Shown here: one piece after another, positions 1 to 64,000 of the stretch
How the letters are laid out: each line of letters begins with the position of its first letter
Numbering within the stretch: the first letter of the stretch is position 1
Source of the DNA: Lachnospiraceae bacterium NK4A179
GTDB lineage: Bacteria; Bacillota; Clostridia; Lachnospirales; Lachnospiraceae
Direction of reading: 5' to 3'
Length of the DNA: 64,000 nt
NCBI GenBank assembly: GCA_000421045.1
Contig: ATWC01000005.1
Span: forward strand, 62,001-126,000
Made by a program: the position numbers and the translations under genes
Notes under the pieces: generated by a model
Told to the model about the DNA's origin: nothing
Seen by the model: the letters and a program-made list of their open reading frames with translations, nothing else
Database searches by the model: none

Positions 1-939
1 CTGTTTGACGGAGCCAATATAAGTGAAGCTAACGGAGATGTTATAGATAAGTATGACAGCTTTGTGCTCAGGAACGGAGGCAATGACTGCAAGTTTTCGC
101 GTATAAGGGATAAGCTTATCCAGGGGTTAGTAAATGACAGGAAGTTCCTGACTCTTGAGATGGAGCCCTGCATAGTTTTTATCGATGGTGAGTTCTGGGG
201 ACATTACGAGATAACGGAAAAGATAACAGATGAATTTATAAGCGATCATTATGATGTTGATAAGAAGAATGTCGTCATAATCAAAAACAGCGAACTGGAG
301 GATGGCGAGGAAGCTGACCTGGATGAGTTCAACGGATTCAGGGAATGGATAAAGAATACTGATCTGTCCGATCCTGCTAAATATGAAGAACTGAATGAAC
401 AGATAGATATGGAAGCTTTTGCGGAATACATGAGTACCCAGATATATATCTGCAATTACGATCTTTCGGAAAAAAATATATGTATATGGAAGGTAAGGGA
501 ACCTGTTTCCGATGAAGGCGTCGGTGACGGAAGGTGGCACTTTATACTGTTTGATACGGAATACAGTTCATCTCTTTACGACAGTCCAAAACCGGATCTG
601 AATATTATCGAGGAGCTTAGGGATAAAGACTGTTTTGTGAATGATCTGTTTTTCGGCGCTCTGGAGAATGAAGAGTTCAGAAAAATGTTCAGTGAGAAGT
701 ATGAGGATATCAGCAGAAATAATTTTGAGGACAGTCGTGTAGATGAGGCGATAACTGCGCTTTCGACTGAATATAAAGAATTCACATATGCAACATATGA
801 TCGTTTCTGGCCTGTATGGCCGGGTGGAAAAAATGTCGAGATCAATTATGCACAGCAGATAAGCGGTATCAGAAAATTCTATAAGATGCGCAGGACTTAT
901 TGTGATAAGCATGTTGAGGAACTGCTGGAAGGATATTGA
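1..939 (+). CDS. CotH family kinase, C-terminal part (runs off left edge)
   Basis: The reading frame is open from base 1, so the gene begins outside the window; the GTG at 64 is internal. Motifs seen: VLRNGGND near the start, GHYEITEKITDEF, and FDTEYSSSLY. These match the CotH kinase domain (spore coat protein H and relatives), which phosphorylates Ser residues on coat or cell-surface proteins; Asp residues in RNGGND and FDTEYSS fit the ATP/metal-binding positions of the family. The stop is at 937-939. The N-terminus, and therefore any signal peptide or fused surface domains, cannot be seen. Family assignment is good; whether it acts in sporulation or on a cell-surface protein is not known. 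Confidence 0.8.
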   Translation: MFDGANISEANGDVIDKYDSFVLRNGGNDCKFSRIRDKLIQGLVNDRKFLTLEMEPCIVFIDGEFWGHYEITEKITDEFISDHYDVDKKNVVIIKNSELEDGEEADLDEFNGFREWIKNTDLSDPAKYEELNEQIDMEAFAEYMSTQIYICNYDLSEKNICIWKVREPVSDEGVGDGRWHFILFDTEYSSSLYDSPKPDLNIIEELRDKDCFVNDLFFGALENEEFRKMFSEKYEDISRNNFEDSRVDEAITALSTEYKEFTYATYDRFWPVWPGGKNVEINYAQQISGIRKFYKMRRTYCDKHVEELLEGY

Positions 940-991
940 GTCTCTGCGGCATCACGTGGCAGGCAGCTATAAATATGAGGAGAAGTAATAA

Positions 992-1552
992 ATGGAAAAT
1001 AAAAATGAACTTGAGTGGCAGCTTTTAAGCGAAGAACATATCATCAATGATGAATGGATAGATTTCAGACGCAGTTCATGGAAGTTTCCGGACGGCAGCA
1101 TCTATGAACCCTATTACAGCTATTCGCGCAAGGACTATGTTGTCATAGCGGCTACTGATACTGATGGAAACTATATTTGCGTAAAGCAGTTTCGTCAGGG
1201 CACGCGTGAGATCACGACAGAGTTTTGTGCAGGCGGGATCGAGAAGGGTGAGGATCCTTTAAAGGCAGCGATAAGGGAGCTTCAGGAAGAGACAGGATAT
1301 GTGTCGGATAACTGGAAGATGCTCTCAAAGCTCCCATCCAATGCGACAATAGCTGATAACTATGCTCATATCTTCTGCGCTACGGGTTGCAGGAAAGAAG
1401 CAGAGAGACACTTAGATCCCATGGAGTTTATCGATGTGGTGATAATGAAACCTGAAGAACTTGCAGAGCTGATAGATAAAGACGGCTTCAAGCAGGCTGT
1501 TCATGTGGTTGCATATTATAAAGCGCTTCAGTATAAGAATGGTGCTGTATAA
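992..1552 (+). CDS. Nudix hydrolase, ADP-ribose pyrophosphatase type
   Basis: A 186-residue protein with a complete Nudix box at about residues 79-101: GGIEKGEDPLKAAIRELQEE followed by TG, satisfying GX5EX7REUXEEXGU. The N-terminal part (LLSEEHIINDEWIDFRR, VVIAATDTDG, VKQFRQG) follows the ADP-ribose/nucleoside-diphosphate-sugar pyrophosphatase layout, so hydrolysis of ADP-ribose-like substrates in the cytoplasm is likely. The ribosome binding site GAGGAGAAG precedes the ATG at normal distance. It lies 52 bp after the CotH gene and may be cotranscribed with it. The exact substrate is not determined by sequence. Confidence 0.85.
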   Translation: MENKNELEWQLLSEEHIINDEWIDFRRSSWKFPDGSIYEPYYSYSRKDYVVIAATDTDGNYICVKQFRQGTREITTEFCAGGIEKGEDPLKAAIRELQEETGYVSDNWKMLSKLPSNATIADNYAHIFCATGCRKEAERHLDPMEFIDVVIMKPEELAELIDKDGFKQAVHVVAYYKALQYKNGAV

Positions 1553-1563
1553 GAAGCGCGCTT

Positions 1564-1929
1564 TTAGCATAATTCCAGCCCGCAGATATCATCAAGAGGG
1601 ATGCAGCTGCCGTCTTCCATTATAAGAAGGCGCCTTCGCAGATCGATCTCTTTAGTGAATCCTTCCATATCGATCATATGCCCGCCGGCCTTAAGCCTGT
1701 CCTCAACGAAAAAACTGACATGTACAAGACATTTTCCGTTTCGGGCATACATGATCTCGGAGAGTCTGGCGTTAAGTTCATAGGCCAGATCATCATCAGT
1801 GGCAGGCCTCGGCACGGTAAGACGCATCTCTTCTTTATACATATCACCAAGACCCGTAAGAGCCGCAAAGGGAGCAAATTGTGCGGCACGCTGATCTATA
1901 GATAATTTTTTTCGGGGCTTTTTATTCAT
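1564..1929 (-). CDS. YolD-like protein (SOS-associated)
   Basis: A 121-residue protein starting MNKKPRKKLSIDQ and containing RAAQFAPFAALTGLGDMYKE, the hallmark of YolD-like proteins found beside or near Y-family polymerases (UvrX/DinB/ImuB) in Firmicutes. The family's molecular function is not established. The ATG at 1929 is chosen because the conserved motif begins only 13 residues later; the longer frame to 2022 would run through the promoter. A LexA-type operator lies inside the promoter spacer (1943-1956), supporting DNA-damage control. Only six bases separate the -10 box from the ATG, so no ribosome binding site is possible and the mRNA may be leaderless. No polymerase gene is adjacent. 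Confidence 0.7.
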   Translation of the reverse strand: MNKKPRKKLSIDQRAAQFAPFAALTGLGDMYKEEMRLTVPRPATDDDLAYELNARLSEIMYARNGKCLVHVSFFVEDRLKAGGHMIDMEGFTKEIDLRRRLLIMEDGSCIPLDDICGLELC

Positions 1930-1935
1930 AGCTAC

Positions 1936-1964
1936 AGTATATCGAACAAATGTTTGCAAATCAA
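1936..1964 (-). promoter_or_regulatory. SOS promoter with LexA operator for the YolD-like gene
   Basis: On the minus strand -35 TTGATT (1959-1964) and -10 TATACT (1936-1941) are separated by exactly 17 bp. The spacer contains CGAACAAATGTTTG (plus strand 1943-1956), which matches the Firmicutes LexA box CGAACRNRYGTTYC at 13 of 14 positions. Repressor bound here would block the promoter. Confidence 0.7.
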
Positions 1965-1974
1965 GCCTCGGCAC

Positions 1975-2003
1975 TTGACGATGAAGGGCAAAAACTGTAT
2001 GAT
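1975..2003 (+). promoter_or_regulatory. Sigma-A type promoter for tRNA-Gly
   Basis: -35 TTGACG (1975-1980), a 17-bp spacer and -10 TATGAT (1998-2003). It points to the tRNA gene about 60 bp further on. It runs divergently from the SOS promoter only 11 bp away. Confidence 0.75.
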
Positions 2004-2069
2004 GTTCAAGGTCAATAAACACAAGGGTTTGAGCAATATCAGACGGTTAATTGTGTTCAGTGACAGAAT

Positions 2070-2140
2070 GCAGGCGTGGTTCAATGGTAGAACATCAGCT
2101 TCCCAAGCTGAGGACGCGGGTTCGATTCCCGTCGCTTGCT
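2070..2140 (+). tRNA. tRNA-Gly (anticodon CCC)
   Basis: A 71-nt cloverleaf can be drawn by hand. The acceptor stem GCAGGCG pairs with CGCTTGC (one G-U), followed by discriminator U73 as expected for glycine. The anticodon stem TCAGC/GCTGA encloses the loop TTCCCAA, giving anticodon CCC, which reads GGG. The T arm is GCGGG-TTCGATT-CCCGT. The 3' CCA is not encoded. Confidence 0.93.
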
Positions 2141-2153
2141 GATCTAAATAAGG

Positions 2154-2172
2154 CCGGCTATGCCGGTTTTTT
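2154..2172 (+). terminator. Intrinsic terminator after tRNA-Gly
   Basis: CCGGC-TAT-GCCGG stem-loop followed by six T. The stem is short, so read-through into the next gene 17 bp downstream is plausible. Confidence 0.75.
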
Positions 2173-2189
2173 AAATCGGGAGAATATAA

Positions 2190-2588
2190 ATGGAAGAATT
2201 TGAACAGAAAGTTCTGACCGAGCATGATGACAATGCGAAAAAGCCGGTCAAGAGCAATATGGTCGAGAATCTGAAGATCGAGACTATAGAGAAGTACGAG
2301 AAGGCTCTCGCACTCGGTGACAAGGATACGGTACGCAGGATAGAGTGGGAACTGGGTACACTTACCATTCATAAGAAAGAACTCAGGGAATTCGTTGACA
2401 GACGTAAGGCAGAAGGCCTTTCTGCGGTACCGACTGATTCGGACAGACGTGATTTTGAGGAATACAAGAATCCCACGCAGCCGTATAAGACAGGAAAGCC
2501 TGCAGCAGAGGATGCAAAGGAAGCAACCGTAAAAGAGGAGGCACCGGTAGCGGAAACGGCTCCTGCAACAGAGATAAAAGAGGGATAA
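2190..2588 (+). CDS. Uncharacterised charged protein
   Basis: A 132-residue protein of unrecognised family. It is rich in Glu and Lys, with a probable helical segment at about residues 25-75 (NMVENLKIETIEKYEKAL, GDKDTVRRIEWELGTLTIHK) and a disordered Ala/Glu/Pro-rich tail after residue 100 (AAEDAKEATVKEEAP and onward). No signal peptide or membrane segment. GGGAG precedes the ATG by 7 bases. It begins 17 bases after the tRNA terminator, leaving no room for its own promoter, so expression probably depends on read-through of the tRNA unit. Coding is supported by the ribosome binding site and amino-acid composition; no function is inferred. Confidence 0.65.
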   Translation: MEEFEQKVLTEHDDNAKKPVKSNMVENLKIETIEKYEKALALGDKDTVRRIEWELGTLTIHKKELREFVDRRKAEGLSAVPTDSDRRDFEEYKNPTQPYKTGKPAAEDAKEATVKEEAPVAETAPATEIKEG

Positions 2589-2596
2589 ATTTCCTC

Positions 2597-2626
2597 TTGA
2601 CTTATTATGTACACCTGTGGTATCTT
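2597..2626 (+). promoter_or_regulatory. Promoter of the infC operon
   Basis: -35 TTGACT (2597-2602) and -10 TATCTT (2621-2626) with an 18-bp spacer, placed at the start of the long untranslated leader of infC. Confidence 0.5.
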
Positions 2627-2632
2627 TAACGG

Positions 2633-2744
2633 GTGTCAAGCAGAGTATCAGCTCTCACCCTGCGACCCCAAATGGGAGTTTCAGGCGTCAATATATGATC
2701 TGTTCCATGCAGTTCCATGCAATGGATGGTTTATATTTGAGAAG
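2633..2744 (+). promoter_or_regulatory. infC-rpmI-rplT leader, probable L20-binding leader RNA
   Basis: About 140 non-coding bases precede infC and contain the stretch TATCAGCTCTCACCC, which I associate with infC leaders of Firmicutes, ending in a terminator hairpin just before the gene. In Firmicutes this operon is repressed by ribosomal protein L20 acting on the leader through premature termination. The assignment rests on position, the motif and the attenuator; a covariance-model search (Rfam L20_leader) would settle it. Confidence 0.6.
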
Positions 2745-2772
2745 CGGATACGATGCGGTATCCGTTTTTTTT
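2745..2772 (+). terminator. Attenuator in front of infC
   Basis: CGGATAC-(6 nt)-GTATCCG followed by eight T, ending 10 bp before the infC ribosome binding site. A strong intrinsic terminator inside the leader of an essential operon points to attenuation rather than termination of an upstream unit. Confidence 0.8.
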
Positions 2773-2794
2773 ATCATTTATGGAGGGTAAAAAG

Positions 2795-3298
2795 ATTAGC
2801 GAATTATTGATCAACGGACAGATCCGTGAAAAGGAAGTGCGTGTGATCGGCGAGCACGGCGAGCAGATCGGAGTGCTTTCCATCCAGGAAGCTATGAGAA
2901 TGGCCGAAGAGGCTGAAGTGGATCTTATAATGGTAGCACCCAAGGCTGCGCCTCCCGTGTGCAGGCTGGCTGATTATGGCAAATACCGTTATGAGCAGAT
3001 GCGCAAGGAAAAGGAAGCTAAGAAGAAGCAGCACGTAGTTGAGATAAAGGAGATCAGACTTTCTCCCAATATCGATACCAATGACCTTAATACAAAGGTT
3101 GCTGCGGCAAGGAAATTCCTTTCAAAGGGCGACAGAGTAAAGCTTACTCTTCGTTTCAGAGGTCGTGAGATGGCACATATGTCCGCATCAAAGCATATAC
3201 TTGATGACGTGGCAGAGATGCTTTCGGATATCGCAAATGTTGAGAAGGCGGCCAAGGTAGAAGGTCGTACGATGACAATGTTTTTGTCCAAAAAGTAA
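2795..3298 (+). CDS. infC: Translation initiation factor IF-3 (non-canonical AUU start)
   Basis: The 167-residue product reads SELLINGQIREKEVRVIG at the N-terminus, the usual IF-3 opening, and continues with the C-terminal domain (EIRLSPNIDTNDLNTKV, LRFRGREMAHM). IF-3 binds the 30S subunit and polices start-codon choice. The chosen start is ATT at 2795: the strong ribosome binding site GGAGGG (2782-2787) sits 7 bases before it, while the in-frame ATG at 2780 overlaps that site and the ATG at 2753 lies in the attenuator loop. AUU starts on infC are known in other bacteria and allow IF-3 to repress its own translation. First gene of infC-rpmI-rplT. Confidence 0.9.
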   Translation: MSELLINGQIREKEVRVIGEHGEQIGVLSIQEAMRMAEEAEVDLIMVAPKAAPPVCRLADYGKYRYEQMRKEKEAKKKQHVVEIKEIRLSPNIDTNDLNTKVAAARKFLSKGDRVKLTLRFRGREMAHMSASKHILDDVAEMLSDIANVEKAAKVEGRTMTMFLSKK

Positions 3299-3328
3299 GT
3301 AATTTTTTAGTAACAGGAGGAAAATAAA

Positions 3329-3526
3329 ATGCCTAAAATGAAGACAAGCAAAGCAGCAGCAAAAAGGTTCAAGGTTTCTGGAACGGGTAAGCTTATCCGC
3401 AGCAAGGCTTATAAGAGCCATATTCTTACAAAGAAGTCAACAAAGAGGAAGAGATCACTTCGTCAGAGCATCGTTACTGACGCAACAAATGTAGGAAATA
3501 TGAAGAAGATTCTGCCTTACATGTAA
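3329..3526 (+). CDS. rpmI: 50S ribosomal protein L35
   Basis: 65 residues beginning [20 protein letters not shown], with the family's [14 protein letters not shown] segment; full length for L35. AGGAGGAAAATAAA precedes the ATG. It lies between infC and rplT as in most Firmicutes, and is probably cotranscribed and controlled through the infC leader. Confidence 0.97.
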
Positions 3527-3595
3527 TTTAAGGGAAGAAATCCTGACGTTACAGTTTTGACGGCAATAATATTATAAGATAGAGAGGTAATAAAA

Positions 3596-3952
3596 ATGGC
3601 TAGGATTAAAGGCGGCGCAAATGCCAAGAAAAAGCATAACAGAGTATTAAAGCTTGCAAGAGGTTATTACGGAGCAAGATCAAATCAGTACCGTGTAGCT
3701 AAGCAGTCTGTAATGAGAGCTCTCGCTTCTTCATATGAAGGCAGAAAGCAGAGAAAGCGTCAGTTCAGACAGCTCTGGATCGCACGTATCAATGCTGCAG
3801 CAAGGATCAACGGTCTTTCATACAGCAAGTTTATGTACGGCTTAAAGCTTGCTCAGGTTGATATCAACCGCAAGATGCTCGCTGAGCTCGCAGTTAATGA
3901 CGCAGAGGGATTCGCATCTCTTGCAGAGCTTGCAAAGAGCAAGATCGCTTAA
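3596..3952 (+). CDS. rplT: 50S ribosomal protein L20
   Basis: 118 residues, standard length, starting [20 protein letters not shown] and containing [17 protein letters not shown] and [21 protein letters not shown]20 is an early assembly protein of the 50S subunit and, in Firmicutes, the repressor of its own operon via the leader RNA. GAGAGG precedes the start. A terminator follows 34 bp after the stop. Confidence 0.97.
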
Positions 3953-3985
3953 TTGATCGCTTGATCATATAATAGATATATATCA

Positions 3986-4019
3986 AAGATGCCCTGTATC
4001 ACTGTAGGGCATCTTTTTT
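3986..4019 (+). terminator. Terminator of the infC-rpmI-rplT operon
   Basis: AAGATGCCCT-(10 nt)-AGGGCATCTT hairpin followed by a run of T. Confidence 0.9.
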
Positions 4020-4125
4020 GTCTGCAATACAAATAGCAATATGGTTATTTTTTGATATAATAATAGTCACATCATATGTCATAACCGCTATTAGGGACAA
4101 TACATCCTGGAGGAGTATAGTGATA

Positions 4126-6024
4126 ATGAGGAAAAAGATTGCAGTTTTTGCGGCCGGGTGGGCCTCTAATATACTTGTTCAGTGTCTTAATGGTATGAAC
4201 AATGTGATCGAGGGAGAAGATGTGGATATTTATCTTTTCCTGAATTATGCGGCTTTGAATGAGCCACCCGAGCTGATATCAGGAGAGCTGAATATATTCA
4301 AACTGCCTGATATAAATGATTTTGACGGAGTCATTATCTGTGCAAATCTTATCGAATTCAAGGATGAGATAGAGCAGATCGTAAATAAGGCGAAGTTTGC
4401 GGGGATACCGGTTGTGAGTATCGGCGCCACCGTCAAAGATACCATATCCATTGTTTCTGATAACTATTCCGGAATGCATGATCTTGCAGAGCATCTTGTT
4501 GTTAACCACGGGATAAGGGATTATTTTGTTGTGGCCGGCGCAAAGGATAACGAGGGCGGGGAGCAGAGGATAAAGGCGCTTAAGGATGTGCTGAATGAGC
4601 ATGGTACTGAGCTTCCTGAAGATCATATCTTTTATACCAATTGGCTGATCACTACGGCAGACCACCTGACAAGGAAATGGTGCAGGGAGAAATGCCTTCC
4701 GAGGGCCATTGTATGTGCCAATGATGCACTTGCCCTGAATGTCTGTCTTGCACTTAAAGAATTCAATGTGCGTGTCCCCGAGGATGTGGTAGTCACCGGT
4801 TTTGACAATTTACCTGATGCGCGTATCTTCTATCCGTCGTTAACAACAGTGGATCAGAATTTTACGCTCTGCGGTGAAGAGGCTGCAAGAATATTGTTTG
4901 GCAGTATCGAAGGTAAGAAATATGAACCTGTAATTGTAATAGACAGCACGATGGTGCTGGGTGAAAGTTGTGGCTGTCCTGAAAATACAGGCAGTGTGAT
5001 GCTGCGTCAGCAGGCTGCGACCAATTCATATATGAAGCATAATGACGATCTGGCCCAGATGCGATATGACAGGTTGATAGAGAGAACGATACTCTCCTGT
5101 GAGTCCATAAGCGAGATAAGACAGAAACTTACCGCGCTGCTTGCGGAAAATCATGATTATGAAGGCGATAATTTCCATATATTCATGGATGAGACGGCCT
5201 ACAGATCGGTATGTGATGTAAGTGTCAGTATGAGACGTGCCGGTTACGATGAGGAGCTTTCCGTTATAATATCCATGTGTGACGGTCAGATAAGCGAGGA
5301 ACACAAGTTCCGCACTGCCGAACTGGTACCGCATTCAAAGAATGAAAAGAATCATCTGTATATCTTTGTGCCGCTGTATTTCAATCAGTATTCGGCCGGA
5401 TACATGGTCTTCTGCGATCTCTATAAGGCCCTTGAAGAAAAGACGCTCCGTGCATATTATCAGGGGATCAATTATTCCATGGAAAAGTTCCGTCAGAATA
5501 TGTATCTGAAATATATGAATGAACGTATAACGGAGCTTGCCCAGATCGATACGCTTACGCATATCAAAAACCGTGCGGCATATGATAAGAAGCGCAAGGA
5601 ACTTCAGAATAATATAGATGTGATACCCGGCTATGAATTCGGTATCGTTATGTTTGATGCCAATAACCTAAAGGCTATCAATGATGAATACGGCCATGAA
5701 GCAGGTGATCAGTATCTGAAGAACTGCTGCTCGCTTATATGCAGGGTTTTTGCACACAGTCCCGTATACCGCATAGGAGGAGATGAATTCCTTGCAGTGC
5801 TGGAGGGCAATGATTACGTTGACAGAGAGGTCCTTATGTCTGTCTTTCAGAGAGATATGATGAAGATAGGCGAGAAGGCTATCGCTCCGGAGGAAAAGGT
5901 TTCCGTCGCCAGTGGCATGTGTGTGTTTGACAGTAAAAAACATAATACTGTTGAAGATATCAGAAACTGTGCCGATGAGCGTATGTATGAAAACAAGAGA
6001 ACAATGAAGCACAGAGAAGATTGA
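4126..6024 (+). CDS. LacI-type sensor domain / GGDEF diguanylate cyclase
   Basis: 632 residues. About residues 1-300 follow the periplasmic-binding-protein-like fold of LacI/GalR repressors (IVCANDALALNVCLAL, RVPEDVVVTGFDNLPDARIF, PSLTTVDQ) but without the LacI DNA-binding head. A middle region of about 170 residues of unknown fold follows, then a GGDEF domain with DTLTHIKNRAAYDKK and RIGGDEFLAVL near the C-terminus. It should make cyclic di-GMP in response to a small ligand, probably in the cytoplasm because no signal peptide or membrane segment is present. No RxxD inhibitory site is visible before GGDEF. The start is ATG 4126 with GGAGGAG 10 bases before; GTG 4120 is an alternative. A TATAAT lies at 4056-4061. 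Confidence 0.85.
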   Translation: MRKKIAVFAAGWASNILVQCLNGMNNVIEGEDVDIYLFLNYAALNEPPELISGELNIFKLPDINDFDGVIICANLIEFKDEIEQIVNKAKFAGIPVVSIGATVKDTISIVSDNYSGMHDLAEHLVVNHGIRDYFVVAGAKDNEGGEQRIKALKDVLNEHGTELPEDHIFYTNWLITTADHLTRKWCREKCLPRAIVCANDALALNVCLALKEFNVRVPEDVVVTGFDNLPDARIFYPSLTTVDQNFTLCGEEAARILFGSIEGKKYEPVIVIDSTMVLGESCGCPENTGSVMLRQQAATNSYMKHNDDLAQMRYDRLIERTILSCESISEIRQKLTALLAENHDYEGDNFHIFMDETAYRSVCDVSVSMRRAGYDEELSVIISMCDGQISEEHKFRTAELVPHSKNEKNHLYIFVPLYFNQYSAGYMVFCDLYKALEEKTLRAYYQGINYSMEKFRQNMYLKYMNERITELAQIDTLTHIKNRAAYDKKRKELQNNIDVIPGYEFGIVMFDANNLKAINDEYGHEAGDQYLKNCCSLICRVFAHSPVYRIGGDEFLAVLEGNDYVDREVLMSVFQRDMMKIGEKAIAPEEKVSVASGMCVFDSKKHNTVEDIRNCADERMYENKRTMKHRED

Positions 6025-6050
6025 TCCCGCATTTAGCGGGATCATTTTTT
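6022..6050 (+). terminator. Terminator after the GGDEF gene
   Basis: TGATCCCGC-ATTTA-GCGGGATCA followed by six T. It overlaps the end of the convergent DUF3737 gene. Confidence 0.85.
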
Positions 6051-6884
6051 ATCGCTTATTATTATCTCTCCCTTTGCTTCCGGAATATCGCGTATGATCT
6101 CACCTACGTTTTTTACGGTGATCGTTCCGGACAAGGGGTTCTTTATACTTATCACATATGAATGGACAGTGGCATTAACATCTGATCTTTCAAAGCACAG
6201 ATCCGTCTCATTCATAATGCAGTTTTCCAGTACCAGACCATCGCAGTAGCAGAATGGCTGGGTTCCGGTGATAGTGCAGTTGATCAGTTTCAGATTCTTT
6301 GAATACCAGGCAAGATATTCACCGTTTATGATACTGTCCCTTACTGTTATATTTTCGGAGTGCCAGAAGGCATCTTTTGTATCAAATCTGCAGTTTTTAA
6401 TTTCAGCATTTTTTACATACTGGAATGAATATTTTCCCTTGAATGATACATCCTCAAATGTAAGATCGGAGGAACGCATCATAAAATATTCGCTTTCGGC
6501 GTGGCTGCTTTCGATGTGAAGACCGTTTACTGACCAGCCAAATTCAGGTGAGATGATATCTGAGTTGCGGATAGTCACATCACTGCATTCACGGAGAGCT
6601 TTGATGCCGTGCATTTTGGTATTTTTTATATCGATGTGATCGGAATACCAGAGTGCTGCTCTGCATTTGTCTGTCATTTCAGAATCGTTTATGGTAATGC
6701 CGTGTACGTGCCAGCATGGATATCTGAGGTTGAAAAAAATATTTTCTGCCTTTATATTGCTACACTCTTTGATGGCACTTTCTCCGTCGGCAGGGCCGTC
6801 AAAAGCACAGTTCTTAAGTTCTAAGTCCTTTGAACCGTAAAGAGCGCGTTCCTCGTCAGTTGTAAGATCTGTAATCAGAGTCAT
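6042..6884 (-). CDS. DUF3737 family protein (right-handed beta-helix)
   Basis: 280 residues built of short repeats of the type IKNCxF/VTIRNSDI/LVLENC, the pattern of a right-handed parallel beta-helix. The N-terminal ERALYGSKDLELKNCAFDGP and LRYPCWHVHG are typical of the DUF3737 family, whose function is unknown. No signal peptide, so it is probably cytoplasmic. Two adjacent ATGs exist; GGAGG is 6 bases from the second (6884), which is preferred over 6887. It is read towards the GGDEF gene and divergently from the cobalamin operon. Confidence 0.8.
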   Translation of the reverse strand: MTLITDLTTDEERALYGSKDLELKNCAFDGPADGESAIKECSNIKAENIFFNLRYPCWHVHGITINDSEMTDKCRAALWYSDHIDIKNTKMHGIKALRECSDVTIRNSDIISPEFGWSVNGLHIESSHAESEYFMMRSSDLTFEDVSFKGKYSFQYVKNAEIKNCRFDTKDAFWHSENITVRDSIINGEYLAWYSKNLKLINCTITGTQPFCYCDGLVLENCIMNETDLCFERSDVNATVHSYVISIKNPLSGTITVKNVGEIIRDIPEAKGEIIISDKK

Positions 6885-6967
6885 CATGTACCTCCAAATT
6901 AAGGATTCATCTGTTGTATAATTATTTAGTCTGAATATATATTATAGACCAGATGGTTGAGGTTTAC

Positions 6968-8104
6968 ATGCATAAAAAGGAGTACAGAGTGCAGACGTCC
7001 TTTTATTGCCCTGTTCACGGTGGTGAATGGAACGGGGAGAAAAGTGATATACATATTGATCTTAGCGTAAATACTAATCCGCTTGGTATGCCGGAGAATG
7101 TAAAGAAACTGTTTGAAGACGGAAGTATGAGCCTTCTCGCAGAAAGGTACCCGGACAGGGAGTGCACTGCTTTGAGGCAGGCGCTCGCTGTGGAATACCG
7201 GGTGCATGAGGGAAATATCATATGCGGGAACGGCGCATCAGAACTGATCATGACAGCAGTTTCAGCTTTTAAAGCATGTGGTTTAAAACGGGCGCTTATA
7301 GCCGTGCCTTCATTTTCCGGTTATGAAAGAAGCTTAAAGGCATATGGTATAGAAACGGTATATCATGAGCTTAAAAGGGAAGATGGGTTTGTCCTGACGG
7401 ATTCATTTACGGATACACTTTCTGAGAATATCCGTAATATGAAGAGCAAAGGTGATCTTGCCGTGTTCCTCTGTAATCCCAATAATCCAAACGGTGCATG
7501 CATAGAAAAAACGCTTCTGGAAAAGACAGTCACACTGTGCGAGGAAAACGGGGTATGGCTGTTTCTGGATGAGTGTTTTATAGGCTTTACCGGAGCCGGC
7601 TCTGACAGGAGTCTTAAGATACTTACGCAGGATCATAAATATCTGTGCGTATTGGATGCATTTACAAAACTGTATGCTCTTCCGGGCCTCAGGATCGGTT
7701 TTATATTTTCGGGGAATGATATGCTGAATGAGAATATGCGTATGCTGCTTCCTGAATGGAATGTATCGGCCCTTGCACAGACTGCAGGGATGGCAGCACT
7801 TACGGATAATGAGGATTATCTGCGTGAAACTGTTGATCTGACCGAGAGGGAAAGACGCTTTCTTGGGGATAAGTTAAAGGCTCTTGGCTTTGAAGTATAT
7901 CCGGGTGTTGTTAACTTTATAATGTTCAGAACGTCTGAGGATGATAAGTTTATGGGGCTTCAGGAGAAGCTGATGAGGAAAGGCGTATTGATCAGAAGCT
8001 GCGAAAACTTTCACGGGACTGATGACAGGGATTATCGTATTGCCGTAAGAGGGCATGCGGAGAATCTCAGATTTATCAAGATTTTAGAGGAGTTAGCCGG
8101 ATAA
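6968..8104 (+). CDS. cobD: Threonine-phosphate decarboxylase
   Basis: A 378-residue PLP enzyme of the aminotransferase I/II fold. The early PVHGGEW, the [10 protein letters not shown] segment and [14 protein letters not shown] (PLP lysine in FTK) are typical of CobD, which makes (R)-1-aminopropan-2-ol phosphate for the nucleotide loop of cobalamin. The ATG at 6968 has GAGG five bases upstream; the ATG at 6953 has none. First gene of an operon in which the next stop and start codons overlap. Only about 80 bp separate it from the divergent DUF3737 gene, so there is no room for a cobalamin riboswitch here. Confidence 0.88.
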
Positions 8105-9567
8105 TGAAAACACGTACGATAATGATACAGGGGACCATGTCAGGAGCGGGGAAGAGTCTGATAACTGCAGGCTTATGCCGTGTTTTTCATCAGGATGGTC
8201 TGGTGGCGGTTCCGTTCAAATCACAGAACATGGCGCTCAATTCATATATAACAAAAGAAGGTCTCGAAATGGGCCGTGCTCAGGTGATGCAGGCAGAAGC
8301 TGCCGGTATTGAGCCGGAAGTGTGCATGAATCCGATATTGCTAAAACCCACGACGGACAGAGGTTCCCAGGTCATAGTTAACGGTGAAGTGCTGGGAAAC
8401 ATGAGTGCGAAAGAGTATTTTGCCTATAAGAAAAAACTTATCCCTGATATAAAAAAGGCCTTTATGAAACTTGAAGAGAAGGCTGATATCATTGTGATCG
8501 AGGGGGCGGGGTCACCGGCCGAGATCAATCTTAAGGATAATGATATAGTCAATATGGGGCTTGCTGAGATCACCGGTTCCAATGTACTTCTTGCCTCTGA
8601 TATAGACAGGGGCGGTGTTTTTGCACAACTCCTCGGAACAGTGGAGCTGCTTACACCTGAAGAGAGAGCTCGTGTAGTGGGGATGATCATAAATAAATTC
8701 AGGGGAGATCCCACCATACTTGATCCCGGCATAGAGATGATAGAAAAAAAGTGCGGTATACCGGTAATGGGCGTGCTGCCGTATCTTCATGCATCATTCG
8801 ATGATGAAGACAGCCTGACAGAACGCTTTGATGCAAACAGGAATGCAGGAGTCATAGACATAGCTGTCATAAGGTATCCAAGGATATCAAATTTTACGGA
8901 CTTCAATGTGTTCGAATATATGGAAGGTGTAAGTGTACGCTATGTTTCATCCGTAAGAGAACTTGGTGAACCGGACATGGTCTTCCTTCCGGGAAGCAAG
9001 AATACAATGGGTGACCTCAGATGGATGAGGGAGAGCGGGCTTGAAAATGCCGTAAAAAAAGTATCGGAAAGGTGCCCCGTGTTTGGAATATGCGGTGGTT
9101 ATCAGATGCTTGGGCAAAAGATAAGCGATCCGGAAAATGCCGAGGATGGCGGTGAAATAAAAGGCATGGGACTTCTGGGAACTGAGACTGTGCTTAAAAA
9201 AGAAAAGATCAGAAAACAGGTATCAGGGCTTTTGAGCTTTCCTGCAGGCGTGTTTGAAGATATGAAGGATATAAGATATACGGGATATGAGATACATATG
9301 GGCGTGACAACACCGGAAGGGCTGCCGGTTAACAGTGATGGTAAAAATGTCTACGGCAGCTACATTCATGGGCTGTTTGATGAAGGTGACATCGCAATGA
9401 AGATCGTAGGAAAGCTTGCTGTAAAAAAAGGAGTAGAGATAAATACAGACGATGAACTTTCATATGCTTCATTAAAGGAAAAGAATTATGATCTGTTAGC
9501 TGATATGATCCGTGAGAATATGGATATGGATAAGGTGTATGCCGCTCTGTCGCCTGCAGCGATATGA
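8104..9567 (+). CDS. cobQ: Cobyric acid synthase (glutamine-hydrolysing)
   Basis: 487 residues, full length. The N-terminal ATP-binding part carries [17 protein letters not shown] and [14 protein letters not shown]; the C-terminal class I glutamine amidotransferase part has the nucleophile in [11 protein letters not shown] and the histidine in [10 protein letters not shown]. It amidates adenosylcobyrinate a,c-diamide at four side chains. The ATG overlaps the cobD stop by one base (TAATG), indicating translational coupling. In anaerobes the same enzyme is named CbiP. Confidence 0.95.
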
Positions 9568-9583
9568 GAAGAGGTTCATGATA

Positions 9584-10585
9584 ATGGCATTTGGCTGGTA
9601 TGATGTGATAATAAGTGTATATGCGGCGTTCCTGATAGACTGCATTTTTGGCGATCCGCAGGGCTTTCCGCATCCGGTAAGGTTGATGGGAAAGCTTATC
9701 TCGCTTTTAGAAAAGCTGCTGCTTCATAAAAAGAATCCATGGTGGATAAAACGCATATTGGGCGGACTTCTGGTACTTATCGTGCTGGGGCTTACAGGCG
9801 GGATCACCTTTGGGATAGTGTTTGCGTCTTATTATTTTGAGGGCAAATACCTTGGTACGAAGTATATCTCTATTTTTGTGATGAGTCTTTTGAATGCGAC
9901 ATGCATTGCTTCGAGAGATCTGAATGATGCTGCCATGAAAGTGTGCAGGCCTTTACTAAAAGGAAATGTAGAAGAGGCAAGGCAGGCAGTATCGATGATA
10001 GTGGGGCGTGATACAAAGAGCCTTGATGCGGACGGCATAGCACGTGCAGCAGTCGAAACTGTTGCGGAAAACACAAATGACGGAGTGGTAGCGCCCGTGA
10101 TATTTCTGCTGATAGGAGGACCTGTCGGAGGCATGCTCTATAAGGCGATCAATACAATGGATTCGATGATCGGCTATAAGAACCATAAGTATATGTATTT
10201 CGGGACCGCAGCTGCAAAGCTTGATGATATCGCAGGCTTTGTCCCGGCAAGGATAAGCGCAATATTAATGGTCGTTGCGGCATGGTTTTTAAGATATGAT
10301 TCCGCGAATGCATGGAGGATATTTTTAAGGGACAGATACAAACATGCCAGTCCCAATTCCGCACAGTGTGAGAGCGTATGTGCGGGAGCGCTTGAAGTGA
10401 GGCTCGCCGGAGATGCATACTATTCCGGGCAACTTGTAAAAAAAGAATTCATAGGTGATCCCATACGTGAGATATCGCCGGGAGATATAATCCGGGCATG
10501 CAAGCTTATGTACTTTACCGTGCTGTTGCTGCTTGCCCTGCTGGCCATGTTCACGCCGGTGTTTCTGCGTGGGATTAAGATATGA
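9584..10585 (+). CDS. cbiB: Adenosylcobinamide-phosphate synthase, membrane protein
   Basis: 333 residues with several hydrophobic segments. The opening LIDCIFGDPQGFPHPVRLMG, the block EAVSMIVGRDTKSLD-like (QAVSMIVGRDTKSLD), AVETVAENTNDGVVAP and NTMDSMIGYKN are all diagnostic of CbiB, which attaches aminopropanol phosphate to cobyric acid. The ATG at 9584 lies 9 bases after GAGG; the ATG at 9578 is an alternative with a very short spacing. It follows cobQ by 16 bp. Confidence 0.93.
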   Translation: MAFGWYDVIISVYAAFLIDCIFGDPQGFPHPVRLMGKLISLLEKLLLHKKNPWWIKRILGGLLVLIVLGLTGGITFGIVFASYYFEGKYLGTKYISIFVMSLLNATCIASRDLNDAAMKVCRPLLKGNVEEARQAVSMIVGRDTKSLDADGIARAAVETVAENTNDGVVAPVIFLLIGGPVGGMLYKAINTMDSMIGYKNHKYMYFGTAAAKLDDIAGFVPARISAILMVVAAWFLRYDSANAWRIFLRDRYKHASPNSAQCESVCAGALEVRLAGDAYYSGQLVKKEFIGDPIREISPGDIIRACKLMYFTVLLLLALLAMFTPVFLRGIKI

Positions 10586-10607
10586 AGATAATGAGGGGGA
10601 TGAAGAT

Positions 10608-11126
10608 ATGAGAGGACTGATACATATTTACTGCGGGGAAGGCAAGGGAAAGACGACGGCTGCCGTGGGGCTTGCTATACGAGCTGCAGGTGCTGGAAAG
10701 AAAGTGCTTTTTACGCAGTTTTTAAAAAACGGAAAGTCATCCGAACTGAAGATCCTTGAGTCGATCGAAGGAATAGATATATTAAAGGGAGTGCCGGTGG
10801 AAGGCTTTGTAAAGCATTTCGATGAGGCTAAAAAGCAAAAGGTATCCGGGGATTCAAAGAAGCAGCTCCGTGAAGTGATAAGCAGAGCCGGTGATTATGA
10901 TCTGGTGATAATGGATGAGATAATTCCGGCATGTGCGCACGGGATAACAGAGGAGTCTGATGTTGCGGACTTTATAAAGAACAGACCGGAAAAGCCGGAG
11001 CTTGTCCTTACCGGAAGGCATCCGTCGGAAGCGTTGCTCTCATTAGCCGATTATGTAACGGAGATGCAAAAGTGCAAGCATCCGTACGATTGTGGAGTGG
11101 CCGCAAGAGAGGGGATAGAGTACTGA
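10608..11126 (+). CDS. cobO: Corrinoid adenosyltransferase, CobO/BtuR type
   Basis: 172 residues with the P-loop CGEGKGKTTAAVGLA, FLKNGKSSEL and LVIMDEIIPAC, the pattern of the CobA/CobO/BtuR family that transfers the 5'-deoxyadenosyl group from ATP to cob(I)alamin or cob(I)yrinate diamide. The ATG at 10608 follows a GAGGGGG ribosome binding site. It sits between cbiB and cobT in the late-cobalamin operon. Confidence 0.93.
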   Translation: MRGLIHIYCGEGKGKTTAAVGLAIRAAGAGKKVLFTQFLKNGKSSELKILESIEGIDILKGVPVEGFVKHFDEAKKQKVSGDSKKQLREVISRAGDYDLVIMDEIIPACAHGITEESDVADFIKNRPEKPELVLTGRHPSEALLSLADYVTEMQKCKHPYDCGVAAREGIEY

Positions 11127-11127
11127 A

Positions 11128-12207
11128 ATGGAGTTTAATATATCAGCGCCTAATGAGCAGGCAATGAAGCTTGCGAGGGAGCGACAGGCAAAACTTGCAA
11201 AACCGCCCGGAAGCCTTGGCAGACTCGAAGATATATCAGTACAGCTTGCGGGGATAACCGGCAAAGTCTGCAATCATATGGAGAGAAAACTACTCCTTGT
11301 CTTTGCTGCCGATAACGGTGTGGCAGCAGAAGGGGTTTCCAGCGCACCTCAGTCTGTAACTCTTATGCAGACAGTTAATCTCACGCGCGCAAAGACCGGT
11401 GCATCGGTGCTTGCAAAACACTTTGGCTGTGAAATCATTGTATGCGATGTGGGCGTGAATGCGGATATAAAGGATGGTCATGTGCTGGATAAAAAGATCG
11501 CATATGGTACGAATGACATAATGAAGGGACCGGCAATGACCGTGGCTCAGGCGGAGAGCGCGATAAAGACAGGCTATGAGCTTGCATTTGAAGCAGATGC
11601 CGATGTGATAGGTGTAGGAGAAATGGGAATCGCCAATACTACCACTTCTGCCGCAGTGCTCAGTGTCCTTTTAGATAAAGAGCCTGCCGCAGTCACCGGA
11701 AGGGGCGGCGGCATTACCGATGAGGCTTTTGAAAAAAAGAAAAGAGTGATAGCGCAGGCTGTTGCGATCAACCATCCTGATCCTTCGGATACGGTAGGAG
11801 TTATCGCCACGCTTGGCGGTTTTGATATAGCTGCCATGTGCGGAGCATTCCTTGGCGCGGCAGCATCGGGAAAGCCTGCTGTAATTGACGGTTTTATATC
11901 CGCGGCAGCGGCTCTGTGCGCATACAGACTGTGCCCTGATGTGAAAGCCTATATGATACCGAGCCATGCTTCGTTTGAGATAGGATATAAGCTCGCAATG
12001 GATGAGCTGGGGCTTAGGCCGATATTTGATCTGGGTATGCGGCTTGGAGAGGGCAGCGGCTGCGTACTTGCCTTTAATGTGATAGAGGCAGCATGTGCAG
12101 TGATGAATGATATGGCCACGTTTGAAGAAGCCGGCATTGATGACGGCTATCTGGACGAGATCAGGGATAAAGACAGCTTTACCGTAAATGTAAAGAAAGG
12201 AAGCTGA
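11128..12207 (+). CDS. cobT: Nicotinate-nucleotide-dimethylbenzimidazole phosphoribosyltransferase
   Basis: 359 residues, full length. KLAKPPGSLGRLEDISVQLA, the VFAADNGVAAEGVS block, GEMGIANTTTSAAV and the C-terminal MRLGEGSGCVLAF are characteristic of CobT, which makes the alpha-ribazole phosphate of the lower ligand. The ATG starts one base after the cobO stop. Whether the base used is dimethylbenzimidazole or another cannot be told; no bza or bluB gene is in the window. Confidence 0.95.
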   Translation: MEFNISAPNEQAMKLARERQAKLAKPPGSLGRLEDISVQLAGITGKVCNHMERKLLLVFAADNGVAAEGVSSAPQSVTLMQTVNLTRAKTGASVLAKHFGCEIIVCDVGVNADIKDGHVLDKKIAYGTNDIMKGPAMTVAQAESAIKTGYELAFEADADVIGVGEMGIANTTTSAAVLSVLLDKEPAAVTGRGGGITDEAFEKKKRVIAQAVAINHPDPSDTVGVIATLGGFDIAAMCGAFLGAAASGKPAVIDGFISAAAALCAYRLCPDVKAYMIPSHASFEIGYKLAMDELGLRPIFDLGMRLGEGSGCVLAFNVIEAACAVMNDMATFEEAGIDDGYLDEIRDKDSFTVNVKKGS

Positions 12208-12209
12208 CC

Positions 12210-12719
12210 ATGGGAAGCCTTATACTGATCAAAGGTCCGAATAACAGCGGGAAAAGCGAGTATGCCGAGAAGCTTGCGATAGGAAGCAGTGAAGAACGTT
12301 TCTATATCGCTACGATGATCCCTGTAACAGAGGATAATCATGAGCATATTATGAGGCATATCGAGAGGCGAAAAGATATGGCCTTTACTACATACGAACT
12401 GCCGTATGAGGTGGGAAGCGCACCCGTGACAGCCTCATCTGCCGTGCTTCTTGAGGATGTATCAAATCTGCTTGCAAATGTAATGTTCGGAAAAAAAGGT
12501 GACATCGATTCGGTGTTTAAAGATATATGCCGTCTTAAAGAATCCTGCAGTGTGCTTATCGCGGTGAGCATATCAGGGCTTGATGAAGCAAAGTATGATG
12601 GTGAGACAGCAGATTATATAAGAGCGCTTGCGGAGCTTAACAGAAGGCTTGAACGCATATCGGAGAGAACTGAAGATATGATTAAGAGTGTTAGGGGAGA
12701 AAGATACAATGCTTTTTAA
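12210..12719 (+). CDS. cobU: Adenosylcobinamide kinase / guanylyltransferase
   Basis: 169 residues with the N-terminal P-loop LIKGPNNSGKSEYAEKLA, FYIATMIP and HIERRK, followed by LLEDVSNLLANVMF. These are the landmarks of CobU, which phosphorylates adenosylcobinamide and converts it to the GDP derivative. It starts two bases after cobT and overlaps the start of cobS. Confidence 0.92.
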   Translation: MGSLILIKGPNNSGKSEYAEKLAIGSSEERFYIATMIPVTEDNHEHIMRHIERRKDMAFTTYELPYEVGSAPVTASSAVLLEDVSNLLANVMFGKKGDIDSVFKDICRLKESCSVLIAVSISGLDEAKYDGETADYIRALAELNRRLERISERTEDMIKSVRGERYNAF

Positions 12720-13476
12720 ATCATTATGTACTGCGGTTTCGGCCTACAGTATCATACCGGTTCCTTATTACGAATGGGATAAGGAATCATCTGCATATGC
12801 GATATGCTTCCTTCCTGTCATAGGTTTTGTAAATGCTATCCTTTTTGCATTATGGATATTTATATGCAGGCTTACGGGGCTTAGCGCGATACTGTTTGCA
12901 GCGGTTGCCTCAGCTGTTCCTGTTTTCGTTACAGGAGGCATTCATATGGACGGCTTTATGGATACAGTGGATGCGCTTGCTTCTCATCAGCCTAAGGAAC
13001 GCAAGTTAGAGATCATGAAGGATCCTAACTGTGGAGCGTTTTCTGTTATCTACTGCGTGATCTATTTTCTGATCATGACGGGGCTCTTTTATGAATTGTT
13101 TAAGATGCCCGGTGAGATAGTGCTCTATGTCTGTCCCGCATATGTTTTTTCAAGGATATTATCAGCATTCTGTGCGATCAATATTTCGCATGCAAGGAAG
13201 AATGGCATGCTGGATGCCGTGACGGAACATGTAAAAAAGGTTCCTTGCAACATTGCGCTTATAGTACTCTTCATTATCATCGGAACAGCTGTTGCGGTAA
13301 TTGATATTCCGACAGGGCTTGCAGGGATCGCAGCAGTTATTATATGGACGATCATATACAGACGATTTGCTGTTAAGACATTTGGAGGAGTGACAGGCGA
13401 TACGGCAGGATTCTTCCTTCAGATGGCAGAGGTGATCTATATCATCGCGGTTTTGATCGGAGGGAAAGTTTTTTGA
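12709..13476 (+). CDS. cobS: Adenosylcobinamide-GDP ribazoletransferase (cobalamin synthase)
   Basis: 255 residues, integral membrane, with FVTGGIHMDGFMDTVDALAS carrying the acidic metal-binding residues typical of CobS and the GGVTGDTAGFF block near the C-terminus. It joins alpha-ribazole to adenosylcobinamide-GDP. The ATG at 12709 overlaps the cobU stop by 11 bp and has AGGGGAG upstream. Confidence 0.93.
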   Translation: MLFKSLCTAVSAYSIIPVPYYEWDKESSAYAICFLPVIGFVNAILFALWIFICRLTGLSAILFAAVASAVPVFVTGGIHMDGFMDTVDALASHQPKERKLEIMKDPNCGAFSVIYCVIYFLIMTGLFYELFKMPGEIVLYVCPAYVFSRILSAFCAINISHARKNGMLDAVTEHVKKVPCNIALIVLFIIIGTAVAVIDIPTGLAGIAAVIIWTIIYRRFAVKTFGGVTGDTAGFFLQMAEVIYIIAVLIGGKVF

Positions 13477-14033
13477 AGAAGCTGATCTTTATCCGTCATG
13501 GTGCAGTACCCGGAAATCTGGAACGCAGATATATAGGAAGGACTGACGAAGCCTTATCAAAAGAGGGGATAAGCCAGATGCTTTCGCTAAAGGAGAGGCA
13601 GATAAATGCGGATGTTATCTTTGTGAGCCCCATGCGCAGAGCCGTGCAGTCTGCAAGGCTGCTTTTTCCGGATAGAGAGCTGCAGATAATAGATGCTTTT
13701 AAAGAGACCGACTTTGGTATTTTTGAGGGAAAAACGGCAGATGAACTGGCAGATGATGAGGCATATAGGGAATGGGTGACTTCAGGCTGCACAGCGGATA
13801 TACCGGAGGGAGAGAGCGTTACAGGTTTTAAGGAGCGCTGCTGCAGGGCTTTTGAGAGCCTGATGCTTTTATTCGAAGACGGAAAGACATATGCCTTCGT
13901 GGTCCATGGTGGGGTGATAATGGCGATAATGGAACGCTTTTTTGTGCCTCATCATGATTTCTATCATTATCATATAAAAAACGGAGGGATGATCACTGCG
14001 CAGGTAAACGGCAGTGATCTGATCCCTCTTTGA
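13473..14033 (+). CDS. cobC: Alpha-ribazole phosphatase-like histidine phosphatase
   Basis: 186 residues of the histidine phosphatase superfamily: catalytic FIRHGAVPGN at the N-terminus, acid residue region FKETDFGIFEGKTADEL, second catalytic histidine in VVHGGVI. Its place at the end of the cob operon indicates dephosphorylation of alpha-ribazole phosphate or adenosylcobalamin phosphate. Translation starts at TTG 13473, which overlaps the cobS stop and lies after GGAGGG. No clear terminator is seen in the 28 bp before the convergent chemoreceptor gene. Confidence 0.88.
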   Translation: MKKLIFIRHGAVPGNLERRYIGRTDEALSKEGISQMLSLKERQINADVIFVSPMRRAVQSARLLFPDRELQIIDAFKETDFGIFEGKTADELADDEAYREWVTSGCTADIPEGESVTGFKERCCRAFESLMLLFEDGKTYAFVVHGGVIMAIMERFFVPHHDFYHYHIKNGGMITAQVNGSDLIPL

Positions 14034-14061
14034 TTCTTCTTTGATCCCGGTTTATTTGTTT

Positions 14062-15801
14062 TTATTCAGCGAGCTTAAACTGTCCCACTACAGATACAAG
14101 TTCCTGTGCGGAGCTGTTTACCTTGCTGCAGCTTGCGGTCATTTCGGAGATGCCGTCAGAAACCTGCTGTGAAGTTGCGGCGATCGCTTCGCTGGATGCG
14201 GCATTTTCTTCCGATGCTGCGGAAAGGCTGGCAACAAGCTCTGATACTGCGGATATGCTCTTGTCTATTTCCTCATTGACACCGGAGATCTTGTCTATTC
14301 CACTGTTGATCCGTTCAACGGATACGACTATCTTCTTGAATTTATCTCTTGTTTCATTAACACTGTCACTCTGTGCTTTAACACAGCGCTGCACATTGAG
14401 GCTTTGTGCCTGGGTTATTTCGGTTGCTTTCTGCAATTCCTCAAGCATCGAATTGATAGTCTCGGCGGAAGCTGAACTCTGCTCGGCAAGTTGTCTTATT
14501 TCACTGGCTACTACGGCAAAACCCTTGCCTGCTTCGCCTGCACGAGCTGCCTCTATGGAAGCGTTCAGTGAGAGCAGATTGGTCTGGCTGGCAATGTCAG
14601 ATATCAGTCCGGAGGCTTCTCCTATCCTTGAAGCGCTTCCCGCGATACCATCCATAAGGGCGAATATTTTGTCAAAAGCTTCAGTAGACTGCTCTGTTAC
14701 GGCTGTAAGCTGATTAATGCTTTCCATGCCCTGGTCCGTTGCTTCTTTTATATCGCTGCTTTCGCTCGCCAGAACCTTTGAAGCCTCAGTGCTGTTTTCC
14801 ATCATAGTCTGCAGGTCGTTCATGTTCTGGGCGATACTCTGCACATCGCCTGCCTGTTCGGTGGCGGTTATAGCCATTTCATTTACCGCTTTGTTTATAT
14901 TCTTCATGGCATCATCAGCGGCGGCAGACTGTTCATTTATGGAGCTTCCTGCCTGAGCCAGTTCCGAAGATGAGTTATTTATAAGCCCTATGACGGAAGC
15001 AAGATTTGCCTGCATTGATATAGCTGCACGTGAGAGAGAACCGATCTCATCAGTGCTTTTGCTTTCGGCGATGGTTTTGGAAAGATCCTTCTGTGCTATA
15101 GTGTTTATATCAGAATCAAGAATGCGAAGACTCTTTCTGATATACTCTGTGATCCTTATACAGTAGATAAGGACTATTATGAGCACAATAGCGATCACCG
15201 CGCTGGCGATCCCCATATAACGCTTTACAGTATTCATGGTTTCGTTTATTTTGAATTCTGCATAAGAGCCCATACTGTGTTCCATGACATTAAGGTCTTC
15301 TCTTGCAGCTGAGAAAAACTTGGTTTGTGCTTTATTGGTGCCCCTGCCGGTTTTGAAATCATAGGCATAGATCCACTCGGCGGTAGCTGATCTGTAATGT
15401 TCGAGAAGCTCTTGATTTGTCTTCTCCTGACCTTCGGCCTTATATTCCGTAAATAGAAAGGGGTCCTGCAAGAAAAGTTCTTCAAGAGTGTCGGCGGCGT
15501 TCACTGCCAGCTGCTGTTTTTCGGTTGCTGTTTCGATAAGTGATTGTTTCTGTTCATCATCAAGCATTTCCATCATTTTCTTCAGATAGTATTCATTTGA
15601 TGCCATCTGAGCCTGATGCATATCACGGTCTGCGGTTATGAGCGTGGCATTTATATTGGATATCTCGTCGATATAGATTTTCTTGTCATTTTGGGCAAGA
15701 TTAAGGATACTGGTGATCATTGCGATAGTAACCACTATCAGCAACAGCCCTATAGGGATAGTCATGGCATTGATCTTGCCTGCGAGAGATGATCTTCTCA
15801 T
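14062..15801 (-). CDS. Methyl-accepting chemotaxis protein
   Basis: 579 residues. A membrane segment at about 13-34 and another at about 193-213 ([19 protein letters not shown]) flank an extracytoplasmic helical ligand domain of about 155 residues. A HAMP domain follows, then the signalling coiled coil, whose hairpin tip includes [20 protein letters not shown] and [18 protein letters not shown]. It should relay a ligand signal to CheA/CheW at the inner face of the membrane. AGGAGG is 8 bases before the ATG. It lies on the opposite strand between the two cobalamin operons; no functional link is evident. Confidence 0.95.
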
Positions 15802-15931
15802 ACGATATACCTCCTGTGTACAGAGATGTGTCTTGTCTGAAATAGTGTTTCCAAATAAGTGTACTTGATGAAACGGTATACGGTAATATTATACTATATC
15901 TGAAGGTCAAAATAGAATGGAATATATCATA

Positions 15932-15960
15932 TTGAAAAGTTAAAAGAATTGGACTAAAAT
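15932..15960 (+). promoter_or_regulatory. Promoter of the riboswitch-controlled cobalamin operon
   Basis: -35 TTGAAA (15932-15937), a 17-bp spacer and -10 TAAAAT (15955-15960), immediately before the riboswitch aptamer. Confidence 0.7.
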
Positions 15961-15966
15961 CTTGAT

Positions 15967-16205
15967 GTTGATTCGTCAGGTGCTGCGGAATTAATAGTAC
16001 GCAGATAATAGGGAAGCGGGTGCAAATCCCGCACGAACTCGTCACCGTGATTGCAGGAAAGACCACAGACTAAATAGCCACTGGATATAGACCGGGAAGG
16101 CTGTCTGAGGGTCATGCATCAGCCGGGAGACCTGCCTGTTCGAAGACGCGTGCCGCGAGTAATCGGCAAGGCGTGTCACAAGTGCATCCTTTCAACGTGG
16201 GTGCA
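15967..16205 (+). promoter_or_regulatory. Cobalamin riboswitch
   Basis: The conserved landmarks occur in order: AGGTGCTGCG, AATAGGGAA, GCGGGTGCAAATCCCGC, CGTCACCGTGA, GCCACTG, ACCGGGAAGG, GGGAGACCTGCC, and a terminal arm built on GACGCGTGCC and GGCAAGGCGTGTC. This is the adenosylcobalamin-type aptamer layout. It is followed by a small hairpin (TGCATCC/GGGTGCA) and a terminator, consistent with transcriptional shut-off of the downstream operon when cobalamin is plentiful. Confidence 0.93.
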
Positions 16206-16213
16206 TTCAGACG

Positions 16214-16246
16214 CCTTTTGCCCTTTTATCGGGTGAGAGGTTTTTT
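16214..16246 (+). terminator. Riboswitch-controlled terminator
   Basis: CCTTTTGCCC pairs with GGGTGAGAGG over ten positions (three G-U), loop TTTTATC, followed by six T and ending six bases before the cbiK ribosome binding site. It is the likely expression platform of the riboswitch. Confidence 0.7.
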
Positions 16247-16264
16247 ATTTTGGAGGAAAAAACT

Positions 16265-17539
16265 ATGAAAAAAAAATTACTGATGGTTATGCTGTCATGT
16301 ACTGTAACAGCATCATTACTTGCCGGTTGCGGTGCGAAAGATGCGTATACCGCAGCACCCGAGCCGACTGCAGAGGCAGAGCCCGCAGAGCCTGTTGCAA
16401 CTGAGGAAGCTGCAGAGCAGGATACTGCAGAGGTTACCGAAGAAGTTACAGAAGAGACTACAGGTTCAGACCAGGAGGCTGCAGACATGGTTGCTGATTT
16501 GATCGATGCTATATACGTACAGACCTGGACAGAAGATACCGAAAGACAGTGCGCCGAGGCAAAGGCTGCATGGGATGCTCTTACAGATGAGCAGAAGGAG
16601 ATGGTATCAGGTGAAGAGGCTGATCCCGATTATTTCGGCAGAGATACAGGTGATGCTGCTGCGGATGATCCGCTCAATGCAGATGAGATAGGGGAGAAGG
16701 AAATATTAGTAGTAAGCTTTGGTACTTCATTCAATGATTCACGTGCGACAGACATAGGCGGTATAGAGAAGGCTATTGCAAAGGCTTATCCTGAATGGTC
16801 AGTACGCAGAGCATTTACAGCACAGATCATCATCAATCACGTTCTTGCCAGAGATGGTGAGAAGATCGACAATATCGATCAGGCTCTTAAGCGTGCAGTA
16901 GATAACGGCGTTAAGGAGCTTATCGTTCAGCCTACACATCTTATGCATGGCGCAGAGTATGACGAGATCGTATCAGCTGTAAAGAATTATGAAGGTCAGA
17001 TCGATTCCATCGTTATCGCAGAGCCTCTTCTTGGTGAGGTGGGAGCAGATGCTTCAGCCAGCAATGAAGATAAGCAGAATGTAGCTAAGTTTATCACTGC
17101 AGCTGCACTTGAAACTTCCGGCTATGCTGATCTGGATGCTGCAAAGGCTGATGGCACAGCATACGTATTTATGGGCCATGGAACATCTCATTCTGCCGCC
17201 GTTACTTACTCACAGATGCAGACAACATTTGATGAGATGGGCTATGACAATGTATTCGTAGGCACAGTAGAAGGCAATCCTGAAGAGACTGCATGTGAAG
17301 CTGTTATCGAAAAAGTTAAGGCAGCAGGCTACAAGAAGGTTGTGCTCCGTCCACTGATGGTCGTTGCAGGCGATCATGCCAATAATGATATGGCAGGAGA
17401 TGATGACGATACATGGAAGAGCCTCTTTATCATGGATGGATCATTTGAAGATATCAAGTGCCAGATAGCCGGTCTTGGCGGAATAGAAGATGTGGAACAG
17501 ATATATGTTGCACATACAGGCGAGGCTATAAAGAAATAA
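16265..17539 (+). CDS. cbiK: Extracytoplasmic lipoprotein sirohydrochlorin cobaltochelatase
   Basis: 424 residues. A lipoprotein signal (VTASLLAGCGAKD, lipid-attached Cys about 21) is followed by an Ala/Glu/Thr-rich linker to about residue 70, a short helical module (TERQCAEAKAAWDALTDEQK) and then a complete CbiK domain: ILVVSFGTSFNDSRATDIGG, RRAFTAQIIINHVLA, PTHLMHGAEYDEI and FMGHGTSHSA (metal-binding histidines), and LRPLMVVAGDHANNDMAGDD. CbiK inserts cobalt into sirohydrochlorin, the first committed anaerobic step. The lipobox places the enzyme outside the membrane; exported CbiK is known from Desulfovibrio. First gene after the riboswitch; GGAGG is 8 bases before the ATG. The TTG at 16250 overlaps the ribosome binding site and is rejected. 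Confidence 0.9.
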   Translation: MKKKLLMVMLSCTVTASLLAGCGAKDAYTAAPEPTAEAEPAEPVATEEAAEQDTAEVTEEVTEETTGSDQEAADMVADLIDAIYVQTWTEDTERQCAEAKAAWDALTDEQKEMVSGEEADPDYFGRDTGDAAADDPLNADEIGEKEILVVSFGTSFNDSRATDIGGIEKAIAKAYPEWSVRRAFTAQIIINHVLARDGEKIDNIDQALKRAVDNGVKELIVQPTHLMHGAEYDEIVSAVKNYEGQIDSIVIAEPLLGEVGADASASNEDKQNVAKFITAAALETSGYADLDAAKADGTAYVFMGHGTSHSAAVTYSQMQTTFDEMGYDNVFVGTVEGNPEETACEAVIEKVKAAGYKKVVLRPLMVVAGDHANNDMAGDDDDTWKSLFIMDGSFEDIKCQIAGLGGIEDVEQIYVAHTGEAIKK

Positions 17540-17548
17540 GGATTAAAA

Positions 17549-18532
17549 ATGAAAAACAGATATTCATCATTCTTAATTAAATGTGCAGCAATACTGATGA
17601 CAGGCTCTCTTCTTTCCGGATGCGGGCCTGCATCTGAGCCTGCAGTTCCCGTTGCTTCAACAGAAGATGTAAAAGCGGCTGAGGTTACGGAGGCTGCAGA
17701 TACAGAAACTGAAGTTACTGAAACGGAAGTTACAGAGCCTGAAGCTACGGAAGCTGCAACTACGGAGGCTGCAGAGACTGTGGCTCAGGCAGCGCTTGCA
17801 GACGGCACATATGTATGTGATTTTATAACCGACAGCAGTATGTTTGCTGTGAATGAAGCCTGTGAGGGCAAAGGCCTTCTGACTGTGAAAGATGGACAGA
17901 TGACCATACATGTCAGTCTCATGTCGGAGAAGATATTAAATCTTTTCCCCGGCCTTGCGGAAGATGCCGAGAAGGATGGTGCCGTGCTTCTTGAGCCCGT
18001 GAAGGATACCGTGACATATTCAGATGGATACAGCGAGACTGTAAACGGTTTTGATGTGCCGGTGCCGGCTATTGATGAAGAGTTTGATCTGGCGATCATC
18101 GGAACAAAGGGCAAATGGTATGATCATAAAGTAAAGGTATCTGCTCCGGTTGAGGGGGACAGCGTACCCGGACTGCAGGCGGCTTTCAAAACTGCTGCAG
18201 ATCTGGAACTTGCAGATGGTGTATATACTGCGGAAGTGACACTCAAAGGCGGATCAGGCAAGGCATCTGTCACATCCCCCGCGATCATTAAGGTAGAGAA
18301 CGGTACTGTATATGCAGATATCGAATTCTCAAGTGCAAACTATGATTATATGCTCCTTGACGGGACCAGATATGAGGCTGATACCTCGGGAGGACTGTCA
18401 GTATTTGAAGTGCCGATCGCAGGTTTTGACAGCGAGATCGCGATCACCGCGGATACAACAGCTATGAGCGAACCTCATGAGATCGACTACACAGTCTGCT
18501 TTGATTCCGCATCAATTAAGGAAAGCAAGTAA
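17549..18532 (+). CDS. Lipoprotein with two beta-rich repeats, possible tetrapyrrole or metal binding
   Basis: 327 residues: lipobox GSLLSGC (Cys about 25), a Thr/Glu/Ala-rich linker to about residue 82, then two domains. The first (about 85-200) has DGTYVCDF and LLTVKDGQMTIHVSLMS and ends KWYDHKVKVS. The second (about 215-325) reads ADGVYTAEVTLKGGSGKASV, AIIKVENGTVYADIEFSS, NYDYMLLDGTRYE and TTAMSEPHEIDYT. From memory, similar beta-sandwich domains occur beside FecCD-type importers in Clostridia and recall NEAT domains, but I cannot prove the homology. Located between the exported CbiK and the binding protein, it may capture or hand over a corrin precursor. That role is inferred from context. 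Confidence 0.7.
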   Translation: MKNRYSSFLIKCAAILMTGSLLSGCGPASEPAVPVASTEDVKAAEVTEAADTETEVTETEVTEPEATEAATTEAAETVAQAALADGTYVCDFITDSSMFAVNEACEGKGLLTVKDGQMTIHVSLMSEKILNLFPGLAEDAEKDGAVLLEPVKDTVTYSDGYSETVNGFDVPVPAIDEEFDLAIIGTKGKWYDHKVKVSAPVEGDSVPGLQAAFKTAADLELADGVYTAEVTLKGGSGKASVTSPAIIKVENGTVYADIEFSSANYDYMLLDGTRYEADTSGGLSVFEVPIAGFDSEIAITADTTAMSEPHEIDYTVCFDSASIKESK

Positions 18533-18540
18533 CTGTTCTT

Positions 18541-19704
18541 TTGAAAAAAACGATCACAGGAAAAATTCTAACAGGAAAGGCAGGTGTCGTATTCGGTGCG
18601 GCACTTGCCTTTCTCTGTCTTATGACAGCATGTTCTGTCAATGATACACCCGATGTTACTTCACTTGAGTATGGCGGGCTTGTTAAGGAAAGGGAGTATA
18701 TCCCTCAGTTAGCTGCAGGGTTTAAGATAAAGTATTACGCCGGTGGTTATGAAGAGGTATGTGTATCGGATGGAAGGGATTATCTGGTGATACCGGAGGG
18801 AAGCGCTACGCCTGATGGCATACCTGACAATGTTACCGTCATAGATCATATACCCGATCATATATATGTGGCTTCATCAGCTGCGATGTGCAGGTTCGAT
18901 GCAACAGATACTATAGACAGGGTCGCATTCTCAGGAGTGAAAGCAGAAGACTGGAAGATAGAAGCTGCAAAGGCCGCAATGGATAACGGACAGATGATCT
19001 ATGCCGGCAAATATTCCGCACCGGATTACGAGATGCTGCTTTCGGGAAAGTGTGATCTGGCGGTAGAGAATCTGATGATATTGCATAAGCCCGAGATAGC
19101 AGAACAGCTTGAGTCTCTTGGGATACCTGTTTTTATAGACAGGTCCTCCGAGGAAAATGAACCGCTTGGCAAGACCGAATGGATCGTAGCCTACGGTGTG
19201 CTTACGGGAGAGGAAGATAAGGCGCTCGCATTGTTTGAAGAACAGAAGGCGCTTGCCGATGCCTTTTCGGATTTTCCTGCCACAGACAAAACAATAGCGT
19301 ATTTTTATGTGAATTCACAGGGACAGATCGTATGTCCCAAAACAGAAGAATCCATTCCGAAGATGATCTCATATGCAGGCGGGAAATATGCCTGTGAAGG
19401 TCTATCGGATGAAGAGACCGGACTCATATCGACGGTAAAGATCGATATGGAAACATTTCTAAAGATGGCACGTGATGCCGATTATCTGGTATATGATGCC
19501 AATATAGAACCTATTGATTCGGTAAACGATCTGCTTGAAAAGAACAGTTTATTTGAAGAATTTAAGGCTGTTAAAGAGGGCAGTGTATATATAATCGGAA
19601 ACTCAATGTATCAGAACTCCGATAAGGCCGGAACCATTATAAATGATCTGCACAGTATGATCACAGGTCAGGAAGATATGGTTTATCTGAGGAAAGCAAG
19701 ATGA
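18541..19704 (+). CDS. ABC transporter substrate-binding lipoprotein (BtuF/FepB-like)
   Basis: 387 residues with a lipoprotein signal (FLCLMTACSVN) and the two-lobed binding-protein pattern of the iron-siderophore/cobalamin class: PDNVTVIDHIPDHIYVASSA early, ALFEEQKALADAF in the linking helix and DYLVYDANIEPIDSVNDLL towards the end. It probably delivers a corrinoid, tetrapyrrole or metal complex to the FecCD permease encoded next, which overlaps it by 4 bp. Translation appears to start at TTG 18541; no strong ribosome binding site is close, so coupling to the preceding gene is likely. Confidence 0.82.
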   Translation: MKKTITGKILTGKAGVVFGAALAFLCLMTACSVNDTPDVTSLEYGGLVKEREYIPQLAAGFKIKYYAGGYEEVCVSDGRDYLVIPEGSATPDGIPDNVTVIDHIPDHIYVASSAAMCRFDATDTIDRVAFSGVKAEDWKIEAAKAAMDNGQMIYAGKYSAPDYEMLLSGKCDLAVENLMILHKPEIAEQLESLGIPVFIDRSSEENEPLGKTEWIVAYGVLTGEEDKALALFEEQKALADAFSDFPATDKTIAYFYVNSQGQIVCPKTEESIPKMISYAGGKYACEGLSDEETGLISTVKIDMETFLKMARDADYLVYDANIEPIDSVNDLLEKNSLFEEFKAVKEGSVYIIGNSMYQNSDKAGTIINDLHSMITGQEDMVYLRKAR

Positions 19705-20723
19705 CATCAGCTGAAAAAAGAAAAATAACAATAGTATATTGTCTGCTCATCGTATTGATGATATTTCTTTTCATGCTTTCCATCAGTACCGGAAGTGTCA
19801 TGGTGCCTTTTTCGCGCGTTGCATCTGTATTGATAAAGGGCACGGGTGATAATGATACTGTTATGATCATTAAGATGATACGTCTTCCGAGAACGGTTTT
19901 GGCGTTGGTCTCCGGCGGAGCACTGGCGCTTGCCGGATATCTGTTACAGACATTTTTCCGTAATCCCATAGCCGGACCTTATGTAATGGGAATATCATCC
20001 GGTGCAAGGATGATGGTTGCTGTAATGACGATCATTGTGCTTAGCAGAGGCGGCGGTGTGTCTTCTATACAGATGGTAGTCGTATCTTTTGCGGGGGCTC
20101 TTCTCTCAACAGTTGTGATACTTCTGCTCTCTACAAGGATAAAGAGCATGTCCGTGCTGCTTGTTGCGGGCATAATGATCAGTTATATATGTACGGCAGT
20201 TACTGATTTTATCGTCAATGTTGCAGGAGATTCTTCCGTGGTGAATATGCATGGATGGTCGCAGGGAAGCTTTTCCGGAACCTCTGAGCAGGAAGCGGCA
20301 TTTGCCGCCGTTTTTATTCTGATCGTATCGATGATCGTATGGGCTGTGTCGAAACCTATAGGAGCATACAGGAATGGAGAAGTGTATGCTAAGAGTGTCG
20401 GGGTGAATGTCAGAGCCCTGCAGATATCGATCATACTTTTATCAAGTCTTTTATCAGGTATTGTAACAGCGTTTGCAGGGCCTGTTTCTTTTGTGGGTAT
20501 AGCGGTTCCGTTTATCGTAAGGAAGCTTATGACTGACAGAAGACCGGTCATCATGATGCCTGCAGTATTCCTTACGGGAGCGTCCTATACAATGGCCGCA
20601 GACCTGGCAGCACGTATGCTGCTCTCACCGACAGAACTTTCTCTCTCGACGGTTACAGCTTTTGCAGGTGTTCCGATCGTGCTGATCATGCTGGCAGGAG
20701 GCAGGTTTGAAAGGAAATGTTGA
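19701..20723 (+). CDS. FecCD-family ABC transporter permease
   Basis: 340 residues, about ten membrane helices. RLPRTVLALVSGGALALAGY, LQTFFRNPIAGPYVMGISSG, GPVSFVGIAVPFIVRKLM and the C-terminal GVPIVLIMLAGG are signature stretches of the BtuC/FecCD/FhuB permease family. The ATG overlaps the binding-protein stop (ATGA). The partner ATPase is encoded 107 bp downstream, after three hairpins. The substrate is inferred to be cobalamin-related because of the riboswitch and neighbours. Confidence 0.92.
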   Translation: MTSAEKRKITIVYCLLIVLMIFLFMLSISTGSVMVPFSRVASVLIKGTGDNDTVMIIKMIRLPRTVLALVSGGALALAGYLLQTFFRNPIAGPYVMGISSGARMMVAVMTIIVLSRGGGVSSIQMVVVSFAGALLSTVVILLLSTRIKSMSVLLVAGIMISYICTAVTDFIVNVAGDSSVVNMHGWSQGSFSGTSEQEAAFAAVFILIVSMIVWAVSKPIGAYRNGEVYAKSVGVNVRALQISIILLSSLLSGIVTAFAGPVSFVGIAVPFIVRKLMTDRRPVIMMPAVFLTGASYTMAADLAARMLLSPTELSLSTVTAFAGVPIVLIMLAGGRFERKC

Positions 20724-20814
20724 TACATTTCCTTTCAAACACAAATTGGTGAATACGCCTTCGGCGTATTCACCAATTTGCCAGCTCAGAGAAACCGCAT
20801 ACGCGGATTTCTCT
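20705..20814 (+). repeat. Three consecutive perfect or near-perfect hairpins
   Basis: Hairpin A (20705-20740): GTTTGAAAGGAAATGT-TGAT-ACATTTCCTTTCAAAC, 16 bp, with the permease stop codon in its loop. Hairpin B (20742-20780): CAAATTGGTGAATACGCC, loop TTC, and its perfect 18-bp complement. Hairpin C (20788-20814): AGAGAAA and CCGC paired with GCGG and TTTCTCT, one bulged A. None is followed by a T run, so they are not ordinary terminators. They may set mRNA stability or processing between the permease and the ATPase-CbiD gene. Confidence 0.85.
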
Positions 20815-20827
20815 TCGTGGAGGTACA
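20791..20827 (+). repeat. 37-bp intergenic element, copy 1
   Basis: The 37 bases ending in TCTTCGTGGAGGTACA are identical at 34 positions to those at 28780-28816. Both copies end just before a start codon and contribute its ribosome binding site (GTGGAGGTAC here). Copy 1 includes most of hairpin C. Confidence 0.85.
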
Positions 20828-20830
20828 AGA

Positions 20831-22783
20831 ATGACAGATAAATATATTGAAGTCCATGACATGACAGCAGGGTACAAAGGCACGTCGGTTTTGGAAAATA
20901 TTAGTTTTGATATATGTAAAGGTGAGATGGTATCGATCGTGGGGCCAAACGGCGCCGGTAAATCCACATTGCTGTATGTTTTGTCAGGACTGCTCGCGCC
21001 AATGTCCGGAAGGATACTTATAGAAGGACAGGATCTTAACAGGATATCGGACGGTGACAGAGCACGAAAGATAGCAGTGATGTTTACCGAGCGTGTGAAG
21101 AAGGAAGCGGAGAGTTGCCTGGCAGTCGTATCTGAAGGCAGGTATCCGTATACCGGATGGTTTGGAAGGCTCTCCGAAGCCGATATGGATATAGTCAGAA
21201 AAGTGATGGAGATGACAGACTGCCTCACTCTTGCAGACAGGAATTTTAATGAGCTTTCTGACGGACAGAAGCAGAGAGTGTTGCTTGCCAGGGCAATCGC
21301 GCAGGAACCGGGTGTGCTGATACTGGATGAACCTACAACCTTCCTGGATCTGAAATACCAGCTGGAACTGCTGGATCTGTTAAAAAATCTCTCTAGGGAT
21401 GCGGACCATCCGTTGACGATAGTTATGTCTCTGCATGAACTTAACCTTTCCCAGAAGTTTGCGGACAGGGTACTCATGCTGGGTGATAAAGAGATCACAG
21501 CTTACGGGAAGCCTGCCGATGTGATGACAGTTCCTGCGCTGACAAGGTTGTACGGTATAGATGAACATCTCCTGCATGACTTCATGGCAGGAGATATCGC
21601 TTCTGAAAAAAATGATAAAAGTACGGATGAGGATATAAATTCAAATGATACTGCAACGGAAAATGGCTTGAGACGTGGCTTCACAACAGGTACTTCAGCT
21701 GCGCTTGCAAGTCAGGGGGCTGCAGAATATCTCCTTACGGGGATAAGGCCTTCCGAGATGTCAGTCATGACTCCGGCAGGGATAAGAGTAAGTGTCACAC
21801 CTTTTGAATGCGGATGCGATGAAGAAGAAAAAACTGCTTACTGCACGGTAGTCAAAAATGCAGGAGATGACCCTGATGTGACGAATGGGATACATATCAG
21901 AGCTGAGGTGACGCTAACGGATGAGGAAGGCATTGTCATAGATGGAGGAGAAGGTATAGGAAGAGTTACACTTCCAGGCCTTGACCAACCCGTTGGAGAG
22001 GCGGCAATCAACCATGTGCCGAGGAAGATGATAAGTGATGTGCTTAAGGTATCGGCCAGGGAGAATGGTTATACGGGTGGTTTCAAAGTGATCGTAAGTG
22101 CCGAGAACGGTGAGGCGATTGCTGCCAGAACATTGAACAGCACGCTTGGTATAAAGGGCGGCATTTCTATCATTGGCACGAGCGGCATAGTGGAGCCCAT
22201 GTCTGAAAAGGCTCTTGTGGATACGATAAGGGTTGCGGTCCGTCAGGCGGCTGCGATGGGGAACAGAAGCATCATCCTTACGCCGGGTAATTACGGAGCA
22301 GAATTTATCAAAAAGAACAGGATTGACAAGCTGGATATACCGGTCATACAGATGTCTAATTTTATAGGAGATGCACTGGATATAGCCGCCAATGCGGGTA
22401 TAGAGCGTGTGATGCTCATAGGGCATACAGGAAAGCTTGTAAAGCTTGCAGCATCGGTCATGAACACTCATTCAAAATATGCTGATGGACGAAGAGAGAT
22501 ATTTGCCTGCTATGCAGCGCTTGCGGGCGCATCTGCCGGATGTATAAAAAAGCTGTATGAGAGCGTAACGAGCGATGCATGTATCGATATCCTGAAGGAA
22601 GAGTCACTTCTTCAGGATACAGAGAAACTGATAATCCGGTCTATACAGGCTAATCTGGAGCGCAGGGCCGGAGGTAAGTTTGAAGTAGGCGCACTTTTGT
22701 TTTCGAATGTTCACGGCTTGTTCGGTATAACGGATAAAGGTCGGGAGCTGCTTACAGAGTTTGGATATAAAGGAGCATTATAA
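20831..22783 (+). CDS. cbiD: Fusion of ABC transporter ATPase with CbiD (cobalt-precorrin-5B C1-methyltransferase)
   Basis: 650 residues in one uninterrupted frame. Residues 1 to about 250 are an ABC ATPase of the FecE/BtuD type: GPNGAGKSTLLYVLSGL (Walker A), ELSDGQKQRVLLARAIA (signature), GVLILDEPTTFLD (Walker B), MSLHELNLS (H-loop). A hydrophilic Asp/Asn/Ser linker of about 27 residues follows. From Gly 279 the sequence is CbiD: GLRRGFTTGTSAALASQGAA, TVVKNAGDDPDVTNG, ITLTPGNYG-type (IILTPGNYGAEF), FIGDALDIAANAG and IGHTGKLVKLAASVMNTHS. The ATPase should power the FecCD permease just upstream, while CbiD methylates C1 of cobalt-precorrin-5B. I recognise each half confidently; I do not recall such a fusion being described. 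Internal initiation could also make free CbiD. Confidence 0.92.
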   Translation: MTDKYIEVHDMTAGYKGTSVLENISFDICKGEMVSIVGPNGAGKSTLLYVLSGLLAPMSGRILIEGQDLNRISDGDRARKIAVMFTERVKKEAESCLAVVSEGRYPYTGWFGRLSEADMDIVRKVMEMTDCLTLADRNFNELSDGQKQRVLLARAIAQEPGVLILDEPTTFLDLKYQLELLDLLKNLSRDADHPLTIVMSLHELNLSQKFADRVLMLGDKEITAYGKPADVMTVPALTRLYGIDEHLLHDFMAGDIASEKNDKSTDEDINSNDTATENGLRRGFTTGTSAALASQGAAEYLLTGIRPSEMSVMTPAGIRVSVTPFECGCDEEEKTAYCTVVKNAGDDPDVTNGIHIRAEVTLTDEEGIVIDGGEGIGRVTLPGLDQPVGEAAINHVPRKMISDVLKVSARENGYTGGFKVIVSAENGEAIAARTLNSTLGIKGGISIIGTSGIVEPMSEKALVDTIRVAVRQAAAMGNRSIILTPGNYGAEFIKKNRIDKLDIPVIQMSNFIGDALDIAANAGIERVMLIGHTGKLVKLAASVMNTHSKYADGRREIFACYAALAGASAGCIKKLYESVTSDACIDILKEESLLQDTEKLIIRSIQANLERRAGGKFEVGALLFSNVHGLFGITDKGRELLTEFGYKGAL

Positions 22784-24579
22784 TGGTTTATTTCATCGGA
22801 GCCGGGCCGGGCGATCCGGAACTGATCACTCTAAAAGGATACAGATTGCTGCAGGAAGCTGATACCGTTATCTATGCGGGGAGTCTTGTTAATCCTGAAC
22901 TGTTAAAGTATTGCAGAAAAGATGCTGCTGTTTATGACAGTGCCCACATGTCTCTTCCGGAGATAACGGAGGTCATCAGACAGACAGAACCCGGGATCAC
23001 GGTCAGGCTTCAGACAGGAGATACTTCATTATATTCTGCGATAAATGAACAGACTGCAGAGCTGAAGAGATATGGGATAAGCTACAGCACGGTTCCCGGA
23101 GTATCAAGCTTCTGCGCTGCTGCGGCTGCACTGGGTACTGAATATACAGTCCCCGGCAGATCGCAGTCCGTGATAATAAGCAGGATAGAAGGGAGGACAC
23201 CTGTTCCCGAAAGAGAACGCATTCAGGATATGGCTTCTCATAAGACGTCCATGGTGCTCTTCCTTTCGGCAGGGAAAACAAAAGAAGTTGAGGAAGCGCT
23301 GCTTGCGGGAGGGTACAGTGCGGATACACCTGCAGCTATCATTTACAAAGCAAGCTGGCCTGAGGAGAAGAAGTTTTTCTGTACTGTCGGAACGCTTGAT
23401 CAGACAGCGAAGGATAACGGGGTAAGCAGGACAAGTCTTCTGCTTATAGGAGATTTCTTAAACGGAAGTGAGCAAAAGAGTCTGCTCTATGATCCGGATT
23501 TCACCACAGGATACAGAGAAGGAAAACAAGGCAAAGCAGGTACATATGCCTGTGCCTTTACTGACAGAGGCTATGAGCTTGGAGAAAAGTTAGGGGTCGA
23601 CAGTCTTACGAGGATAAGCAGGAAGCAGGGGACTTGCACTCTTGATGAATGGGTGCAGGAACATTTCTATACCGCAAAGACACTTGTTTTTATCGGAGCT
23701 GTGCAGATAGCGGTAAGAGCTGTTTCAAAATATATCAGAGGAAAGGATAGTGATCCTGCTGTCATAGTGATCGATGAAGCAGGACAGTATATTATACCGG
23801 TTCTTTCCGGTCATATAGGCGGAGCTAATGCAGAAGCAGCGAAGCTTGCTGAAATAACAGGTGGGGTGTCTGTGATCACGACCGCAAGTGACATAAGGGG
23901 CCTGTGGGCTGCCGATACCTGGGCGGTACAGCATGGATTAAAGGTAAAGTATACCGGAAACATTGTCAGGGTCCAGAGTGCGTTGCTGGATGCGCAGAAG
24001 ATAAGGATCGGTCTGGGTCAGATGATAAAGATAGCTGATCAGGATAAGGATGATCAGCTTGTATTTGAAGATAAATATGATAAAGAGCAGCAGGCGCAGA
24101 TAAGAATTTCGGGCTATGACACAGGTAAGGACGGATGTGTGGCAGCAGGCAGCAGACGGCAGGTATCAGATGATACATTGATACTGATCCCAAAATGTGT
24201 ATCTGTTGGAATAGGCTGCAAAAAGGGAACTCCAAAAGAAAAGATAGTGGAAGCATTTGATAAGTTCTTAGCTGACAATGATATATACAGGGAGTCCGTA
24301 AAAGATATAGCATCGATAGATCTGAAAAAGGATGAAGAGGGACTTCTTGAATTTGCAGGTGAAAAGGGACTGGAAATCCGCTTCTATACCGCAGAGGAGC
24401 TTGGTAATGCGCAGGGGGATTTTACAGCGTCTGATTTTGTCATGAAGACGACAGGAGTTGATAATGTGTGCGAAAGGGCAGCAGTGTTGCAGGCAGGCAA
24501 AGAAGGAAAGCTCATCGTCCGCAAAACCGTGTATGAAGGTGTGACGATCGCGGCGGCAGAAGGCAGGTTGATCATATGA
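22783..24579 (+). CDS. cbiF/cbiG: Fusion of CbiF (precorrin-4 C11-methyltransferase) and CbiG (cobalt-precorrin-5A hydrolase)
   Basis: 598 residues. Residues 1 to about 245 are CbiF/CobM: FIGAGPGDPELITLKG, ADTVIYAGSLVNPELL, RLQTGDTSLYSAINEQ and PGVSSFCAAAAALGTEYT. The rest is CbiG: FTDRGYELGEKL, FIGAVQIAVRAVSKYI, IPVLSGHIGGANAEAAKLAE and the C-terminal SVGIGCKKGTPKEKIVEAF. The two act in consecutive steps (C11 methylation, ring opening with loss of acetaldehyde). The ATG overlaps the preceding stop by one base. Confidence 0.93.
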   Translation: MVYFIGAGPGDPELITLKGYRLLQEADTVIYAGSLVNPELLKYCRKDAAVYDSAHMSLPEITEVIRQTEPGITVRLQTGDTSLYSAINEQTAELKRYGISYSTVPGVSSFCAAAAALGTEYTVPGRSQSVIISRIEGRTPVPERERIQDMASHKTSMVLFLSAGKTKEVEEALLAGGYSADTPAAIIYKASWPEEKKFFCTVGTLDQTAKDNGVSRTSLLLIGDFLNGSEQKSLLYDPDFTTGYREGKQGKAGTYACAFTDRGYELGEKLGVDSLTRISRKQGTCTLDEWVQEHFYTAKTLVFIGAVQIAVRAVSKYIRGKDSDPAVIVIDEAGQYIIPVLSGHIGGANAEAAKLAEITGGVSVITTASDIRGLWAADTWAVQHGLKVKYTGNIVRVQSALLDAQKIRIGLGQMIKIADQDKDDQLVFEDKYDKEQQAQIRISGYDTGKDGCVAAGSRRQVSDDTLILIPKCVSVGIGCKKGTPKEKIVEAFDKFLADNDIYRESVKDIASIDLKKDEEGLLEFAGEKGLEIRFYTAEELGNAQGDFTASDFVMKTTGVDNVCERAAVLQAGKEGKLIVRKTVYEGVTIAAAEGRLII

Positions 24580-25322
24580 AGAAATTGTATGTGACGGGGA
24601 TAGGTCCGGGATGCAGGGAAGATATGACTCTGCGGGCACTTAAGGCACTTGAGGATTCGATGCTTATAGTCGGATATACCGGATATGTTGAAATTCTTAA
24701 GGAAGAACTTGGAGATGAGGCATTCATGTCATCAAAAGAATTCTATACTACCGGCATGACAGGTGAAACAGACAGATGCAGATATGCCCTGGAAAAAGCG
24801 CATGAGGGCATCACCACATCTATCATATGTTCAGGTGATGCGGGAATATATGGAATGGCTTCTCCAGTACTTGAGCTGTCACGAGACTATCCGGATGTTG
24901 ATATAGAGATAGTGCCCGGTATCACGGCGGCTTCATCGGGAGCCGCGCTTACAGGTGCGCCGATAGGGCATGACCTTGCGATCATTTCGCTTTCGGACAG
25001 ACTGACTCCATGGGATGTGATAGAGAAGAGACTGCGTCTTGCAGCACAGGGAGCTTTCGTTACCGTTCTGTACAATCCGGTATCCAAAGGCAGACCTGAT
25101 GGTATAAAGAAGGCTGTTTCCATCTTTATTGAAGAAGGTGTTTCGGGTGATACTCCATGCGCACTTGCCAGAAAAATAGGCAGGAGTGGGGAGAATGCCG
25201 AAGTCACTACACTTGCAAAGCTTCCGGATGCAGACTGTGATATGTATACCACGGTTTTTATCGGAAGTGACAAAACATATGAAGCATGCGGCAAAATGAT
25301 CACACCGAGAGGTTACAGATGA
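24576..25322 (+). CDS. cbiH: Precorrin-3B C17-methyltransferase
   Basis: 248 residues of the tetrapyrrole methylase fold: YVTGIGPGCREDMTLRALKA, CSGDAGIYGMASPVLEL, PGITAASSGAALTGAPIGHD and VTVLYNPVSKGRPD. These match CbiH/CobJ, which methylates C17 with ring contraction. ATGA overlap with the preceding gene. No fused ferredoxin-like C-terminal extension is present. Confidence 0.93.
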   Translation: MKKLYVTGIGPGCREDMTLRALKALEDSMLIVGYTGYVEILKEELGDEAFMSSKEFYTTGMTGETDRCRYALEKAHEGITTSIICSGDAGIYGMASPVLELSRDYPDVDIEIVPGITAASSGAALTGAPIGHDLAIISLSDRLTPWDVIEKRLRLAAQGAFVTVLYNPVSKGRPDGIKKAVSIFIEEGVSGDTPCALARKIGRSGENAEVTTLAKLPDADCDMYTTVFIGSDKTYEACGKMITPRGYR

Positions 25323-26095
25323 AGCTTATCATTTTTTCGGGAACTACTGAAGGAAGGGATATATCTGCACGTCTGAACGCCATGGGGCATGATGTGACAG
25401 TGTCTGTTGCAACTGACTATGGCAGGGTAAAACAGGGCGAGGGAGATGTGAAGATCCTGGAAGGCCGGATGGATGAAGTGCAGATGGAGAATGTGATAGC
25501 AGATTTTGATCTGTGCATTGATGCAACACACCCATATGCCGCAGAGGCAGGTGCCAATATAAAGAAAGCCTGTGAACGTGCAGGCATCAGATATATGAGG
25601 CTTGCAAGAGCGGTAAGTAATATACCTGATGATTCAATGATATTTGCCGATGCGTCCAAAGCTTCCGAGTATCTGGAAACAACTAAGGGTAATGTCCTGC
25701 TCACAACAGGTGCAAAGGAGATAGGCGTCTTTGAGAAGATAGAAAGGGAGCGGCTGTTTGTAAGGATACTTCCTTCCATGCTTTCTTTGAAGGCTGCTGA
25801 GGATGCAGGTATCAGACCTGAAAACATCATTGCTATGGAAGGTCCTTTTTCGGAAGAAATGAATGAATTGCTCATACGCGAGAAACAGATAAAGTACCTT
25901 GTGACCAAAGACGGTGGGGTGAAAGGCGGATTTCCGCAAAAGGCAGGAGCCTGTGAAAAGACAGGCGCAAAGCTTTTGTTAATAGACAGGCCTTCCGGCA
26001 GGGAAGGAATGAATGAAGAAGAGATCATAACAGAGATCAATAATATAGAAAACAATAAAGAAATCATATTATCAGGCAAAGAGGGCAAGTCATGA
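25319..26095 (+). CDS. cobK: Precorrin-6A reductase (CobK/CbiJ)
   Basis: 258 residues. IIFSGTTEGRDISARLNAMG at the N-terminus, DLCIDATHPYAAEAGANIKKA, VLLTTGAKEIGVFEKI and YLVTKDGGVKGGFPQKAGA near the C-terminus are the family landmarks. It reduces the C18-C19 double bond of the macrocycle with NAD(P)H. The ATG at 25319 overlaps the cbiH stop (ATGA); the upstream start would extend into cbiH. Confidence 0.92.
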   Translation: MKLIIFSGTTEGRDISARLNAMGHDVTVSVATDYGRVKQGEGDVKILEGRMDEVQMENVIADFDLCIDATHPYAAEAGANIKKACERAGIRYMRLARAVSNIPDDSMIFADASKASEYLETTKGNVLLTTGAKEIGVFEKIERERLFVRILPSMLSLKAAEDAGIRPENIIAMEGPFSEEMNELLIREKQIKYLVTKDGGVKGGFPQKAGACEKTGAKLLLIDRPSGREGMNEEEIITEINNIENNKEIILSGKEGKS

Positions 26096-27315
26096 AAAAA
26101 GGGATCTATCTGATAGGCTGCGGAAGCGGAGATAAGAAATACATTTCTTCCGCCGCATTGGATGTGATAAAAGCGGCGGATATCGTGATAGGTGCAGGCA
26201 GGCTTATAGACTGCCTTTCAGATATCATCACATGCAAAACAAGAGCTTTGTATATGACGGAAGATATAGTTAAGGAGCTTAAAGGTTGCAGTGATGATGT
26301 TATGGCTGCCGTTATTTTTTCGGGAGATACAGGATTCTTTTCAGGAGCAGGCAAGCTTGGAAAAAGACTTGATGAAGAAGGGATAGCTTACGAAGTGCTT
26401 CCCGGCATATCAAGCCTTCAGATGCTGTCTGCAAAGATTATGGAAGATTATCAGGATGTGAATACCATATCGCTTCACGGAAGGACTGAGAATTATGAGG
26501 ATATAAAGCATGCCGTGACAGCGGCGCTTATGACCGGAAAAAAATCCTTCTTTCTGACAGGTGGCAAGGCTCATCCGGAAGATATATTCAAGGTGCTTGT
26601 GGAATGCGGCCTTGGAGATATTCAGACGGTTACGGGTGAGGATCTGTTTACGGATAAGGAAAGGATAGTGCGCGGAAGAGCATGCGAACTGGCTGATGCT
26701 TCCTTCAGTGAACTTTCGGTCGTTGTGGTCTATGCTGCCCCGGTCTATACCGGTGTGGGGAGAGGCATACCTGATGATGAATTTATCAGGGGAAGTGTGC
26801 CCATGACCAAAAGGTTTGTCAGGGCATCAGTTGTATCTGCACTAAGGCTTAGCCCCTCTGATACGGTATGGGATGTGGGTGCCGGTACTGGTTCCGTAAG
26901 TGTTGAGATTGCACTCTCATGCCCGGAGGGAACCGTATGCGCTATAGAGAAGGATACTGAAGGAGTGGCTCTTATAAAAGATAATAAAAGAAAATTCAGC
27001 TGCATGAATATGGAAATATATGAGGGCGAAGCACCTGCGGCACTTACAGAACTTCCGGTGCCGGATGCTGTATTTATCGGGGGAAGCAGCGGTAAGCTGG
27101 AGGAGATATTAAAAACAGTTTATGAGAAAAATGCGCAGGCAAGGGCGGTGATAACTGCTGTGACATATGAAACATTAAATGCATCAACGGAGATCTTTGA
27201 CAGATTAAACAGGGATTATGAGGTGACGCAGATCAGTGTGACCGAGACAGCGCACAGAGGTCGTTATCACATGCTGCAGGCACAGAACCCCGTGTTTATC
27301 ATTTCTGCAGTCTGA
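26092..27315 (+). CDS. cbiET: Precorrin-6Y methyltransferase, CbiE-CbiT fusion
   Basis: 407 residues. The N-terminal half is CbiE (YLIGCGSGDKKYISSAALDV, IFSGDTGFFSGAGKLGKRL, LPGISSLQMLSAKI). The C-terminal half, from about residue 245, is CbiT (RASVVSALRLSPSDTVWDVG, AGTGSVSVEIAL, VFIGGSSGKLEEIL). Together they methylate C5 and C15 and decarboxylate the C12 acetate. The fused arrangement equals CobL of aerobic organisms and is common in Firmicutes. ATGA overlap with cobK. Confidence 0.93.
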   Translation: MKKGIYLIGCGSGDKKYISSAALDVIKAADIVIGAGRLIDCLSDIITCKTRALYMTEDIVKELKGCSDDVMAAVIFSGDTGFFSGAGKLGKRLDEEGIAYEVLPGISSLQMLSAKIMEDYQDVNTISLHGRTENYEDIKHAVTAALMTGKKSFFLTGGKAHPEDIFKVLVECGLGDIQTVTGEDLFTDKERIVRGRACELADASFSELSVVVVYAAPVYTGVGRGIPDDEFIRGSVPMTKRFVRASVVSALRLSPSDTVWDVGAGTGSVSVEIALSCPEGTVCAIEKDTEGVALIKDNKRKFSCMNMEIYEGEAPAALTELPVPDAVFIGGSSGKLEEILKTVYEKNAQARAVITAVTYETLNASTEIFDRLNRDYEVTQISVTETAHRGRYHMLQAQNPVFIISAV

Positions 27316-27325
27316 AAGGATATAT

Positions 27326-28771
27326 ATGAGTACAGGTTTTTTGATATCAGCTCCCTCATCGGGATCGGGCAAGACTGTTGTCACGCTGGTACTGCTTGCC
27401 CTGTTAAAAAGAAAGGGCTATGCACCCGCGGCTTTTAAGGCAGGGCCTGATTATATCGATCCAATGTATCACAGGGCTGTTACGGGGGAAGCTTCACATA
27501 ACCTGGACACTTATCTGGCAGATGAGCAAACCGTGGAAACAGTATTTGAAAAATACAGCACAGGTCATGATATTTCTGTTGTGGAAGGCGCAATGGGATA
27601 CTATGACGGGATAGGCGGAAGCGTGGCAGATGCAAGTGCTTATGATGTGGCAAGGTTACTGGGGCTGCCTGTGATACTGGTAGTCACATCCAAAGGGACA
27701 GCACTTTCAGATGCAGCAGTGATAAAGGGCATGAAGGAATTCAGGCCTGATTCAGGAATACACGGAGTGATACTCAATAAGTGCAGCAGCAGGCTTTTCG
27801 AACGGATGAAACCCGTGCTTGAGAAGGAAGCCGGCATTCCTGTACTTGGATATCTTCCTTCAAATGCAGATGCAGATTTTCCTTCCAGACATTTAGGCCT
27901 CTGTACGGCAGGAGAAATAAGTGATCTGCAGGAGCGGATAGAGAGACTTGCCGCGCTGGCAGAAGGAACGATAGATACCGAAAAGATTTTGGGGATGACG
28001 CGATCCTGTGATTTGGAGTATAATACATATCTGTCTGAGGATGTTCCGGTAAGGCATGAACCTTTTAAGGATAATTCTTCGGATGATAATTCTTCGGATG
28101 ATAATTCGTCGCATGACCGTCCTCTCATCGCTGTGGCAAGGGACGAATCTTTTTGTTTCACATATGATGAGTCGATAGATATTTTGAAAGAAATGGGCGC
28201 GGACATTTCTTTTTTCAGCCCACTCAATGACACTGCCCTTCCTGAAGGCGCTGATGCGCTGTATCTTCCGGGCGGGTATCCGGAGCTCTATCTTGAAAAA
28301 CTCTCCGGAAATGAAGCGATGCTTAATGAGATACGCCTGGCAGCGAAGGATCATATGCCTATAGTGGCAGAGTGTGGCGGATATATGTATCTGTGCCGCG
28401 GGATCATGGATGATGATGGCAGATGTTACAAGATGGCAGGCCTGCTTCCCGGGATCTTAAAGAAGACTTCGGGGCTGGTGAGATTTGGCTATGCTTCGCT
28501 TCAGGCCAATGAGGAAAGCCTCTTATTTGAAAAAGGCGACAGCATCCGTATCCATTCATTTCATCATTTTGATCCTATAAGCAGTGAAGATGATGAAAGA
28601 GGAGATGCTTTCAGTTTCTGCAAGGCATCTGATAAAAGCGAGTGGAAAGAGGGCTTTGCGGGCAGCAGCCTTTATGCTGCATTCCCTCATATCTATTTCC
28701 CGGGCTGCAGGAAGGCAGTACAGCGGATGATACGCGCTGCAATAGCTTTTCATAAAGAGCGGGAAGCATAG
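27326..28771 (+). CDS. cbiA: Cobyrinate a,c-diamide synthase
   Basis: 481 residues. Dethiobiotin-synthetase-like ATP domain with SAPSSGSGKTVVTL and FKAGPDYIDPMYHRAVTG; glutamine amidotransferase domain with ALYLPGGYPELYLEKL, VAECGGYMYLCRG (nucleophile) and IHSFHHFD (histidine). It amidates side chains a and c. Between the domains, at residues 249-263, lies a Ser/Asp-rich linker encoded by a threefold 15-bp repeat. Confidence 0.95.
   Translation: MSTGFLISAPSSGSGKTVVTLVLLALLKRKGYAPAAFKAGPDYIDPMYHRAVTGEASHNLDTYLADEQTVETVFEKYSTGHDISVVEGAMGYYDGIGGSVADASAYDVARLLGLPVILVVTSKGTALSDAAVIKGMKEFRPDSGIHGVILNKCSSRLFERMKPVLEKEAGIPVLGYLPSNADADFPSRHLGLCTAGEISDLQERIERLAALAEGTIDTEKILGMTRSCDLEYNTYLSEDVPVRHEPFKDNSSDDNSSDDNSSHDRPLIAVARDESFCFTYDESIDILKEMGADISFFSPLNDTALPEGADALYLPGGYPELYLEKLSGNEAMLNEIRLAAKDHMPIVAECGGYMYLCRGIMDDDGRCYKMAGLLPGILKKTSGLVRFGYASLQANEESLLFEKGDSIRIHSFHHFDPISSEDDERGDAFSFCKASDKSEWKEGFAGSSLYAAFPHIYFPGCRKAVQRMIRAAIAFHKEREA
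28070..28114 (+). repeat. 15-bp coding repeat, three copies
   Basis: GATAATTCTTCGGAT occurs twice exactly and a third time with two changes. It encodes DNSSD-type units in the interdomain linker of CbiA. The unit length is a multiple of three, so copy-number change would not break the frame. Confidence 0.9.
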
Positions 28772-28779
28772 GGATAAAA

Positions 28780-28816
28780 GAAACCTCATACGCGGATTTT
28801 TCTTCGTGGAGATACA
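28780..28816 (+). repeat. 37-bp intergenic element, copy 2
   Basis: Identical to 20791-20827 at 34 of 37 bases. It supplies the GTGGAGATAC region before the cbiC ATG. The outer hairpin stem is retained here as AAGAAA/TTTCTT, while the inner CCGC/GCGG stem is weakened by a G-to-T change. Confidence 0.85.
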
Positions 28817-28819
28817 GAT

Positions 28820-29461
28820 ATGATAATAAAGAATCCGGCAAAAATAGAAGAGACCAGCATGCAGATCATAGGTTCCGAACTTTCAGAGATGGGCATAACC
28901 ATTCCTGAAGAGAACAGGGCGGCAGTGTTTCGTGCGATACATGCAAGCGCTGATCTTGACTATGCGACAAATCTTGTCTTTACAGATGGCGCAGTACGTG
29001 CGGGAGTGGAGGCACTAAAAAAAGGCGCAGCGATCATAACTGATACCAATATGATGCTGTCAGGGGTTCACAAGAAAAGCCTTGAAAGATACGGGAATGA
29101 TGCAGTGTGCTACATGTCAGATCCGGAAGTGGCAGCTAAGGCAAAGGAGTTGGATACTACAAGGGCTGAAGTTTCGATGATCACGGCAGCATCAAAATAT
29201 CCGGAAGGAATATATGCCGTAGGCAATGCGCCCACGGCACTTTTGAAACTGGCGGATATGATAGAGGACGGAATGCGTCCGTCGCTTGTTGTCGGAGTTC
29301 CGGTAGGATTTGTAAATATAATCGAGAGTAAGGATAGAGCATTGGAAGTCTGCAGACAAAACGGTGTACCGGCGATCATTGCCTGCGGACGCAAAGGAGG
29401 AAGCTCTGTGGGAGCGGCTATACTGAATGCGCTCATCTATGAAGCAGCAGGGCGGGAGTGA
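28820..29461 (+). CDS. cbiC: Cobalt-precorrin-8 methylmutase
   Basis: 213 residues, normal length. [20 protein letters not shown] carries the active-site histidine; [52 protein letters not shown] and [20 protein letters not shown] complete the family pattern. It moves the C11 methyl group to C12, giving cobyrinate. It is preceded by copy 2 of the 37-bp element. Confidence 0.95.
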
Positions 29462-29465
29462 AAGA

Positions 29466-31976
29466 ATGAAAAAATACGATGTCACAGGCATGAGTTGTGC
29501 AGCCTGTCAGGCACATGTTGAAAAAGCAGTAAAAAATGTACCGGGGGTGGAAGAGTGCGCGGTGAGCCTGCTCACCAATTCTTTGACAGTGGAGGGCACG
29601 GCTGATGAGACTGCGGTCATCAAAGCAGTAGAGGCTGCAGGGTATGGCGCAAAGCTTCACGGGGCAGTGAAGAAAGAAGATGATGGATTGTCGGATAGTG
29701 ATGACAGGAGACTGTTAAAGCGGCTTATTTATTCCGCTTCATTTCTTCTGATCTTGCTTTATTTTTCTATGGGACATATGATGCTTTCTCTTCCCGTCCC
29801 CGGAATACTTGATAATCATGTGAGTATCACGGTCATTCAGATGATACTTGCGGTGATCATTCTTTTTATCAACAGGGAGTTTTTTATTTCAGGAACAAAG
29901 TCTGTTCTTCACGGATCCCCGAATATGGATACGCTGGTAGCTTTGGGCTCAGCTGTTTCTTTTGTCTACAGCCTGGTATTCCTTTTTGTGATGATCGATG
30001 CGGCTATGGCAATGAACATGTCTTTGATAAAAGACATAGCTTCAAAGAACATTTGGTTCGAAACTGCTGCGATGATCCCATCACTTATCACAGTAGGTAA
30101 AACTCTTGAGGCATATTCAAAAGGCAGGACAACGGATGCGCTGAAGAACCTGATAAAGCTTGCACCGGAGAAGGCAACGCTTATACGTGACGGAAAAGAG
30201 ATCGAGGTCGGAATAGAAGAGGTGTGTGTTGGAGATATCTTTGTTGTGCGTCCCGGGGAAAAGATACCTGTGGATGGCACCATCACTGAGGGCAACACTG
30301 CAGTCGATGAATCGGCTCTTACGGGAGAGTCCGTGCCTGTGGATAAAGAAGCGGGTGATACAGTATCTGCAGCGACTGTTAATCAATCCGGTTTTATAAA
30401 GGCAAAGGCGGTGAGGGTCGGTGAAGACACATCGCTCTCACGCATCATACAGCTTGTATCGGATGCTTCCGCCACAAAGGCTCCCATTGCAAGGATTGCA
30501 GACAGGGTATCAGCAGTTTTTGTTCCGGTTGTGCTGCTCATCGCTGTGGCTGCTTTTGCAGGATGGCTCATCGCAGGAAAAGAGGTTTCTTTTGCGCTTA
30601 CCAGGGCTGTATCGGTTCTGGTTATAAGCTGTCCTTGTGCGCTGGGATTAGCCACACCGGTTGCGGTGATGGTAGGCAATGGAATGGGGGCAAGACGCGG
30701 CATACTTTTTAAAACAGCAGCATCACTTGAGGCAGTCGGCAAGGCTGAAATAATAGCACTTGATAAAACAGGTACCATAACGAACGGTACTCCGGTATTG
30801 ACTGATATATTTGCGGCGGAGGGAGTGAGCGAGTCGGAACTTTTAAATGCTGCTGCATCACTGGAAGCAAAGAGTGAGCATCCCTTATCCAAGGCAGTGA
30901 TGGAGTATGCGAAGCAAAAGAATGCGAAAGTATCTGAAACTACTGACTTTGCCGTGCTTCCCGGCAAGGGGCTCAAGGGGCTTTCGAACGGAAAATGGCT
31001 GTATGCGGGCAATGCTGGTTTCGTTTCAAAGAAAGCTGTTATAGATAAAAAGACAGAGGAAGCTGCGTCAAAACTCTCGGCTGAAGGCAAGACGATAGTA
31101 TATTTTGCAGAGGAAGACCGATTTCTTGGAATGGCAGCTATTGCCGATACGATAAAAAGCGACAGCGCAGAAGCCATAAGCCAGCTCAAGAACATGGGAT
31201 TAAAGGTTGTGATGCTTACCGGTGATGGTGCCGTGACAGCCAAAGCCATTGGGGAAAATGCCGGTGTAGACGACGTGATCGCAGGCGTTCTGCCGGAAGA
31301 AAAAGAGCAGGTCATAAGGAAGCTCAAAGCAGAAGGCAAGACTGTGATGGTAGGTGACGGAATAAATGATGCACCGGCGCTCACCGCAGCTGATACCGGA
31401 ATGGCGATAGGTGCAGGAACGGATGTGGCAATTGACGCTGCGGATATAGTGCTCATGAACAGTTCGCTTAAGGATGCTGCGGCCGCTGTGAGACTTAGCC
31501 GCATTGCTGTAAGGAATATTCACGAGAATCTGTTCTGGGCATTTTTCTATAATGCTCTGTGCATACCGCTTGCTATAGGATTGTATCAGCTGCTGTTTGG
31601 TTTTCCGTGGGAGCTGAAACCGGCTGTGGGAGCACTGGCAATGAGCTTCTCAAGCGTTACGGTATGTCTTAATGCGCTGAGACTCAATCTGTATGATATT
31701 TATGACACCAGGTATGATAGAATGAGAAAAGTTAAAAAAGTAGAAAGGAAGGTCAAGGAAATGAAAAAAACTATCACCATCGAAGGAATGATGTGCGGAC
31801 ACTGCGAAGCTACTGTACAGAAGGCACTTGAGGCCATAGACGGCGTGGAGAGTGCATCTGCAGATCACGTTTCCGGTAAAGCAAGCGTTACACTTTCAAA
31901 GGATGTACCTGATGAAGTGTTTAAGGAAGCAGTAGAGGCAAAGGATTACAAGTTCATCTCAATCGATGCCGAATAA
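29466..31976 (+). CDS. copA: Copper-translocating P-type ATPase with N- and C-terminal heavy-metal domains
   Basis: 836 residues. N-terminal HMA domain ([17 protein letters not shown]), membrane helices, TGES actuator, [17 protein letters not shown] (CPC, monovalent copper type), phosphorylation site [20 protein letters not shown], and hinge [17 protein letters not shown]. After the last helix pair a basic linker leads to a second HMA domain ([18 protein letters not shown], about residues 766-836) resembling the chaperone CopZ. An ATG at 31761 in front of this domain has AGGAAGG 8 bases upstream, so a free CopZ-like protein could be made from the same mRNA. It starts 4 bp after cbiC, so it seems to belong to the cobalamin operon. 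Its last 18 bp overlap the convergent tatD. Confidence 0.93.
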
Positions 31977-32747
31977 TCTCTTTGTATTCTCCAGGACTTT
32001 TATGCGCAGTTCTTCTTCATCCTGACTGCGCACTTCTGCGAGTTTCTGCACCACATATTTAACATTTGACGGGACATTGGGATTCTTTAATTTTTTTCCG
32101 TCGAGTCTGGGAAGCAGGTAAGGCGCATCCGTTTCCACTAAAAGACGGTCATCGGGGATAAGCTTTACCGCTTCTAACAGTTCGGCATTTCTTCTGTTAT
32201 CACATATCCAGCCGGTTATGCCTATCATGCAGCCAAGGTTAAGATATTTATCTGCTGTCTCGGGATCCCCGGTAAAGCAGTGAACGACCTGTCTGCTTCC
32301 AAAATCATATTCACGTATCAGAGAATAAAAATCCGACACGGCGCTTCTTTCATGAAGGAAAAGAGGCTTATCCACTTCCCTTGCAAGCTCTAATTGACAT
32401 TCAAATGCCGAGAGCTGTTCATTCTTGGGGGAATACATCCTGTCATAATCCAAACCGCATTCACCCACAGCCACACACTTTTTTTCAAGCAAAAGAGATA
32501 AGAGTTTTTTTCGTGTGCTTTTTTCAAAACTTTTAGCATCATGGGGATGCACACCGGCCGTAAAATATACGCCTTCATGTGTCTTACAGAATTCAAATGA
32601 CTTGATCGAGCTCCCCAGCGAAGAACCTGTGAGTATCACTCCCACACCGTTTTCTTCAGCTTCAGATACGATCTGTTCTTCAAAATTCTCAAACTGTCTG
32701 CATATGAGATTCAGTCCTATATCGATATATAAACGTTCTTTATTCAT
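31959..32747 (-). CDS. tatD: TatD family metal-dependent hydrolase
   Basis: 262 residues of the TatD type. YIDIGLNL at the N-terminus, [62 protein letters not shown] and [12 protein letters not shown] hold the metal-ligand His, Glu and Asp residues. Members are Mg-dependent 3'-5' exonucleases or RNases. The ATG at 32747 with GGAG 7 bases upstream is preferred over 32759, which overlaps that site. It follows the ABC transporter gene on the same strand by 30 bp. Confidence 0.9.
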
Positions 32748-32777
32748 TTGATGCTCCATTCTGATCAGCTGCGTGCT

Positions 32778-34541
32778 TTAGACATTGAGGGCGTAGTAAA
32801 GGCCCTTTTTTGCCATCAGCTCTTCATGTGTTCCCTGTTCTGCGATGCCTTTGTCGGAAATATAGAGTATACGGTCCGCATCGCGTATGGTTGATAATCT
32901 GTGCGCCACCAGAAATGCTGTCTTGTCTTTGATGATATGCTCGAGGGCCTGCTGGATCAAGGCTTCGGTCTCTGTATCTATGGCGCTGGTTGCTTCATCA
33001 AGTATTATGACCGAAGGATTCTTTAAGATTATCCTTGCAAAGCTTACAAGCTGTTTCTCGCCTGCGGAAAGACCGCCACCTCTTTCTTCGAGCACATGCT
33101 GATATCCGCCTTCCAGACGCATGATGAACCTGTCGGCAAATATCTCTTTGGCTGCGGCGATGCATTCTTCATCGCTTGCATCGGGCTTTCCGTAACGGAT
33201 GTTTTCCATTATGGTTCCCTTGAAGAGGAAGGGATCCTGCATAAGAACACCCACCTCTTTTCTGAGGGAGTGGATGGTGCAGTCTCTCACATCAATATCA
33301 TCGATCATGACAGTTCCTGCATTCACATCATAGAATCTTGTCAGCATGTTGATTATGGTCGTCTTTCCGGCTCCGGTGGGACCGACAAGTGCAATGGTCT
33401 CTCCGGGCTTTACATGAAGATTGAAGTGTTCAAGTATATTATTGTCATCTTCATATGCAAAGGTCACATCATTGAAATCAACCTTTCCCTTTGCATGTTC
33501 GAGCACCACGGCATTCTCTCTGTTTTCGATAACGGAAGGGTAGTCGATGGTATCGAAGACCTGCTCAAGATTGGAGCTCACTTCGGAAAGGTTCTGTATG
33601 ATATTGGTGATCTCCTGTAAGGGTCCCTGGAAGTTACCCATATACTGGGTAAAAAGTATGACAAGCCCGGCATTGATCGTGGAGTCACCGTTTAAGATCA
33701 TCGCAAGCGAGATGCCATATATCACAAGAGTGCCAAGGTTCCAGAATGTCTCAACGATGGGGCCGTTAAGCTCATTTCTGATAACGATCTGCCACCACTG
33801 ATTAACACACTTCCTGTGTACATCCGAATAGATATCTTCATTAATTTCGGGACGGTTGTAGTTCTTTATAACATTCTCGCCCATGATGGATTCAACAAGG
33901 AATGCCGCACGGTTAGAATTCTTTGCACGAAGCTTGCTAAAGAGCCTTCTGATGGTCTTCCTTAAAAGCAGTACAAAAAACATCATCGGTAAGACCGTGA
34001 GGAAAACGACCAATGTCAGCATCGGCGAATAGTAGAGCATAAATATCGTAACGACAAGAAGCTTTACTATGTATATGAAGAACATCATCACAAAGTTTGA
34101 AAAGAAGTTCGCCAGACCGTTGATATATTCGGTGACACGGACCACGATCTTGCCGTCCGGTCTGTTGTCAAAGTAATCAAACGGAAGCTGCTGCAGACGG
34201 TAGAATATGTCTTCACGTATCTTTGAGATAACGGAGTGTCCCATCTTACCCATGGCAACCGATTGTATCCATGTGGAGACTATCTCAAGCAGTGCTATGA
34301 ATGTCATTGCCGAGATCATCGCTGCAAGCTTGCCGTAATCCTTTGTCGGTGCCACATCATTGATTATGTCCTTAAGTATGATAGGGGGCAGGAGCGAAGT
34401 TACAGACATGATAAGCAGCATCACGGCAACAAGGATCAGAGTTTTCTTGTGGGGAACGATATATTTCCATGTCCTGCCAAGCTGTTTGATGTCTATCTTT
34501 TTAGTGATCTGTTCATCTTCGAAATATGTATTGCGTGCCAT
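32778..34541 (-). CDS. ABC exporter half-transporter (permease plus ATPase)
   Basis: 587 residues. Six membrane helices in the first 320 residues, then an ATPase domain: VGPTGAGKTTIINMLTRFYD (Walker A), LMQDPFLFKGTIMENIRYG (Q-loop), GGGLSAGEKQLVSFARII (signature LSAGE), SVIILDEATSAIDTE (Walker B with catalytic Glu), VAHRLST. It is the catalytically competent half of a typical heterodimeric multidrug-type exporter (LmrCD/BmrCD class). Its natural partner would be encoded just upstream, where only an ATPase tail fused to a toxin gene remains. AAAGGAGG precedes the ATG. Confidence 0.92.
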   Translation of the reverse strand: MARNTYFEDEQITKKIDIKQLGRTWKYIVPHKKTLILVAVMLLIMSVTSLLPPIILKDIINDVAPTKDYGKLAAMISAMTFIALLEIVSTWIQSVAMGKMGHSVISKIREDIFYRLQQLPFDYFDNRPDGKIVVRVTEYINGLANFFSNFVMMFFIYIVKLLVVTIFMLYYSPMLTLVVFLTVLPMMFFVLLLRKTIRRLFSKLRAKNSNRAAFLVESIMGENVIKNYNRPEINEDIYSDVHRKCVNQWWQIVIRNELNGPIVETFWNLGTLVIYGISLAMILNGDSTINAGLVILFTQYMGNFQGPLQEITNIIQNLSEVSSNLEQVFDTIDYPSVIENRENAVVLEHAKGKVDFNDVTFAYEDDNNILEHFNLHVKPGETIALVGPTGAGKTTIINMLTRFYDVNAGTVMIDDIDVRDCTIHSLRKEVGVLMQDPFLFKGTIMENIRYGKPDASDEECIAAAKEIFADRFIMRLEGGYQHVLEERGGGLSAGEKQLVSFARIILKNPSVIILDEATSAIDTETEALIQQALEHIIKDKTAFLVAHRLSTIRDADRILYISDKGIAEQGTHEELMAKKGLYYALNV

Positions 34542-34543
34542 GA

Positions 34544-35680
34544 TCAGTCTTCGCCTCCTTTCAGGAGGGTATCGTAGTTCACCGTGGTCTCGGCCTGTGC
34601 CTGCTGCAGACGGTAAACTTCCGCAAAGACCCCGTTCTTTTTCATCAGTTCATCAAATGTGCCGCGCTCAGCGATATGTCCGTCCTGCATGTAAAGGATC
34701 TCATCACAGTGCACAACAGATGAGAGTCTGTGGGCGGTGATGATGACGGTTCTGTCTTTGTAGTTCTTTTTGAGTTCATCGAGAAGGGCACGCTCGGTAT
34801 TCACATCAAGCGCACTCGTGGAATCATCCAGAACAAGTACGGGTGCATTCTTAAGAAATGCACGCGCTATGCTGAGACGCTGCTTCTGTCCGCCAGAGAG
34901 ACCGAGTCCTCTCTCGCCGATGATCGTATCGTAATTATCGACCAGCCCATCGATGAATTTGCTTGCCTGGGCATTCTTGGCGGCTTTCCTGATACGGGGC
35001 TCCTTTGCTTCCGGATCGGAGTATGCGATATTCGCATTGATCGTATTGGAAAAGAGGAAAACATTCTGGAACACGTATGAGAACATATTCCTCAGGGCAA
35101 ATATTTTATCAATGAATGTCCTGCTGACGGATTGAACCTTCATCGAAAAAAGTTCAAGACCATAATCAGTGATTATGTCGGGAGAGGAATCTTTTATCGA
35201 TCTGTAGATGATTGAGTCAACATCTCTTTCCTCGGTAGGGAAGGAATAGGAGACAAGAGCAGTTTCCAGTTTTACTCCGGGCATGATACCTTCCACCGGA
35301 TAGTCACTTGCAGGCTGATAGCCGAAGAGGTAATAGTTGTAATCCTTATCGCTCTCGATACTATCCCAGTTCTTGATTGGCATACCCAGTTCATCACTGA
35401 TTGGTTTGAGAATTTTGTATTTGAGCTTTTTCCTTCGGGACTCACCGATATGCTCGGAAAAGGTGATATCAATATCCTCGGAAAATCTGTTGATCAGGTG
35501 GAAACACTTTGATAAGGAAGTTCCTCCCTTGAACACTATGTCGGGATTGCTCTTTGCAAGCAGCTTTAAGATCATGGTAACGTAGTAATCCTTTTCTATG
35601 ACAGATTCTGCGATGCCGGTCTGTGCGTTGGCTTCTGTAATGACCTCTGTAAAGAGATTCTTATCTTTATGCAAGTACAT
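34544..35680 (-). pseudogene. Chimeric reading frame: truncated AbiEii-type toxin joined to the C-terminal ATPase part of an ABC exporter
   Basis: 378 codons without a stop. Residues 1 to about 196 are an AbiEii/AbiGii nucleotidyltransferase-type toxin: IVFKGGTSLSKCFHLINRFS, EDIDITFSEH and KLETALVSYSF. From about residue 196 the sequence turns into an ABC ATPase at the Q-loop: FSYVFQNVFLFSNTINANIA, GLGLSGGQKQRLSIARAFL, PVLVLDDSTSALD, IITAHRLSS. Walker A and all membrane helices are absent. Walker B ends in DD rather than DE, as in the degenerate half of heterodimeric exporters, matching the neighbouring half-transporter. The junction is at about 35090-35100. GAGG lies before the ATG. A deletion between an inserted abiE pair and the exporter gene explains it best; whether the fused protein is made or active is unknown. 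Confidence 0.85.
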
Positions 35681-36290
35681 GATCTAACCTCATTTCATAG
35701 TAATACCGAAAAGTTGAATCCGGGTATCTTCTAATATACTGGTCAACATCGTCTCTTGTGATATGGTTCGCAAGAGAATATTTTGTAATTTTTTCTCTCG
35801 CTTCATCATAATCGCTGTCAAGGTAGGAGTCCAGATTTTTTAATAATTCCAGAAGCTGGAGAACCTTAACATTCTCATCGGAGATGGGGACATTCGTCTT
35901 TCTGACGATAAAGGACTGTTTACCGATCATCACTTCCCTTACGATGGCAGCTATATTATTGCTGACGATTTCTTTCTTCATCGGAACCTGCAAAGACAGT
36001 CCGATGATGTTGGCAAAAGTGCTGCCGGAATAGTAACCGTCTGTCTTGCCGCCACGGGAGATGTACTTATACCTGGCTACGGTTTCTGGAGTCGGACCGG
36101 CGGATGAACTAAAACGGGTCTTCTTCGGAATATAATATATCCCTTTTTCATATCTCACGATTTTACCGGCATCAGCAAGAGTTTTGATCTGCTGACGGAA
36201 GTTATCACGTCTCATCCCCTCTATATGAATATCATCGAGGAAGATAGGTTCCCCATCGTCATAGTGTTCTTTCAAATATTCATAAAGCAT
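35667..36290 (-). CDS. AbiEi-type antitoxin / transcriptional regulator
   Basis: 207 residues. The N-terminal 55 residues form a winged helix-like region (FLDDIHIEGMRRDNFRQQIK, GKIVRYEKGIYYIP), the rest (ARYKYISRGGKTDGYYSGST, ANIIGLSLQVP) fits AbiEi-like antitoxins (DUF6088 type). Such proteins neutralise AbiEii-type toxins and repress their own promoter. It overlaps the truncated toxin frame by 14 bp, as in intact abiE operons. AAGGAG is 6 bases before the ATG. With the toxin truncated, it may be a relic or may act only as a regulator. Confidence 0.75.
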   Translation of the reverse strand: MLYEYLKEHYDDGEPIFLDDIHIEGMRRDNFRQQIKTLADAGKIVRYEKGIYYIPKKTRFSSSAGPTPETVARYKYISRGGKTDGYYSGSTFANIIGLSLQVPMKKEIVSNNIAAIVREVMIGKQSFIVRKTNVPISDENVKVLQLLELLKNLDSYLDSDYDEAREKITKYSLANHITRDDVDQYIRRYPDSTFRYYYEMRLDHVLA

Positions 36291-36651
36291 AGTCTGCTCC
36301 TTATATAGTCACGTTGCATAATATATAATATAACGTATAGTGAATTATAAGATATAAAAAATCTCAAGTCAACCCCGCATGACCTGTTTTATATGGCTTT
36401 TTTTGCGGCTATTTTTTGGGGGAACTATCGTAAGATCAATACAAATTCTGTATTCTCGGGCGATCAGCCCAGGGTAAGACCTTTCGGAACAGCAAATATC
36501 TTTGAGGGAAAATTCCTGCTTTACACATACGAAAGGAAGTGTTAGAGTATGAATCACATTTCTGGGAATTTCTGAGGCGTCTCGCCACATTTTTTCCGTG
36601 AATTGCAGTTGTAGTAAGTTTTGTTGCTCATTATAATGAAAGGAGAAGTGC
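36291..36651. promoter_or_regulatory. Intergenic region between abiEi and the Rpn-type gene
   Basis: The part next to abiEi is very AT-rich and contains ACGTT and AACGT arms separated by about 16 bp (about 36322-36347), a possible operator for AbiEi, which in known systems binds inverted repeats in its promoter. The remainder to 36640 shows no convincing gene. A TTGTAG-17-TATAAT sequence at 36609-36637 points to the Rpn gene but would start transcription inside the ribosome binding site, so it is doubtful. Confidence 0.35.
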
Positions 36652-37518
36652 ATGAGCGAAGAAGTCAACAGAGAATACAAGGATAGACTCTTTGCGTTTA
36701 TATTTGGCAGAGAGGAAAATAAAGCTTGGACGTTATCATTGTATAATGCTCTGAATGGAACATCATATACGGACGAGAGTGTAATAGAGATTACTACTAT
36801 GTCCGACACAGTTTATATGGGCATGAAGAATGATGTATCGTGTATTGTGTCGGCAACGCTGAGTTTGTATGAGCAGCAGAGCACCTATAATCCGAATATG
36901 CCGGTGAGACAACTTATGTATCTAGGTAGGCAGTATGACAGATATATTAATGATACTCATCAGAATATTTATGGAAGAAAGCAGATGCATCTGCCGGTAC
37001 CTAAGCTTGTAACCTTTTATAATGGAAATGAAGAAATAGATGATCAGATTTTGAGACTCAGTGATTCGTTTTCTGAGAATTCTGATCAGTCGGATGTGCA
37101 AGTGAGCGTCCGTATGATCAATATAAGTCGGAAGAAGAATTCAAAGCTTTTGGATGCCTGTTTGCCACTGAAAGAATATACCTGGTTTGTGGAGACAGTG
37201 AGGGCGGTCAAGTCCGAGAATCGTTTGTCAATGGAAGAAGCGGTAGATAAAACCATCGATGAAATGCCTAAATCCTTTCAGATAAGAAAGTTTCTGATAG
37301 GAAACCGAACGGAGGTAAGGAATATGTGTCTGACGGAATACAATGAAGCCGAGACAATGCAGATGTTCAAGGAAGAGGGGATAGAAGAAGGTATAAAAGA
37401 AGGTATATTGGTCTCGGTTAGAAATCTAATGAATAATATGAAGTGCTCCGCTGAACAGGCACTGGAATTGATCGGTGTTCCGGAAGAGGAGCGGTCAGTA
37501 TATTTGAAGATGCTATAA
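36652..37518 (+). CDS. Rpn family / PD-(D/E)XK nuclease-like protein
   Basis: 288 residues. The block VYMGMKNDVSCIVSATLSLY followed by EQQSTYNPNMPVRQLMYLGR is typical of a large Lachnospiraceae family related to recombination-promoting nucleases (Rpn, transposase_31-like), with the acidic and ExQ residues of a PD-(D/E)XK core. The C-terminal EEGIEEGIKEGI is the usual tail. It is often multicopy and linked to mobile DNA. AAAGGAG precedes the ATG. A strong palindromic terminator follows. Activity is not proven by sequence. Confidence 0.75.
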   Translation: MSEEVNREYKDRLFAFIFGREENKAWTLSLYNALNGTSYTDESVIEITTMSDTVYMGMKNDVSCIVSATLSLYEQQSTYNPNMPVRQLMYLGRQYDRYINDTHQNIYGRKQMHLPVPKLVTFYNGNEEIDDQILRLSDSFSENSDQSDVQVSVRMINISRKKNSKLLDACLPLKEYTWFVETVRAVKSENRLSMEEAVDKTIDEMPKSFQIRKFLIGNRTEVRNMCLTEYNEAETMQMFKEEGIEEGIKEGILVSVRNLMNNMKCSAEQALELIGVPEEERSVYLKML

Positions 37519-37544
37519 TATAAGCGCTAAGAAAATTAAATAAG

Positions 37545-37585
37545 AGACTCCCAAAGTAAAGTATACTTTACTTTGGGAGTCTTTT
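37545..37585. terminator. Palindromic terminator after the Rpn-type gene
   Basis: AGACTCCCAAAGTAAAGTA and its perfect complement form a 38-bp palindrome followed by TTTT. The symmetry allows use in both directions. Confidence 0.75.
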
Positions 37586-37653
37586 GACAGTTAAGCAGTA
37601 ACTATTGCAGGACATGCCTTCGGTAAATAAATAAGGCGCTACTAATAATTGTC

Positions 37654-37682
37654 TTGTCTTTGCTTGCGATACCAAGTACGAT
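37654..37682 (+). promoter_or_regulatory. Putative promoter of the mutT-like gene
   Basis: -35 TTGTCT and -10 TACGAT with a 17-bp spacer, about 58 bp before the start codon. Confidence 0.4.
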
Positions 37683-37740
37683 ATATCCTGTATCTGATAA
37701 TTAAGAAGCCATATAAGGCATTTAGTTGAATGGTGCTTGT

Positions 37741-38307
37741 ATGAAAACAGTAAGAGTAGCAGCTGCAGTAATAAAAGATGGAGAACGTGTTTTTGCAACA
37801 GCCAGAGGGTATGGTGAATATAAAGGGAAATGGGAATTTCCCGGCGGCAAAATAGAAGAAGGCGAAACGCCGCAGCAGGCGCTGAAACGCGAGATAGAAG
37901 AAGAACTCGATACAGAGATAAATGTAGGCGAATATATTTGCACGGTTGAATACGATTATCCGGCTTTCCATTTATCAATGGATTGCTTTTTTTGTGAAGT
38001 GGTTAAGGGGCAGCTGGTATTAAAAGAGGCGGCGGAAGCCAAGTGGCTGACTAAGGATACTATTGATTCAGTAGAGTGGCTGCCCGCAGATGTGATGGTG
38101 GTGGAGAAAATAAAAGAGCAGATGGTTATCCTCGGAGGCGGTGCATCTTCGCAGAATAATGCGGCGCCAGAGGCGGCTGTGAAGACGACCGAGATTACTG
38201 AAGCGACTGTGACGGAGAGTGCGGGCACAGAGACCGCAAAGCCGGATGAAACTAAAACTGAGGAAACAGTTACCGAAAGTACGATGGCCGAAAGCGATTG
38301 GAAATAA
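37741..38307 (+). CDS. MutT-type Nudix hydrolase with Thr/Glu-rich tail
   Basis: 188 residues. The Nudix box GGKIEEGETPQQALKREIEE followed by EL lies at about residues 34-56, preceded by YKGKWEFPG as in (d)CTP/8-oxo-dGTP diphosphatases. The last 50 residues are a Thr/Glu/Ala-rich tail (TTEITEATVTES, TKTEETVTEST) that looks like the linkers of the lipoproteins in this window and is unusual for a cytoplasmic MutT protein. The ATG at 37741 starts the conserved domain; the TTG at 37726 has no better ribosome binding site. The role in nucleotide-pool cleaning follows from the family only. Confidence 0.85.
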   Translation: MKTVRVAAAVIKDGERVFATARGYGEYKGKWEFPGGKIEEGETPQQALKREIEEELDTEINVGEYICTVEYDYPAFHLSMDCFFCEVVKGQLVLKEAAEAKWLTKDTIDSVEWLPADVMVVEKIKEQMVILGGGASSQNNAAPEAAVKTTEITEATVTESAGTETAKPDETKTEETVTESTMAESDWK

Positions 38308-38373
38308 CGGAAATGTTTTAGGTTATGGAATGATCGAGGGAACATTTTCTGCAAATTAATAAGGAACTACAAT

Positions 38374-38784
38374 ATGGTAAAAGAGATCATACGTGATCCG
38401 CTGTTCCTGCAGCAAAAGTCAGAACCGGCAACGGAGGCTGACAAGCAGGTGATAGAGGATCTTCTTGATACACTTAAAGCAAATCAGGACAGATGCGTTG
38501 GCATGGCTGCAAACATGATCGGAGTGAATAAGCAGATCATTGTTGTGGCTGCGGGGCCTTTTCAGTTTGCGATGATCAATCCGGTGATCACGAAGAAAAA
38601 CGGAAAGTATGAGACTGAGGAAAGCTGTCTGTCTCTGGATGGAAGCAGACCTTGCATAAGATATAAAGAGATCGAAGTCGATTACCTGGATCAGAACTTT
38701 CATAAGCAGCATGGAAAGTACTCCGGTTTTACGGCACAGATCATTCAGCATGAGATCCAGCATTTTAGCGGTGAATTGATATAG
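38374..38784 (+). CDS. Peptide deformylase-like protein, atypical motif 1
   Basis: 136 residues. Motif 2 ESCLSLDG (metal-binding Cys) and motif 3 IQHEIQHFSG (HExxH) are intact. Motif 1 reads VGMAANMIG, where usual deformylases have GLAAPQIG, so the conserved Gln is Met. This variant resembles a second deformylase class that I recall from Clostridia. It should remove formyl groups from nascent chains or short peptides, but the changed motif 1 leaves activity open. A strong terminator follows. Confidence 0.8.
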   Translation: MVKEIIRDPLFLQQKSEPATEADKQVIEDLLDTLKANQDRCVGMAANMIGVNKQIIVVAAGPFQFAMINPVITKKNGKYETEESCLSLDGSRPCIRYKEIEVDYLDQNFHKQHGKYSGFTAQIIQHEIQHFSGELI

Positions 38785-38790
38785 AAGTTT

Positions 38791-38822
38791 AATCCCTATG
38801 TAAATTACATAGGGATTTTTTT
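38791..38822 (+). terminator. Terminator after the deformylase-like gene
   Basis: AATCCCTATGTAA and its complement TTACATAGGGATT followed by a T run. Confidence 0.9.
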
Positions 38823-38908
38823 CTTGAAAAAAGTACTTGAAAACAATTTTTAATTCACTTAGCCTAATCTTCAGGACGTCCGAATAATAACATTAGGAGG
38901 CGAATTTA

Positions 38909-39901
38909 GTGGAAAAAGAGAGGTTTCATAGTTTTATCAAGGACAGTACAGGAAATGAAAGCAACATATGCCAGATATATGCCATAAAGGATGGCAGGGA
39001 TGTGTATGATGATTCATGGCGCGACTTTAAGACCGAAGATGCTGTGAATGTCAATTCGGTGACAAAGGGCGTGATGGCGCTCCTTGCCGGGATCGCGATA
39101 GACAGAGGGTTTATTGAAAGCGTAGATCAGAAGGTCATGGAGTTCTTTCCGGACTACAGCGTGAAACGTGGAGAGAAGACTATCTATGAGGTGACGATAA
39201 AGCATCTTCTTACAATGACGGCACCGTATAAGTGCAAGTCTGAACCGTGGAAAAAGGTCTGCACTTCAGATGACTGGACTCTGGCCATACTTGATTTCCT
39301 TGGAGGACGCAAAGGAATAACCGGAGAGTTCAAATATGCAACGCTTGGGATACAGATATTGGCCGGTATAATTGAGCATGCGTCCGGTGAAAAACTGATA
39401 GACTTTGCCAATAAGAACCTGTTTCTGCCATTGGGAATACCTGAGCATTTTATTCATGATGATTCTTCTAAAGAGGATCAGTTTGACTTTTTCATGAATA
39501 AGAAGCCAAGAAAAAATGAATGGTATTCAGATCCGCAGGGTACTGTGACGGCAGGATGGGGACTGTGCTCATCGGCACGTGATCTGGCAAAGCTTGGCGC
39601 GCTTGTGTTAAACGAGGGTGAATACGATGGAAAGAAGATAATATCGAAGGAATACCTTAATGACATGACAGCTCCGCACTTAAAACTTGGCGAGCGCTTT
39701 GGGTTCATGAATTACGGATACCTTTGGTACAAGCCTTTTGATGACAGAGAGGTCTATGCTGCCATAGGTGACAGCGGAAATATAATCTATGTCAATAAAG
39801 AAAAAAATGTGTCTGTTGGAATTACCGGCACATTTAAACCCAGGATCTTTGACAGAGTCGAATTTATTGAAACAAAGGTTCTGCCAGTGATATATTACTG
39901 A
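38909..39901 (+). CDS. Beta-lactamase-fold serine hydrolase
   Basis: 330 residues. The active-site SxxK is in VNSVTKGVMALLAGIA at about residue 51-54, with YATLG as the probable YxN equivalent and TAGWGLCSSARDLAKLG further on, the usual class C/esterase-like layout. No signal peptide, so it is probably intracellular. Substrates of the family range from peptides to esters; none can be named here. Translation starts at GTG 38909 with AGGAGG 8 bases upstream. Confidence 0.85.
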   Translation: MEKERFHSFIKDSTGNESNICQIYAIKDGRDVYDDSWRDFKTEDAVNVNSVTKGVMALLAGIAIDRGFIESVDQKVMEFFPDYSVKRGEKTIYEVTIKHLLTMTAPYKCKSEPWKKVCTSDDWTLAILDFLGGRKGITGEFKYATLGIQILAGIIEHASGEKLIDFANKNLFLPLGIPEHFIHDDSSKEDQFDFFMNKKPRKNEWYSDPQGTVTAGWGLCSSARDLAKLGALVLNEGEYDGKKIISKEYLNDMTAPHLKLGERFGFMNYGYLWYKPFDDREVYAAIGDSGNIIYVNKEKNVSVGITGTFKPRIFDRVEFIETKVLPVIYY

Positions 39902-39956
39902 CAGCTTTATGTGGCATCGAAGAGATGATTATTGGTCTAAAAAGGAAATATAACTC

Positions 39957-40505
39957 ATGACGATGAAATTTGCAGTGATCGATACAGAAACCAATTGGAA
40001 TAATGATGTCATGTCTATTGGAATAGTTGTCGCTGAGGATGGATCATTCAACTCGTTGGATTGCAGATATTTTATTATCCCGGAAGCAACTGTTGCCGGA
40101 GGGATGTTTGCATATGCGCTGAATGTAAAAGGGCAGAAAGCTGAACATTTGGAGCGCAAAAAGACTATTAAAGCGTTAGTGAGTTTTCTGAAGCATAATG
40201 AGGTGTCTTCAATATTTGCTTATAATGCATCTTTTGATGCCAGATGTCTTCCTGAACTGCAGGATTATGAATGGCATGATATTCTGAAATTGGCTGCATA
40301 TAAGCAGCATAATCCCGCAATCCCTGCCGGTGCACCATGCTGTGGTACCGGCAGGCTCAAGCGCGGATATGGAGTCGAAGACATCATGCATATGTTTGGT
40401 GAAAACGATTATTCAGAAATACATAATGCTTTGACGGATGCACAGGATGAACTCAGGATAATGAAATATTTGAATTATCCGATCAGTAAGTATCCGACGA
40501 TTTAG
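39957..40505 (+). CDS. DEDD-type 3'-5' exonuclease (DnaQ-like)
   Basis: 182 residues with the exonuclease motifs in order: FAVIDTETN (Exo I, DxE), IFAYNASFDARCL (Exo II, Asp), and HNALTDAQDELRIM (Exo III, HxxxD of the DEDDh type). It probably trims DNA or RNA 3' ends. ATGs exist at 39957 and 39963; AAGGAAAT lies upstream and either could be used. It is a stand-alone domain and not part of a polymerase. Confidence 0.85.
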   Translation: MTMKFAVIDTETNWNNDVMSIGIVVAEDGSFNSLDCRYFIIPEATVAGGMFAYALNVKGQKAEHLERKKTIKALVSFLKHNEVSSIFAYNASFDARCLPELQDYEWHDILKLAAYKQHNPAIPAGAPCCGTGRLKRGYGVEDIMHMFGENDYSEIHNALTDAQDELRIMKYLNYPISKYPTI

Positions 40506-40642
40506 CACATTGATGATAGAGGCACAGTTTTTTTGAAGCAGCGAAATTAGGGAGGCTTAGGATAGCTCTCTAATTATGTACCTCTTGAATAATGCACTTT
40601 ATGGTGCTATAGTTTTTTCATCTCGGGATTCTACCCGAAACA

Positions 40643-40666
40643 AAAAACGGATATTCAGCCGTTTTT
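40643..40666 (+). terminator. Hairpin with T run between exonuclease and Rpn-type gene
   Basis: AAAAACGG-(8 nt)-CCGTTTTT, preceded at 40622-40637 by a small TCGGG/CCCGA hairpin. It probably terminates the upstream unit. Confidence 0.6.
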
Positions 40667-40761
40667 ATCCAATCAAAAGCAGTAACGGTAAGCGGCAGTT
40701 GAACGGACGCTTTATTCCTTTTGACTGTCAACAAAAGTACAGAAATGAAAGGAAAGAGCAC

Positions 40762-41814
40762 ATGAAGAAAACACACAATTACACACAGGCTGATATCCTT
40801 GGGGAACTCACACCAAGAGAAAAAGTTGTGGAGAGTATCAAGTCAGATCATGATACACGTAGGAGATTTGGAAAACTAAAGCCAGAACAGCAGGAAAATA
40901 TCATCACGTTTCTCTCGGGAGAACGTGGACTTGAAGTCCTGTTAGACAGTTTTTTTCAGAAGATATTTAATCCTATGGAAAACAAGGACAGGATCTGCAG
41001 TTTGCTTTCGGCGCTTATTGGACAGGAGGTTGAAGACTTCACCATGCTTCCGCGTGAAGGCAATCCTATGTACGAAAAGGGAAGTCTGGTCATCATGGAT
41101 ATACTTGTGAGACTTAAGGACGGAAGCTTTGTGGATGTTGAGATGCAAAAGATAGGATACAGGTTTCCTTCACAGCGCAGCACCTGCTATGCATCAGACC
41201 TGGTAATGAGACAGTACAATGCCCTTAGAGCAGAGCATGGGGATGAATTCAGCTACGATATGATCCGTCCAGTAAATATAATTGTGATCATTGAATCGGC
41301 AAGTAAGGAGTTTTCCGAAACAGGATCTTATATACATAGAAGACAGGTTTCTTACAGCAGTGGAATTAAGTTCCCGGATAGCGTAAATATATGCTATATC
41401 ACTCTTGACAGCTTCAGGAAATCTATACAGAATATAAATGAACCGCTTGATAAGTGGCTTGCATTTTTTACTTACAAGGAACCGAAAGAAATCATTTCCC
41501 TTGTAAATAAGTATCCGGAATTCTTTCAGTTATACCATGAAATATCGGAATTCCGCAGAAATCCAAAGGAGGCAATCACTATGTATTCGGAAGCGTTAGC
41601 GGTACTTGATCACAATACCGAATTGTTTATGATTAAGGAAGCTCATCAGGAAATTGAGGAGCTGAAACTGGAGAAAGATACACTCCTGCAGGAGAAGGAT
41701 TCGATTCGGCAGGAGAATGATGCGCTTCAGCAGGAGAATGATTCTCTTCAGCAGGAGAAGGATGCTCTTCAGCAGAAACTTGCTAAGTATGAGGCTAAAT
41801 ACGGCAAGTTATAA
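40762..41814 (+). CDS. PD-(D/E)XK nuclease family protein with C-terminal coiled coil
   Basis: 350 residues. IMDILVRLKDGSFVDVEMQK supplies the Asp and ExQ residues of a PD-(D/E)XK core (Rpn/transposase-like family). FFTYKEPKEIISLVNKYP lies in the middle. The C-terminus (about 295-350) is a heptad-repeat coiled coil, QEKDSIRQENDALQQENDSL and onward, encoded by four near-identical 21-bp units (about 41692-41776). The start at 40762 has AAAGGAAAG upstream and agrees with the family. The longer frame to 40576 covers non-coding hairpins. It is probably mobile-DNA related. Confidence 0.75.
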   Translation: MKKTHNYTQADILGELTPREKVVESIKSDHDTRRRFGKLKPEQQENIITFLSGERGLEVLLDSFFQKIFNPMENKDRICSLLSALIGQEVEDFTMLPREGNPMYEKGSLVIMDILVRLKDGSFVDVEMQKIGYRFPSQRSTCYASDLVMRQYNALRAEHGDEFSYDMIRPVNIIVIIESASKEFSETGSYIHRRQVSYSSGIKFPDSVNICYITLDSFRKSIQNINEPLDKWLAFFTYKEPKEIISLVNKYPEFFQLYHEISEFRRNPKEAITMYSEALAVLDHNTELFMIKEAHQEIEELKLEKDTLLQEKDSIRQENDALQQENDSLQQEKDALQQKLAKYEAKYGKL

Positions 41815-41855
41815 TAGTATCAAAACGGGGTAATGAGGGCGGAATAGTAAATAAT

Positions 41856-42431
41856 ATGAATAAAAAGAGATTAAAAGTAACACTTAATGCGCCGGTGGTG
41901 ATCGGCTTTGTTGCCATGTGTTTTGTGGCAACGGTTCTGAATTATGTTTCAGGCGGTGTGGCCGGGAGACTTTTGTTTATGACATATCGTGCGCCGCTAT
42001 GGTCACCCTTGACATGGCTCAGAGGTGTTACTTATATCTTTGGACATGCAGATCTGGCACATATGGTTGGAAATATGAGCTATCTGCTTTTGCTGGGACC
42101 GATGCTTGAAGAAAAATACGGCTCAAAGCTCTTGGTTCTTATTATTGCTATCACAGCTATTATTACCAGTGTAATTCATTTTGTGTTTTTTCCTTCCATG
42201 GCTCTGTGCGGAGCGAGCGGCGTGGTGTTTGCGTTTATCCTGCTGTCATCATTTACCGGCTTTAGAGCAGGCGAAATACCGGTGAGCTTCATTTTGGTAT
42301 CGATGTTTTTTATCGGTCAGCAGATCGTTGATGGATTAACGGTACAGGATAATATCTCCAATCTGACACATATAATTGGTGGTATCCTGGGAGGCATCAT
42401 AGGATATGTGTTGAATCTTAGGAAGAGATAG
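41856..42431 (+). CDS. Rhomboid family intramembrane serine protease
   Basis: 191 residues, about six membrane helices. FGHADLAHMVGNM (GHxxxxHxxxN), LCGASGVVFAF (GxSG catalytic serine) and LTHIIGGILGG (catalytic histidine) are the rhomboid signatures. It cleaves membrane-spanning proteins within the bilayer; the substrate is unknown. The ribosome binding site is weak. A terminator overlaps the stop codon. Confidence 0.92.
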   Translation: MNKKRLKVTLNAPVVIGFVAMCFVATVLNYVSGGVAGRLLFMTYRAPLWSPLTWLRGVTYIFGHADLAHMVGNMSYLLLLGPMLEEKYGSKLLVLIIAITAIITSVIHFVFFPSMALCGASGVVFAFILLSSFTGFRAGEIPVSFILVSMFFIGQQIVDGLTVQDNISNLTHIIGGILGGIIGYVLNLRKR

Positions 42432-42458
42432 GAACTAATGTGGGGCCTATCTCTTTTT
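42424..42458 (+). terminator. Terminator after the rhomboid gene
   Basis: AGAGATAGG-(13 nt)-CCTATCTCT followed by TTTTCTTT; the stop codon lies in the 5' arm. Confidence 0.8.
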
Positions 42459-42677
42459 CTTTAAGGTCATTATCTGCGGAATCACATGATCGGCAGTGAT
42501 CAAGTGATTCAGTTTCTGAAATTCTTTTTTTTATCTCTTTATAGTAAATTGCATAAGTGTAAATGATCAAGTAATTCCGGCAACAGAAGGTATTCTTAAT
42601 ATTGGGGTGTGTTTTTTCTCGTTGTCATGTATTTGTTTCAGTAGTACGGTTCGCGGGGGGAAGGTCTTTCGTTGTTA
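42459..42677. other. Non-coding stretch with an imperfect hairpin
   Basis: At 42480-42509 AATCACATGATC pairs with GATCAAGTGATT with one mismatch. ATCAAGTAAT recurs near 42565; its complement ATTACTTGAT is a core of the 72-bp repeats that follow. I see no gene here. Confidence 0.6.
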
Positions 42678-43016
42678 GGATTGCTTGATTAATTTGTGTT
42701 ATGTAATGCTACAGCAAGGATTTAGGGGCAAAAATGTTTTTTGAAGCCAAGATTACTTGATTTATTCAAGTTATGTAATGCTACAGCAAGGAATATCTGG
42801 CAAGAATGGATTTTGAAGCCAAGATTACTTGGTTTCTTCAAGTTATGTAATGCTACAGCAAGGAATATGTGGCAAGAATGTTTTATGAAGCCATGATTGC
42901 TTGATTTCTTCAAGTTATGTAATGTCACAGCAAAGGATTACGCGACAAGAATGGATTTTGAAGCCGGAATTACTTGATTCTATACAGTTATGTAACTTCA
43001 CAGCAATCCCTCCACA
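42678..43016. repeat. Tandem array of five 72-bp repeats
   Basis: Units start at about 42678, 42750, 42822, 42894 and 42967, with an exact 72-bp step between the first four and 73 bp to the last. Shared blocks are GATTACTTGATTT, CAAGTTATGTAATGCTACAG, CAAGGAATAT and CAAGAATGGATTTTGAAGCC. Outer units (1 and 5) are more diverged than 2-4. In units 2-4 CTTGR and TCAAG form a small stem around a 5-nt loop. 72 is a multiple of three and the minus strand stays partly open, but frame and start signals are not convincing, so it is treated as non-coding. Confidence 0.9.
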
Positions 43017-43087
43017 GAAGAATGATTTTATTTTTAAGGATTCTTTAAAGATTTGAAAGGCACCCCGGTGATAGTATGCACACATGA

Positions 43088-43161
43088 TGACACACAAAAA
43101 TACATAGATAATGACACGCATATGTACACACATAATGGTATAAATACTGACACACAAAAAT
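43088..43161 (+). repeat. Two 14-bp direct repeats upstream of the MacB-like operon
   Basis: TGACACACAAAAAT occurs at 43088-43101 and 43148-43161, 60 bp apart, with a related TGACACGCATATG between them. The surrounding 170 bp are AT-rich and non-coding, ending at the ribosome binding site of the ABC gene. They may be regulator sites, for example for the response regulator encoded downstream. Confidence 0.6.
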
Positions 43162-43237
43162 GGCATAAATAATAAACAAATAATGCAACTCAAACAAGCA
43201 TAAATAAATGTTCCTTGTCAAAATCATGAGGTGAAAG

Positions 43238-44143
43238 ATGGAAATTAATAGTGTGAAATCAACTGATCACAGTAAGACAACTGATCACAGTAAATCAACT
43301 GATCACCGTAAGACAACTGATCACAGCGGGGCAGCCAATCAAAGCAGATCAACCAATCCCAACAAAGCAAAGAATATCTGCCTGGAAGCAATTGATCTGT
43401 GCAAGACATATATTGTTGATGGCTACAGCAATAATGTGCTGCAGAATGTAAATCTAAAGATCGCAGAAGGGGAATTTGTATCGATAATGGGACCCAGCGG
43501 GTCGGGCAAATCGACCTTGCTCTATACGATAAGTGGAATGGATGATATGACAGCCGGTAAGGTCATCTTTGACGGAGAGGATCTGTCGGGAATGAGTGCA
43601 AAGGAACTTACGAAACTGAGACTTATCAAGATGGGCTTTATATTTCAGCAGATGTACATGATGAAAAAGCTGTGCATCATGGATAATATCGTGCTTCCGG
43701 GGTATCAGGCAAAGCTTTGTTCCAGAGAGGAAGTAAATAAAAATGCCGAGGAGCTGATGAGAAGGCTTGGTGTCATAGAGCTGGCCGATCGACAGATAAC
43801 CGAGGTTTCTGGCGGGCAGCTTCAGCGTGCATGTCTTGCAAGAGCGCTTATCAACAGTCCCAAGGTTTTGTTTGCGGATGAACCTACAGGTGCACTCAAT
43901 TCCAAAGCTTCCATGGAAGTTCTTAATGAACTGGTGAAAGCAAATGAAGCAGGCTCCACGGTTCTGATGGTAACGCACAGTGAGAAGGTGGCAGCCAGCT
44001 CTGACAGGATAATCTATCTGATGGACGGAGATATACAGGGCGAACTCGCTCTCGGCAAATTAAGCAATGCCGCAGATACCAGAGAAGAACTTGCAAAACG
44101 CGAAAGAAAACTCAGAAACTGGTTAGAGGAGATGGGGTGGTAG
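43238..44143 (+). CDS. MacB/LolD-type ABC transporter ATPase with N-terminal hexapeptide repeats
   Basis: 301 residues. Residues 8-45 are hydrophilic hexapeptide repeats (TDHSKT, TDHSKS, TDHRKT, TDHSGA), encoded by an 18-bp DNA unit at 43261-43332. The ATPase follows: IMGPSGSGKSTLLYTISGMD (Walker A), FIFQQMYMMKKLCIMDNI (Q-loop), VSGGQLQRACLARALINSP (signature), VLFADEPTGALNSK (Walker B), VTHSEKVA. It pairs with the FtsX-like permease encoded one base later. GAGGTGAAAG lies before the ATG. Family exporters move peptides, lipoproteins or antibiotics. Confidence 0.9.
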   Translation: MEINSVKSTDHSKTTDHSKSTDHRKTTDHSGAANQSRSTNPNKAKNICLEAIDLCKTYIVDGYSNNVLQNVNLKIAEGEFVSIMGPSGSGKSTLLYTISGMDDMTAGKVIFDGEDLSGMSAKELTKLRLIKMGFIFQQMYMMKKLCIMDNIVLPGYQAKLCSREEVNKNAEELMRRLGVIELADRQITEVSGGQLQRACLARALINSPKVLFADEPTGALNSKASMEVLNELVKANEAGSTVLMVTHSEKVAASSDRIIYLMDGDIQGELALGKLSNAADTREELAKRERKLRNWLEEMGW

Positions 44144-44144
44144 C

Positions 44145-46610
44145 ATGTATTTACGGATGTTGAAAAGAGACCTTAGCGACAAGGTCGGTTTAAATGTCAT
44201 ATTATTCATATTCATGATAATAGCTGCCACTCTCGTTGTCATAAGTTCCGGTTTTATCTATACCTTTATCAGCGGTATCGATAGGACGTATGAAAAATGT
44301 CATACTTCGGATTTTATCCTGCTTATTGATAAAAGCATGACGGATTATGAGGGCCAGAAGAAGGAAATAACTGATTTTTTAAGGAAAGATCCGAATATTG
44401 ATGAAATCATCATTACCGAGAGACCTTTTATACGCACCTCACATCTTGAATTTGAAGGCGTAAACAAGAAATCGGTCACGGGTCTGTATGAGAGTGAGTG
44501 TATGCTCCTGCCGGTAGTAAAAGAAGGACAGAACATTCCATGTGATCTGAATGATGAGCCGTTTGTTCTTAAGGACGGATGTGTGGCACTTCCGCAGTAT
44601 ATCGCGGCTCATGCAAAAGCGAAGGTTGGAGATAAGTTCAGTATCACTACTGATATGGGGAACACTTATGAATTCAGAGTGCAGTATATTTTTAAGGACC
44701 CCGCAACAGCTATGATCAATAAGATCCTTTTATCGGATTCGGATTACAAGGCAATAGAGTCTGAATTTCCATATCTTGCATCATCTTACGAATGCACACT
44801 GAAAGTTCCGTATACCAATATAAAAGAGTTGTCAGATTGGGGGAATGATCTCTATAACGAATTGTACAGGATGACGGAAGATGGCACCATTGACGGAAAT
44901 CTTATTCTGTGTAATACCGCCAAAACCAATACGGTTTCCAATGAAAGTATGGTCACGCTTATCATAGGTATTTTCATGGGACTGATAGGAATTGTACTGA
45001 TACTCCTTGTCTTTATGACAATACACTTCAGTCTCAAATCTACTATCAAAAGAGAAGAGAAGGAGATTGGCGCGATGAAGGCGATAGGTGTTGATTCGCT
45101 TTCGTACAAGGCGCTCTTTATCGTGAAATATATCGCTTTTGCAATGGTGGGAGGAGTGATAGGGCTGATCCTCGGAATGCCGATCAGCCGGTTTATGGTA
45201 AATAACTTTATAATCAACACTGTCAATCCTAAGCTGGGAATATTTCTACTGATCAGTCTTATAAGTACCACATCATTTGTTATTATCATGATCATGTTCT
45301 CATTTATCGCACTCAGGAGAATGAGGAACATTTCCGTAATGGATACGATACATGGAGAGAACAGGGGCGAGAGATTTAAGAAGCTTCCGGGAATGCAGCT
45401 CTATAAGAGCAGAAAAATGTCGATCCCGTTCTTTATGGCGTCCTGCGATATAAGCGGAAGGATCAAAAGATATGTTTACCTGATAGTCAGTTATTCTCTG
45501 GGGATCGTTGTGATCTTAATGCTGCTTCAGCTTAAGCGGACTATAGTAAGTGAGGATTTCTCAAAAACATATTGGCATATTGCAGATAGAGAACTCATGA
45601 TCAGACCGGAAGAAGGTATTAGGGATAAGCTTATCCAGCAAGAGGGGAGCTATCGAAATGTTTTCCTCTATTATGAAAGATTCTTTAATGAAAACGGTGT
45701 GCCTCTTAATATACAGATCGCGGATATACAGAATGCATTTATGATAAACGGTGCTGAAAAAGAAGGCATAGATTTATACTTTGGAGATTTTGAGCCGGAA
45801 AGACTTACGATCGTTAAAGGCGGGAGACCGCCTGAAAAAACAAATGAAGTGGCGGTGTCTCATTTCCTTCAGAAAACGAAGGGGGTTCAGATAGGCGATA
45901 CGATCACCATAGAGTATATGGTTTATTCGGATGATGGTTTTTCCAAGGAAAAGAAGACGAGAGACTTTCTTGTCACTGCATATATAGAAACATATGGTCT
46001 GAGATCTGCAGATATTTTTACTGCCGGGCTTAAAGAAGATATCGTGATGGATTCATGGGATATCTTTAATGAAGGCATTGATGCGGACGGGGAGGAGTAT
46101 GATGCGGCTATAGAGAAAATGAGAGAACTGATGCCTGAGGCACAGATCTGGGATAAGGATCAGGTTCTGGCTTTTGATCTGGGGGATCAGTTCGGAGGTA
46201 TCATAGATCTGCTTATCGTTGTGCTTTCGATCATACTGGCGATCACTTTTTCGGCTATGACATTGTTGTATGAACAGATCTTTATCGAAGAAGAAACATC
46301 TGACATTGCCATGATGAAGAGTATGGGAATGGACAGGACCACTATCAGAAAGTGGCATTTTGAAAGGATCATGATACTGATCGCCATCGCTTCCGTTATC
46401 GGTATCATTATGGCATTTACTGTGAGCAGGTATGCGTTGGAATTGTTGGGAATAAGTACGCTTAGTCTGGTTTCCTTTGCAATAGCAAATCCGCCTCTGT
46501 TATCGGTTGTGATAGTTCCGGCTGTGCTTGCAATACTGATAAGTCTTGTGCTTATGGCTGCTTTGAAATCCATGGATGATATCCAGATATGGAGGGTTAG
46601 AAATGAGTAG
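44145..46610 (+). CDS. FtsX/MacB-like ABC transporter permease
   Basis: 821 residues with an N-terminal helix, a large extracytoplasmic region (about 45-260), three helices (about 265-390), a second extracytoplasmic region and three more helices at the C-terminus. ETSDIAMMKSMGMDRTTIRK and KREEKEIGAMKAIGVDSLSY are the cytoplasmic coupling segments of the FtsX fold, present twice. It forms the channel for the preceding ATPase. The following lipoprotein gene overlaps it by 8 bp. Not the Bce bacitracin type by size and layout. Confidence 0.88.
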   Translation: MYLRMLKRDLSDKVGLNVILFIFMIIAATLVVISSGFIYTFISGIDRTYEKCHTSDFILLIDKSMTDYEGQKKEITDFLRKDPNIDEIIITERPFIRTSHLEFEGVNKKSVTGLYESECMLLPVVKEGQNIPCDLNDEPFVLKDGCVALPQYIAAHAKAKVGDKFSITTDMGNTYEFRVQYIFKDPATAMINKILLSDSDYKAIESEFPYLASSYECTLKVPYTNIKELSDWGNDLYNELYRMTEDGTIDGNLILCNTAKTNTVSNESMVTLIIGIFMGLIGIVLILLVFMTIHFSLKSTIKREEKEIGAMKAIGVDSLSYKALFIVKYIAFAMVGGVIGLILGMPISRFMVNNFIINTVNPKLGIFLLISLISTTSFVIIMIMFSFIALRRMRNISVMDTIHGENRGERFKKLPGMQLYKSRKMSIPFFMASCDISGRIKRYVYLIVSYSLGIVVILMLLQLKRTIVSEDFSKTYWHIADRELMIRPEEGIRDKLIQQEGSYRNVFLYYERFFNENGVPLNIQIADIQNAFMINGAEKEGIDLYFGDFEPERLTIVKGGRPPEKTNEVAVSHFLQKTKGVQIGDTITIEYMVYSDDGFSKEKKTRDFLVTAYIETYGLRSADIFTAGLKEDIVMDSWDIFNEGIDADGEEYDAAIEKMRELMPEAQIWDKDQVLAFDLGDQFGGIIDLLIVVLSIILAITFSAMTLLYEQIFIEEETSDIAMMKSMGMDRTTIRKWHFERIMILIAIASVIGIIMAFTVSRYALELLGISTLSLVSFAIANPPLLSVVIVPAVLAILISLVLMAALKSMDDIQIWRVRNE

Positions 46611-48000
46611 AAATAAAAGACCGATTTGGACTTCAGTACTTTGTGCCTGTCTGATGGTTGTATCTTCTGCAACTGCATGTGGAAGGACTGCTGCTGATGT
46701 GCAGTCAGAAGGTATGAAAAAGATCGGATCATATAATGTTGAGAGTGAAGTGAATTATACCGATGAAAGTGAAAAGGAAGAAGTGCTTGAGCGATTTGCT
46801 TCAGGCGACGGGCTTTGCATCATTGATAAGTATCCTACGTACTATGATGTGACGCTTGATTACGAGAAGGGAAAGCCTTCGGAAGTGGGGCAGGCATATG
46901 CGGAGACTATCATAAAAGCTGTGCCGGAGTATGAAGCAGCTTTTGAACCGTATCTATATGAAAATATCAGATTTGCTTTTGACGGCAGAGAGATCAATTA
47001 TGAAACGCTGGAAAAGCGTATACGCACACTGGAAGCTGCAATACCGGATGAATACAGGGAAGAAGCAGAAAGCTTTGCAAGGACTATTGCGGCAGGAGAG
47101 GAAGGCTATCTGGAAAACGGAAAGCTAAGCTATATCGAGGCGATCACAATGCAGCTGGTACCGGACGCTCTCAGACCGACAGCATGCAGTGCACTGTCAC
47201 TCACCGGAAGCAAGACCGTTACAGGTGAGAGGATGACGCTCAGGAATCTGGAATGGCATATCGGATCCAAGGGGCAGATCACGGATATTCATGCGGTGAC
47301 CCATATGAAAAAAGGAGAGCGTTCCCTTACGTCGATAAGCGTTCTTGGCATGCTTGACATGATCACTGCTGTAAATGATGACGGCGTTATGATCGCCATC
47401 CTTGATGTGGGATCAGTGGAGGAAGAGCCGTTTGTATATGATGGAAAGAAATGTTATACGTTTGAAATACGAAAAGCTCTTGAAGAGTTTTCAACCGCAA
47501 AGGAAGCGGGTGACTTTATGGTGGGGGAGAGTGGAGATTATACATGGTGCCATAATCTGATTATAAGCGATGCAAAGGATGCATTCTGCGCAGAAGATGT
47601 CACTTCGGAAGTGGCAGCTACGGGCAAAGGCCGGTCGGTACTCAGGGATGAGAATAGTGAATTGATGGAGGGATTAACCTGGGACAGCCCTGATTCACTC
47701 TGCATCGTGAACTCCTATGCAACTAAGGGGAATCAGGATTCTTTTACAGGTGAAGCCAGCAATATAAACAGGTTCTTTAAGTATAATAAGTGGGTGAAGG
47801 AAAAAGAAAAATTCTCCATTGCGGACATGAAGGGCATTATGGCTCACGAGGTCGTGGAACAGTATTATATTGTAAATGTACACAATGAGGGAACGGTCCA
47901 TACTGTGATCGTGGACTATGCTACAGGGAAGATCCACGTATCATTTACAAAGGGGATAGCCGAGGATATCCCGCGTTATATCGAAGTGGGCACATACTGA
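46603..48000 (+). CDS. C45-type Ntn-hydrolase lipoprotein (acyl-/amidohydrolase)
   Basis: 465 residues. Lipoprotein signal LMVVSSATACG, then a region DIQ-poor but helical to about residue 190, and the Ntn core RPTACSALSLTGS, with TLRNLEWHIGS as the RNxxW motif after the nucleophile, MITAVNDDGVMIAILDVG and SLCIVNSYAT. This resembles C45 peptidases (isopenicillin-N acyltransferase-like, carcinine hydrolase-like), which activate by cleaving before the Cys. The protein should sit outside the membrane beside the exporter encoded upstream, suggesting it trims or inactivates a peptide or acylated compound. The ATG at 46603 has GGAGGG upstream. Confidence 0.75.
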   Translation: MSRNKRPIWTSVLCACLMVVSSATACGRTAADVQSEGMKKIGSYNVESEVNYTDESEKEEVLERFASGDGLCIIDKYPTYYDVTLDYEKGKPSEVGQAYAETIIKAVPEYEAAFEPYLYENIRFAFDGREINYETLEKRIRTLEAAIPDEYREEAESFARTIAAGEEGYLENGKLSYIEAITMQLVPDALRPTACSALSLTGSKTVTGERMTLRNLEWHIGSKGQITDIHAVTHMKKGERSLTSISVLGMLDMITAVNDDGVMIAILDVGSVEEEPFVYDGKKCYTFEIRKALEEFSTAKEAGDFMVGESGDYTWCHNLIISDAKDAFCAEDVTSEVAATGKGRSVLRDENSELMEGLTWDSPDSLCIVNSYATKGNQDSFTGEASNINRFFKYNKWVKEKEKFSIADMKGIMAHEVVEQYYIVNVHNEGTVHTVIVDYATGKIHVSFTKGIAEDIPRYIEVGTY

Positions 48001-48134
48001 TGATTGAACGGTTTAATTGCGGAGGCTTTTTATAATATAATTGTAATCAGAGATATGGTGATCGCGAGAAATAATTGCGACTACTATTCTGCTCTGCAAG
48101 GATGCCCCTTAAAAAGGAGATGAACCTGAGGTTT

Positions 48135-48824
48135 ATGAAAGATATCCTTATCATAGAAGATAATGAAGAACTGGGGAAGCTTATCACGGACTTCTTAAAG
48201 CGCGAGGGATACACGGTTGAGTGGAAAACTAACGCAGAGGAAGGACTGGAGGTAGTTAGGAAAGCAGCATTCAAGATGTTGCTTCTTGACGTTATGCTCC
48301 CGGGAATGGACGGCTATGAAGCTCTGCAGGAGATACGTAAAAAGCAGAAACTGCCGGTTCTTATGATGAGTGCACGTACGGATGATGAGAGCAAGATACT
48401 CGGGCTTGAAGTGGGTGCAGATGATTATATCGACAAGCCTTTTTCCATACCGGTGCTGGCATCCAAGATCAAAGCTCTTATGCGCAGAAGCTATGATATG
48501 ACCGAGGAACGTGAGCTGTTTACCTATGGTGATATTTCTCTGGATGCAAAGCAGAGTGAAGTATATAAAAACGGAAATAAGATAAGCATTACAGGTAAGG
48601 AATATGAGCTGCTGTTGTATATGATGAACCATCCCGAGCAGGTCCTTAAAAAGGAAGAACTCTATGACAGTGTCTGGGGATATGAGTGCTTCAGCGAACC
48701 TTCGACACTGAATGTTCATATCAGATGGTTAAGGGAGAAGCTTGAGGATGATCCAAAGAAACCTAAGCTTATCCGGACGGTATGGGGAGTAGGTTATAAA
48801 TTTGGGGGAGCCAAAGAGGATTAA
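48135..48824 (+). CDS. OmpR-family response regulator
   Basis: 229 residues from MKDILIIEDNEELGKLITDF. Receiver domain with acidic DN, phosphorylation Asp in MLLLDVMLPGMDG, and KPFSIPVL; winged-helix DNA-binding domain with EYELLLYMMNHPEQVL, PSTLNVHIRWLREKLEDD and IRTVWGVGYKF. The start is uncertain: ATG 48120 is directly after AAGGAG, ATG 48135 has GAGG only 3 bases upstream but matches the family N-terminus. It is followed by the sensor kinase; both probably control the ABC operon just upstream. Confidence 0.9.
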   Translation: MKDILIIEDNEELGKLITDFLKREGYTVEWKTNAEEGLEVVRKAAFKMLLLDVMLPGMDGYEALQEIRKKQKLPVLMMSARTDDESKILGLEVGADDYIDKPFSIPVLASKIKALMRRSYDMTEERELFTYGDISLDAKQSEVYKNGNKISITGKEYELLLYMMNHPEQVLKKEELYDSVWGYECFSEPSTLNVHIRWLREKLEDDPKKPKLIRTVWGVGYKFGGAKED

Positions 48825-48830
48825 AATATC

Positions 48831-50183
48831 ATGAAGAAGGCTGCAAAGCTTTATGTTATAACGGTGAGTCTTTTCCTGATTCTGATAGTCGCTGCCAATA
48901 TCATTTCGGTCAGAACAAAAAGAAAGAAGGCCGATAATGAAGTGACTGTAATGAACAGGATCGTTTGTGAAGTTCAGGATCATATTGATGAAAATGCAGT
49001 GGATATTCCGGATGAAGCGGATGTGAATGATCTGCTGCGCCGTTTTTTTTATGATAATACAGATGCGCTTGCAGGAGAATATGGGAGAAAGGACCTGCCG
49101 GATTCGGCTTATTATATTTCCGCCGCAGCAGGGGAATCCGAAGTGAGTCTTATCAATAAAACGGGGATGAATGAAAAGCTTTGGGCCTTGCGCTATGAAG
49201 ATGGCATAATTGGGTTTATCGTATTTGAGTCAGTGGATAATGATACGCGTGAGAGGCTTCTTCTCAATCTGTCACTTTTTGCAGCATTCTTTTTTACTCT
49301 TCTTATATGTATATATATTTCAAGAACTGTTCTGGGGCCGTTTGCGAAGCTTTCGACCTATCCTGAAAAATTGTCAAAAAATCAGATAAGCGAGAAGTTG
49401 CCTGAGACAAAAAACAGAGTGTTCGGACGTTTTATATGGGGCGTCAATATGCTCAGCGACAGGCTTAAGAATGATAAGGCAAGGATCGAGCGGATGGATA
49501 AGGAGCGCCAGACTATGCTGACTACGGTTGCTCATGGTATCAAGACTCCTGTTGCCAATATAAAGCTGTATTCAGATGCGATACAGACCGGCCTGTATCA
49601 GCCTGATGGAAAAATAAATGAAGAGGATGCAAGGGTCGCAGAGAAGATAAGTAAGAATGCAGATGATATAACGGAGCTGGTAAAGAGCCTTATAAAAACA
49701 GCTTCCGAGGAATTGATCTCTTACGAAGTTAATATTGAAAGCTTTTATTTAAGCGAACTGAAGGACTTTTTACATGAAGAATATTCCAATCGTCTGGAAG
49801 TGCTTAAGATACCGTATGAATTTGAACTGACAAGCAATCTTATAATTAAAAACGATAAGGCCGGAATATGCAGAATGCTGTCGCAACTTATGGAAAATGC
49901 GATCAAATACGGTGATGGAAGAGGGATACATGTAGTGCTGGATAAGGATGCGGAAGGATACTATTTCTCGGTAAGAAATAAGGGGAAGCTTATAGATGAG
50001 AGCGAGTTACCGTATCTTTTCAAGAGCTTTTGGCGCGGTTCCAATGCAGAAAATGTTGAAGGAAGCGGCATAGGTCTGTTCGAAGCACGTGAGATAGCCA
50101 AAAGGCTTGGTGGTGATATATATGTTAAGGCTGATAAAGAAAATGAAGAGATGGAGTTTATGATCTGTTTACCCTTTACTTAA
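48831..50183 (+). CDS. Sensor histidine kinase
   Basis: 450 residues with membrane helices at about 6-26 and 146-168 flanking an extracytoplasmic sensor region of about 115 residues. The dimerisation region has TTVAHGIKTPVANIKLYSDA, with Gly instead of the usual Glu/Asp right after the phospho-accepting His. The ATPase domain follows: LMENAIKYGDG (N box), VRNKGKLIDESELP, FKSFWRGSN and GSGIGLFEAREIAKRLGG. It pairs with the response regulator 6 bp upstream. The last 8 bp overlap the convergent pilin-like gene. Confidence 0.92.
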   Translation: MKKAAKLYVITVSLFLILIVAANIISVRTKRKKADNEVTVMNRIVCEVQDHIDENAVDIPDEADVNDLLRRFFYDNTDALAGEYGRKDLPDSAYYISAAAGESEVSLINKTGMNEKLWALRYEDGIIGFIVFESVDNDTRERLLLNLSLFAAFFFTLLICIYISRTVLGPFAKLSTYPEKLSKNQISEKLPETKNRVFGRFIWGVNMLSDRLKNDKARIERMDKERQTMLTTVAHGIKTPVANIKLYSDAIQTGLYQPDGKINEEDARVAEKISKNADDITELVKSLIKTASEELISYEVNIESFYLSELKDFLHEEYSNRLEVLKIPYEFELTSNLIIKNDKAGICRMLSQLMENAIKYGDGRGIHVVLDKDAEGYYFSVRNKGKLIDESELPYLFKSFWRGSNAENVEGSGIGLFEAREIAKRLGGDIYVKADKENEEMEFMICLPFT

Positions 50184-50868
50184 ATTCATTATAGACGTTC
50201 TTTTTAAGCCAGTCCCAGAGACTTCCTTTTACGCTTTTCCCTGTTTTGTTTGAGATAACGTAGTATTGCATTCGTTTTCCCTTCAAAGGACCGGATTTTA
50301 CTACGTTGTAACTGTCAAATATCTCGGTCTTGCCATTCTGACGCGGATTCCTTGTAGACCATTCGTTATTATAATAATACAGTGGCAGTGTATTCTTTTG
50401 TTCCATATAAACACAGTAGTAGATGGTATACTTTTCATAAGCTATGTCGGGGGTATAGGCTTCAGTTCCCTTTTTGCCGGCATTCGATCCGACTGCGACC
50501 ATAAACAGATAGGGCTCCGGGTTAACTCCGGCCAGTCGTATGATCTCTTTTGCGAATTCCGTATTTGAGACATCCTGATCCGCATTGTTTGAAGCGTTTT
50601 CACCGGAGTCTTCTTTTGCACCGGTAATAACAGGCGTTCCAGCCGGAACATCCCCGTTAATCGCATACTGCTCCACAAATGCAGCCTGTGCAGCATCCTT
50701 GCAGGCTTGAGCATTTGGCAGGTATCTTTTGATCTTGGCTTCTCTGATATAACCGATAAGTGTCGGTACCAGGATCGCAGCAAGGATCGCAAGGATCACC
50801 AGTACGATGATCAGTTCAACCAGGGTAAAGCCTCTGTTTTTTGAAAGGTGATTTTTCTTTTTGTTCAT
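50176..50868 (-). CDS. Type IV pilin-like protein
   Basis: 230 residues. The N-terminus has a class III prepilin signal: short basic leader, then RGFTLVELIIVLVILAILAA, with cleavage after Gly and Glu at mature position 5. The rest is a pilin-like C-terminal domain with no recognised family. AAAGGGC is 7 bases before the ATG. No pilus assembly gene (PilB, PilC, prepilin peptidase) is in the window, so it depends on machinery encoded elsewhere or works as a pseudopilin. Confidence 0.88.
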   Translation of the reverse strand: MNKKKNHLSKNRGFTLVELIIVLVILAILAAILVPTLIGYIREAKIKRYLPNAQACKDAAQAAFVEQYAINGDVPAGTPVITGAKEDSGENASNNADQDVSNTEFAKEIIRLAGVNPEPYLFMVAVGSNAGKKGTEAYTPDIAYEKYTIYYCVYMEQKNTLPLYYYNNEWSTRNPRQNGKTEIFDSYNVVKSGPLKGKRMQYYVISNKTGKSVKGSLWDWLKKNVYNEFK

Positions 50869-50965
50869 AATCGTGCCCTTTCATTTAGTGGATTTTTATA
50901 CAATCATTATATCTCTTATATCGGATTTATTGGGGAAAAACTTTAGATGGCCGACCGATCGGGCT

Positions 50966-51007
50966 GACTGCACTCTTTTCTGATCTGTTGTTCAAAAAAG
51001 TGCAGTC
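50966..51007 (+). promoter_or_regulatory. Inverted repeat upstream of the kinase-GNAT promoter
   Basis: GACTGCACT (50966-50974) and its perfect complement AGTGCAGTC (50999-51007) lie 24 bp apart; the right arm covers the -35 region of the promoter. Possible operator, or a hairpin. Confidence 0.55.
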
Positions 51008-51019
51008 TTAAGAAGACTT

Positions 51020-51028
51020 TGATATAAT
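51020..51028 (+). promoter_or_regulatory. Extended -10 promoter of the leader peptide / kinase-GNAT unit
   Basis: TGATATAAT: consensus TATAAT (51023-51028) with the extended TG motif. The -35 at 17 bp (GTGCAG) is poor, as expected for extended -10 promoters. Confidence 0.7.
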
Positions 51029-51061
51029 GAAAAGCGCAAATAAAAAACGGAGGGAACAATA

Positions 51062-51094
51062 ATGGTTATGTTCAGAAAATTAAGAAATATCTAA
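51062..51094 (+). CDS. Putative 10-residue leader peptide
   Basis: GGAGGG lies 7 bases before ATG, and the frame reads MVMFRKLRNI then TAA. The codons RKLR form a K-L-R (+X+) motif, known from macrolide-arrest leader peptides of resistance genes. The stop codon is followed at once by a 13-bp hairpin and, 76 bp further, the start of the kinase-GNAT gene. That it is translated is inferred from the ribosome binding site and promoter. Confidence 0.55.
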   Translation: MVMFRKLRNI

Positions 51095-51164
51095 AAGCAT
51101 GAGACTTATAGAATAGTTTCATGCTTTCGGTCCTATCGGAACAAAAACTATTTTTATAAGGAGA
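51094..51164 (+). promoter_or_regulatory. Candidate attenuator with mutually exclusive hairpins
   Basis: Arm 1 AAAGCATGAGACT (51094-51106) pairs over 13 bp with arm 2 AGTTTCATGCTTT (51115-51127). Part of arm 2, AATAGTTT (51112-51119), can instead pair with AAACTATT (51145-51152), which runs into TTTTT. TCCTAT (51131-51136) can also cover the AGGA of the ribosome binding site at 51159-51162 with a bulge. A ribosome paused on the leader peptide would change which pairing forms. The precise logic cannot be fixed by eye. Confidence 0.5.
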
Positions 51165-51170
51165 ATCGAA

Positions 51171-52268
51171 ATGATATTTCAAGACAATATAATAAAAGAG
51201 TATTTACGCAACGTATATTTTATTTCAGGAACAGCCTGTGGTGGAAAGACAACGGTTACCAAGGCACTTGGTGAAAAGTACGGTATTCCGATCTATGTCA
51301 TCGATGATCAGTTTACGATCCATCAGCTTATGTCGGATAAAGAATATCAGCCTACCATGAATACAACATTCAGGGATGCGGATGAGTTCTTTGGAAGAAG
51401 TGTTGATGAGTACAGGAAATGGCTTTTGGGAAATAAAAGGGAACAGCTGGATTTTGTACTGCTGGATCTGATAAGGCTCTCAAGAGACAGGGTTATTCTG
51501 TGCGATCTTCATATTGTTGTTGAAGAAGCAGACAGTATAACCGATCCATCCAGGATCGTTTTTATGATATCAAAGCCGGAAAACATTGTGGATACGTACT
51601 GTAACCGGGCGGATCATCAGCCGTTCAATGATTTTATCCACAGTGCATCCGATTTTGAAGCTGCCAAGGCAACATGTGAGCAGACTTTAACAGAGCTGAA
51701 TACCGAGATATACAACTTTATCAAGTCAAGTGGTTACTTCTGGGTAGAACGTGATAATACAAGAAGCGTTGCGGATACGGCAGCTTTGGTTGAAAAGCAT
51801 TTTGGATGGCGACTTTTAGATGATCTGGAGATCCGGAAAGTTGAAAAGGGAAGTAATCTTTCTGATGAACTCCTGGCTTTCATTGAGAACTGTTCATGGG
51901 ATGAAGTCAAAGAACACATGACAGACCTTGTGAGAAACTGGAGATTAACTGACTGGGAAACAATGTTTGTGGCCAAAGCGGATGGTAAGATTATCGGAAT
52001 GACTTCTGTCATGAAAGAAGATTATTATCCTATGCCGGAATTGATGCCATGGATATCCTGCGTGTATGTTTCAGAGGAATATCGTGGCCTCAAAGTTGGC
52101 GGAAAAATGATCGATCATGCGAATGAATATCTGAGAGGATTGGGATTTACGCAGAGTTATATCCCTTCAGACCATGTCGGGGTGTACGAGCATTATGGAT
52201 ATCATTACATAAAGGATATCGTAAACTACGGCGGTGGTACGGATCATTTATTTGTAAAGGAACTTTGA
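51171..52268 (+). CDS. P-loop kinase / GNAT acetyltransferase fusion
   Basis: 365 residues. The N-terminal half (to about 205) is a nucleotide-kinase-like domain with FISGTACGGKTTVTKALG (Walker A GxxxxGKT), VIDDQF and the LID-like region RADHQPFNDF. The C-terminal part (about 220-365) is a GNAT acetyltransferase: DWETMFVAKADGKIIGMTSV, WISCVYVSEEYRGLKVGGKM (acetyl-CoA loop) and VGVYEHYGYHYI. Combined kinase-acetyltransferase proteins and a leader-peptide region suggest drug or metabolite modification, but the substrate is unknown. AAGGAG precedes the ATG; a terminator follows. Confidence 0.8.
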   Translation: MIFQDNIIKEYLRNVYFISGTACGGKTTVTKALGEKYGIPIYVIDDQFTIHQLMSDKEYQPTMNTTFRDADEFFGRSVDEYRKWLLGNKREQLDFVLLDLIRLSRDRVILCDLHIVVEEADSITDPSRIVFMISKPENIVDTYCNRADHQPFNDFIHSASDFEAAKATCEQTLTELNTEIYNFIKSSGYFWVERDNTRSVADTAALVEKHFGWRLLDDLEIRKVEKGSNLSDELLAFIENCSWDEVKEHMTDLVRNWRLTDWETMFVAKADGKIIGMTSVMKEDYYPMPELMPWISCVYVSEEYRGLKVGGKMIDHANEYLRGLGFTQSYIPSDHVGVYEHYGYHYIKDIVNYGGGTDHLFVKEL

Positions 52269-52284
52269 TCATCTAAACAACAAA

Positions 52285-52321
52285 AATGATGCCCATGTCG
52301 GATTCGGCATGGGCATTTTTA
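52285..52321 (+). terminator. Terminator after the kinase-GNAT gene
   Basis: ATGCCCATG-(10 nt)-CATGGGCAT followed by five T. Confidence 0.9.
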
Positions 52322-52326
52322 TGATC

Positions 52327-53313
52327 TCAATTTTCAGTTTCAGAATTAGTTCGTCCAAGAAATTCTTCAATGATCTCTTCGCATTTTGCCGGTTCGGTTT
52401 TATATATAAAATGACTGCCTGGAAGATAGGCTATTTCATAATTGCCCATTTTTTCAAGATAGGGGATCAATTCTTTCTCGATCGCTTCTTTACAGTCTGC
52501 ATCTTCTAAATTTCCGTCTCTGGCTGAAATATATAATTTAGGGACATCAGTTTCCGCAAGAGAATTCCATGCGGCATCCCTGTTTCTATTTATGCATGCG
52601 CCTTCTTTTGCAGAGGCATCGGAAGATATCGATAATAACTGAAGAATACAATATGTACGCCATTCATCCTTTGAAAGACCACTGTCATTTTGAAGAAGTG
52701 CCGGAAGCAGAATATCTCCGATCCCAAGATTAACAGCAATTTTGTAAAACAGATTATCGGAAGAATCTACCTGCTTTTCTTCCTCCGAAAGGGATTCAAC
52801 ATATGTTCCGTCAATGTTAACAAATGCCTGAACCTCCTCAGGATATGTGCTTACCCAATATGAAGCATATACAGCGCCCATGGAGTGAGCCATCAGAATA
52901 TAAGGGCCTTCAATCCCGGAATTTTTTAAAGCACTGCGATATTCTTCTACGATCACTTCCAGGCTTCTGTCATCTTTTGTGTCATCACTTCCGTCCCAGC
53001 CGGATCTTCCGATAAAGATAAACCTGTAATCCTCTTCAAGTTTTTTTGTCATCTGCCTCATATCAACCGATAATCCGGCGCCCATTCCGCTTAAAACAAC
53101 AATTTTACCCTTGCCGTTTTCGTTTCCAAATTTAATTACATTCAGCGAATGATCGCCAACAGACACCGGATCATAGTATCCGTTTGCTGCCAGATATTTT
53201 ATGTCTGTGTTAAGTTTGATCCTATGGAATACAGATAATCCTAAGAGGATCGCGACCAGTGTGATCAAAATAACAAGGAATACTTTGCCGGGGGTCTTTT
53301 TCTTTTTTTTCAT
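52327..53313 (-). CDS. Membrane-anchored alpha/beta hydrolase
   Basis: 328 residues. A basic N-terminus and one membrane helix at about 11-30 (VFLVILITLVAILLGLSVF) anchor the protein, with the hydrolase domain outside. ILMAHSMGAVYASYW holds the nucleophile serine, IVVLSGMGAG the oxyanion loop, VNIDGTYVE follows the acid region, and PGSHFIYKTEP contains the catalytic histidine. The substrate is unknown. It is convergent with the kinase-GNAT gene. Confidence 0.88.
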   Translation of the reverse strand: MKKKKKTPGKVFLVILITLVAILLGLSVFHRIKLNTDIKYLAANGYYDPVSVGDHSLNVIKFGNENGKGKIVVLSGMGAGLSVDMRQMTKKLEEDYRFIFIGRSGWDGSDDTKDDRSLEVIVEEYRSALKNSGIEGPYILMAHSMGAVYASYWVSTYPEEVQAFVNIDGTYVESLSEEEKQVDSSDNLFYKIAVNLGIGDILLPALLQNDSGLSKDEWRTYCILQLLSISSDASAKEGACINRNRDAAWNSLAETDVPKLYISARDGNLEDADCKEAIEKELIPYLEKMGNYEIAYLPGSHFIYKTEPAKCEEIIEEFLGRTNSETEN

Positions 53314-53337
53314 AAGGTACCTTCTTATTGTTTTCTA

Positions 53338-53409
53338 TCAGCAAGATATGCTGCAATCCTTTTGTTTCTTCGTTCTACAATCGGATGTGTAATCAAAAAC
53401 TACATTCAT
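53338..53409 (-). CDS. Possible 23-residue Cys-containing small peptide
   Basis: An ATG at 53409 with CAGGAGCAAG about 8 bases upstream opens a 23-codon frame starting MNVVFDYTSD and ending KDCSISC, with three Cys, stopping 25 bp before the hydrolase ATG. It may be a small upstream peptide or leader of the hydrolase gene. Only the ribosome binding site supports it. Confidence 0.3.
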   Translation of the reverse strand: MNVVFDYTSDCRTKKQKDCSISC

Positions 53410-53494
53410 CGTTCTTGCTCCTGTAATCCGATAAGAGTTTCATATTAATTTTATATTCTTTCTGCGACAGGAACAAGATATGACAAAAACGGTC

Positions 53495-53548
53495 TTGACA
53501 AGTTAGAAAAACCTAACTATAATCGCTTAAGGTTAGCGATAGCTAACG
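53495..53548 (+). promoter_or_regulatory. feo promoter with two DtxR/IdeR-like inverted repeats
   Basis: -35 TTGACA (53495-53500), 17-bp spacer, -10 TATAAT (53518-53523). The spacer contains GTTAG-(6)-CTAAC (53502-53517). Just after the -10 lies GTTAGC-GATA-GCTAAC (53532-53547). The arms resemble the TTAGGTTAG half-sites of DtxR/IdeR/MntR-type metalloregulators, so iron-dependent repression is likely. Confidence 0.8.
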
Positions 53549-53629
53549 ATAACCATTTACAATGAACTCGGATTAGGGACGACTCGCCAATCTGGTTATA
53601 CGGCGTTTGAAGAAGAAAAGGATATGAAA

Positions 53630-53848
53630 ATGAATCTTAATGAAGCTGATACAGGACTGGAATATGTTATCACCGGGGTCGACACAGAGGGTGATGATGA
53701 AATGGAAAGTTTTCTTTTCTCGCTTGGCTGCTACAGCGGTGAGAAGATCACTGTAGTGGACAGAAAGAAGAATCTGGTCGTATCCATCAAGGATGCGCGT
53801 TATAACATTGACCCTGAGCTTGCATCGGCCATCCATGTTCTTGCATAG
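53630..53848 (+). CDS. feoA: Ferrous iron transport protein A
   Basis: 72 residues from MNLNEADTGLEYVITGV, with LGCYSGEKITVVDRKKN and IDPELASAIHV, the SH3-like FeoA pattern. FeoA is a small cytosolic partner of FeoB. ATG 53630 lies 7 bases after AAAGGA; ATG 53624 is only one base away from it. First gene under the iron-box promoter. Confidence 0.9.
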   Translation: MNLNEADTGLEYVITGVDTEGDDEMESFLFSLGCYSGEKITVVDRKKNLVVSIKDARYNIDPELASAIHVLA

Positions 53849-53880
53849 GCACGTTTTGTAAATAAGGAGGAATATAGGTA

Positions 53881-55872
53881 ATGAGGATCGCATTAACAGG
53901 TAATCCCAACAGTGGCAAGACGACAATGTACAATGCCCTGACGGGAAGAAATGAGAAGATCGGTAACTGGGCAGGAGTTACGGTCGACAGAAAGGAAAGC
54001 CGCATAAAGGATAAATACAATGAAAGCGGCAAGGAGCTTATCGCCGTGGATCTTCCCGGAGCATATTCGATGTCTCCTTTTACCTCGGAAGAGAGTATCA
54101 CGAGCAGCTATGTTAAGCATGAGCATCCTGATGCGATAATCAATATAGTAGATGCGACCAATCTGAGCAGAAGTCTTTTCTTTACAACTCAGCTTCTTGA
54201 ACTGGGAATCCCTGTAGTTGTTGCCCTTAATAAAACTGATGTGAATGATAAGAAAGGTAACAAAATCGATGAAACCAAGCTTTCAGAAAAACTCGGTTGT
54301 CCTGTTATCAAGACGGTTTCTACCTCTGAAAAAGGAATAAAGGATGCAGTAAGTGCTGCGGCAGCTCTGGAAAGTAAGGGTCAAAAGGCGCCTTATCATC
54401 AGGGTGAAGTAGATGTCTCCAGCAAGAAAGCTGTTGAAGATGCTGACCGCAAGAGATTTGATTTTGTAAATGCGATCGTTAAAGATGTTGAAGTCAGAAA
54501 GACTCTTACAAAGGATAAGACAAAGGGCGATGCGATCGATAAGGTTGTTACCAATCCCTTCCTCGGCCTACTGATATTTGCAGGTATAATGTTCTGTGTA
54601 TTTTACATAAGCCAGACTACAGTCGGAACCTGGCTTGCAGACATTCTTGTGGGATGGATAGAAACATTCCAAGGATGGGCCGGAGAGCAGCTCGGAGATG
54701 CCAATCCGCTTCTTTATGCACTTCTTATTGATGGTGTAATCGGCGGTGTCGGAGCTGTTGTGGGATTCCTTCCTCTTGTAATGGTCATGTATTTCCTTAT
54801 CGCACTTCTTGAAGATTGCGGTTATATGGCAAGAGCTACAGTAGTGCTGGATCCTATCTTTAAGAAGGTTGGACTTTCCGGAAAATCTGTTATCCCCATG
54901 ATAATCGGAACCGGATGCGGAATTCCTGCGATAATGGCCTGCAGGACTATTAAGAATGAGCGTGAGCGCAGGAGCACTGCAATGCTTGCAACATTTATGC
55001 CGTGTGGCGCAAAGCTTCCGGTAATCGCACTTTTTGCGGGAGCCTTTTTCCCTGATTCAACATGGGTAAGCTTTGTGTGCTACGTACTCGGTGTAGTGCT
55101 TGTTCTTTTCGGAGCGCTTCTCATCAAAGCTATAACCGGCATGAAGTACCGTAAGAGTTTCTTTATAATCGAGCTTCCCGAATACAAGGTTCCCAGCCTT
55201 GGGTTCGCTTTCAAGAGCATGCTTGAGCGCGGTAAGGCATATATTGTTAAGGCAGGTACAGTTATCCTTGTATGTAATACGGTTGTGCAGATCATGCAGT
55301 CCTTCAACTGGCAGTTTGAAGCAGTTGAAGAGGGGCTTGAAAGTACCTCGATACTTGCGAGCGTTGCACGGCCTTTCGCAGTTCTTCTTGTTCCTGTTGT
55401 CGGTGTCGTCTCATGGCAGCTTGCCGCTGCAGCGATCACAGGATTTATTGCCAAGGAGAATGTTGTTGGAACTATCGCTACATGCTTTGCAATAACCAAT
55501 TTCATCGATACAGAAGAGTTTGAACTCATCGGAGAAGGAAATGCAGTTGCAACGGTTATGGGTATAACAAAGGTTGCCGCACTTGCATACCTCATGTTTA
55601 ATCTTTATACACCTCCTTGTTTTGCAGCCCTTGGCGCAATGAATTCAGAAATGAAATCAGCCAAGTGGCTCTGGGGGGCTATCGGCCTTCAGCTTGCTAC
55701 CGGATTTACCGTAGGCTTTATCGTTTATCAGGTTGGAACCATCATAACTACAGGAACCGTTGGAGCAGGCTTCGTCGGAGGGCTTATAGCGGTGATCTGC
55801 TTTGCAGCGATCATAACTTTCATTATCAGGAGCAATCACAGAAAGATGGCTCTTGAGTATAAACTTAGCTGA
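53881..55872 (+). CDS. feoB: Ferrous iron transport protein B
   Basis: 663 residues. N-terminal GTPase with GNPNSGKTTMYNALTG (G1), VDLPGAYSMSPFTSEE (G3), LNKTDV (G4); then a spacer domain and a membrane part with the Gate motifs LPLVMVMYFLIALLEDCGYM and PCGAKLPVIALFAG (Cys in the pore) and MIIGTGCGIPAIMACRTI. It imports Fe(II) across the cytoplasmic membrane. AGGAGG precedes the ATG. Confidence 0.97.
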   Translation: MRIALTGNPNSGKTTMYNALTGRNEKIGNWAGVTVDRKESRIKDKYNESGKELIAVDLPGAYSMSPFTSEESITSSYVKHEHPDAIINIVDATNLSRSLFFTTQLLELGIPVVVALNKTDVNDKKGNKIDETKLSEKLGCPVIKTVSTSEKGIKDAVSAAAALESKGQKAPYHQGEVDVSSKKAVEDADRKRFDFVNAIVKDVEVRKTLTKDKTKGDAIDKVVTNPFLGLLIFAGIMFCVFYISQTTVGTWLADILVGWIETFQGWAGEQLGDANPLLYALLIDGVIGGVGAVVGFLPLVMVMYFLIALLEDCGYMARATVVLDPIFKKVGLSGKSVIPMIIGTGCGIPAIMACRTIKNERERRSTAMLATFMPCGAKLPVIALFAGAFFPDSTWVSFVCYVLGVVLVLFGALLIKAITGMKYRKSFFIIELPEYKVPSLGFAFKSMLERGKAYIVKAGTVILVCNTVVQIMQSFNWQFEAVEEGLESTSILASVARPFAVLLVPVVGVVSWQLAAAAITGFIAKENVVGTIATCFAITNFIDTEEFELIGEGNAVATVMGITKVAALAYLMFNLYTPPCFAALGAMNSEMKSAKWLWGAIGLQLATGFTVGFIVYQVGTIITTGTVGAGFVGGLIAVICFAAIITFIIRSNHRKMALEYKLS

Positions 55873-56004
55873 TCCTATGCGGGGGGAGTTTCCGGGTTCT
55901 GTTCTCCTCTAACCATTGATAGTAAGCACAATAACAGGTTTGTAGTTTGCTATATTATTCGGAAACTGCTCCCGTATAAGTTCATAAGTATAGGAGGGAA
56001 AAAG

Positions 56005-56181
56005 ATGGGTTCAGTTATTGCCAATGTGGTTATAATACTTATAATGGCAGTTATACTTACCGGGGCCTGCCTGTACATATATAAAGAAAAAAAGAAGGGC
56101 AGACGCTGTATAGGTTGCCCGATGGCTGGGAAATGTCCTAAGCATGCGGCTTGCAGCAAAAATTCCTTGCAAAACTTATAA
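56005..56181 (+). CDS. FeoB-associated Cys-rich membrane microprotein
   Basis: 58 residues. One membrane helix (VIANVVIILIMAVILTGACL), a basic stretch (KEKKKGRR) and a Cys cluster CIGCPMAGKCPKHAAC. This is the layout of the FeoB-associated Cys-rich protein family found after feoB in Firmicutes, thought to help iron delivery. AGGAGGG is 8 bases before the ATG. Confidence 0.88.
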   Translation: MGSVIANVVIILIMAVILTGACLYIYKEKKKGRRCIGCPMAGKCPKHAACSKNSLQNL

Positions 56182-56226
56182 AACTATCCTTCGTATGGAT
56201 CATCTAAAAATGAATTTATGAAGTGT

Positions 56227-56254
56227 AAAACGGGGGGATATTCTCCTCGTTTTT
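56227..56254 (+). terminator. Terminator after the feo unit
   Basis: AAAACGGGGGGA-TAT-TCTCCTCGTTTTT, stem with two G-U pairs and a T run. Confidence 0.8.
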
Positions 56255-56276
56255 GATTTAATGATGAGAGGTATAT

Positions 56277-56651
56277 ATGAGTTCTACGATATCTAATGCA
56301 GTGATAATCCTGCTGCTTTTGATCATTATGTTTTTCGCCGTAAGGAGTACAATTGCCCATTTCAAGGGAAAAGGATCCTGCTGTGGCGGAGGTGGAAGTG
56401 ATGTCAAAACTAAACCCAAAAGGTTGAAAAATGTGATCATGACGAAAGTGATCAGGATAGATGGAATGCACTGTGAGCACTGCTATACAAGAGTATCCAA
56501 TGCCCTCAATTCAATCGATGGTATAAGCGCCATAGTTAAAGGGAAAAAGGGCATTGCAATTGTAAAGATGGAAAAAAGTTACAGTGATGAAGAACTAGAG
56601 CAGGCCATTACGGATATGGGATACGATGTTGTATCCATAAGCGATAAGTAG
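56277..56651 (+). CDS. Membrane-anchored HMA-domain protein
   Basis: 124 residues. An N-terminal membrane helix (ISNAVIILLLLIIMFFAV) is followed by KGKGSCCGGGGS, as in FeoB-associated proteins, and then by a heavy-metal-associated domain with VIRIDGMHCEHCYTRVSNAL (CxxC). It may pass copper or another soft metal at the inner face of the membrane. GAGAGG lies before the ATG. No metal ATPase is adjacent; the nearest is copA at 29.5 kb. Confidence 0.82.
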   Translation: MSSTISNAVIILLLLIIMFFAVRSTIAHFKGKGSCCGGGGSDVKTKPKRLKNVIMTKVIRIDGMHCEHCYTRVSNALNSIDGISAIVKGKKGIAIVKMEKSYSDEELEQAITDMGYDVVSISDK

Positions 56652-56767
56652 ATCATCTGAAGGATATCGAATATGCTTAAATTGGTATCTGATACAATAT
56701 ATTAAGAATGATAAAATCATCAGGTTTGGTTATCAGAACCCATGCCGGAAAGGATTGTAACTATCAT

Positions 56768-57556
56768 ATGAGTACTATCATTACAGGATTGATGATACCT
56801 TTTATAGGCACGGCCGCAGGAGCGGGCTGTGTTTTTTTCTTGAAAAAGGAACTGAAGGCAACTGTCCAGAGAGCGCTCGCAGGTTTTGCTGCAGGAGTTA
56901 TGGTTGCCGCATCTATTTGGAGTCTTATAGTTCCTGCAATAGAACAGTCAGAGGATAAAGGCAGACTGGCCTTTCTTCCGGCATTCATTGGTTTCTGGTG
57001 TGGGATATTCTTTCTGCTCCTTCTGGACCATGTTATCCCTCATATTCACAGGAGTATTGAAAGAGCGGACCAGACGGAGGGCCCAAAGAGCAGGCTTACA
57101 AGAACTGCTATGCTGGTGCTTGCGGTGACACTTCATAACATTCCTGAGGGAATGGCAGTCGGTGTTGTATATGCGGGTTTTTCAGGCGGCTCATCAGGTA
57201 TCACGGCCGGAGCAGCTCTGGCGCTCGCAATTGGAATAGCGATCCAGAATTTCCCGGAAGGTGCGATCATATCCATGCCTTTGTATGCGGAAGGGAAGAA
57301 TAAGCCAAAGTCATTCATTCTCGGAGTGCTGTCGGGGGCGGTGGAGCCGGTCTTTGGAGGACTCACGGTTATACTGGCAGCGTTTATCGTGCCTGCAATG
57401 CCTTATCTTCTTTCATTCGCCGCCGGCGCAATGCTTTATGTGGTTGTAGAGGAACTGATACCGGAGATGTCTGAGGGAGAACATTCCGATATAGGCGTCA
57501 TAGCTTTTTCTGTGGGCTTCAGTCTTATGATGGTTCTGGATGTGGCGCTGGGGTGA
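56768..57556 (+). CDS. ZIP family metal transporter (ZupT-like)
   Basis: 262 residues, about eight membrane helices. LAVTLHNIPEGMAVGVVYAG and IAIQNFPEGAIISMPLYAEG are the paired HNxPEG/QNxPEG metal-binding motifs of helices 4 and 5, and FGGLTVILAAFIV and VVVEELIPEM follow. It should import zinc, iron or another divalent cation. The ATG at 56768 starts the conserved part; the upstream start at 56708 adds 20 hydrophilic residues with no ribosome binding site. Confidence 0.88.
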   Translation: MSTIITGLMIPFIGTAAGAGCVFFLKKELKATVQRALAGFAAGVMVAASIWSLIVPAIEQSEDKGRLAFLPAFIGFWCGIFFLLLLDHVIPHIHRSIERADQTEGPKSRLTRTAMLVLAVTLHNIPEGMAVGVVYAGFSGGSSGITAGAALALAIGIAIQNFPEGAIISMPLYAEGKNKPKSFILGVLSGAVEPVFGGLTVILAAFIVPAMPYLLSFAAGAMLYVVVEELIPEMSEGEHSDIGVIAFSVGFSLMMVLDVALG

Positions 57557-57644
57557 GAGATGACATATTCATGTGGGATTACCTTCCGAAGTTCCACTGT
57601 GTTTATTCTTTCCGTGTCTCCTATGAGCCCGAACGGATAGAGGA

Positions 57645-57836
57645 TTAGGTGTCCGGTCTTTGAAACATGGAAAAGTATTTTTGAAGAAGTTCCTTGATCT
57701 CATACGCTGGTTCTTTCATGCCACCCTTGATCCATACGAAGAGGGTATTCCATATTGCGCCGATATTAAATGCAAGAAGATATTTGGGATCGAGTTCTCC
57801 GAAAAAATGTCTGTATATGTCTTCATCCAGCTCATG
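57645..57836 (-). pseudogene. TetR-type regulator, C-terminal fragment
   Basis: On the minus strand a frame of about 63 residues ends at TAA (57645-57647) and contains LLAFNIGAIWNTLFVWIKGG, followed by MKEPAYEIKELLQKYF. This is the usual end of TetR/AcrR regulators of Clostridia. An in-frame stop lies just upstream (about 57837-57839) and no DNA-binding part is found, so it looks like a remnant. The rest of 57557-57995 shows no other gene I can support. Confidence 0.5.
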
Positions 57837-57923
57837 TTACGGCAATTGATTATTCTGACGGACCGTGGATAACGGCAAAGGAGGGATATCAAATTTTGTT
57901 CGATGAATTATTCGAAATATTTG

Positions 57924-57951
57924 TTGAATGATTTTACGAATATGCTATAAT
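57924..57951 (+). promoter_or_regulatory. Promoter of the toxin-antitoxin pair
   Basis: -35 TTGAAT and -10 TATAAT with a 16-bp spacer. TATTCG (57909-57914) and CGAATA (57937-57942) form an inverted repeat around the -35, a possible site for antitoxin autoregulation. Confidence 0.6.
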
Positions 57952-57995
57952 AAAAATAATTCATACAAATCATGTTTAAGTGAGGAGGGATTGAT

Positions 57996-58298
57996 ATGCC
58001 AATAATAGCACCGGTATCCGAACTAAGAAATTATGGACAGGTACTTGAAAAAGTAAAACCAAACGCTCCTGTTTATTTGACTAAAAATGGTCATGGTCAG
58101 TTTAGCGTTCACAGTATAGAGGATGATGAGGAATTTGAAAAGGCAAGGGCGATGGTACGACTCCTGACCGAGATAAACAAGGGTATACAGTCTGGAGAAG
58201 AACAAGGCTGGCTCTCTGATGAGGATCTTGATAAACATTTCATTGAGAGACGTAAGCAGAAGGAAAAGATGCTGATGGAACAGAAAACGGAGGGTTAA
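57996..58298 (+). CDS. Phd/YefM-type antitoxin
   Basis: 100 residues. The N-terminus MPIIAPVSELRNYGQVLEKV, followed by PVYLTKNGHGQFSVHSIED, is the Phd/YefM DNA-binding fold; the C-terminal half is charged and helical (toxin-binding). It should bind the ParE-like toxin encoded 2 bp downstream and repress the promoter. GAGGAGGG precedes the ATG. Confidence 0.88.
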   Translation: MPIIAPVSELRNYGQVLEKVKPNAPVYLTKNGHGQFSVHSIEDDEEFEKARAMVRLLTEINKGIQSGEEQGWLSDEDLDKHFIERRKQKEKMLMEQKTEG

Positions 58299-58300
58299 AT

Positions 58301-58636
58301 ATGATTTACCAACTTAGATACTCTCCGATTGCTGAAGAAGATCTGGATCGTGTGTGGGATGAAGTTTGGGAGGCTTCACAAAACTTTGATATAGCGGACA
58401 AATATGTGGAAGATCTTCGTAATGCCTTGAGACAAAAGAAGAAGTATCCAAAGACAGGTAGCCCGCTTACATACATGGGGGAGTTTACGGGACTGTATTA
58501 TGTGACGTTTAAAGAGTATATTGCATTTTACAGAATCCATGGTGATGTGATTGAGGTTGCAAGAGTACTGTTCTCCCGAAGCGATTATATGAAAGAATTG
58601 TTTGGGAAAAGCGAATACTTACATCGCCCTTTATGA
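58301..58636 (+). CDS. ParE/RelE-family toxin
   Basis: 111 residues: LRYSPIAEEDLDRVWDEVWE at the N-terminus, then YVEDLRNALRQKKKYPKTGS, YYVTFKEYIAFYRIHGD and VARVLFSRSDYMKELFG, the order of the ParE/RelE fold with the basic and Tyr residues near the end. Members act as gyrase poisons or ribosome-dependent mRNases; which applies cannot be told. It follows the antitoxin by two bases. Confidence 0.88.
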   Translation: MIYQLRYSPIAEEDLDRVWDEVWEASQNFDIADKYVEDLRNALRQKKKYPKTGSPLTYMGEFTGLYYVTFKEYIAFYRIHGDVIEVARVLFSRSDYMKELFGKSEYLHRPL

Positions 58637-58698
58637 ATCAGTATTATTTGTGGATAAAGGTTATTGCAAGAGAGTAAGGAAAGTTGGAAGTTAAATAA

Positions 58699-59679
58699 AT
58701 GGAAGCTTATAAAACGGAATGGTATGGCAGTAAAGCAAAGGTGCTCCGGCGTTTTCGGAATATGCAGGTCATTGATTATGGTTGCCGGGGAAAAGGGATA
58801 ATTACCGATATCCGTCTGTTTCCGGGGATTCAGCTCAGCTTACAGGACATGGAGACGGAGTCGGTATTTCCGGCACAGACTTTTTCGGATGATATTGTAT
58901 CGATCAATTATTGCGTGGACGGCAGGCAGGAGAGTGAGTTTCGGGATCATACCGTTGCTTATCTTTTGCAGCATCATTTAAGTGTGATTGGGACGAAATT
59001 TTTGCCTGTTTCATTTTCTTTTCCGCTTAGGAAGTACCGTGGAATATCGCTTGTGCTGGAGCAGGGGGCGATGGATGCCGAAACCTTTAAGATACTGAAC
59101 ACATTTGGGGTGGATATTGGACAGATTGAAGAACACCTTCACCTGGAAGAAAAATGGTTTATCAGTCATCCAATGAAAGGACTGGATCATTTATTCAGGG
59201 AAATCCTGCAGGCCACGTCATTTGATGGGAGCCGCTTCGAACTGCACAGACTGCGTCTTAAGGTGATCGAATTGCTGCAGTATATCTCGCAGATGGATGC
59301 CGTTATGGACGAGGAACATATTTATTTTTCTATGGAACAGATCCGGAAAACCAAACAGATCGCCGAAGAGATGCTGAACGACCCGGAAAACAGACTGACA
59401 CTGGAGGAATACGCAAAGAAGTATGAAATATCGGTTTCGGTATTTCACAAGATTTTTAATCAAATTTATGGAGATACGCCACACGTATACCGTAAAAAAT
59501 ATAAGATGAATCTTGCGTGTATGTATCTGCGGGAGGGAGGAAGAAAGATCAGCGATATTGCTTTGGAACTGGGATACAGCAATCCGAGCAAATTTTCCAA
59601 AGCATTTTACAGTGTCTATGGGGTTTTGCCTAAGCAATACCAAAAAGAAAACAGGAATGGGCTATTTTTGGAAGTATAA
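58699..59679 (+). CDS. AraC-family transcriptional regulator
   Basis: 326 residues. The C-terminal 100 residues hold the two helix-turn-helix motifs (LTLEEYAKKYEISVSVFHKI and KISDIALELGYSNPSKFSKA, then FYSVYGVLPKQYQ). The N-terminal part has no recognised ligand domain. It sits upstream of an ABC exporter pair in the same orientation, the arrangement seen with siderophore-type (YbtPQ-like) transporter pairs, so it is likely to regulate them. The ribosome binding site is weak. Confidence 0.9.
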   Translation: MEAYKTEWYGSKAKVLRRFRNMQVIDYGCRGKGIITDIRLFPGIQLSLQDMETESVFPAQTFSDDIVSINYCVDGRQESEFRDHTVAYLLQHHLSVIGTKFLPVSFSFPLRKYRGISLVLEQGAMDAETFKILNTFGVDIGQIEEHLHLEEKWFISHPMKGLDHLFREILQATSFDGSRFELHRLRLKVIELLQYISQMDAVMDEEHIYFSMEQIRKTKQIAEEMLNDPENRLTLEEYAKKYEISVSVFHKIFNQIYGDTPHVYRKKYKMNLACMYLREGGRKISDIALELGYSNPSKFSKAFYSVYGVLPKQYQKENRNGLFLEV

Positions 59680-59718
59680 GAGCTTTTCGGAGTAGAAGGA
59701 CAAAAGAATAGATGATAT

Positions 59719-59754
59719 AAAAAGCGTGGTAATAAACAATGCCACGCTTTTTTT
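59719..59754 (+). terminator. Terminator after the AraC-type gene
   Basis: AAAGCGTGG-(12 nt)-CCACGCTTT followed by TTTT. Confidence 0.88.
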
Positions 59755-59761
59755 ATGCACA

Positions 59762-59852
59762 GGGTCGCCGAAAGGAAAACGTTGCCTGACGGCAACCGGC
59801 GACCCGCGCGCGAGCAGGGTGCGACTTCGTCTTCCCTACTCGATTGCACAGG
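59762..59852 (+). promoter_or_regulatory. GC-rich structured leader of the ABC pair
   Basis: GGGTCGCCG (59762-59770) pairs with CGGCGACCC (59797-59805) and encloses the perfect stem GTTGCC-TGAC-GGCAAC (59781-59796). A further stem, GAGCAGGG with CCCTACTC, follows at about 59812-59841. These lie between the terminator and the ribosome binding site of the first ABC gene. Possible RNA control element; no known class is recognised. Confidence 0.55.
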
Positions 59853-59894
59853 AAGCAGAAAGAAGCGCGGAAGAATAAGGAGGACTGACAGAAA

Positions 59895-61697
59895 GTGAGT
59901 CAAAAAAATAAAAAGAACAAAAAGAAAAACGGCTTGGCAAGGTGTCTGGAGATCGCCGCAAAACGAAAACCGCTGGTGATCCTATCGGCAGTGCTTTCGT
60001 CGATTGCGGCAATCTGTTCCTTTGTGCCGTATCTGGCAATCTATTGTGTGATCCGGGAGATTCTTATGGTATATCCCGACCTGAACCGCCTGAACACGGA
60101 AGCGATCCGGTTATATTCGGTTTGGGCAATGCTTGGGATTATTGGAAACCTGATCAGTTATTTTCTGGCAATTCTGTGTTCACATATTGGGGCTTTTGGA
60201 ACGATCTATGACTTAAAAATCGAATTTGCCGATCATCTGGCCCGGATTCCCCTGGGATATCATCTGAGTATCGGAAGCGGCAAACTTCGCAAGATCATGG
60301 AAGGAAACATTGAAAGCATCGAAGGGTTTCTGGCGCATCAGTTTCCTGATTTTGTGGCCTCGGTGACCAGTCCGATCGTGATGGTGATCCTGCTGTTTGT
60401 AGTTGACTGGCGGTTTGGGCTGGCCAGCCTCGCGGGAATTATTGCAGCGTTTGTTGCAGAGTTTATGGGATACGGCAGCGGAGAAATGAAAAATACAATG
60501 CAGCAGTATCAGGATGCATTGGAAGATATGAACAATGCATCGGTGGAGTTTGTCCGCGGTATGCCGGTCATCAAGATATTCGGTAAGGAGGAATCCTCCT
60601 TTGAACGCTTGAAATCAGCGATTAATAAATACACAGACTGGGTTCTTAAGTTTTCTCTGGGGTGGCAGAATTGCATGCCTGCGTTCACGACCATTGTAAA
60701 TAATATCTATCTTTTTCTGATCCCGGTAGGGATTCTGGTGGGGAGAAATGCAAAAGATCCGAAAATGTTCGCATTACACTTTGTTTTTTATCTGCTGTTT
60801 GTACCGGCGATCGCAGGTATCCTCAACAAGATCATGTATGTATCGGAAAGCTTTATGGAGATAAACAATAATGTTGCCCGTATGGATGAAATACTCTATA
60901 TCAGTGAGCTTACGGACAATGGAACGAAAGTTCCGGCAGGCTGTGATGTGCGTTTTGAAAATGTATCGTTTTCCTATGAAGGCAGAACTGAGCAGGCACT
61001 GAAAAATGTCAGCTTTCAGGCGCAGGAAGGACAGCTTACGGCAGTCGTCGGAGCCTCCGGAAGCGGTAAGAGTACTATCGCCAATCTCTTATCCCGATTC
61101 TGGGATATCGGAGAGGGAAGCATAAAGATTGGGAATACGGATATCCGGGAGATCTCGCAGGAAGAACTGATGAAGACAATCAGTTTTGTCTATCAGGATA
61201 CCTTTCTGTTTAAGATGAGCATTGCGGATAATATACGGCTGGGAAGGAGAAATGCATCGGATCAGGATGTAATGGAAGCGGCAAGACAGGCTCAGTGCCA
61301 TGAGTTTATCATGCAGTTGCCGGATGGCTATCAAACAGTGGTGGGAAGCAGCGGAGTACACTTGTCCGGTGGGGAAAGACAGCGTATCGCGATTGCCAGA
61401 GCTATACTTAAGGATTCTCCGGTCATCATACTGGACGAGGCAACTGCATTTTCGGATCCGGAGAACGAATACCTGATCCAGAAATCTTTTGAAAATCTGA
61501 CGAAGAACAAAACCGTGATCATGATCGCACACCGGCTGAGTACGGTGAGGGATGCTGACCGTATCCTGGTAATGCAGGATGGAGAACTGGTGGAAAGCGG
61601 TAACCATGAAGCGCTGTATGAAAAAGGCGGCCGTTACAGAAAACTCTGGGACAGCTATGCACAGACTTTGGAATGGAAGGTAGGGGAAACAGCATGA
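59895..61697 (+). CDS. ABC transporter, permease-ATPase (first of pair)
   Basis: 600 residues. Six membrane helices to about residue 320, then VVGASGSGKSTIANLLSRFW (Walker A), FVYQDTFLFKMSIADNIRLG, VHLSGGERQRIAIARAILKD, VIILDEATAFSDPENE (Walker B with catalytic Glu) and IAHRLSTV. Translation starts at GTG 59895 with AAGGAGG about 11 bases upstream. It forms a heterodimer with the next product. The set resembles YbtP/YbtQ-like siderophore importers or exporters in gut Firmicutes; direction and substrate are inferred from context only. Codon use looks more GC-rich than in the feo region. Confidence 0.88.
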   Translation: MSQKNKKNKKKNGLARCLEIAAKRKPLVILSAVLSSIAAICSFVPYLAIYCVIREILMVYPDLNRLNTEAIRLYSVWAMLGIIGNLISYFLAILCSHIGAFGTIYDLKIEFADHLARIPLGYHLSIGSGKLRKIMEGNIESIEGFLAHQFPDFVASVTSPIVMVILLFVVDWRFGLASLAGIIAAFVAEFMGYGSGEMKNTMQQYQDALEDMNNASVEFVRGMPVIKIFGKEESSFERLKSAINKYTDWVLKFSLGWQNCMPAFTTIVNNIYLFLIPVGILVGRNAKDPKMFALHFVFYLLFVPAIAGILNKIMYVSESFMEINNNVARMDEILYISELTDNGTKVPAGCDVRFENVSFSYEGRTEQALKNVSFQAQEGQLTAVVGASGSGKSTIANLLSRFWDIGEGSIKIGNTDIREISQEELMKTISFVYQDTFLFKMSIADNIRLGRRNASDQDVMEAARQAQCHEFIMQLPDGYQTVVGSSGVHLSGGERQRIAIARAILKDSPVIILDEATAFSDPENEYLIQKSFENLTKNKTVIMIAHRLSTVRDADRILVMQDGELVESGNHEALYEKGGRYRKLWDSYAQTLEWKVGETA

Positions 61698-63418
61698 AGA
61701 AATTAAAGGATTTTTTACTTTTATCGGATCGGGGATACGCAGATCTGAAGAAAGCGATTCTGGCTTGTACACTGACCAATCTGGCGATGGTTCTCCCGTT
61801 TATGGTTACAGTGATGTTGTTCAAAGAGATCCTGCTGTATTTTACCGCAGGAGAGATCAACTGGCAGCATATGTGGCTGTTGTGGGGCGCGGGGATCGTT
61901 TCGGCCGTGATCGTATTTCTGGCGGCAAAGAATGATTACCGTAAAACATACATTGCATCTTATAAAGAATCCAATCATACCAGAGAACGTATCGCGGAGC
62001 ACCTGACCAGGCTTCCGATGAGTTTTTATAATACAAAGGATCTGACAGAGATCACAACGAATATGATGTCGGACTGCTCGGCCATGGAATCTATGTTAAG
62101 CAGCACTATACCGCCGCTGATCGCCAATATGATCTCAAGCACCATTACCTGTTTATTGCTTGCGTTATTTGAGTGGCGGCTTGCACTCTGCATCTTCGTT
62201 ACCATACCGTTTGCGTTTATGATCATATGGGCGAGCAAGAAGAGGCAGAAGAAGCTCTTTGAAAAGCAGGTGGAAGAAAAGCTGACGGCTTCCGACCGGA
62301 TCCAGGAGTATCTGGAAGGCATGAAAGTGGTAAGATCCTGCAATATGGCAGGAGAAAGTTTTGAAAACTTAAAGCAGGTGCTCACAAGACTGAAGAAGAT
62401 ATCGGTAAAAGTAGAATTGGCAGTAGGGGTGTTCATGTCGAGTGCCAGTATGGTATTGCAGGCAGGGATCGGGATCACGGTATTTGTCGGTTGCCGGTTG
62501 CTCATACAGGGTAAGGTGGAACTGCTGACCCTGCTGATGTTTCTGCTGATGGCAACCAGAATGTATGGACCGATCCTGGCAATCCTGGGGCAGCTGTCTT
62601 CTCTGCTGAACCTGGATGTGGTAACAAAGCGTATGCGAACGCTTCTGAATGCTCCGGAGATGAGCGGAAACAGACCGTGTACGCCGGGAGGATCGATCTG
62701 TCTGGAGCATGTATCATTTGGTTATAACGAAGAAGAGACGATAAAAGATGTATCCTTAACAATACGTCCGGGCGAAACGGTGGCATTTGTAGGACCTTCC
62801 GGCAGCGGCAAGAGTACACTGACTAAGTTGATTGCAAGATTTTGGGACGTTTCTGAAGGAAGGATCACATATGGCGGAGACGATATCAGACAGCTGGCGC
62901 CGGGGGGACTTATGAAGAATTTCTCCTTTGTATTTCAGGATGTAACGCTCTTTCAGGATACGATTCTGAACAATATCCGGATGGGAAAAGAAAATGCTAC
63001 GGATGAAGAAGTTCTGGAAGCAGCGAAGAAAGCTTTTTGTGATGAATTTGTTTCACGGCTTCCGGACGGCTATGAGACGGTTCTTGGAGAAAACGGTGGA
63101 ACACTCTCCGGCGGAGAACGACAGCGGATCTCGATTGCCAGGGCGATACTGAAAGATGCACCGGTCATTATCCTTGATGAGGCTACGGCATCACTGGATC
63201 CGGAGAATGAAGTATTTGTTCAGCAGGCGATCGCAAATCTGTCCGAAAACAAGACCGTGATCATGATCGCACACAGACTGCGTACCATTACCGGCGCAGA
63301 TCAGATCTTTGTTCTGGAACAGGGCAGAGTGAAGGAAAGTGGAACGCACGCAGAACTGCTGGAGCAAAAAGGGCTCTATAAAAAACTGTTCCGGCTGCAG
63401 AACAGTATGGCCGGTTAG
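61694..63418 (+). CDS. ABC transporter, permease-ATPase (second of pair)
   Basis: 574 residues from MKKLKDFLLLSDRGYADLKK. Six membrane helices, then FVGPSGSGKSTLTKLIARFW (Walker A), FVFQDVTLFQDTILNNIRMG, GTLSGGERQRISIARAILKD, VIILDEATASLDPENE and IAHRLRTI. Both ATPase sites of the pair keep the catalytic Glu. The ATG overlaps the preceding stop (ATGA) and has TAGGGG upstream; the alternative start at 61673 lies inside the first gene. Confidence 0.9.
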   Translation: MKKLKDFLLLSDRGYADLKKAILACTLTNLAMVLPFMVTVMLFKEILLYFTAGEINWQHMWLLWGAGIVSAVIVFLAAKNDYRKTYIASYKESNHTRERIAEHLTRLPMSFYNTKDLTEITTNMMSDCSAMESMLSSTIPPLIANMISSTITCLLLALFEWRLALCIFVTIPFAFMIIWASKKRQKKLFEKQVEEKLTASDRIQEYLEGMKVVRSCNMAGESFENLKQVLTRLKKISVKVELAVGVFMSSASMVLQAGIGITVFVGCRLLIQGKVELLTLLMFLLMATRMYGPILAILGQLSSLLNLDVVTKRMRTLLNAPEMSGNRPCTPGGSICLEHVSFGYNEEETIKDVSLTIRPGETVAFVGPSGSGKSTLTKLIARFWDVSEGRITYGGDDIRQLAPGGLMKNFSFVFQDVTLFQDTILNNIRMGKENATDEEVLEAAKKAFCDEFVSRLPDGYETVLGENGGTLSGGERQRISIARAILKDAPVIILDEATASLDPENEVFVQQAIANLSENKTVIMIAHRLRTITGADQIFVLEQGRVKESGTHAELLEQKGLYKKLFRLQNSMAG

Positions 63419-63531
63419 GATATTAGGATATTGCACTTAAAGAAAGCGGAGGTTGCAGAGCGCGAAAAAAGCCTCCCGAGGCAGGAGCACCAAGTAGAAG
63501 ACCAGGTATGGGTGTAGATGACTAAATACAG

Positions 63532-63571
63532 ACGGGTAGCTGCGTTTCCGGCGTGGCTACCCGTTTTTTTT
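63532..63571 (+). terminator. Terminator after the ABC pair
   Basis: ACGGGTAGC-(14 nt)-GCTACCCGT followed by a long T run. Confidence 0.92.
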
Positions 63572-63582
63572 CGTCCGGATTA

Positions 63583-63632
63583 TAGACAGAGATGCAAACG
63601 AGTGTTATTATACGGTGTTAGCCAAGGCTAAC
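63583..63632 (+). promoter_or_regulatory. Promoter with a DtxR/IdeR-like palindrome
   Basis: -35 TAGACA (63583-63588), 17-bp spacer, -10 TATTAT (63606-63611), followed at 63617-63632 by the perfect palindrome GTTAGCC-AA-GGCTAAC. The same arms and the same place relative to the -10 occur at the feo promoter (53532-53547). Confidence 0.7.
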
Positions 63633-63713
63633 TGGTGGGGTGAAGCATGGCGTAAGGCTTAATACGCATTTCATAAGGTCGCAGACTGAATGCAGTCAGT
63701 GGGCTTTTTATTT
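63618..63713 (+). ncRNA. Candidate iron-controlled small RNA or leader
   Basis: Downstream of the iron-box promoter about 90 bases hold no gene (the only ATG is followed at once by TAA). The stretch ends in a hairpin built on GACTG-AATG-CAGTC, extended with wobble pairs, followed by TTTTTATTT (63677-63713). Promoter, operator and terminator together suggest a short transcript. Confidence 0.3.
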
Positions 63714-64000
63714 GAAGGATGGACATGATGCACAGGATGTTGATGGAACTCGCTTAATGTTTGGAACGTTAAGAAATTATCTTGATGAGGAATTTATACA
63801 AAATCACCCTATGATAAAGATCACGAGGGGTGGCGAAGTAAAGGAATATGAACTATTTGCTGTTAAAGTGACAGATACAGATGATGAAGCATACAGGCTG
63901 GATTTTGATGATGGAGAATTCGAGGAATTTGCCGATGCAATGGGAGCTCCAGCAAATACGGTAGAGATCCTTACATTATCTACATGCCTTGGAAATGAGG
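63712..64000 (+). pseudogene. Class B sortase, 5'-truncated and cut by the window edge
   Basis: The frame from about 63712 reads GHDAQDVDG (catalytic His), MFGTLRNYLDEEFIQNHP, EYELFAVKVTD, and ends with ILTLSTC, where TLxTC holds the catalytic Cys. This is the second half of a sortase B. No ATG or ribosome binding site is present before it; the frame upstream continues through the hairpin region without a start, and the N-terminal membrane anchor and first beta-strands are missing. It looks like a remnant joined to the iron-box region, though a TTG start at 63712 cannot be excluded. The 3' end is outside the window. Confidence 0.65.

Follow-up and report, generated by a model that had tools for sequence, protein, structure and literature searches.

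A CbiK-type chelatase that carries a lipobox stands at the head of a corrin-ring operon in Lachnospiraceae bacterium NK4A179, which raises the question of why cobalt would be handled outside the membrane and where the tetrapyrrole that receives it would come from. The window, the whole stretch of 64,000 nucleotides that was analyzed, holds this operon together with a late cobalamin cluster upstream.

Layout of the locus and its relatives

Matches to RF00174, Pfam, and NCBIfam families bore out the operon that a sequence-only reading had described, namely, a cobalamin riboswitch followed by CbiK, a second lipoprotein, a binding protein, a FecCD permease, and an ATPase fused to CbiD. The same reading had placed the early corrin-ring genes downstream; genes from CbiF-CbiG to CbiC were indeed found there, but the early gene CbiL, whose product acts directly after CbiK, is absent from both the cluster and the genome. 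The features are as follows.

6953..14033, plus strand: late cobalamin cluster upstream of the operon (Pfam; TIGR03160 for CobT)
15961..16153, plus strand: cobalamin riboswitch RF00174 (cmscan, 94.4 bits, E 3e-22)
16213..16241, plus strand: terminator-like hairpin between riboswitch and CbiK, a possible expression platform (consensus scan only)
16265..17539, plus strand: CbiK-type class II chelatase, lipoprotein (PF06180, 5e-71; lipobox LLAGC)
17549..18532, plus strand: tandem NEAT-fold lipoprotein, candidate tetrapyrrole carrier (lipobox LSGC; Pfam NEAT; AlphaFold/Foldseek)
18541..19704, plus strand: Peripla_BP_2 binding protein, probable lipoprotein with an MTAC lipobox (PF01497, 2e-30)
19701..20723, plus strand: FecCD-family permease (PF01032, 1e-69)
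20831..22783, plus strand: ABC ATPase and CbiD fused in one frame (PF00005, 4e-32; TIGR00312, 2e-110)
22783..24579, plus strand: CbiF-CbiG fusion (TIGR01465, 3e-90; CbiG_N, CbiG_C)
24576..25322, plus strand: CbiH (TIGR01466, 5e-81)
25286..26095, plus strand: CbiJ, start probably 25316 (TIGR00715, 1e-50)
26092..27315, plus strand: CbiE-CbiT fusion (TIGR02467, 7e-37; TIGR02469, 2e-35)
27326..28771, plus strand: CbiA (NF002204, 4e-135)
28820..29461, plus strand: CbiC (PF02570, 1e-67)

The RF00174 element ends just 5' of position 16265, where the sequence-only reading had the segment begin, and a riboswitch precedes the CbiK gene in all seven related loci tested. The late cluster encodes a CobD-type aminotransferase, CbiP, CbiB, CobO, CobT, CobU (assigned by position and by blastp to relatives), CobS, and a CobC-type phosphatase. 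No TonB-dependent receptor is present in the cluster, and its relatives indicate a Clostridia host.

That these parts belong together was borne out by a neighborhood survey of named Clostridia genomes, in which NEAT accompanied CbiK at each of the 80 loci kept. Most of these loci also contain the binding protein, FecCD permease, and ABC ATPase, often with cob genes next, and since the same gene order recurs in most of them, the arrangement is not due to chance. Carriers include Blautia, Roseburia hominis, Sellimonas, and others, so the earlier statement that exported CbiK occurs in a few bacteria does not hold for Clostridia, where it is common. Relatives also fuse CbiK to NEAT, NEAT to the binding protein, and the ATPase to either CbiP or CbiD, the last as in the window (loci L066, L079, L080, and L113). 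As far as gene structure goes, these fusions link chelatase, NEAT protein, importer, and corrin enzymes as one system.

The two lipoproteins and the importer

The CbiK domain is near full length (PF06180 at residues 145-422, profile positions 1-261 of 262) and follows a conserved helical N-terminal extension at about residues 63-140. Its structural model matched Salmonella Typhimurium CbiK (1qgo, TM 0.92), the periplasmic CbiK of Desulfovibrio vulgaris (2xvz), and Porphyromonas gingivalis FetB (9b86, TM 0.88), the last of which was also the best sequence match. Residues H305, E336, and H371, in the motifs MGHG, GTVEG, and AGDH, were invariant across 22 CbiK sequences and aligned with the same motifs in 1qgo and 2xvx; we take these residues to be catalytic, and by sequence the chelatase active site is intact. 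Against the NCBIfam equivalog SiroCoChCbiK the protein scored 185 bits with a cut-off of 400, which makes it a homologue rather than a certified isofunctional enzyme. Its predicted activity would be the insertion of cobalt into sirohydrochlorin. The lipobox, which recurs in 23 other complete CbiK copies of the genus examined, points to a location at the cell surface.

For the second lipoprotein, the earlier proposal of a NEAT fold was upheld by structure prediction. The AlphaFold model (pLDDT 83) was searched against the PDB with Foldseek, and every match with E up to 0.001 was a NEAT protein, among them IsdH N2N3, IsdX1, and Hbp2; a sequence search of the PDB with the NEAT profile gave no match, although the fold search did. 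The C-terminal domain matched PF05031 at 1.9e-5, under the Pfam cut-off in this copy, while 39 of 44 family members matched it, the best at 1.2e-9. In our reading of the alignment, Y314 in the last NEAT strand is invariant and residue 318, the second position of the YxxxY motif, is mostly Phe rather than Tyr. NEAT domains of Isd systems bind heme, and the model makes the tandem-NEAT lipoprotein a candidate tetrapyrrole carrier.

The importer proteins resemble the BtuFCD corrinoid transporter without reaching its family cut-offs. The best NCBIfam score of the permease was to BtuC (169 of the 334 bits required), and the ATPase reached 114 of 281 bits for BtuD. The binding protein was assigned to no NCBIfam family and hence to no equivalog-level BtuF; its profile retrieved Lmo2184 as the best PDB relative (E 6e-6) and did not retrieve BtuF.

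Loss of ring-making genes

The genome of the strain, rated 100% complete, was examined family by family. Neither a second CbiK nor CbiMNQO was found elsewhere in it (CbiM serving as proxy for the transporter), although the sequence-only reading had named their presence as evidence that would count against it, and CbiX and HemC were likewise not found; the search covered CbiK and CbiX among chelatases and CbiM among cobalt transporters. The only tetrapyrrole-type methylases are RsmI, CbiF, CbiH, and CbiE, and thus CobA and CbiL are both lacking. HemC is also absent from all 35 genus members searched. The gene content is that of a precursor salvager, with HemC and CobA absent and CbiD to CbiC and the loop genes present; the absence of early ring synthesis is read from HemC and CobA, the early genes searched for in this genome. 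The strain retains the corrin genes where the ring-making genes searched for are missing, and it encodes a chelatase and a NEAT protein predicted to lie at the surface next to an importer, which suggests that the ring is scavenged from the surroundings; given the lack of HemC, CobA, and CbiL, an external source of the tetrapyrrole is the most likely one. The loss of CbiL would call for a substrate already methylated at C20 or for an unknown C20 step. Most tetrapyrrole-precursor salvagers, unlike this strain, retain CbiL.

Among CbiD-positive genomes of the order, the 52 genomes with exported CbiK only included 34 without HemC, whereas of the 79 with only other CbiK 11 were without it (Fisher p 2e-9), where "exported" denotes a CbiK near a NEAT match and misses the lipoprotein CbiKs at L185, L191, L195-L197, and L200. 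Counted by genus, the loss was 19/29 against 6/44 (p 9e-6), and by genus within the family it was 16/21 against 0/18 (p 1e-6), after G310, misclassed by the nearness rule, had been moved together with G292, whose CbiK had no recorded position; descent is not fully corrected for in these statistics, since NEAT-linked CbiK is largely a single lineage. In the 116-genome set, CbiL was missing from 22 of 32 exported-only and 0 of 18 cytosolic-only genomes. Nine of 10 relatives with both exported and cytosolic CbiK keep HemC. The exported system never occurred without CbiD in the 294-genome or the 116-genome set, which ties it to corrin making.

Two other candidate explanations of the pattern were dropped. 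All matches to CbiX, considered as a hidden cytosolic chelatase, fell inside CbiK genes in the 68 exported-type genomes. NEAT presence alone did not track HemC loss, as genomes at large lack HemC in a similar proportion, and the signal appears only when CbiD-positive genomes are compared by CbiK type.

A proposed surface salvage route, its rivals, and related systems

We consider it somewhat more likely than not that the locus encodes a surface route that captures from the outside a tetrapyrrole resembling sirohydrochlorin or factor III, loads it with cobalt there, and imports the cobalt complex. When cobalamin is scarce, the riboswitch would permit expression; the tandem-NEAT lipoprotein would capture metal-free sirohydrochlorin or a factor III-type tetrapyrrole from the surroundings, and the lipoprotein CbiK would place Co2+ into it on the outside of the membrane. 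Next, the binding protein would pass the complex, as the presumed cargo, to the FecCD importer, and the ATPase, here fused to CbiD, would deliver it to the corrin enzymes, with entry into the pathway at CbiH where CbiL has been lost and at CbiL where it has been kept. With such a route the cell could do without making the precursor itself, without a chelatase in the cytosol, and without a cobalt importer. Counting against it are the HemC kept in 18 of the 52 exported-only genomes, with hem and corrin genes side by side in G296, the CbiM of 4 of the 8 exported-only genera other than that of the window, the demand that the loss of CbiL places on the substrate, and the mostly Phe residue 318 of the NEAT domain. 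The sequence-only reading, which is partly supported, had already put forward cobalt insertion outside the membrane with direct import, a possible carrier role for the second lipoprotein, and with these a reason for the absence of a cobalt transporter, and this part passed all available sequence-level tests; the probable outside source of the tetrapyrrole had been missed. Our search of the open-access literature found no paper on a CbiK-NEAT link or on such a route.

Ordinary BtuFCD-like corrinoid uptake, with CbiK and NEAT aiding capture or cobalt handling and the ring genes fed by other means, appears unlikely. Cobalamin riboswitches often control BtuFCD, and the permease does score best against BtuC, but this reading leaves the intact chelatase site, the NEAT fusions, and the ATPase-CbiD and ATPase-CbiP fusions unexplained, and it fits poorly with a binding protein whose profile finds Lmo2184 in place of BtuF. 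Moreover, with corrinoids imported there would be no need for CbiH to CbiA, yet it is these genes that persist and the upstream genes tested that are gone. More doubtful still is a system for cobalt itself, in which CbiK and NEAT would use a tetrapyrrole cobaltophore or hold cobalt, the importer would replace CbiMNQO, and the ring would arrive via another route. CbiM was missing from 5 of 9 exported-only genera, including that of the window, against 2 of 17 cytosolic-only genera (p 0.03), in line with this idea, although 4 of the 8 other exported-only genera have CbiM. Neither the missing ring precursors nor the missing cytosolic chelatase would be explained, and FecCD importers transport chelates rather than bare ions.

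A heme-iron system in which CbiK strips iron from NEAT-bound heme and iron or porphyrin is imported seems quite improbable. It draws on the fold match to the heme-binding NEAT domains of Isd systems and on the P. gingivalis Iht system, for which it was proposed and where the CbiK homologue IhtB/FetB is viewed as taking iron from heme (PMC10913741, PMC13227078); against it stand the control by a cobalamin riboswitch, the lack of any occurrence without CbiD in the 294- and 116-genome sets, and the fact that parts of the system share an operon with corrin enzymes or are fused to them. That the cell makes its own sirohydrochlorin by unrecognized enzymes, exports it for metalation, and reimports it we regard as very improbable. 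HemC is kept in 18 of the 52 exported-only genomes, but seven of eight hemC loci inspected among them have no adjoining corrin gene and three of the eight adjoin sulfite reductase, as expected for siroheme; only in G296 do hem and corrin genes lie side by side. Within the genus of the window HemC is missing from all 35 members searched, and the genome also lacks CobA and CbiL. Least probable of all is a decaying relic of a lost pathway without present function: the loss of upstream genes would fit, but the frames are intact, the active-site residues are invariant across many species, and regulation and gene order are retained.

Among related systems, the tetrapyrrole-precursor salvagers (Shelton et al. 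2019) likewise have corrin and loop genes without early ring synthesis. A precorrin-2 type is among the predicted precursor salvagers (PMC8123684), and three tested salvager examples need only 5-aminolevulinic acid (ALA), according to passages of PMC6461909 that, unlike the locus here, name no uptake or chelation machinery. In the parts of the literature consulted, species with corrin genes and without precorrin-2 synthesis are listed as B12 producers or left puzzling (PMC6461909, PMC6593275), and transporters for B12 precursors are termed an open problem (PMC6593275). The locus supplies concrete, testable candidate machinery for such transport. If the route holds, a tetrapyrrole can receive its cobalt outside the cell, with cobalt and ring acquired together; such gut B12 "producers" would rely on neighbors for an intermediate, and predictions of vitamin production from corrin genes alone would be wrong for many Lachnospiraceae.

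The standard anaerobic pathway, with cytosolic CbiK or CbiX and CbiMNQO, shares the CbiH-to-CbiA enzymes and a CbiK-family chelatase with this locus but keeps the chelatase inside, imports the cobalt ion, and makes the ring de novo. The Gram-positive Isd/Hbp relay likewise places surface proteins of the NEAT fold before an importer of the FecCD type; its cargo is heme, its control is by iron, and it is not known to include a chelatase lipoprotein or corrin genes. D. vulgaris CbiKP, an exported CbiK of the same fold (2xvx/2xvz), is a periplasmic heme-binding tetramer found beside a second cytoplasmic CbiK, whereas the CbiK here is a single-copy lipoprotein with a NEAT partner. In Desulfovibrio, a single B12 element covers cbiK-cbiL and btuCDF (PMC545781).

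The closest known system is Iht of P. gingivalis, in which a lipoprotein CbiK homologue (IhtB/FetB) likewise goes with a binding protein, permease, and ATPase, the layout found here. It differs in having a TonB outer-membrane receptor and no described NEAT protein; it is filed as heme/iron uptake, with no account of it as belonging to a corrin operon under riboswitch control (PMC10913741). We see about an even chance that the locus represents a widespread, unnamed route of gut Clostridia, in which NEAT captures an exogenous isobacteriochlorin (factor II/III), CbiK adds cobalt outside, and FecCD imports the product, with Iht possibly a relative of the same purpose. P. gingivalis has itself been reported to lack precorrin-2 synthesis (a passage in PMC6461909, citing earlier work) and, according to the title of a reference in PMC6593275, to have corrin genes.

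The riboswitch operon and its two predicted lipoproteins

Every gene listed in the sequence-only reading, which had proposed an exported CbiK with an importer and an ATPase-CbiD, was found in the window. Downstream of a cobalamin riboswitch, the order is a lipoprotein of the CbiK family, then a second lipoprotein, the importer's Peripla_BP_2 binding protein and FecCD permease, and an ABC ATPase joined to CbiD as one in-frame fusion, with CbiF-CbiG, CbiH, CbiJ, CbiE-CbiT, CbiA, and CbiC located 3' of the latter. The locus and its surroundings are as follows.

6953-14033, late cobalamin genes, shortly upstream of the riboswitch operon
14062-15801 (-), gene for a methyl-accepting chemotaxis protein, encoded on the strand opposite to its neighbors and lying between the late cobalamin cluster and the riboswitch operon
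15961-16153, cobalamin riboswitch, 5' of the CbiK-family lipoprotein gene
17549-18532, second lipoprotein
29427-31976 (+), P-type ATPase of the heavy-metal type that carries a pair of HMA domains, immediately 3' of cbiC

Export of the two lipoproteins is predicted from their lipoboxes (LLAGC in CbiK, LSGC in the second), and a lipobox was present in 23/23 other complete CbiKs of the genus examined. The CbiK domain matched the solved structures of Salmonella Typhimurium CbiK, periplasmic D. vulgaris CbiK, and P. gingivalis FetB, and its metal-site residues H305, E336, and H371 were invariant in an alignment (n = 22). As the score of CbiK falls below the NCBIfam equivalog cut-off, chelatase activity is likely rather than certified. 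In five loci from other genera (L192, L202, L005, L007, and L008), the open frame of CbiK also spans an N-terminal domain, ~300 residues long.

The second lipoprotein, for which a check against NEAT folds had been suggested, was well modeled (pLDDT 83) as two beta-sandwich domains. Because its best PDB matches were NEAT proteins, among them the tandem-NEAT IsdH and the single-NEAT IsdX1 and Hbp2, the model supports a NEAT fold.

Linkage among relatives

A scan of genome contigs with the NEAT lipoprotein yielded at least 493 confirmed relatives, of which the best 80 were kept. NEAT was found with CbiK, or with importer genes on short contigs, in 80/80 of these best loci; one such contig (L125) has genes solely for NEAT, the binding protein, and the permease. 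In most of the 80, the next genes encode the binding protein, FecCD, and ABC, and cob genes then follow in many. Fusions among relatives comprise CbiK-NEAT, NEAT-binding protein, FecCD-ABC, ABC-CbiD, and ABC-CbiP, and a cobalamin riboswitch precedes CbiK in 7/7 loci tested. Hosts include Blautia, Roseburia hominis, Sellimonas, Parablautia, and rumen Lachnospiraceae. The exported CbiKs form mostly a single lineage, with full support for a 33-member clade containing the window's copy.

Loss of internal precursor genes

The assembly GCA_000421045.1 (3.22 Mb, completeness rating 100%) encodes a single CbiK, and neither CbiM nor HemC was found in it; HemC was likewise found in 0/35 genomes of the genus. 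Its only four TP methylases are RsmI, CbiF, CbiH, and CbiE; CobA and CbiL are therefore missing, and CbiL's own model also gave no match. Thus, the genome lacks the known internal sources covered by the search (HemC and CobA for the ring, a second CbiK for the chelatase, and CbiM for cobalt import), yet retains the enzymes from CbiH to CbiA. HemC, CbiL, and CbiM are jointly missing in 20 of the 24 genus members, some of them incomplete genomes, whose only CbiK is of the exported type; one of the 20 (G021) has a partial CbiL match. CbiX was considered as a further chelatase, and all CbiX matches in 68 genomes with exported CbiK lay inside CbiK genes.

CbiD is present in 153/294 genomes of the order, and none of the 294 has NEAT-linked CbiK without CbiD. 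With p values that are optimistic because genera are not fully independent, HemC was missing from 34/52 CbiD-positive genomes with NEAT-linked CbiK only versus 11/79 with other CbiK only (Fisher p 1.6e-9), from 19/29 versus 6/44 when counted by genus (p 8.8e-6), and from 16/21 versus 0/18 by genus majority within the window's family (p 1e-6), and CbiM loss in a 116-genome set gave a weaker signal (genus-level p 0.03). In that set, CbiL was missing from 22/32 exported-only versus 0/18 cytosolic-only genomes. HemC was kept in 9/10 genomes with both CbiK kinds. Several genomes (G116, G133, G203, G342, and others) have a weak CbiD match (E ~1e-44), in some adjoining a normal CbiD, which is possibly a paralogue of other function. 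Six genomes of genus g151 (G147, G200, G206, G211, G216, and G221) are CbiD positive with a short, apparently cytosolic CbiK but lack HemC; these are precursor auxotrophs of a different kind, in which the NEAT-linked exported-CbiK system is absent.

Eight hemC loci were inspected from exported-only genomes retaining HemC. A Pfam sulfite reductase adjoins hemC, apart from the corrin operon, in three (L221, L227, and L234, of genomes G178, G359, and G208), which as expected fits siroheme synthesis. Other loci have Met8-like, HemA, HemB, or CobA-HemD genes as neighbors, and corrin genes adjoin hemC in only one of the eight (genome G296).

A proposed salvage route and known systems

The simplest and most likely account is that an exogenous ring of the sirohydrochlorin or factor III type would be salvaged, cobalt inserted into it on the cell surface, and the cobalt complex taken in by the importer. 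Pathway steps run in the order CbiK/X, CbiL, CbiH (PMC7242693); since tested genes before CbiH are gone and those from CbiH onward are kept, the loss boundary points to Co-factor III as the form imported in the window's species. With CbiL missing and CbiH-CbiA kept, C20 methylation must come from the imported substrate or another, unrecognized step, and is the least comfortable part of the salvage account.

Precursor salvagers are a recognized class (PMC6461909), and precursor transport is regarded as an open problem (PMC6593275). Like the window locus, Iht of P. gingivalis combines an exported CbiK homologue with an importer, in an organism reported to lack precorrin-2 synthesis (PMC6461909, citing earlier work); Iht has been interpreted as removing iron from haem (PMC10913741; PMC13227078). 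Evidence for a corrin role is stronger for the window locus than for Iht because of the riboswitch, the operon, the fusions, and CbiD co-occurrence. No paper naming the NEAT-linked CbiK system was found in the open-access papers searched; an exported chelatase with an importer is an already known kind of system, while the function proposed here would be new.

Two further window genes were noted for their domain make-up. One (4018-6024, +) joins a LacI-type binding-protein-like sensor domain to a GGDEF diguanylate cyclase; in the other (34544-35680, -), a Pfam AbiEii nucleotidyltransferase match runs directly into the latter half of an ABC ATPase domain, an odd fusion or a misassignment.

Follow-up and report, generated by a model that had tools for sequence, protein, structure and literature searches.

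A putative macrolide-type stalling leader and three covarying RNA helices upstream of a kinase(-acetyltransferase) gene of Lachnospiraceae

Introduction

Leader peptides with a +X+ motif, where a single residue is flanked by two basic ones, stall ribosomes that have bound a drug: X then sits in the P site, and the A site holds the second of the two basic residues (PMC8298421). The leader of tlrB (yxjB, RlmA-II) from Bacillus subtilis, MIIQFIRYR, carries its +X+ near the end, and tylosin stalls the ribosome there with X in the P site (PMC6851288). In ErmDL, a leader of the macrolide/ketolide kind, Arg-Leu-Arg occupies residues 6–8 (PMC8298421). In Listeria, the rli80-hflXr system places an RLR leader before a gene outside the classical resistance enzymes, that of a homolog of a ribosome-splitting factor, and it operates by transcription attenuation with a terminator (PMC6310831).

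The candidate leader considered here precedes a gene for a P-loop kinase that is often fused to a GNAT acetyltransferase. It is akin to that of tlrB, which is also short, with codons that join a helix masking the Shine-Dalgarno of the target (PMC6851288). It differs in its target, a kinase(-GNAT) here and a 23S rRNA methyltransferase in tlrB, and in the two more codons (N, I) that follow the motif; masking is split, with one helix (H0) on the start region and another (H2) on the Shine-Dalgarno; there is no terminator, and the bacterial family is a different one. With ermDL-ermD it shares the register of the motif, residues 6–8 as in the version MVMFLRLRNI, and a predicted stall at codon 7, whereas the target gene and all the flanking sequence are different and the stall is, in our case, a prediction. 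The likeness to rli80-hflXr is that of an RLR leader before a gene outside the classical resistance enzymes; the mode of control and the target differ. By analogy, our leader would work as those of tlrB and ermD do, and its sequence suggests a new member of this group with an RNA architecture of its own. The literature that we searched held nothing relevant on the peptide RLRNI or on this kinase gene family, and as far as that literature goes a kinase is a new target for such control.

The leader frame and its signals

The locus belongs to a stretch of 64,000 nucleotides from Lachnospiraceae bacterium NK4A179 (contig ATWC01000005.1), hereafter the window, where the leader and the signals preceding it are arranged as follows.

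51020..51028, + strand: extended −10 element TG-A-TATAAT, without a good −35 (sequence read by eye)
51049..51054, + strand: ribosome binding site of the leader, GGAGGG (sequence read; a Shine-Dalgarno precedes the leader ATG in orthologs too)
51062..51094, + strand: leader peptide MVMFRKLRNI, stop included, with K6-L7-R8 as its +X+ motif (frame and ortholog comparison)

The frame at 51062–51094 reads ATG GTT ATG TTC AGA AAA TTA AGA AAT ATC TAA. A consensus promoter scan did not list TG-A-TATAAT at 51020–51028, the reason being its weak −35. The initial annotation of this DNA had read here an extended −10, a strong ribosome binding site, the frame MVMFRKLRNI, a 13-bp hairpin, an alternative pairing and then the gene, and every one of these elements is found in its place. 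Matched against Rfam 15 at gathering score, the leader belongs to no family, a tRNA and a cobalamin riboswitch (15961–16153, RF00174, 94.4 bits) being the only matches in the window. On the minus strand, a gene whose product begins like a type IV pilin (GFTLVELIIVLVILAILAA) runs divergently from the leader at 50176–50868.

Taken in this single sequence, the leader region 5′ of the kinase gene has a fold energy z of −2.58 against shuffles, with 3 of 200 shuffles equally good. A single hairpin of that quality is weak on its own, and it could be asked whether these are chance features of an AT-rich 5′ region. The conservation of the leader and the covariation of H0, H1 and H2, both described below, refute this view, to which we leave practically no credit.

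Conservation of the leader

Bacterial genomes were scanned with four kinase domains, giving 351 encoding stretches, from which 80 loci were kept; with the window and L004 this makes 82 sequences, in each of which the leader was read from the 170 nt upstream of the kinase gene. The leader is present in 77 of them (75 of the 80 fetched orthologous loci, the window and L004). In two of the five others, L053 and L096, the contig starts too near; in L044, L087 and L097 it is genuinely absent. L087 and L097 have lost it in a setting where the kinase gene directly follows the stop of a histidine-phosphatase gene, apparently in an operon, and a gene of the latter kind is found 5′ of the leader in 13 loci. 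Distant relatives of the kinase (about 30% identity, other families) and a close one in G098 have no such leader that could be seen by eye.

The commonest versions of the peptide are MVMFLRLRNI (22 times), MVAFLRLRNI (13 times) and MVMFRKLRNI (6 times), while the rarer ones include MVTFLRIRNI, MVIFIRLKDI and MFTAMAMRTRMI. At residue 6 a good share of the leaders have Lys and the remainder Arg, each written with several codons, and residue 7 is L, I or M, with many synonymous codons. In 76 of the 77 leaders a K/R-X-K/R motif ends exactly three codons 5′ of the stop, the basic residues being the fifth and the third from the end. That relatives should keep the leader and its RKLR-type +X+ motif was the key check named by the initial annotation, and it speaks for the proposal. 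One leader stands apart: at L111:2233–2265 the peptide is MVMFLWIGNI, with WIG at the motif and both basic residues gone, and H1, H2 and H0 are still able to form. Nature provides there a test of the need for a basic motif.

Over codons 2–10, the last nine, dN/dS is about 0.20. The short frame is under coding selection together with its K/R-X-K/R, and by frame, motif and selection MVMFRKLRNI appears to be a +X+ leader of the macrolide/ketolide type. Synonymous variation (pS) is 0.70–0.76 in codons 2–8 (0.76 in codons 6–8) versus 0.09 in codons 9–10. On this evidence, the leader is under peptide constraint first, and under RNA constraint in its last codons.

Could the leader sense something else than an antibiotic – the supply of arginine or of charged tRNA, polyamines, or any slowing of translation? 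The two Arg/Lys codons are invariant in kind, and the geometry of the RNA is such that a ribosome held anywhere near codons 5–8 would have much the same effect. Residue 6, however, is mixed Lys/Arg with its several codons, unlike the single-amino-acid runs of starvation leaders; the basic residues are set apart by one residue and no more, as in +X+; and the ABC-F gene linked to some of the loci carries a leader of its own. We see such a cue as unlikely, and keep to an antibiotic-stalled ribosome in what follows.

Three conserved helices

Because codons 9–10 are nearly frozen at synonymous sites, a third helix, H0, was sought beside the hairpin (H1) and the alternative pairing (H2), and it was found; it does not appear in the initial annotation. 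The elements are these.

51094..51127, + strand: H1 hairpin, arms 51094–51106 and 51115–51127, 13 bp (fold and covariation)
51105..51119, + strand: H2 5′ strand, made of the H1 loop and 3′ arm (duplex prediction, cognate test and covariation)
51145..51160, + strand: H2 3′ strand, extending into the Shine-Dalgarno AAGGAG (duplex prediction, cognate test and covariation)
51158..51163, + strand: Shine-Dalgarno AAGGAG of the kinase gene (sequence read; conserved in A3 and A6)
51084..51091, + strand: H0 5′ strand GAAATATC, from the end of leader codon 8 to codon 10 (covariation and cognate test)
51173..51180, + strand: H0 3′ strand GATATTTC, comprising the G of the start codon, gene codons 2–3 and the first base of codon 4 (complementarity and covariation)

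H1 sits directly at the leader stop in the minimum-energy fold. In the alignment 94.8% of its cells are paired, 8 of the 12 pairs have changed on both sides, and none of 500 shuffles is as good. In the window H2 joins 51105–51119 to 51145–51160 by 15 bp with one bulge; its core has 93.2% of cells paired and 21 cells changed on both sides, again with 0 of 500 shuffles as good. Both stems are retained in relatives by compensatory covariation, which the initial annotation had also set as a check. Pairing of H2 is stronger between cognate strands than after exchange (0 of 2000 permutations as good), and this is also the case of the half adjoining the Shine-Dalgarno when taken alone (0 of 2000). 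Of 57 sequences, 55 have two or more bases of AAGGAG paired in their optimal H2 duplex. The median energies of the two structures are nearly equal, −15.9 kcal/mol for H1 and −14.8 kcal/mol for H2.

H0 pairs leader codons 8–10 with the start region of the gene, covering only the G of the start codon. Its alignment is 97.1% paired, with 5 of 8 pairs changed on both sides; none of 500 shuffles is as good, and none reaches any of five measures. Over 55 distinct leader/start pairs, cognate strands average −8.9 kcal/mol versus −7.0 kcal/mol for exchanged ones, and none of 5000 permutations does as well. In 71 of 72 loci leader codon 8 and gene codon 3 correspond at their third positions, A or G in the former being matched by T or C in the latter. 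This covariation is mostly silent in both proteins; the sole exception, L074, has lost the hairpin as well. The kinase tree requires a minimum of five or six changes in these bases. On well supported branches four independent pairs can be compared, none disagreeing, and this is too few for the sign test (p 0.125–0.25), so that the strength of the silent covariation rests on the counts and on other changes within H0. Compensated cases of the latter kind are L078 and L085 (leader GAAATTTC, gene GGAATTTC) and also L090 (leader GAATGATT, gene GATCATTC).

As judged from these alignments, H0, H1 and H2 are all kept by compensatory changes. The locus contains mutually exclusive structures that mask its ribosome binding site and start: one strand is common to H1 and H2, part of the Shine-Dalgarno is taken up by H2, the start codon is touched by H0, and the three covary. 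At its lowest energy the free RNA folds into H1 and H0 together, and the role of H2 therefore depends on translating ribosomes.

Transcription or translation

The initial annotation had the alternative pairing end in a T run, and saw in the leader an instance of control by attenuation. The pairing is real, and its parts are laid out as in an attenuator. What does not hold is the T run: in the window it lies inside the 3′ strand of H2, not 3′ of a helix, and it is not conserved. Control at the level of translation is the likelier one. The view that the alternative helix and its T run form an intrinsic terminator may draw on AAACTATTTTT, present in the window, and on the terminator-like hairpins that do follow ABC-F leaders in related loci. 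Yet most orthologs have no such run (see for example TATTGAATCAAAAAGG and TATATAAGG), the terminator scan gave nothing between the leader and the kinase gene, the alternative helix included, and the conserved H2 partner extends to the Shine-Dalgarno in nearly all orthologs. We rejected the T-run terminator on these grounds, and transcription attenuation now seems very improbable. At the other end of the gene the scan did find a candidate.

52288..52317, + strand: terminator-like hairpin 3′ of the kinase gene, 13 pairs with a T-rich tail (terminator scan)

The probable reading of this arrangement is, in our opinion, an attenuator of translation of the macrolide type, worked by ribosome stalling and placed before the kinase(-GNAT) gene. 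In an empty leader, codons 8–10 would pair with the start region (H0) and translation of the gene would be off, if we follow the geometry. A ribosome reading to the stop would cover the 5′ strand of H0 and the 5′ arm of H1, leaving the H1 3′ arm to join the Shine-Dalgarno region (H2), and the gene would be off again. If a ribosome stalled when L7 had reached the P site and R8 the A site, it would cover codons 8–10 and open H0, with its leading edge at about 51095–51096, the foot of H1; H1 would then form, H2 would be barred, and the gene would be translated. Geometry and energies combined suggest that the Shine-Dalgarno and the start would both be free in the stalled state alone. Counted from the first base of the X codon, H1 begins to pair about 14–17 nt downstream in most relatives, which fits a stall at the motif, since the toeprint distance is 15–16 nt (PMC6851288). 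By analogy, the stalling agent would be an exit-tunnel antibiotic, for example a macrolide or a ketolide.

The protein downstream of the leader

The target of this leader was first read as a kinase-acetyltransferase fusion.

51171..52268, + strand: P-loop kinase (residues 1 to about 213) fused to a GNAT acetyltransferase (about 216–365), 365 aa (domain and structure searches)

This description suits the window and 53 of the 80 loci; fusion is not constant among orthologs. GNAT matches adjoin the kinase in 4 further loci and there is none near in 23, a few of which are cut by a contig end or have a frame break, so that GNAT is missing, from the gene as well as from beside it, in about a quarter to a third of the orthologs. 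What stays constant in the target of the leader is thus, as the sequences have it, the kinase, and fusion as such is not an essential feature.

The AlphaFold model of the kinase part (pLDDT 94) has a nucleoside-monophosphate-kinase-like fold, with adenylate and UMP/CMP kinases as nearest folds (TM-score about 0.5, identity 11–18%). Pfam has no family above its cut-off for this part of the window protein, and a sequence search of solved structures gave nothing of use. The GNAT part resembles acetyltransferases of the AAC(6′), PaiA and SpeG types. In this fold the acetyl-CoA loop usually follows the pattern R/Q-x-x-G-x-G/A; it is RGLKVGG in the window protein and RGQRISG in many orthologs. At their cut-offs, no curated family of drug kinases or drug acetyltransferases takes in the protein, which matches generic GNAT only: AAC_6p_group_E is matched at 17.6 bits for a cut-off of 140, and no kinase family is matched.

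The protein may confer resistance, most simply through phosphorylation of a drug, with acetylation in addition in fused forms, a step of the proposal of which we are less sure. Such leaders commonly run drug-inactivating enzymes (PMC6851288), and both kinase and GNAT are typical drug-modifying folds, AAC(6′) being among the GNAT matches. By analogy drug modification is plausible; filing the protein as a drug-modifying enzyme exceeds the evidence. A different outcome deserves serious attention, even if we would lean against it: the leader works as proposed, while the kinase-GNAT modifies a component of the cell (the ribosome, a tRNA, a stress metabolite) or belongs to a general response to blocked translation. 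The kinase is without a match, by sequence or fold, to any drug-modifying kinase, its nearest solved folds being the nucleotide kinases just named, the GNAT loop is unusual, and there is a precedent in HflXr: an RLR leader governs it, and the protein works on ribosomes instead of the drug (PMC6310831).

Two further ideas about the gene were rejected, a mobile origin because plasmids and phages held no close relative of the kinase gene, and anti-phage defence because PADLOC gave no match.

Where the leader occurs

An RNA model of the leader gave 20 strong matches in two genome samples, all directly 5′ of this kinase gene, as were three more in further genomes. The use of the leader before other genes was rejected, the model giving elsewhere chance matches only (a T-box-like region and another gene, E about 0.8, and two matches without the kinase, E 0.02–0.05). 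Searching 392 genomes with the peptide pattern returned the kinase loci and scattered single matches that we judged to be chance.

Neighbouring genes are diverse over all loci, with a few exceptions. In 25 of the 80 loci, largely one clade and hence not 25 independent associations, a gene resembling ABC-F ribosome protection factors is found no more than 6 kb upstream from the kinase gene. Three of these were scored with the model for ribosomal-protection ABC-F proteins and came to 280–286 bits, the cut-off being 380. A leader of 21–24 codons precedes 23 of the 25 linked genes, with an early +X+ in 13, and many of these leaders are followed by a terminator-like hairpin. Examples of ABC-F genes with such a leader (e.g. 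MFIRVRRFDNVYSYHYTSWRRVK, MIIRTKSESKSNLFLIKASWRSAK) are found in L058, L060, L064, L080, L083, L090 and others; the end of the leader overlaps a CCTCC-GGAG stretch. With its leader the ABC-F is a candidate for a second, separate leader-controlled resistance gene. Its linkage is in favour, short of proof, of the kinase gene having a part in defence against ribosome-targeting drugs. The genome from which the window comes has no close copy of it (about 31% identity at best), and the window's kinase gene stands alone.

Another small gene of P-loop kinase type is present in L064 (7420–8256) and in 20 other loci; in many of them it comes after the kinase gene, and in L095 and L037 it lies upstream. 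It matches PRK06761, a hypothetical protein, below the cut-off.

What the leader would tell of the gene

Stalling leaders report on the purpose of the genes that they control: here the RNA would say that the gene is wanted when the exit tunnel of the ribosome is blocked. A kinase family without annotation is thus singled out as likely to have a function in resistance or ribosome stress in bacteria of the animal gut, a family which counts about 80 fetched loci and probably more, if we consider the 351 stretches that encode relatives. As for the design of the RNA, a single attenuator could distinguish a stalled ribosome both from an absent one and from a terminating one.

We may tentatively go further, in a proposal that is conceivable and about which we remain rather doubtful. 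The family might be a widespread and so far undescribed one of intrinsic resistance in rumen and gut Lachnospiraceae, where a P-loop enzyme with the fold of NMP kinases, often fused to GNAT, would inactivate a natural exit-tunnel antibiotic, and where a double-lock attenuator would open for a ribosome stalled at the motif and stay shut for an empty leader or a terminating ribosome. The leader and its pairings are conserved across dozens of gut and rumen bacteria, and the kinase gene is a candidate determinant of antibiotic resistance that would be inducible and of a new kind.

Follow-up and report, generated by a model that had tools for sequence, protein, structure and literature searches.

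The element at positions 63583-63713 of the window, the 64,000-nt stretch of Lachnospiraceae bacterium NK4A179 DNA analyzed in this work, is quite likely the intact promoter-operator of an alpha/beta-hydrolase operon that was probably induced by iron limitation and whose genes were deleted at this site. The operator is followed by a remnant of a hydrolase gene, then by a foreign hairpin and then by half of a sortase gene, and we therefore interpret the locus as a deletion scar that carries an orphaned iron-box promoter. The original prediction described it as the build of an iron-responsive small RNA (sRNA) or, alternatively, as the leader of a lost gene. The promoter, palindrome, hairpin and truncated sortase that it named are all present where it placed them, and its alternative is the reading favored by our comparisons: the same promoter drives an intact hydrolase gene in two related contigs (L052 and L053), and a 31-nt piece of the hydrolase gene is found in the window. 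Since the gene once driven by the promoter was deleted, the suspected short RNA is most likely the leftover leader of that gene. Judging from homology, the gene coded for an alpha/beta hydrolase rather than for the sortase.

The promoter, both hairpins, the gene remnants and the sortase fragment described below are on the + strand, and the palindromic operators are listed without a strand. The promoter scan identified the -35 hexamer TAGACA (63583-63588) and, 17 bp further, the -10 hexamer TATTAT preceded by an extended TG (63606-63611), with 10 of 12 positions matching; the -10 hexamer is also supported by the alignment of copies. The -35 hexamer is identical in all ten aligned copies, for eight of which TAGAC belonged to the search pattern. 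The hexamers alone are not significant, because the 601 bp scanned contain two promoter-like sites compared with 1.2 in shuffled sequences. The operator, or iron box, GTTAGCCAAGGCTAAC (63617-63632) is a perfect 16-bp palindrome, GTTAGCC-AA-GGCTAAC, that begins 5 nt 3' of the -10 hexamer and covers the expected transcription start. Its proposed likeness to the feo site was confirmed: at up to three mismatches the palindrome occurs elsewhere in the window only in the feo promoter (53532-53547), where the operator pattern places two sites for comparison (53502-53517 and 53532-53547). Matches to the palindrome at this threshold number four in the window, with 0.28 expected, and none of 100 shuffles reached this count.

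The promoter is itself preceded by a terminator hairpin, GGGTAGC...GCTACCC followed by T8 (63530-63570), which has 17 pairs and a U-tract and is listed by the strict terminator scan as 63530-63566. A similar hairpin lies 5' of the promoter in L004/L057, L005/L053, L006/L056 and L059. Near-identical copies of this hairpin, GGGTAGCTGCG...CGTGGCTACCC, are found ~50 bp 5' of the promoter at several unrelated places, and they show paired changes (GGGTAGC/GCTACCC to GGATAGC/GCTATCC), so that the upstream terminator and the promoter seem to travel together.

The source assembly (3.22 Mb, 73 contigs) contains nine perfect GTTAGN6CTAAC sites, compared with 1.27 expected by a first-order Markov estimate from ~96 kb of genome sequence. 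Only the perfect sites are informative, because the number of sites with one mismatch (32) does not exceed that of a reversed control pattern (43). The operator is one member of a genuine set, whose eight other perfect sites are associated with feo, flavodoxin, NifH-like, hydrolase and mntP-Zip genes, some of them of iron-uptake or iron-sparing type. Two are the feoA/feoB sites in the window (53502-53517 and 53532-53547), and one is near a second feoB, whose open frame begins MNRIALLGQPNSGKSTVF, and a TetR-like gene; the names feoA, feoB and TetR were assigned by reading translations. A locus in G183 related to the second feoB also includes a feoA-like frame. The other sites are located just 5' of a NifH-like gene (L018:705-1472, contig C24; Fer4_NifH, 331 bits), before a flavodoxin gene, before two alpha/beta hydrolase genes (one on C24, the other on C28), and before an mntP-Zip fusion gene on contig C20.

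A single DtxR-family repressor is encoded in the genome (L060:1489-1854), with both Pfam domains above cut-off, and it would be the candidate regulator acting on this operator in response to iron. Fur was set aside as the regulator: no PF01475 match was found in this one assembly of 73 contigs, an absence that is not absolute, while the same profile matched a FUR protein in 13 of 14 control genomes. The functions of the genes near the operator sites suggest that the signal is probably iron; given the mntP-Zip fusion, manganese is a possible signal instead. The Corynebacterium glutamicum DtxR consensus is a 19-bp dyad, TTAGGTTAG(G/C)CTAACCTAA (PMC1382209). The sites described here resemble those DtxR boxes in having TTAG/CTAA-type half-sites that lie over a promoter and before iron genes, but they differ in the spacing of the half-sites, GTTAG-N6-CTAAC consisting of two arms with a free centre, and in that the regulator and the metal here are putative. 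As in DtxR/IdeR systems, the genome encodes a protein with both DtxR-family domains. The portion of the literature covered by our search gave no account of a GTTAG-N6-CTAAC operator in Lachnospiraceae.

A BLAST search with 63575-63999 against 98 genomes, one of them the genome of the window, recovered the promoter-operator, but no other part of the 131-bp element, from three congeners and from a second site in the window's genome; a fifth genome gave a weak match to the sortase part. By scanning GTDB genomes with a promoter pattern, we identified eight named Lachnospiraceae MAG contigs (L052-L059), several of them titled rumen or omasum and one Butyrivibrio sp.; L053, L056 and L057 are apparently the same contigs as the three congener matches. 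The promoter-operator is thereby shared by ten loci, namely the window, the mntP-Zip locus of the same genome (L002) and the eight named contigs. The search pattern fixed many promoter bases, and the invariance of columns is partly built in for eight of the ten alignment rows; of the columns that the pattern left free, the AGA that follows TAGAC and the CTAAC arm are nevertheless invariant. This second operator arm is retained in all eight named contigs though it was outside the search requirement, and the six bases that separate the arms differ among them.

In these relatives the promoter-operator heads an alpha/beta-hydrolase operon that is eroded in most copies. An intact 303-aa alpha/beta hydrolase (Abhydrolase_3) is encoded directly behind the promoter in L053, and the same hydrolase in L052 runs off the contig end (94% over 200 aa). 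The gene has lost codons 26-275 in L054 and is reduced to its first six codons followed by a stop in L056 and L059. No recognizable close piece of it was found behind the promoter in L055, L057 and L058, and L057 has a distant hydrolase paralogue (25%) further on. An ATC hydrolase gene (PF14196) follows in L054, and DUF6796 genes are found in L056 and L058. The recurrent operon behind the promoter in L052-L059 comprises the alpha/beta hydrolase, the ATC hydrolase and DUF6796, with deletions or stubs in several species. On C20, where the genome of the window has its second copy, the promoter is followed by a gene (L009:9280-10898) for a 460-aa protein in which an MntP manganese-efflux domain is fused to a Zip transporter domain. 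Between the operator and mntP-Zip lies a scrap of an ATC-hydrolase-like gene, CDDIGADNPMAKNIYMCFVFLSI, which on reading resembles the gene adjoining the hydrolase end in G183. The L052-L059 copies and the C20 copy thus show that the operon has often eroded while its promoter stayed intact. The window shares with the other copies (L052-L059, L002) the promoter, the spacer, the operator and, often, the upstream terminator hairpin, but it differs from them in having a hairpin and a sortase fragment instead of a hydrolase, ATC-hydrolase, DUF6796 or transporter gene on the 3' side. We also considered synteny with L052 through its upstream tandem ABC-transporter pair and rejected it: the pairs are only ~35% identical, and the arrangement is therefore similar, not an orthologous locus.

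Judging by the intact starts of L052, L053, L056 and L059, the stretch 63634-63655 behind the operator, GGTGGGGTGAAGC followed by ATG GCG TAA (a stop after two codons), appears to be what remains of a ribosome-binding stretch and start codon. An ungapped alignment then matches 63642-63672 to nucleotides 792-822 of the 912-nt hydrolase gene of L053, corresponding to codons 265-274 of 303. The score of this remnant is 17; 3 of 2000 segment shuffles did as well, and none of 2000 gene shuffles or of 165 control chunks. In the frame of the hydrolase it reads KHGVRLNTHF, compared with KYGVKLNTYI. The remnant is only 31 nt long, with 24 identities to L053, and this is a caveat to the lost-hydrolase reading. 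The same stretch is 24/26 identical in G183, a match (E 6e-4 per genome, 397 genomes searched) that would be weak by itself without the L053 test. Because the ribosome-binding-like stretch and the ATG resemble intact starts, the simplest history, with its presumed order of deletions, would be the loss of the part between roughly the start codon and codon 265.

The 3' portion of the element has a different origin. Positions 63661-63709 are 82% identical to a stretch in G206 that adjoins a broken helicase-like gene and, when folded, forms a hairpin of the same type; it is the single clear relative of the hairpin. Eleven bases, AATACGCATTT, are common to the window and the G206 stretch, and the first nine of them also occur in the G183 hydrolase gene, which would suit a join made at short homology. 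Folding predicts an imperfect hairpin with a U-tract, possibly a weak terminator, at 63675-63713: the stem (63675-63706) has A.A and G.G mismatches, and TTTTTATTT occupies 63705-63713. Its minimum free energy is -13.9 kcal/mol (z -2.2), and 7 of 200 shuffles were as good. The hairpin lies ~42 nt from the operator, and the distance from the likely transcription start to the end of the stem is ~87 nt. Beyond it, homology to a class B sortase begins only at 63719 and continues through 64000 to what would be window position 64041, in agreement with the truncated sortase originally proposed to follow the element. The first half of the gene is missing: the TIGR03064 match covers only positions 137-235 of 235, scores 37 bits compared with a cut-off of 153.75, and gives no indication of a full-length sortase with an N-terminal anchor. 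The sortase has a relative in G689, with 67% DNA identity and a frame of 225 aa.

An iron-responsive, trans-acting sRNA, in which a repressor-controlled promoter would give an RNA of ~95 nt with the operator stem at its 5' end and the hairpin at the other, pairing with mRNAs of iron enzymes, is very unlikely in the light of these comparisons. The order of promoter, operator, hairpin and U-tract is right for it, and 63617-63720 folds better than all 200 shuffles (z -2.3), in part through the operator palindrome itself. But the promoter drives a protein gene in relatives, and the body of the putative RNA is accounted for by the hydrolase remnant and an unrelated hairpin, which is imperfect and absent from the list of the strict terminator scan; a terminator-like hairpin within the next 250 nt was found in none of the nine other promoter copies. 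The genome search proposed with the original prediction, widened to 396 other genomes of the family, did not recover 63633-63730 as a whole; it gave no more than two matches to parts of the stretch, with E values of 5e-7 and 6e-4 per genome, and these lie in different contexts. A conserved RNA was accordingly rejected, the body being found whole neither among the family genomes nor in the 97 relatives. A pattern derived from the hairpin had no match in IMG/VR, phages gave none, and plasmids gave one 19-nt chance match. No Rfam family corresponds to the element: with gathering scores as the threshold, cmscan reported only a cobalamin riboswitch and one tRNA in the entire window, and at E up to 10 the 10 matches in 63400-64000 are all well below cut-off, the best being a snoRNA (E 0.032, 20 bits compared with 45) outside the element. 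The riboswitch (RF00174, 94 bits) is at 15961-16153. A short iron-responsive transcript may be made from the element, but nothing supports a functional sRNA here. We consider it highly improbable that the fusion of the iron promoter to a foreign hairpin, through deletion of the hydrolase operon, has produced a ~95-nt RNA that now is, or is becoming, a working iron-responsive RNA; such a case would be a small RNA that had arisen out of the scar of a gene loss. Iron-sparing sRNAs are represented by FsrA in Bacillus subtilis and RyhB in E. coli. The element resembles them in its repressor-controlled promoter, possible short transcript and hairpin with a U-tract, and differs in an unconserved RNA body composed of gene remnants, an imperfect terminator and a genome in which no Fur match was found.

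Two uses of the promoter other than the making of an sRNA were also weighed. We give very little credence to a new fusion protein translated from the truncated sortase frame (GTG at 63640, 133 aa). This frame is indeed open from the GTG through the hydrolase scrap and the hairpin into the sortase fragment, where the stretches GHD, TLSTC and RLLVQG resemble sortase motifs of L049. However, the ribosome-binding-like stretch directly abuts the GTG, the better-spaced ATG at 63647 is followed by a stop after two codons, the hairpin intervenes, and the sortase lacks about its first half, membrane anchor included (the L049 protein has 225 aa). Equally doubtful in our estimate is selection of the terminator, promoter and operator as a portable module after the loss of the gene, e.g. 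as a site for repressor titration or as a promoter awaiting a gene. The recurrence of the upstream hairpin together with the promoter-operator at several loci with different neighbours, and the intact promoter where the hydrolase is gone, are in favor of such a module. Against it, DUF6796, ATC hydrolase or mntP-Zip is still present on the 3' side in several other copies, and their retention of the promoter is explained by its ordinary function because another gene still follows. The promoter and operator at 63583-63632 are without the decay that would be expected of a long-abandoned promoter, which is a point against the orphan reading, and their undamaged state fits either a recent deletion or remaining use.

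For the preferred reading, an orphaned promoter of a lost hydrolase operon, we propose the following control. When iron is plentiful, the DtxR-family repressor would occupy GTTAGCC-AA-GGCTAAC and block transcription; when iron is scarce, it would leave the operator. The present transcript would be a ~95-nt leader containing the 3' scrap of the hydrolase gene, which may stop at the imperfect hairpin or read through into what is left of the sortase gene. What had been suspected to be a new regulatory RNA becomes in this way a readable relic. The locus is ordinary in kind, and it is useful for marking a DtxR-type iron regulon in these Lachnospiraceae. It provides them with an operator that can be put to use, GTTAG-N6-CTAAC, and with a candidate iron regulon, in a genome with a DtxR-type repressor and no Fur found. 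The candidate regulon includes the little-studied and often eroded operon of the hydrolase, ATC hydrolase and DUF6796.

The element is located 3' of a tandem ABC-transporter pair, the second gene of which ends at 63418. In the region 58699-63418, the gene of an AraC-type regulator precedes those of two ABC exporter-type half-transporters, a layout that we take to be reminiscent of siderophore-type importers. At 57996-58636 there is a likely toxin-antitoxin pair, in which a ParE-type toxin (PF05016) follows a putative antitoxin of 100 aa.
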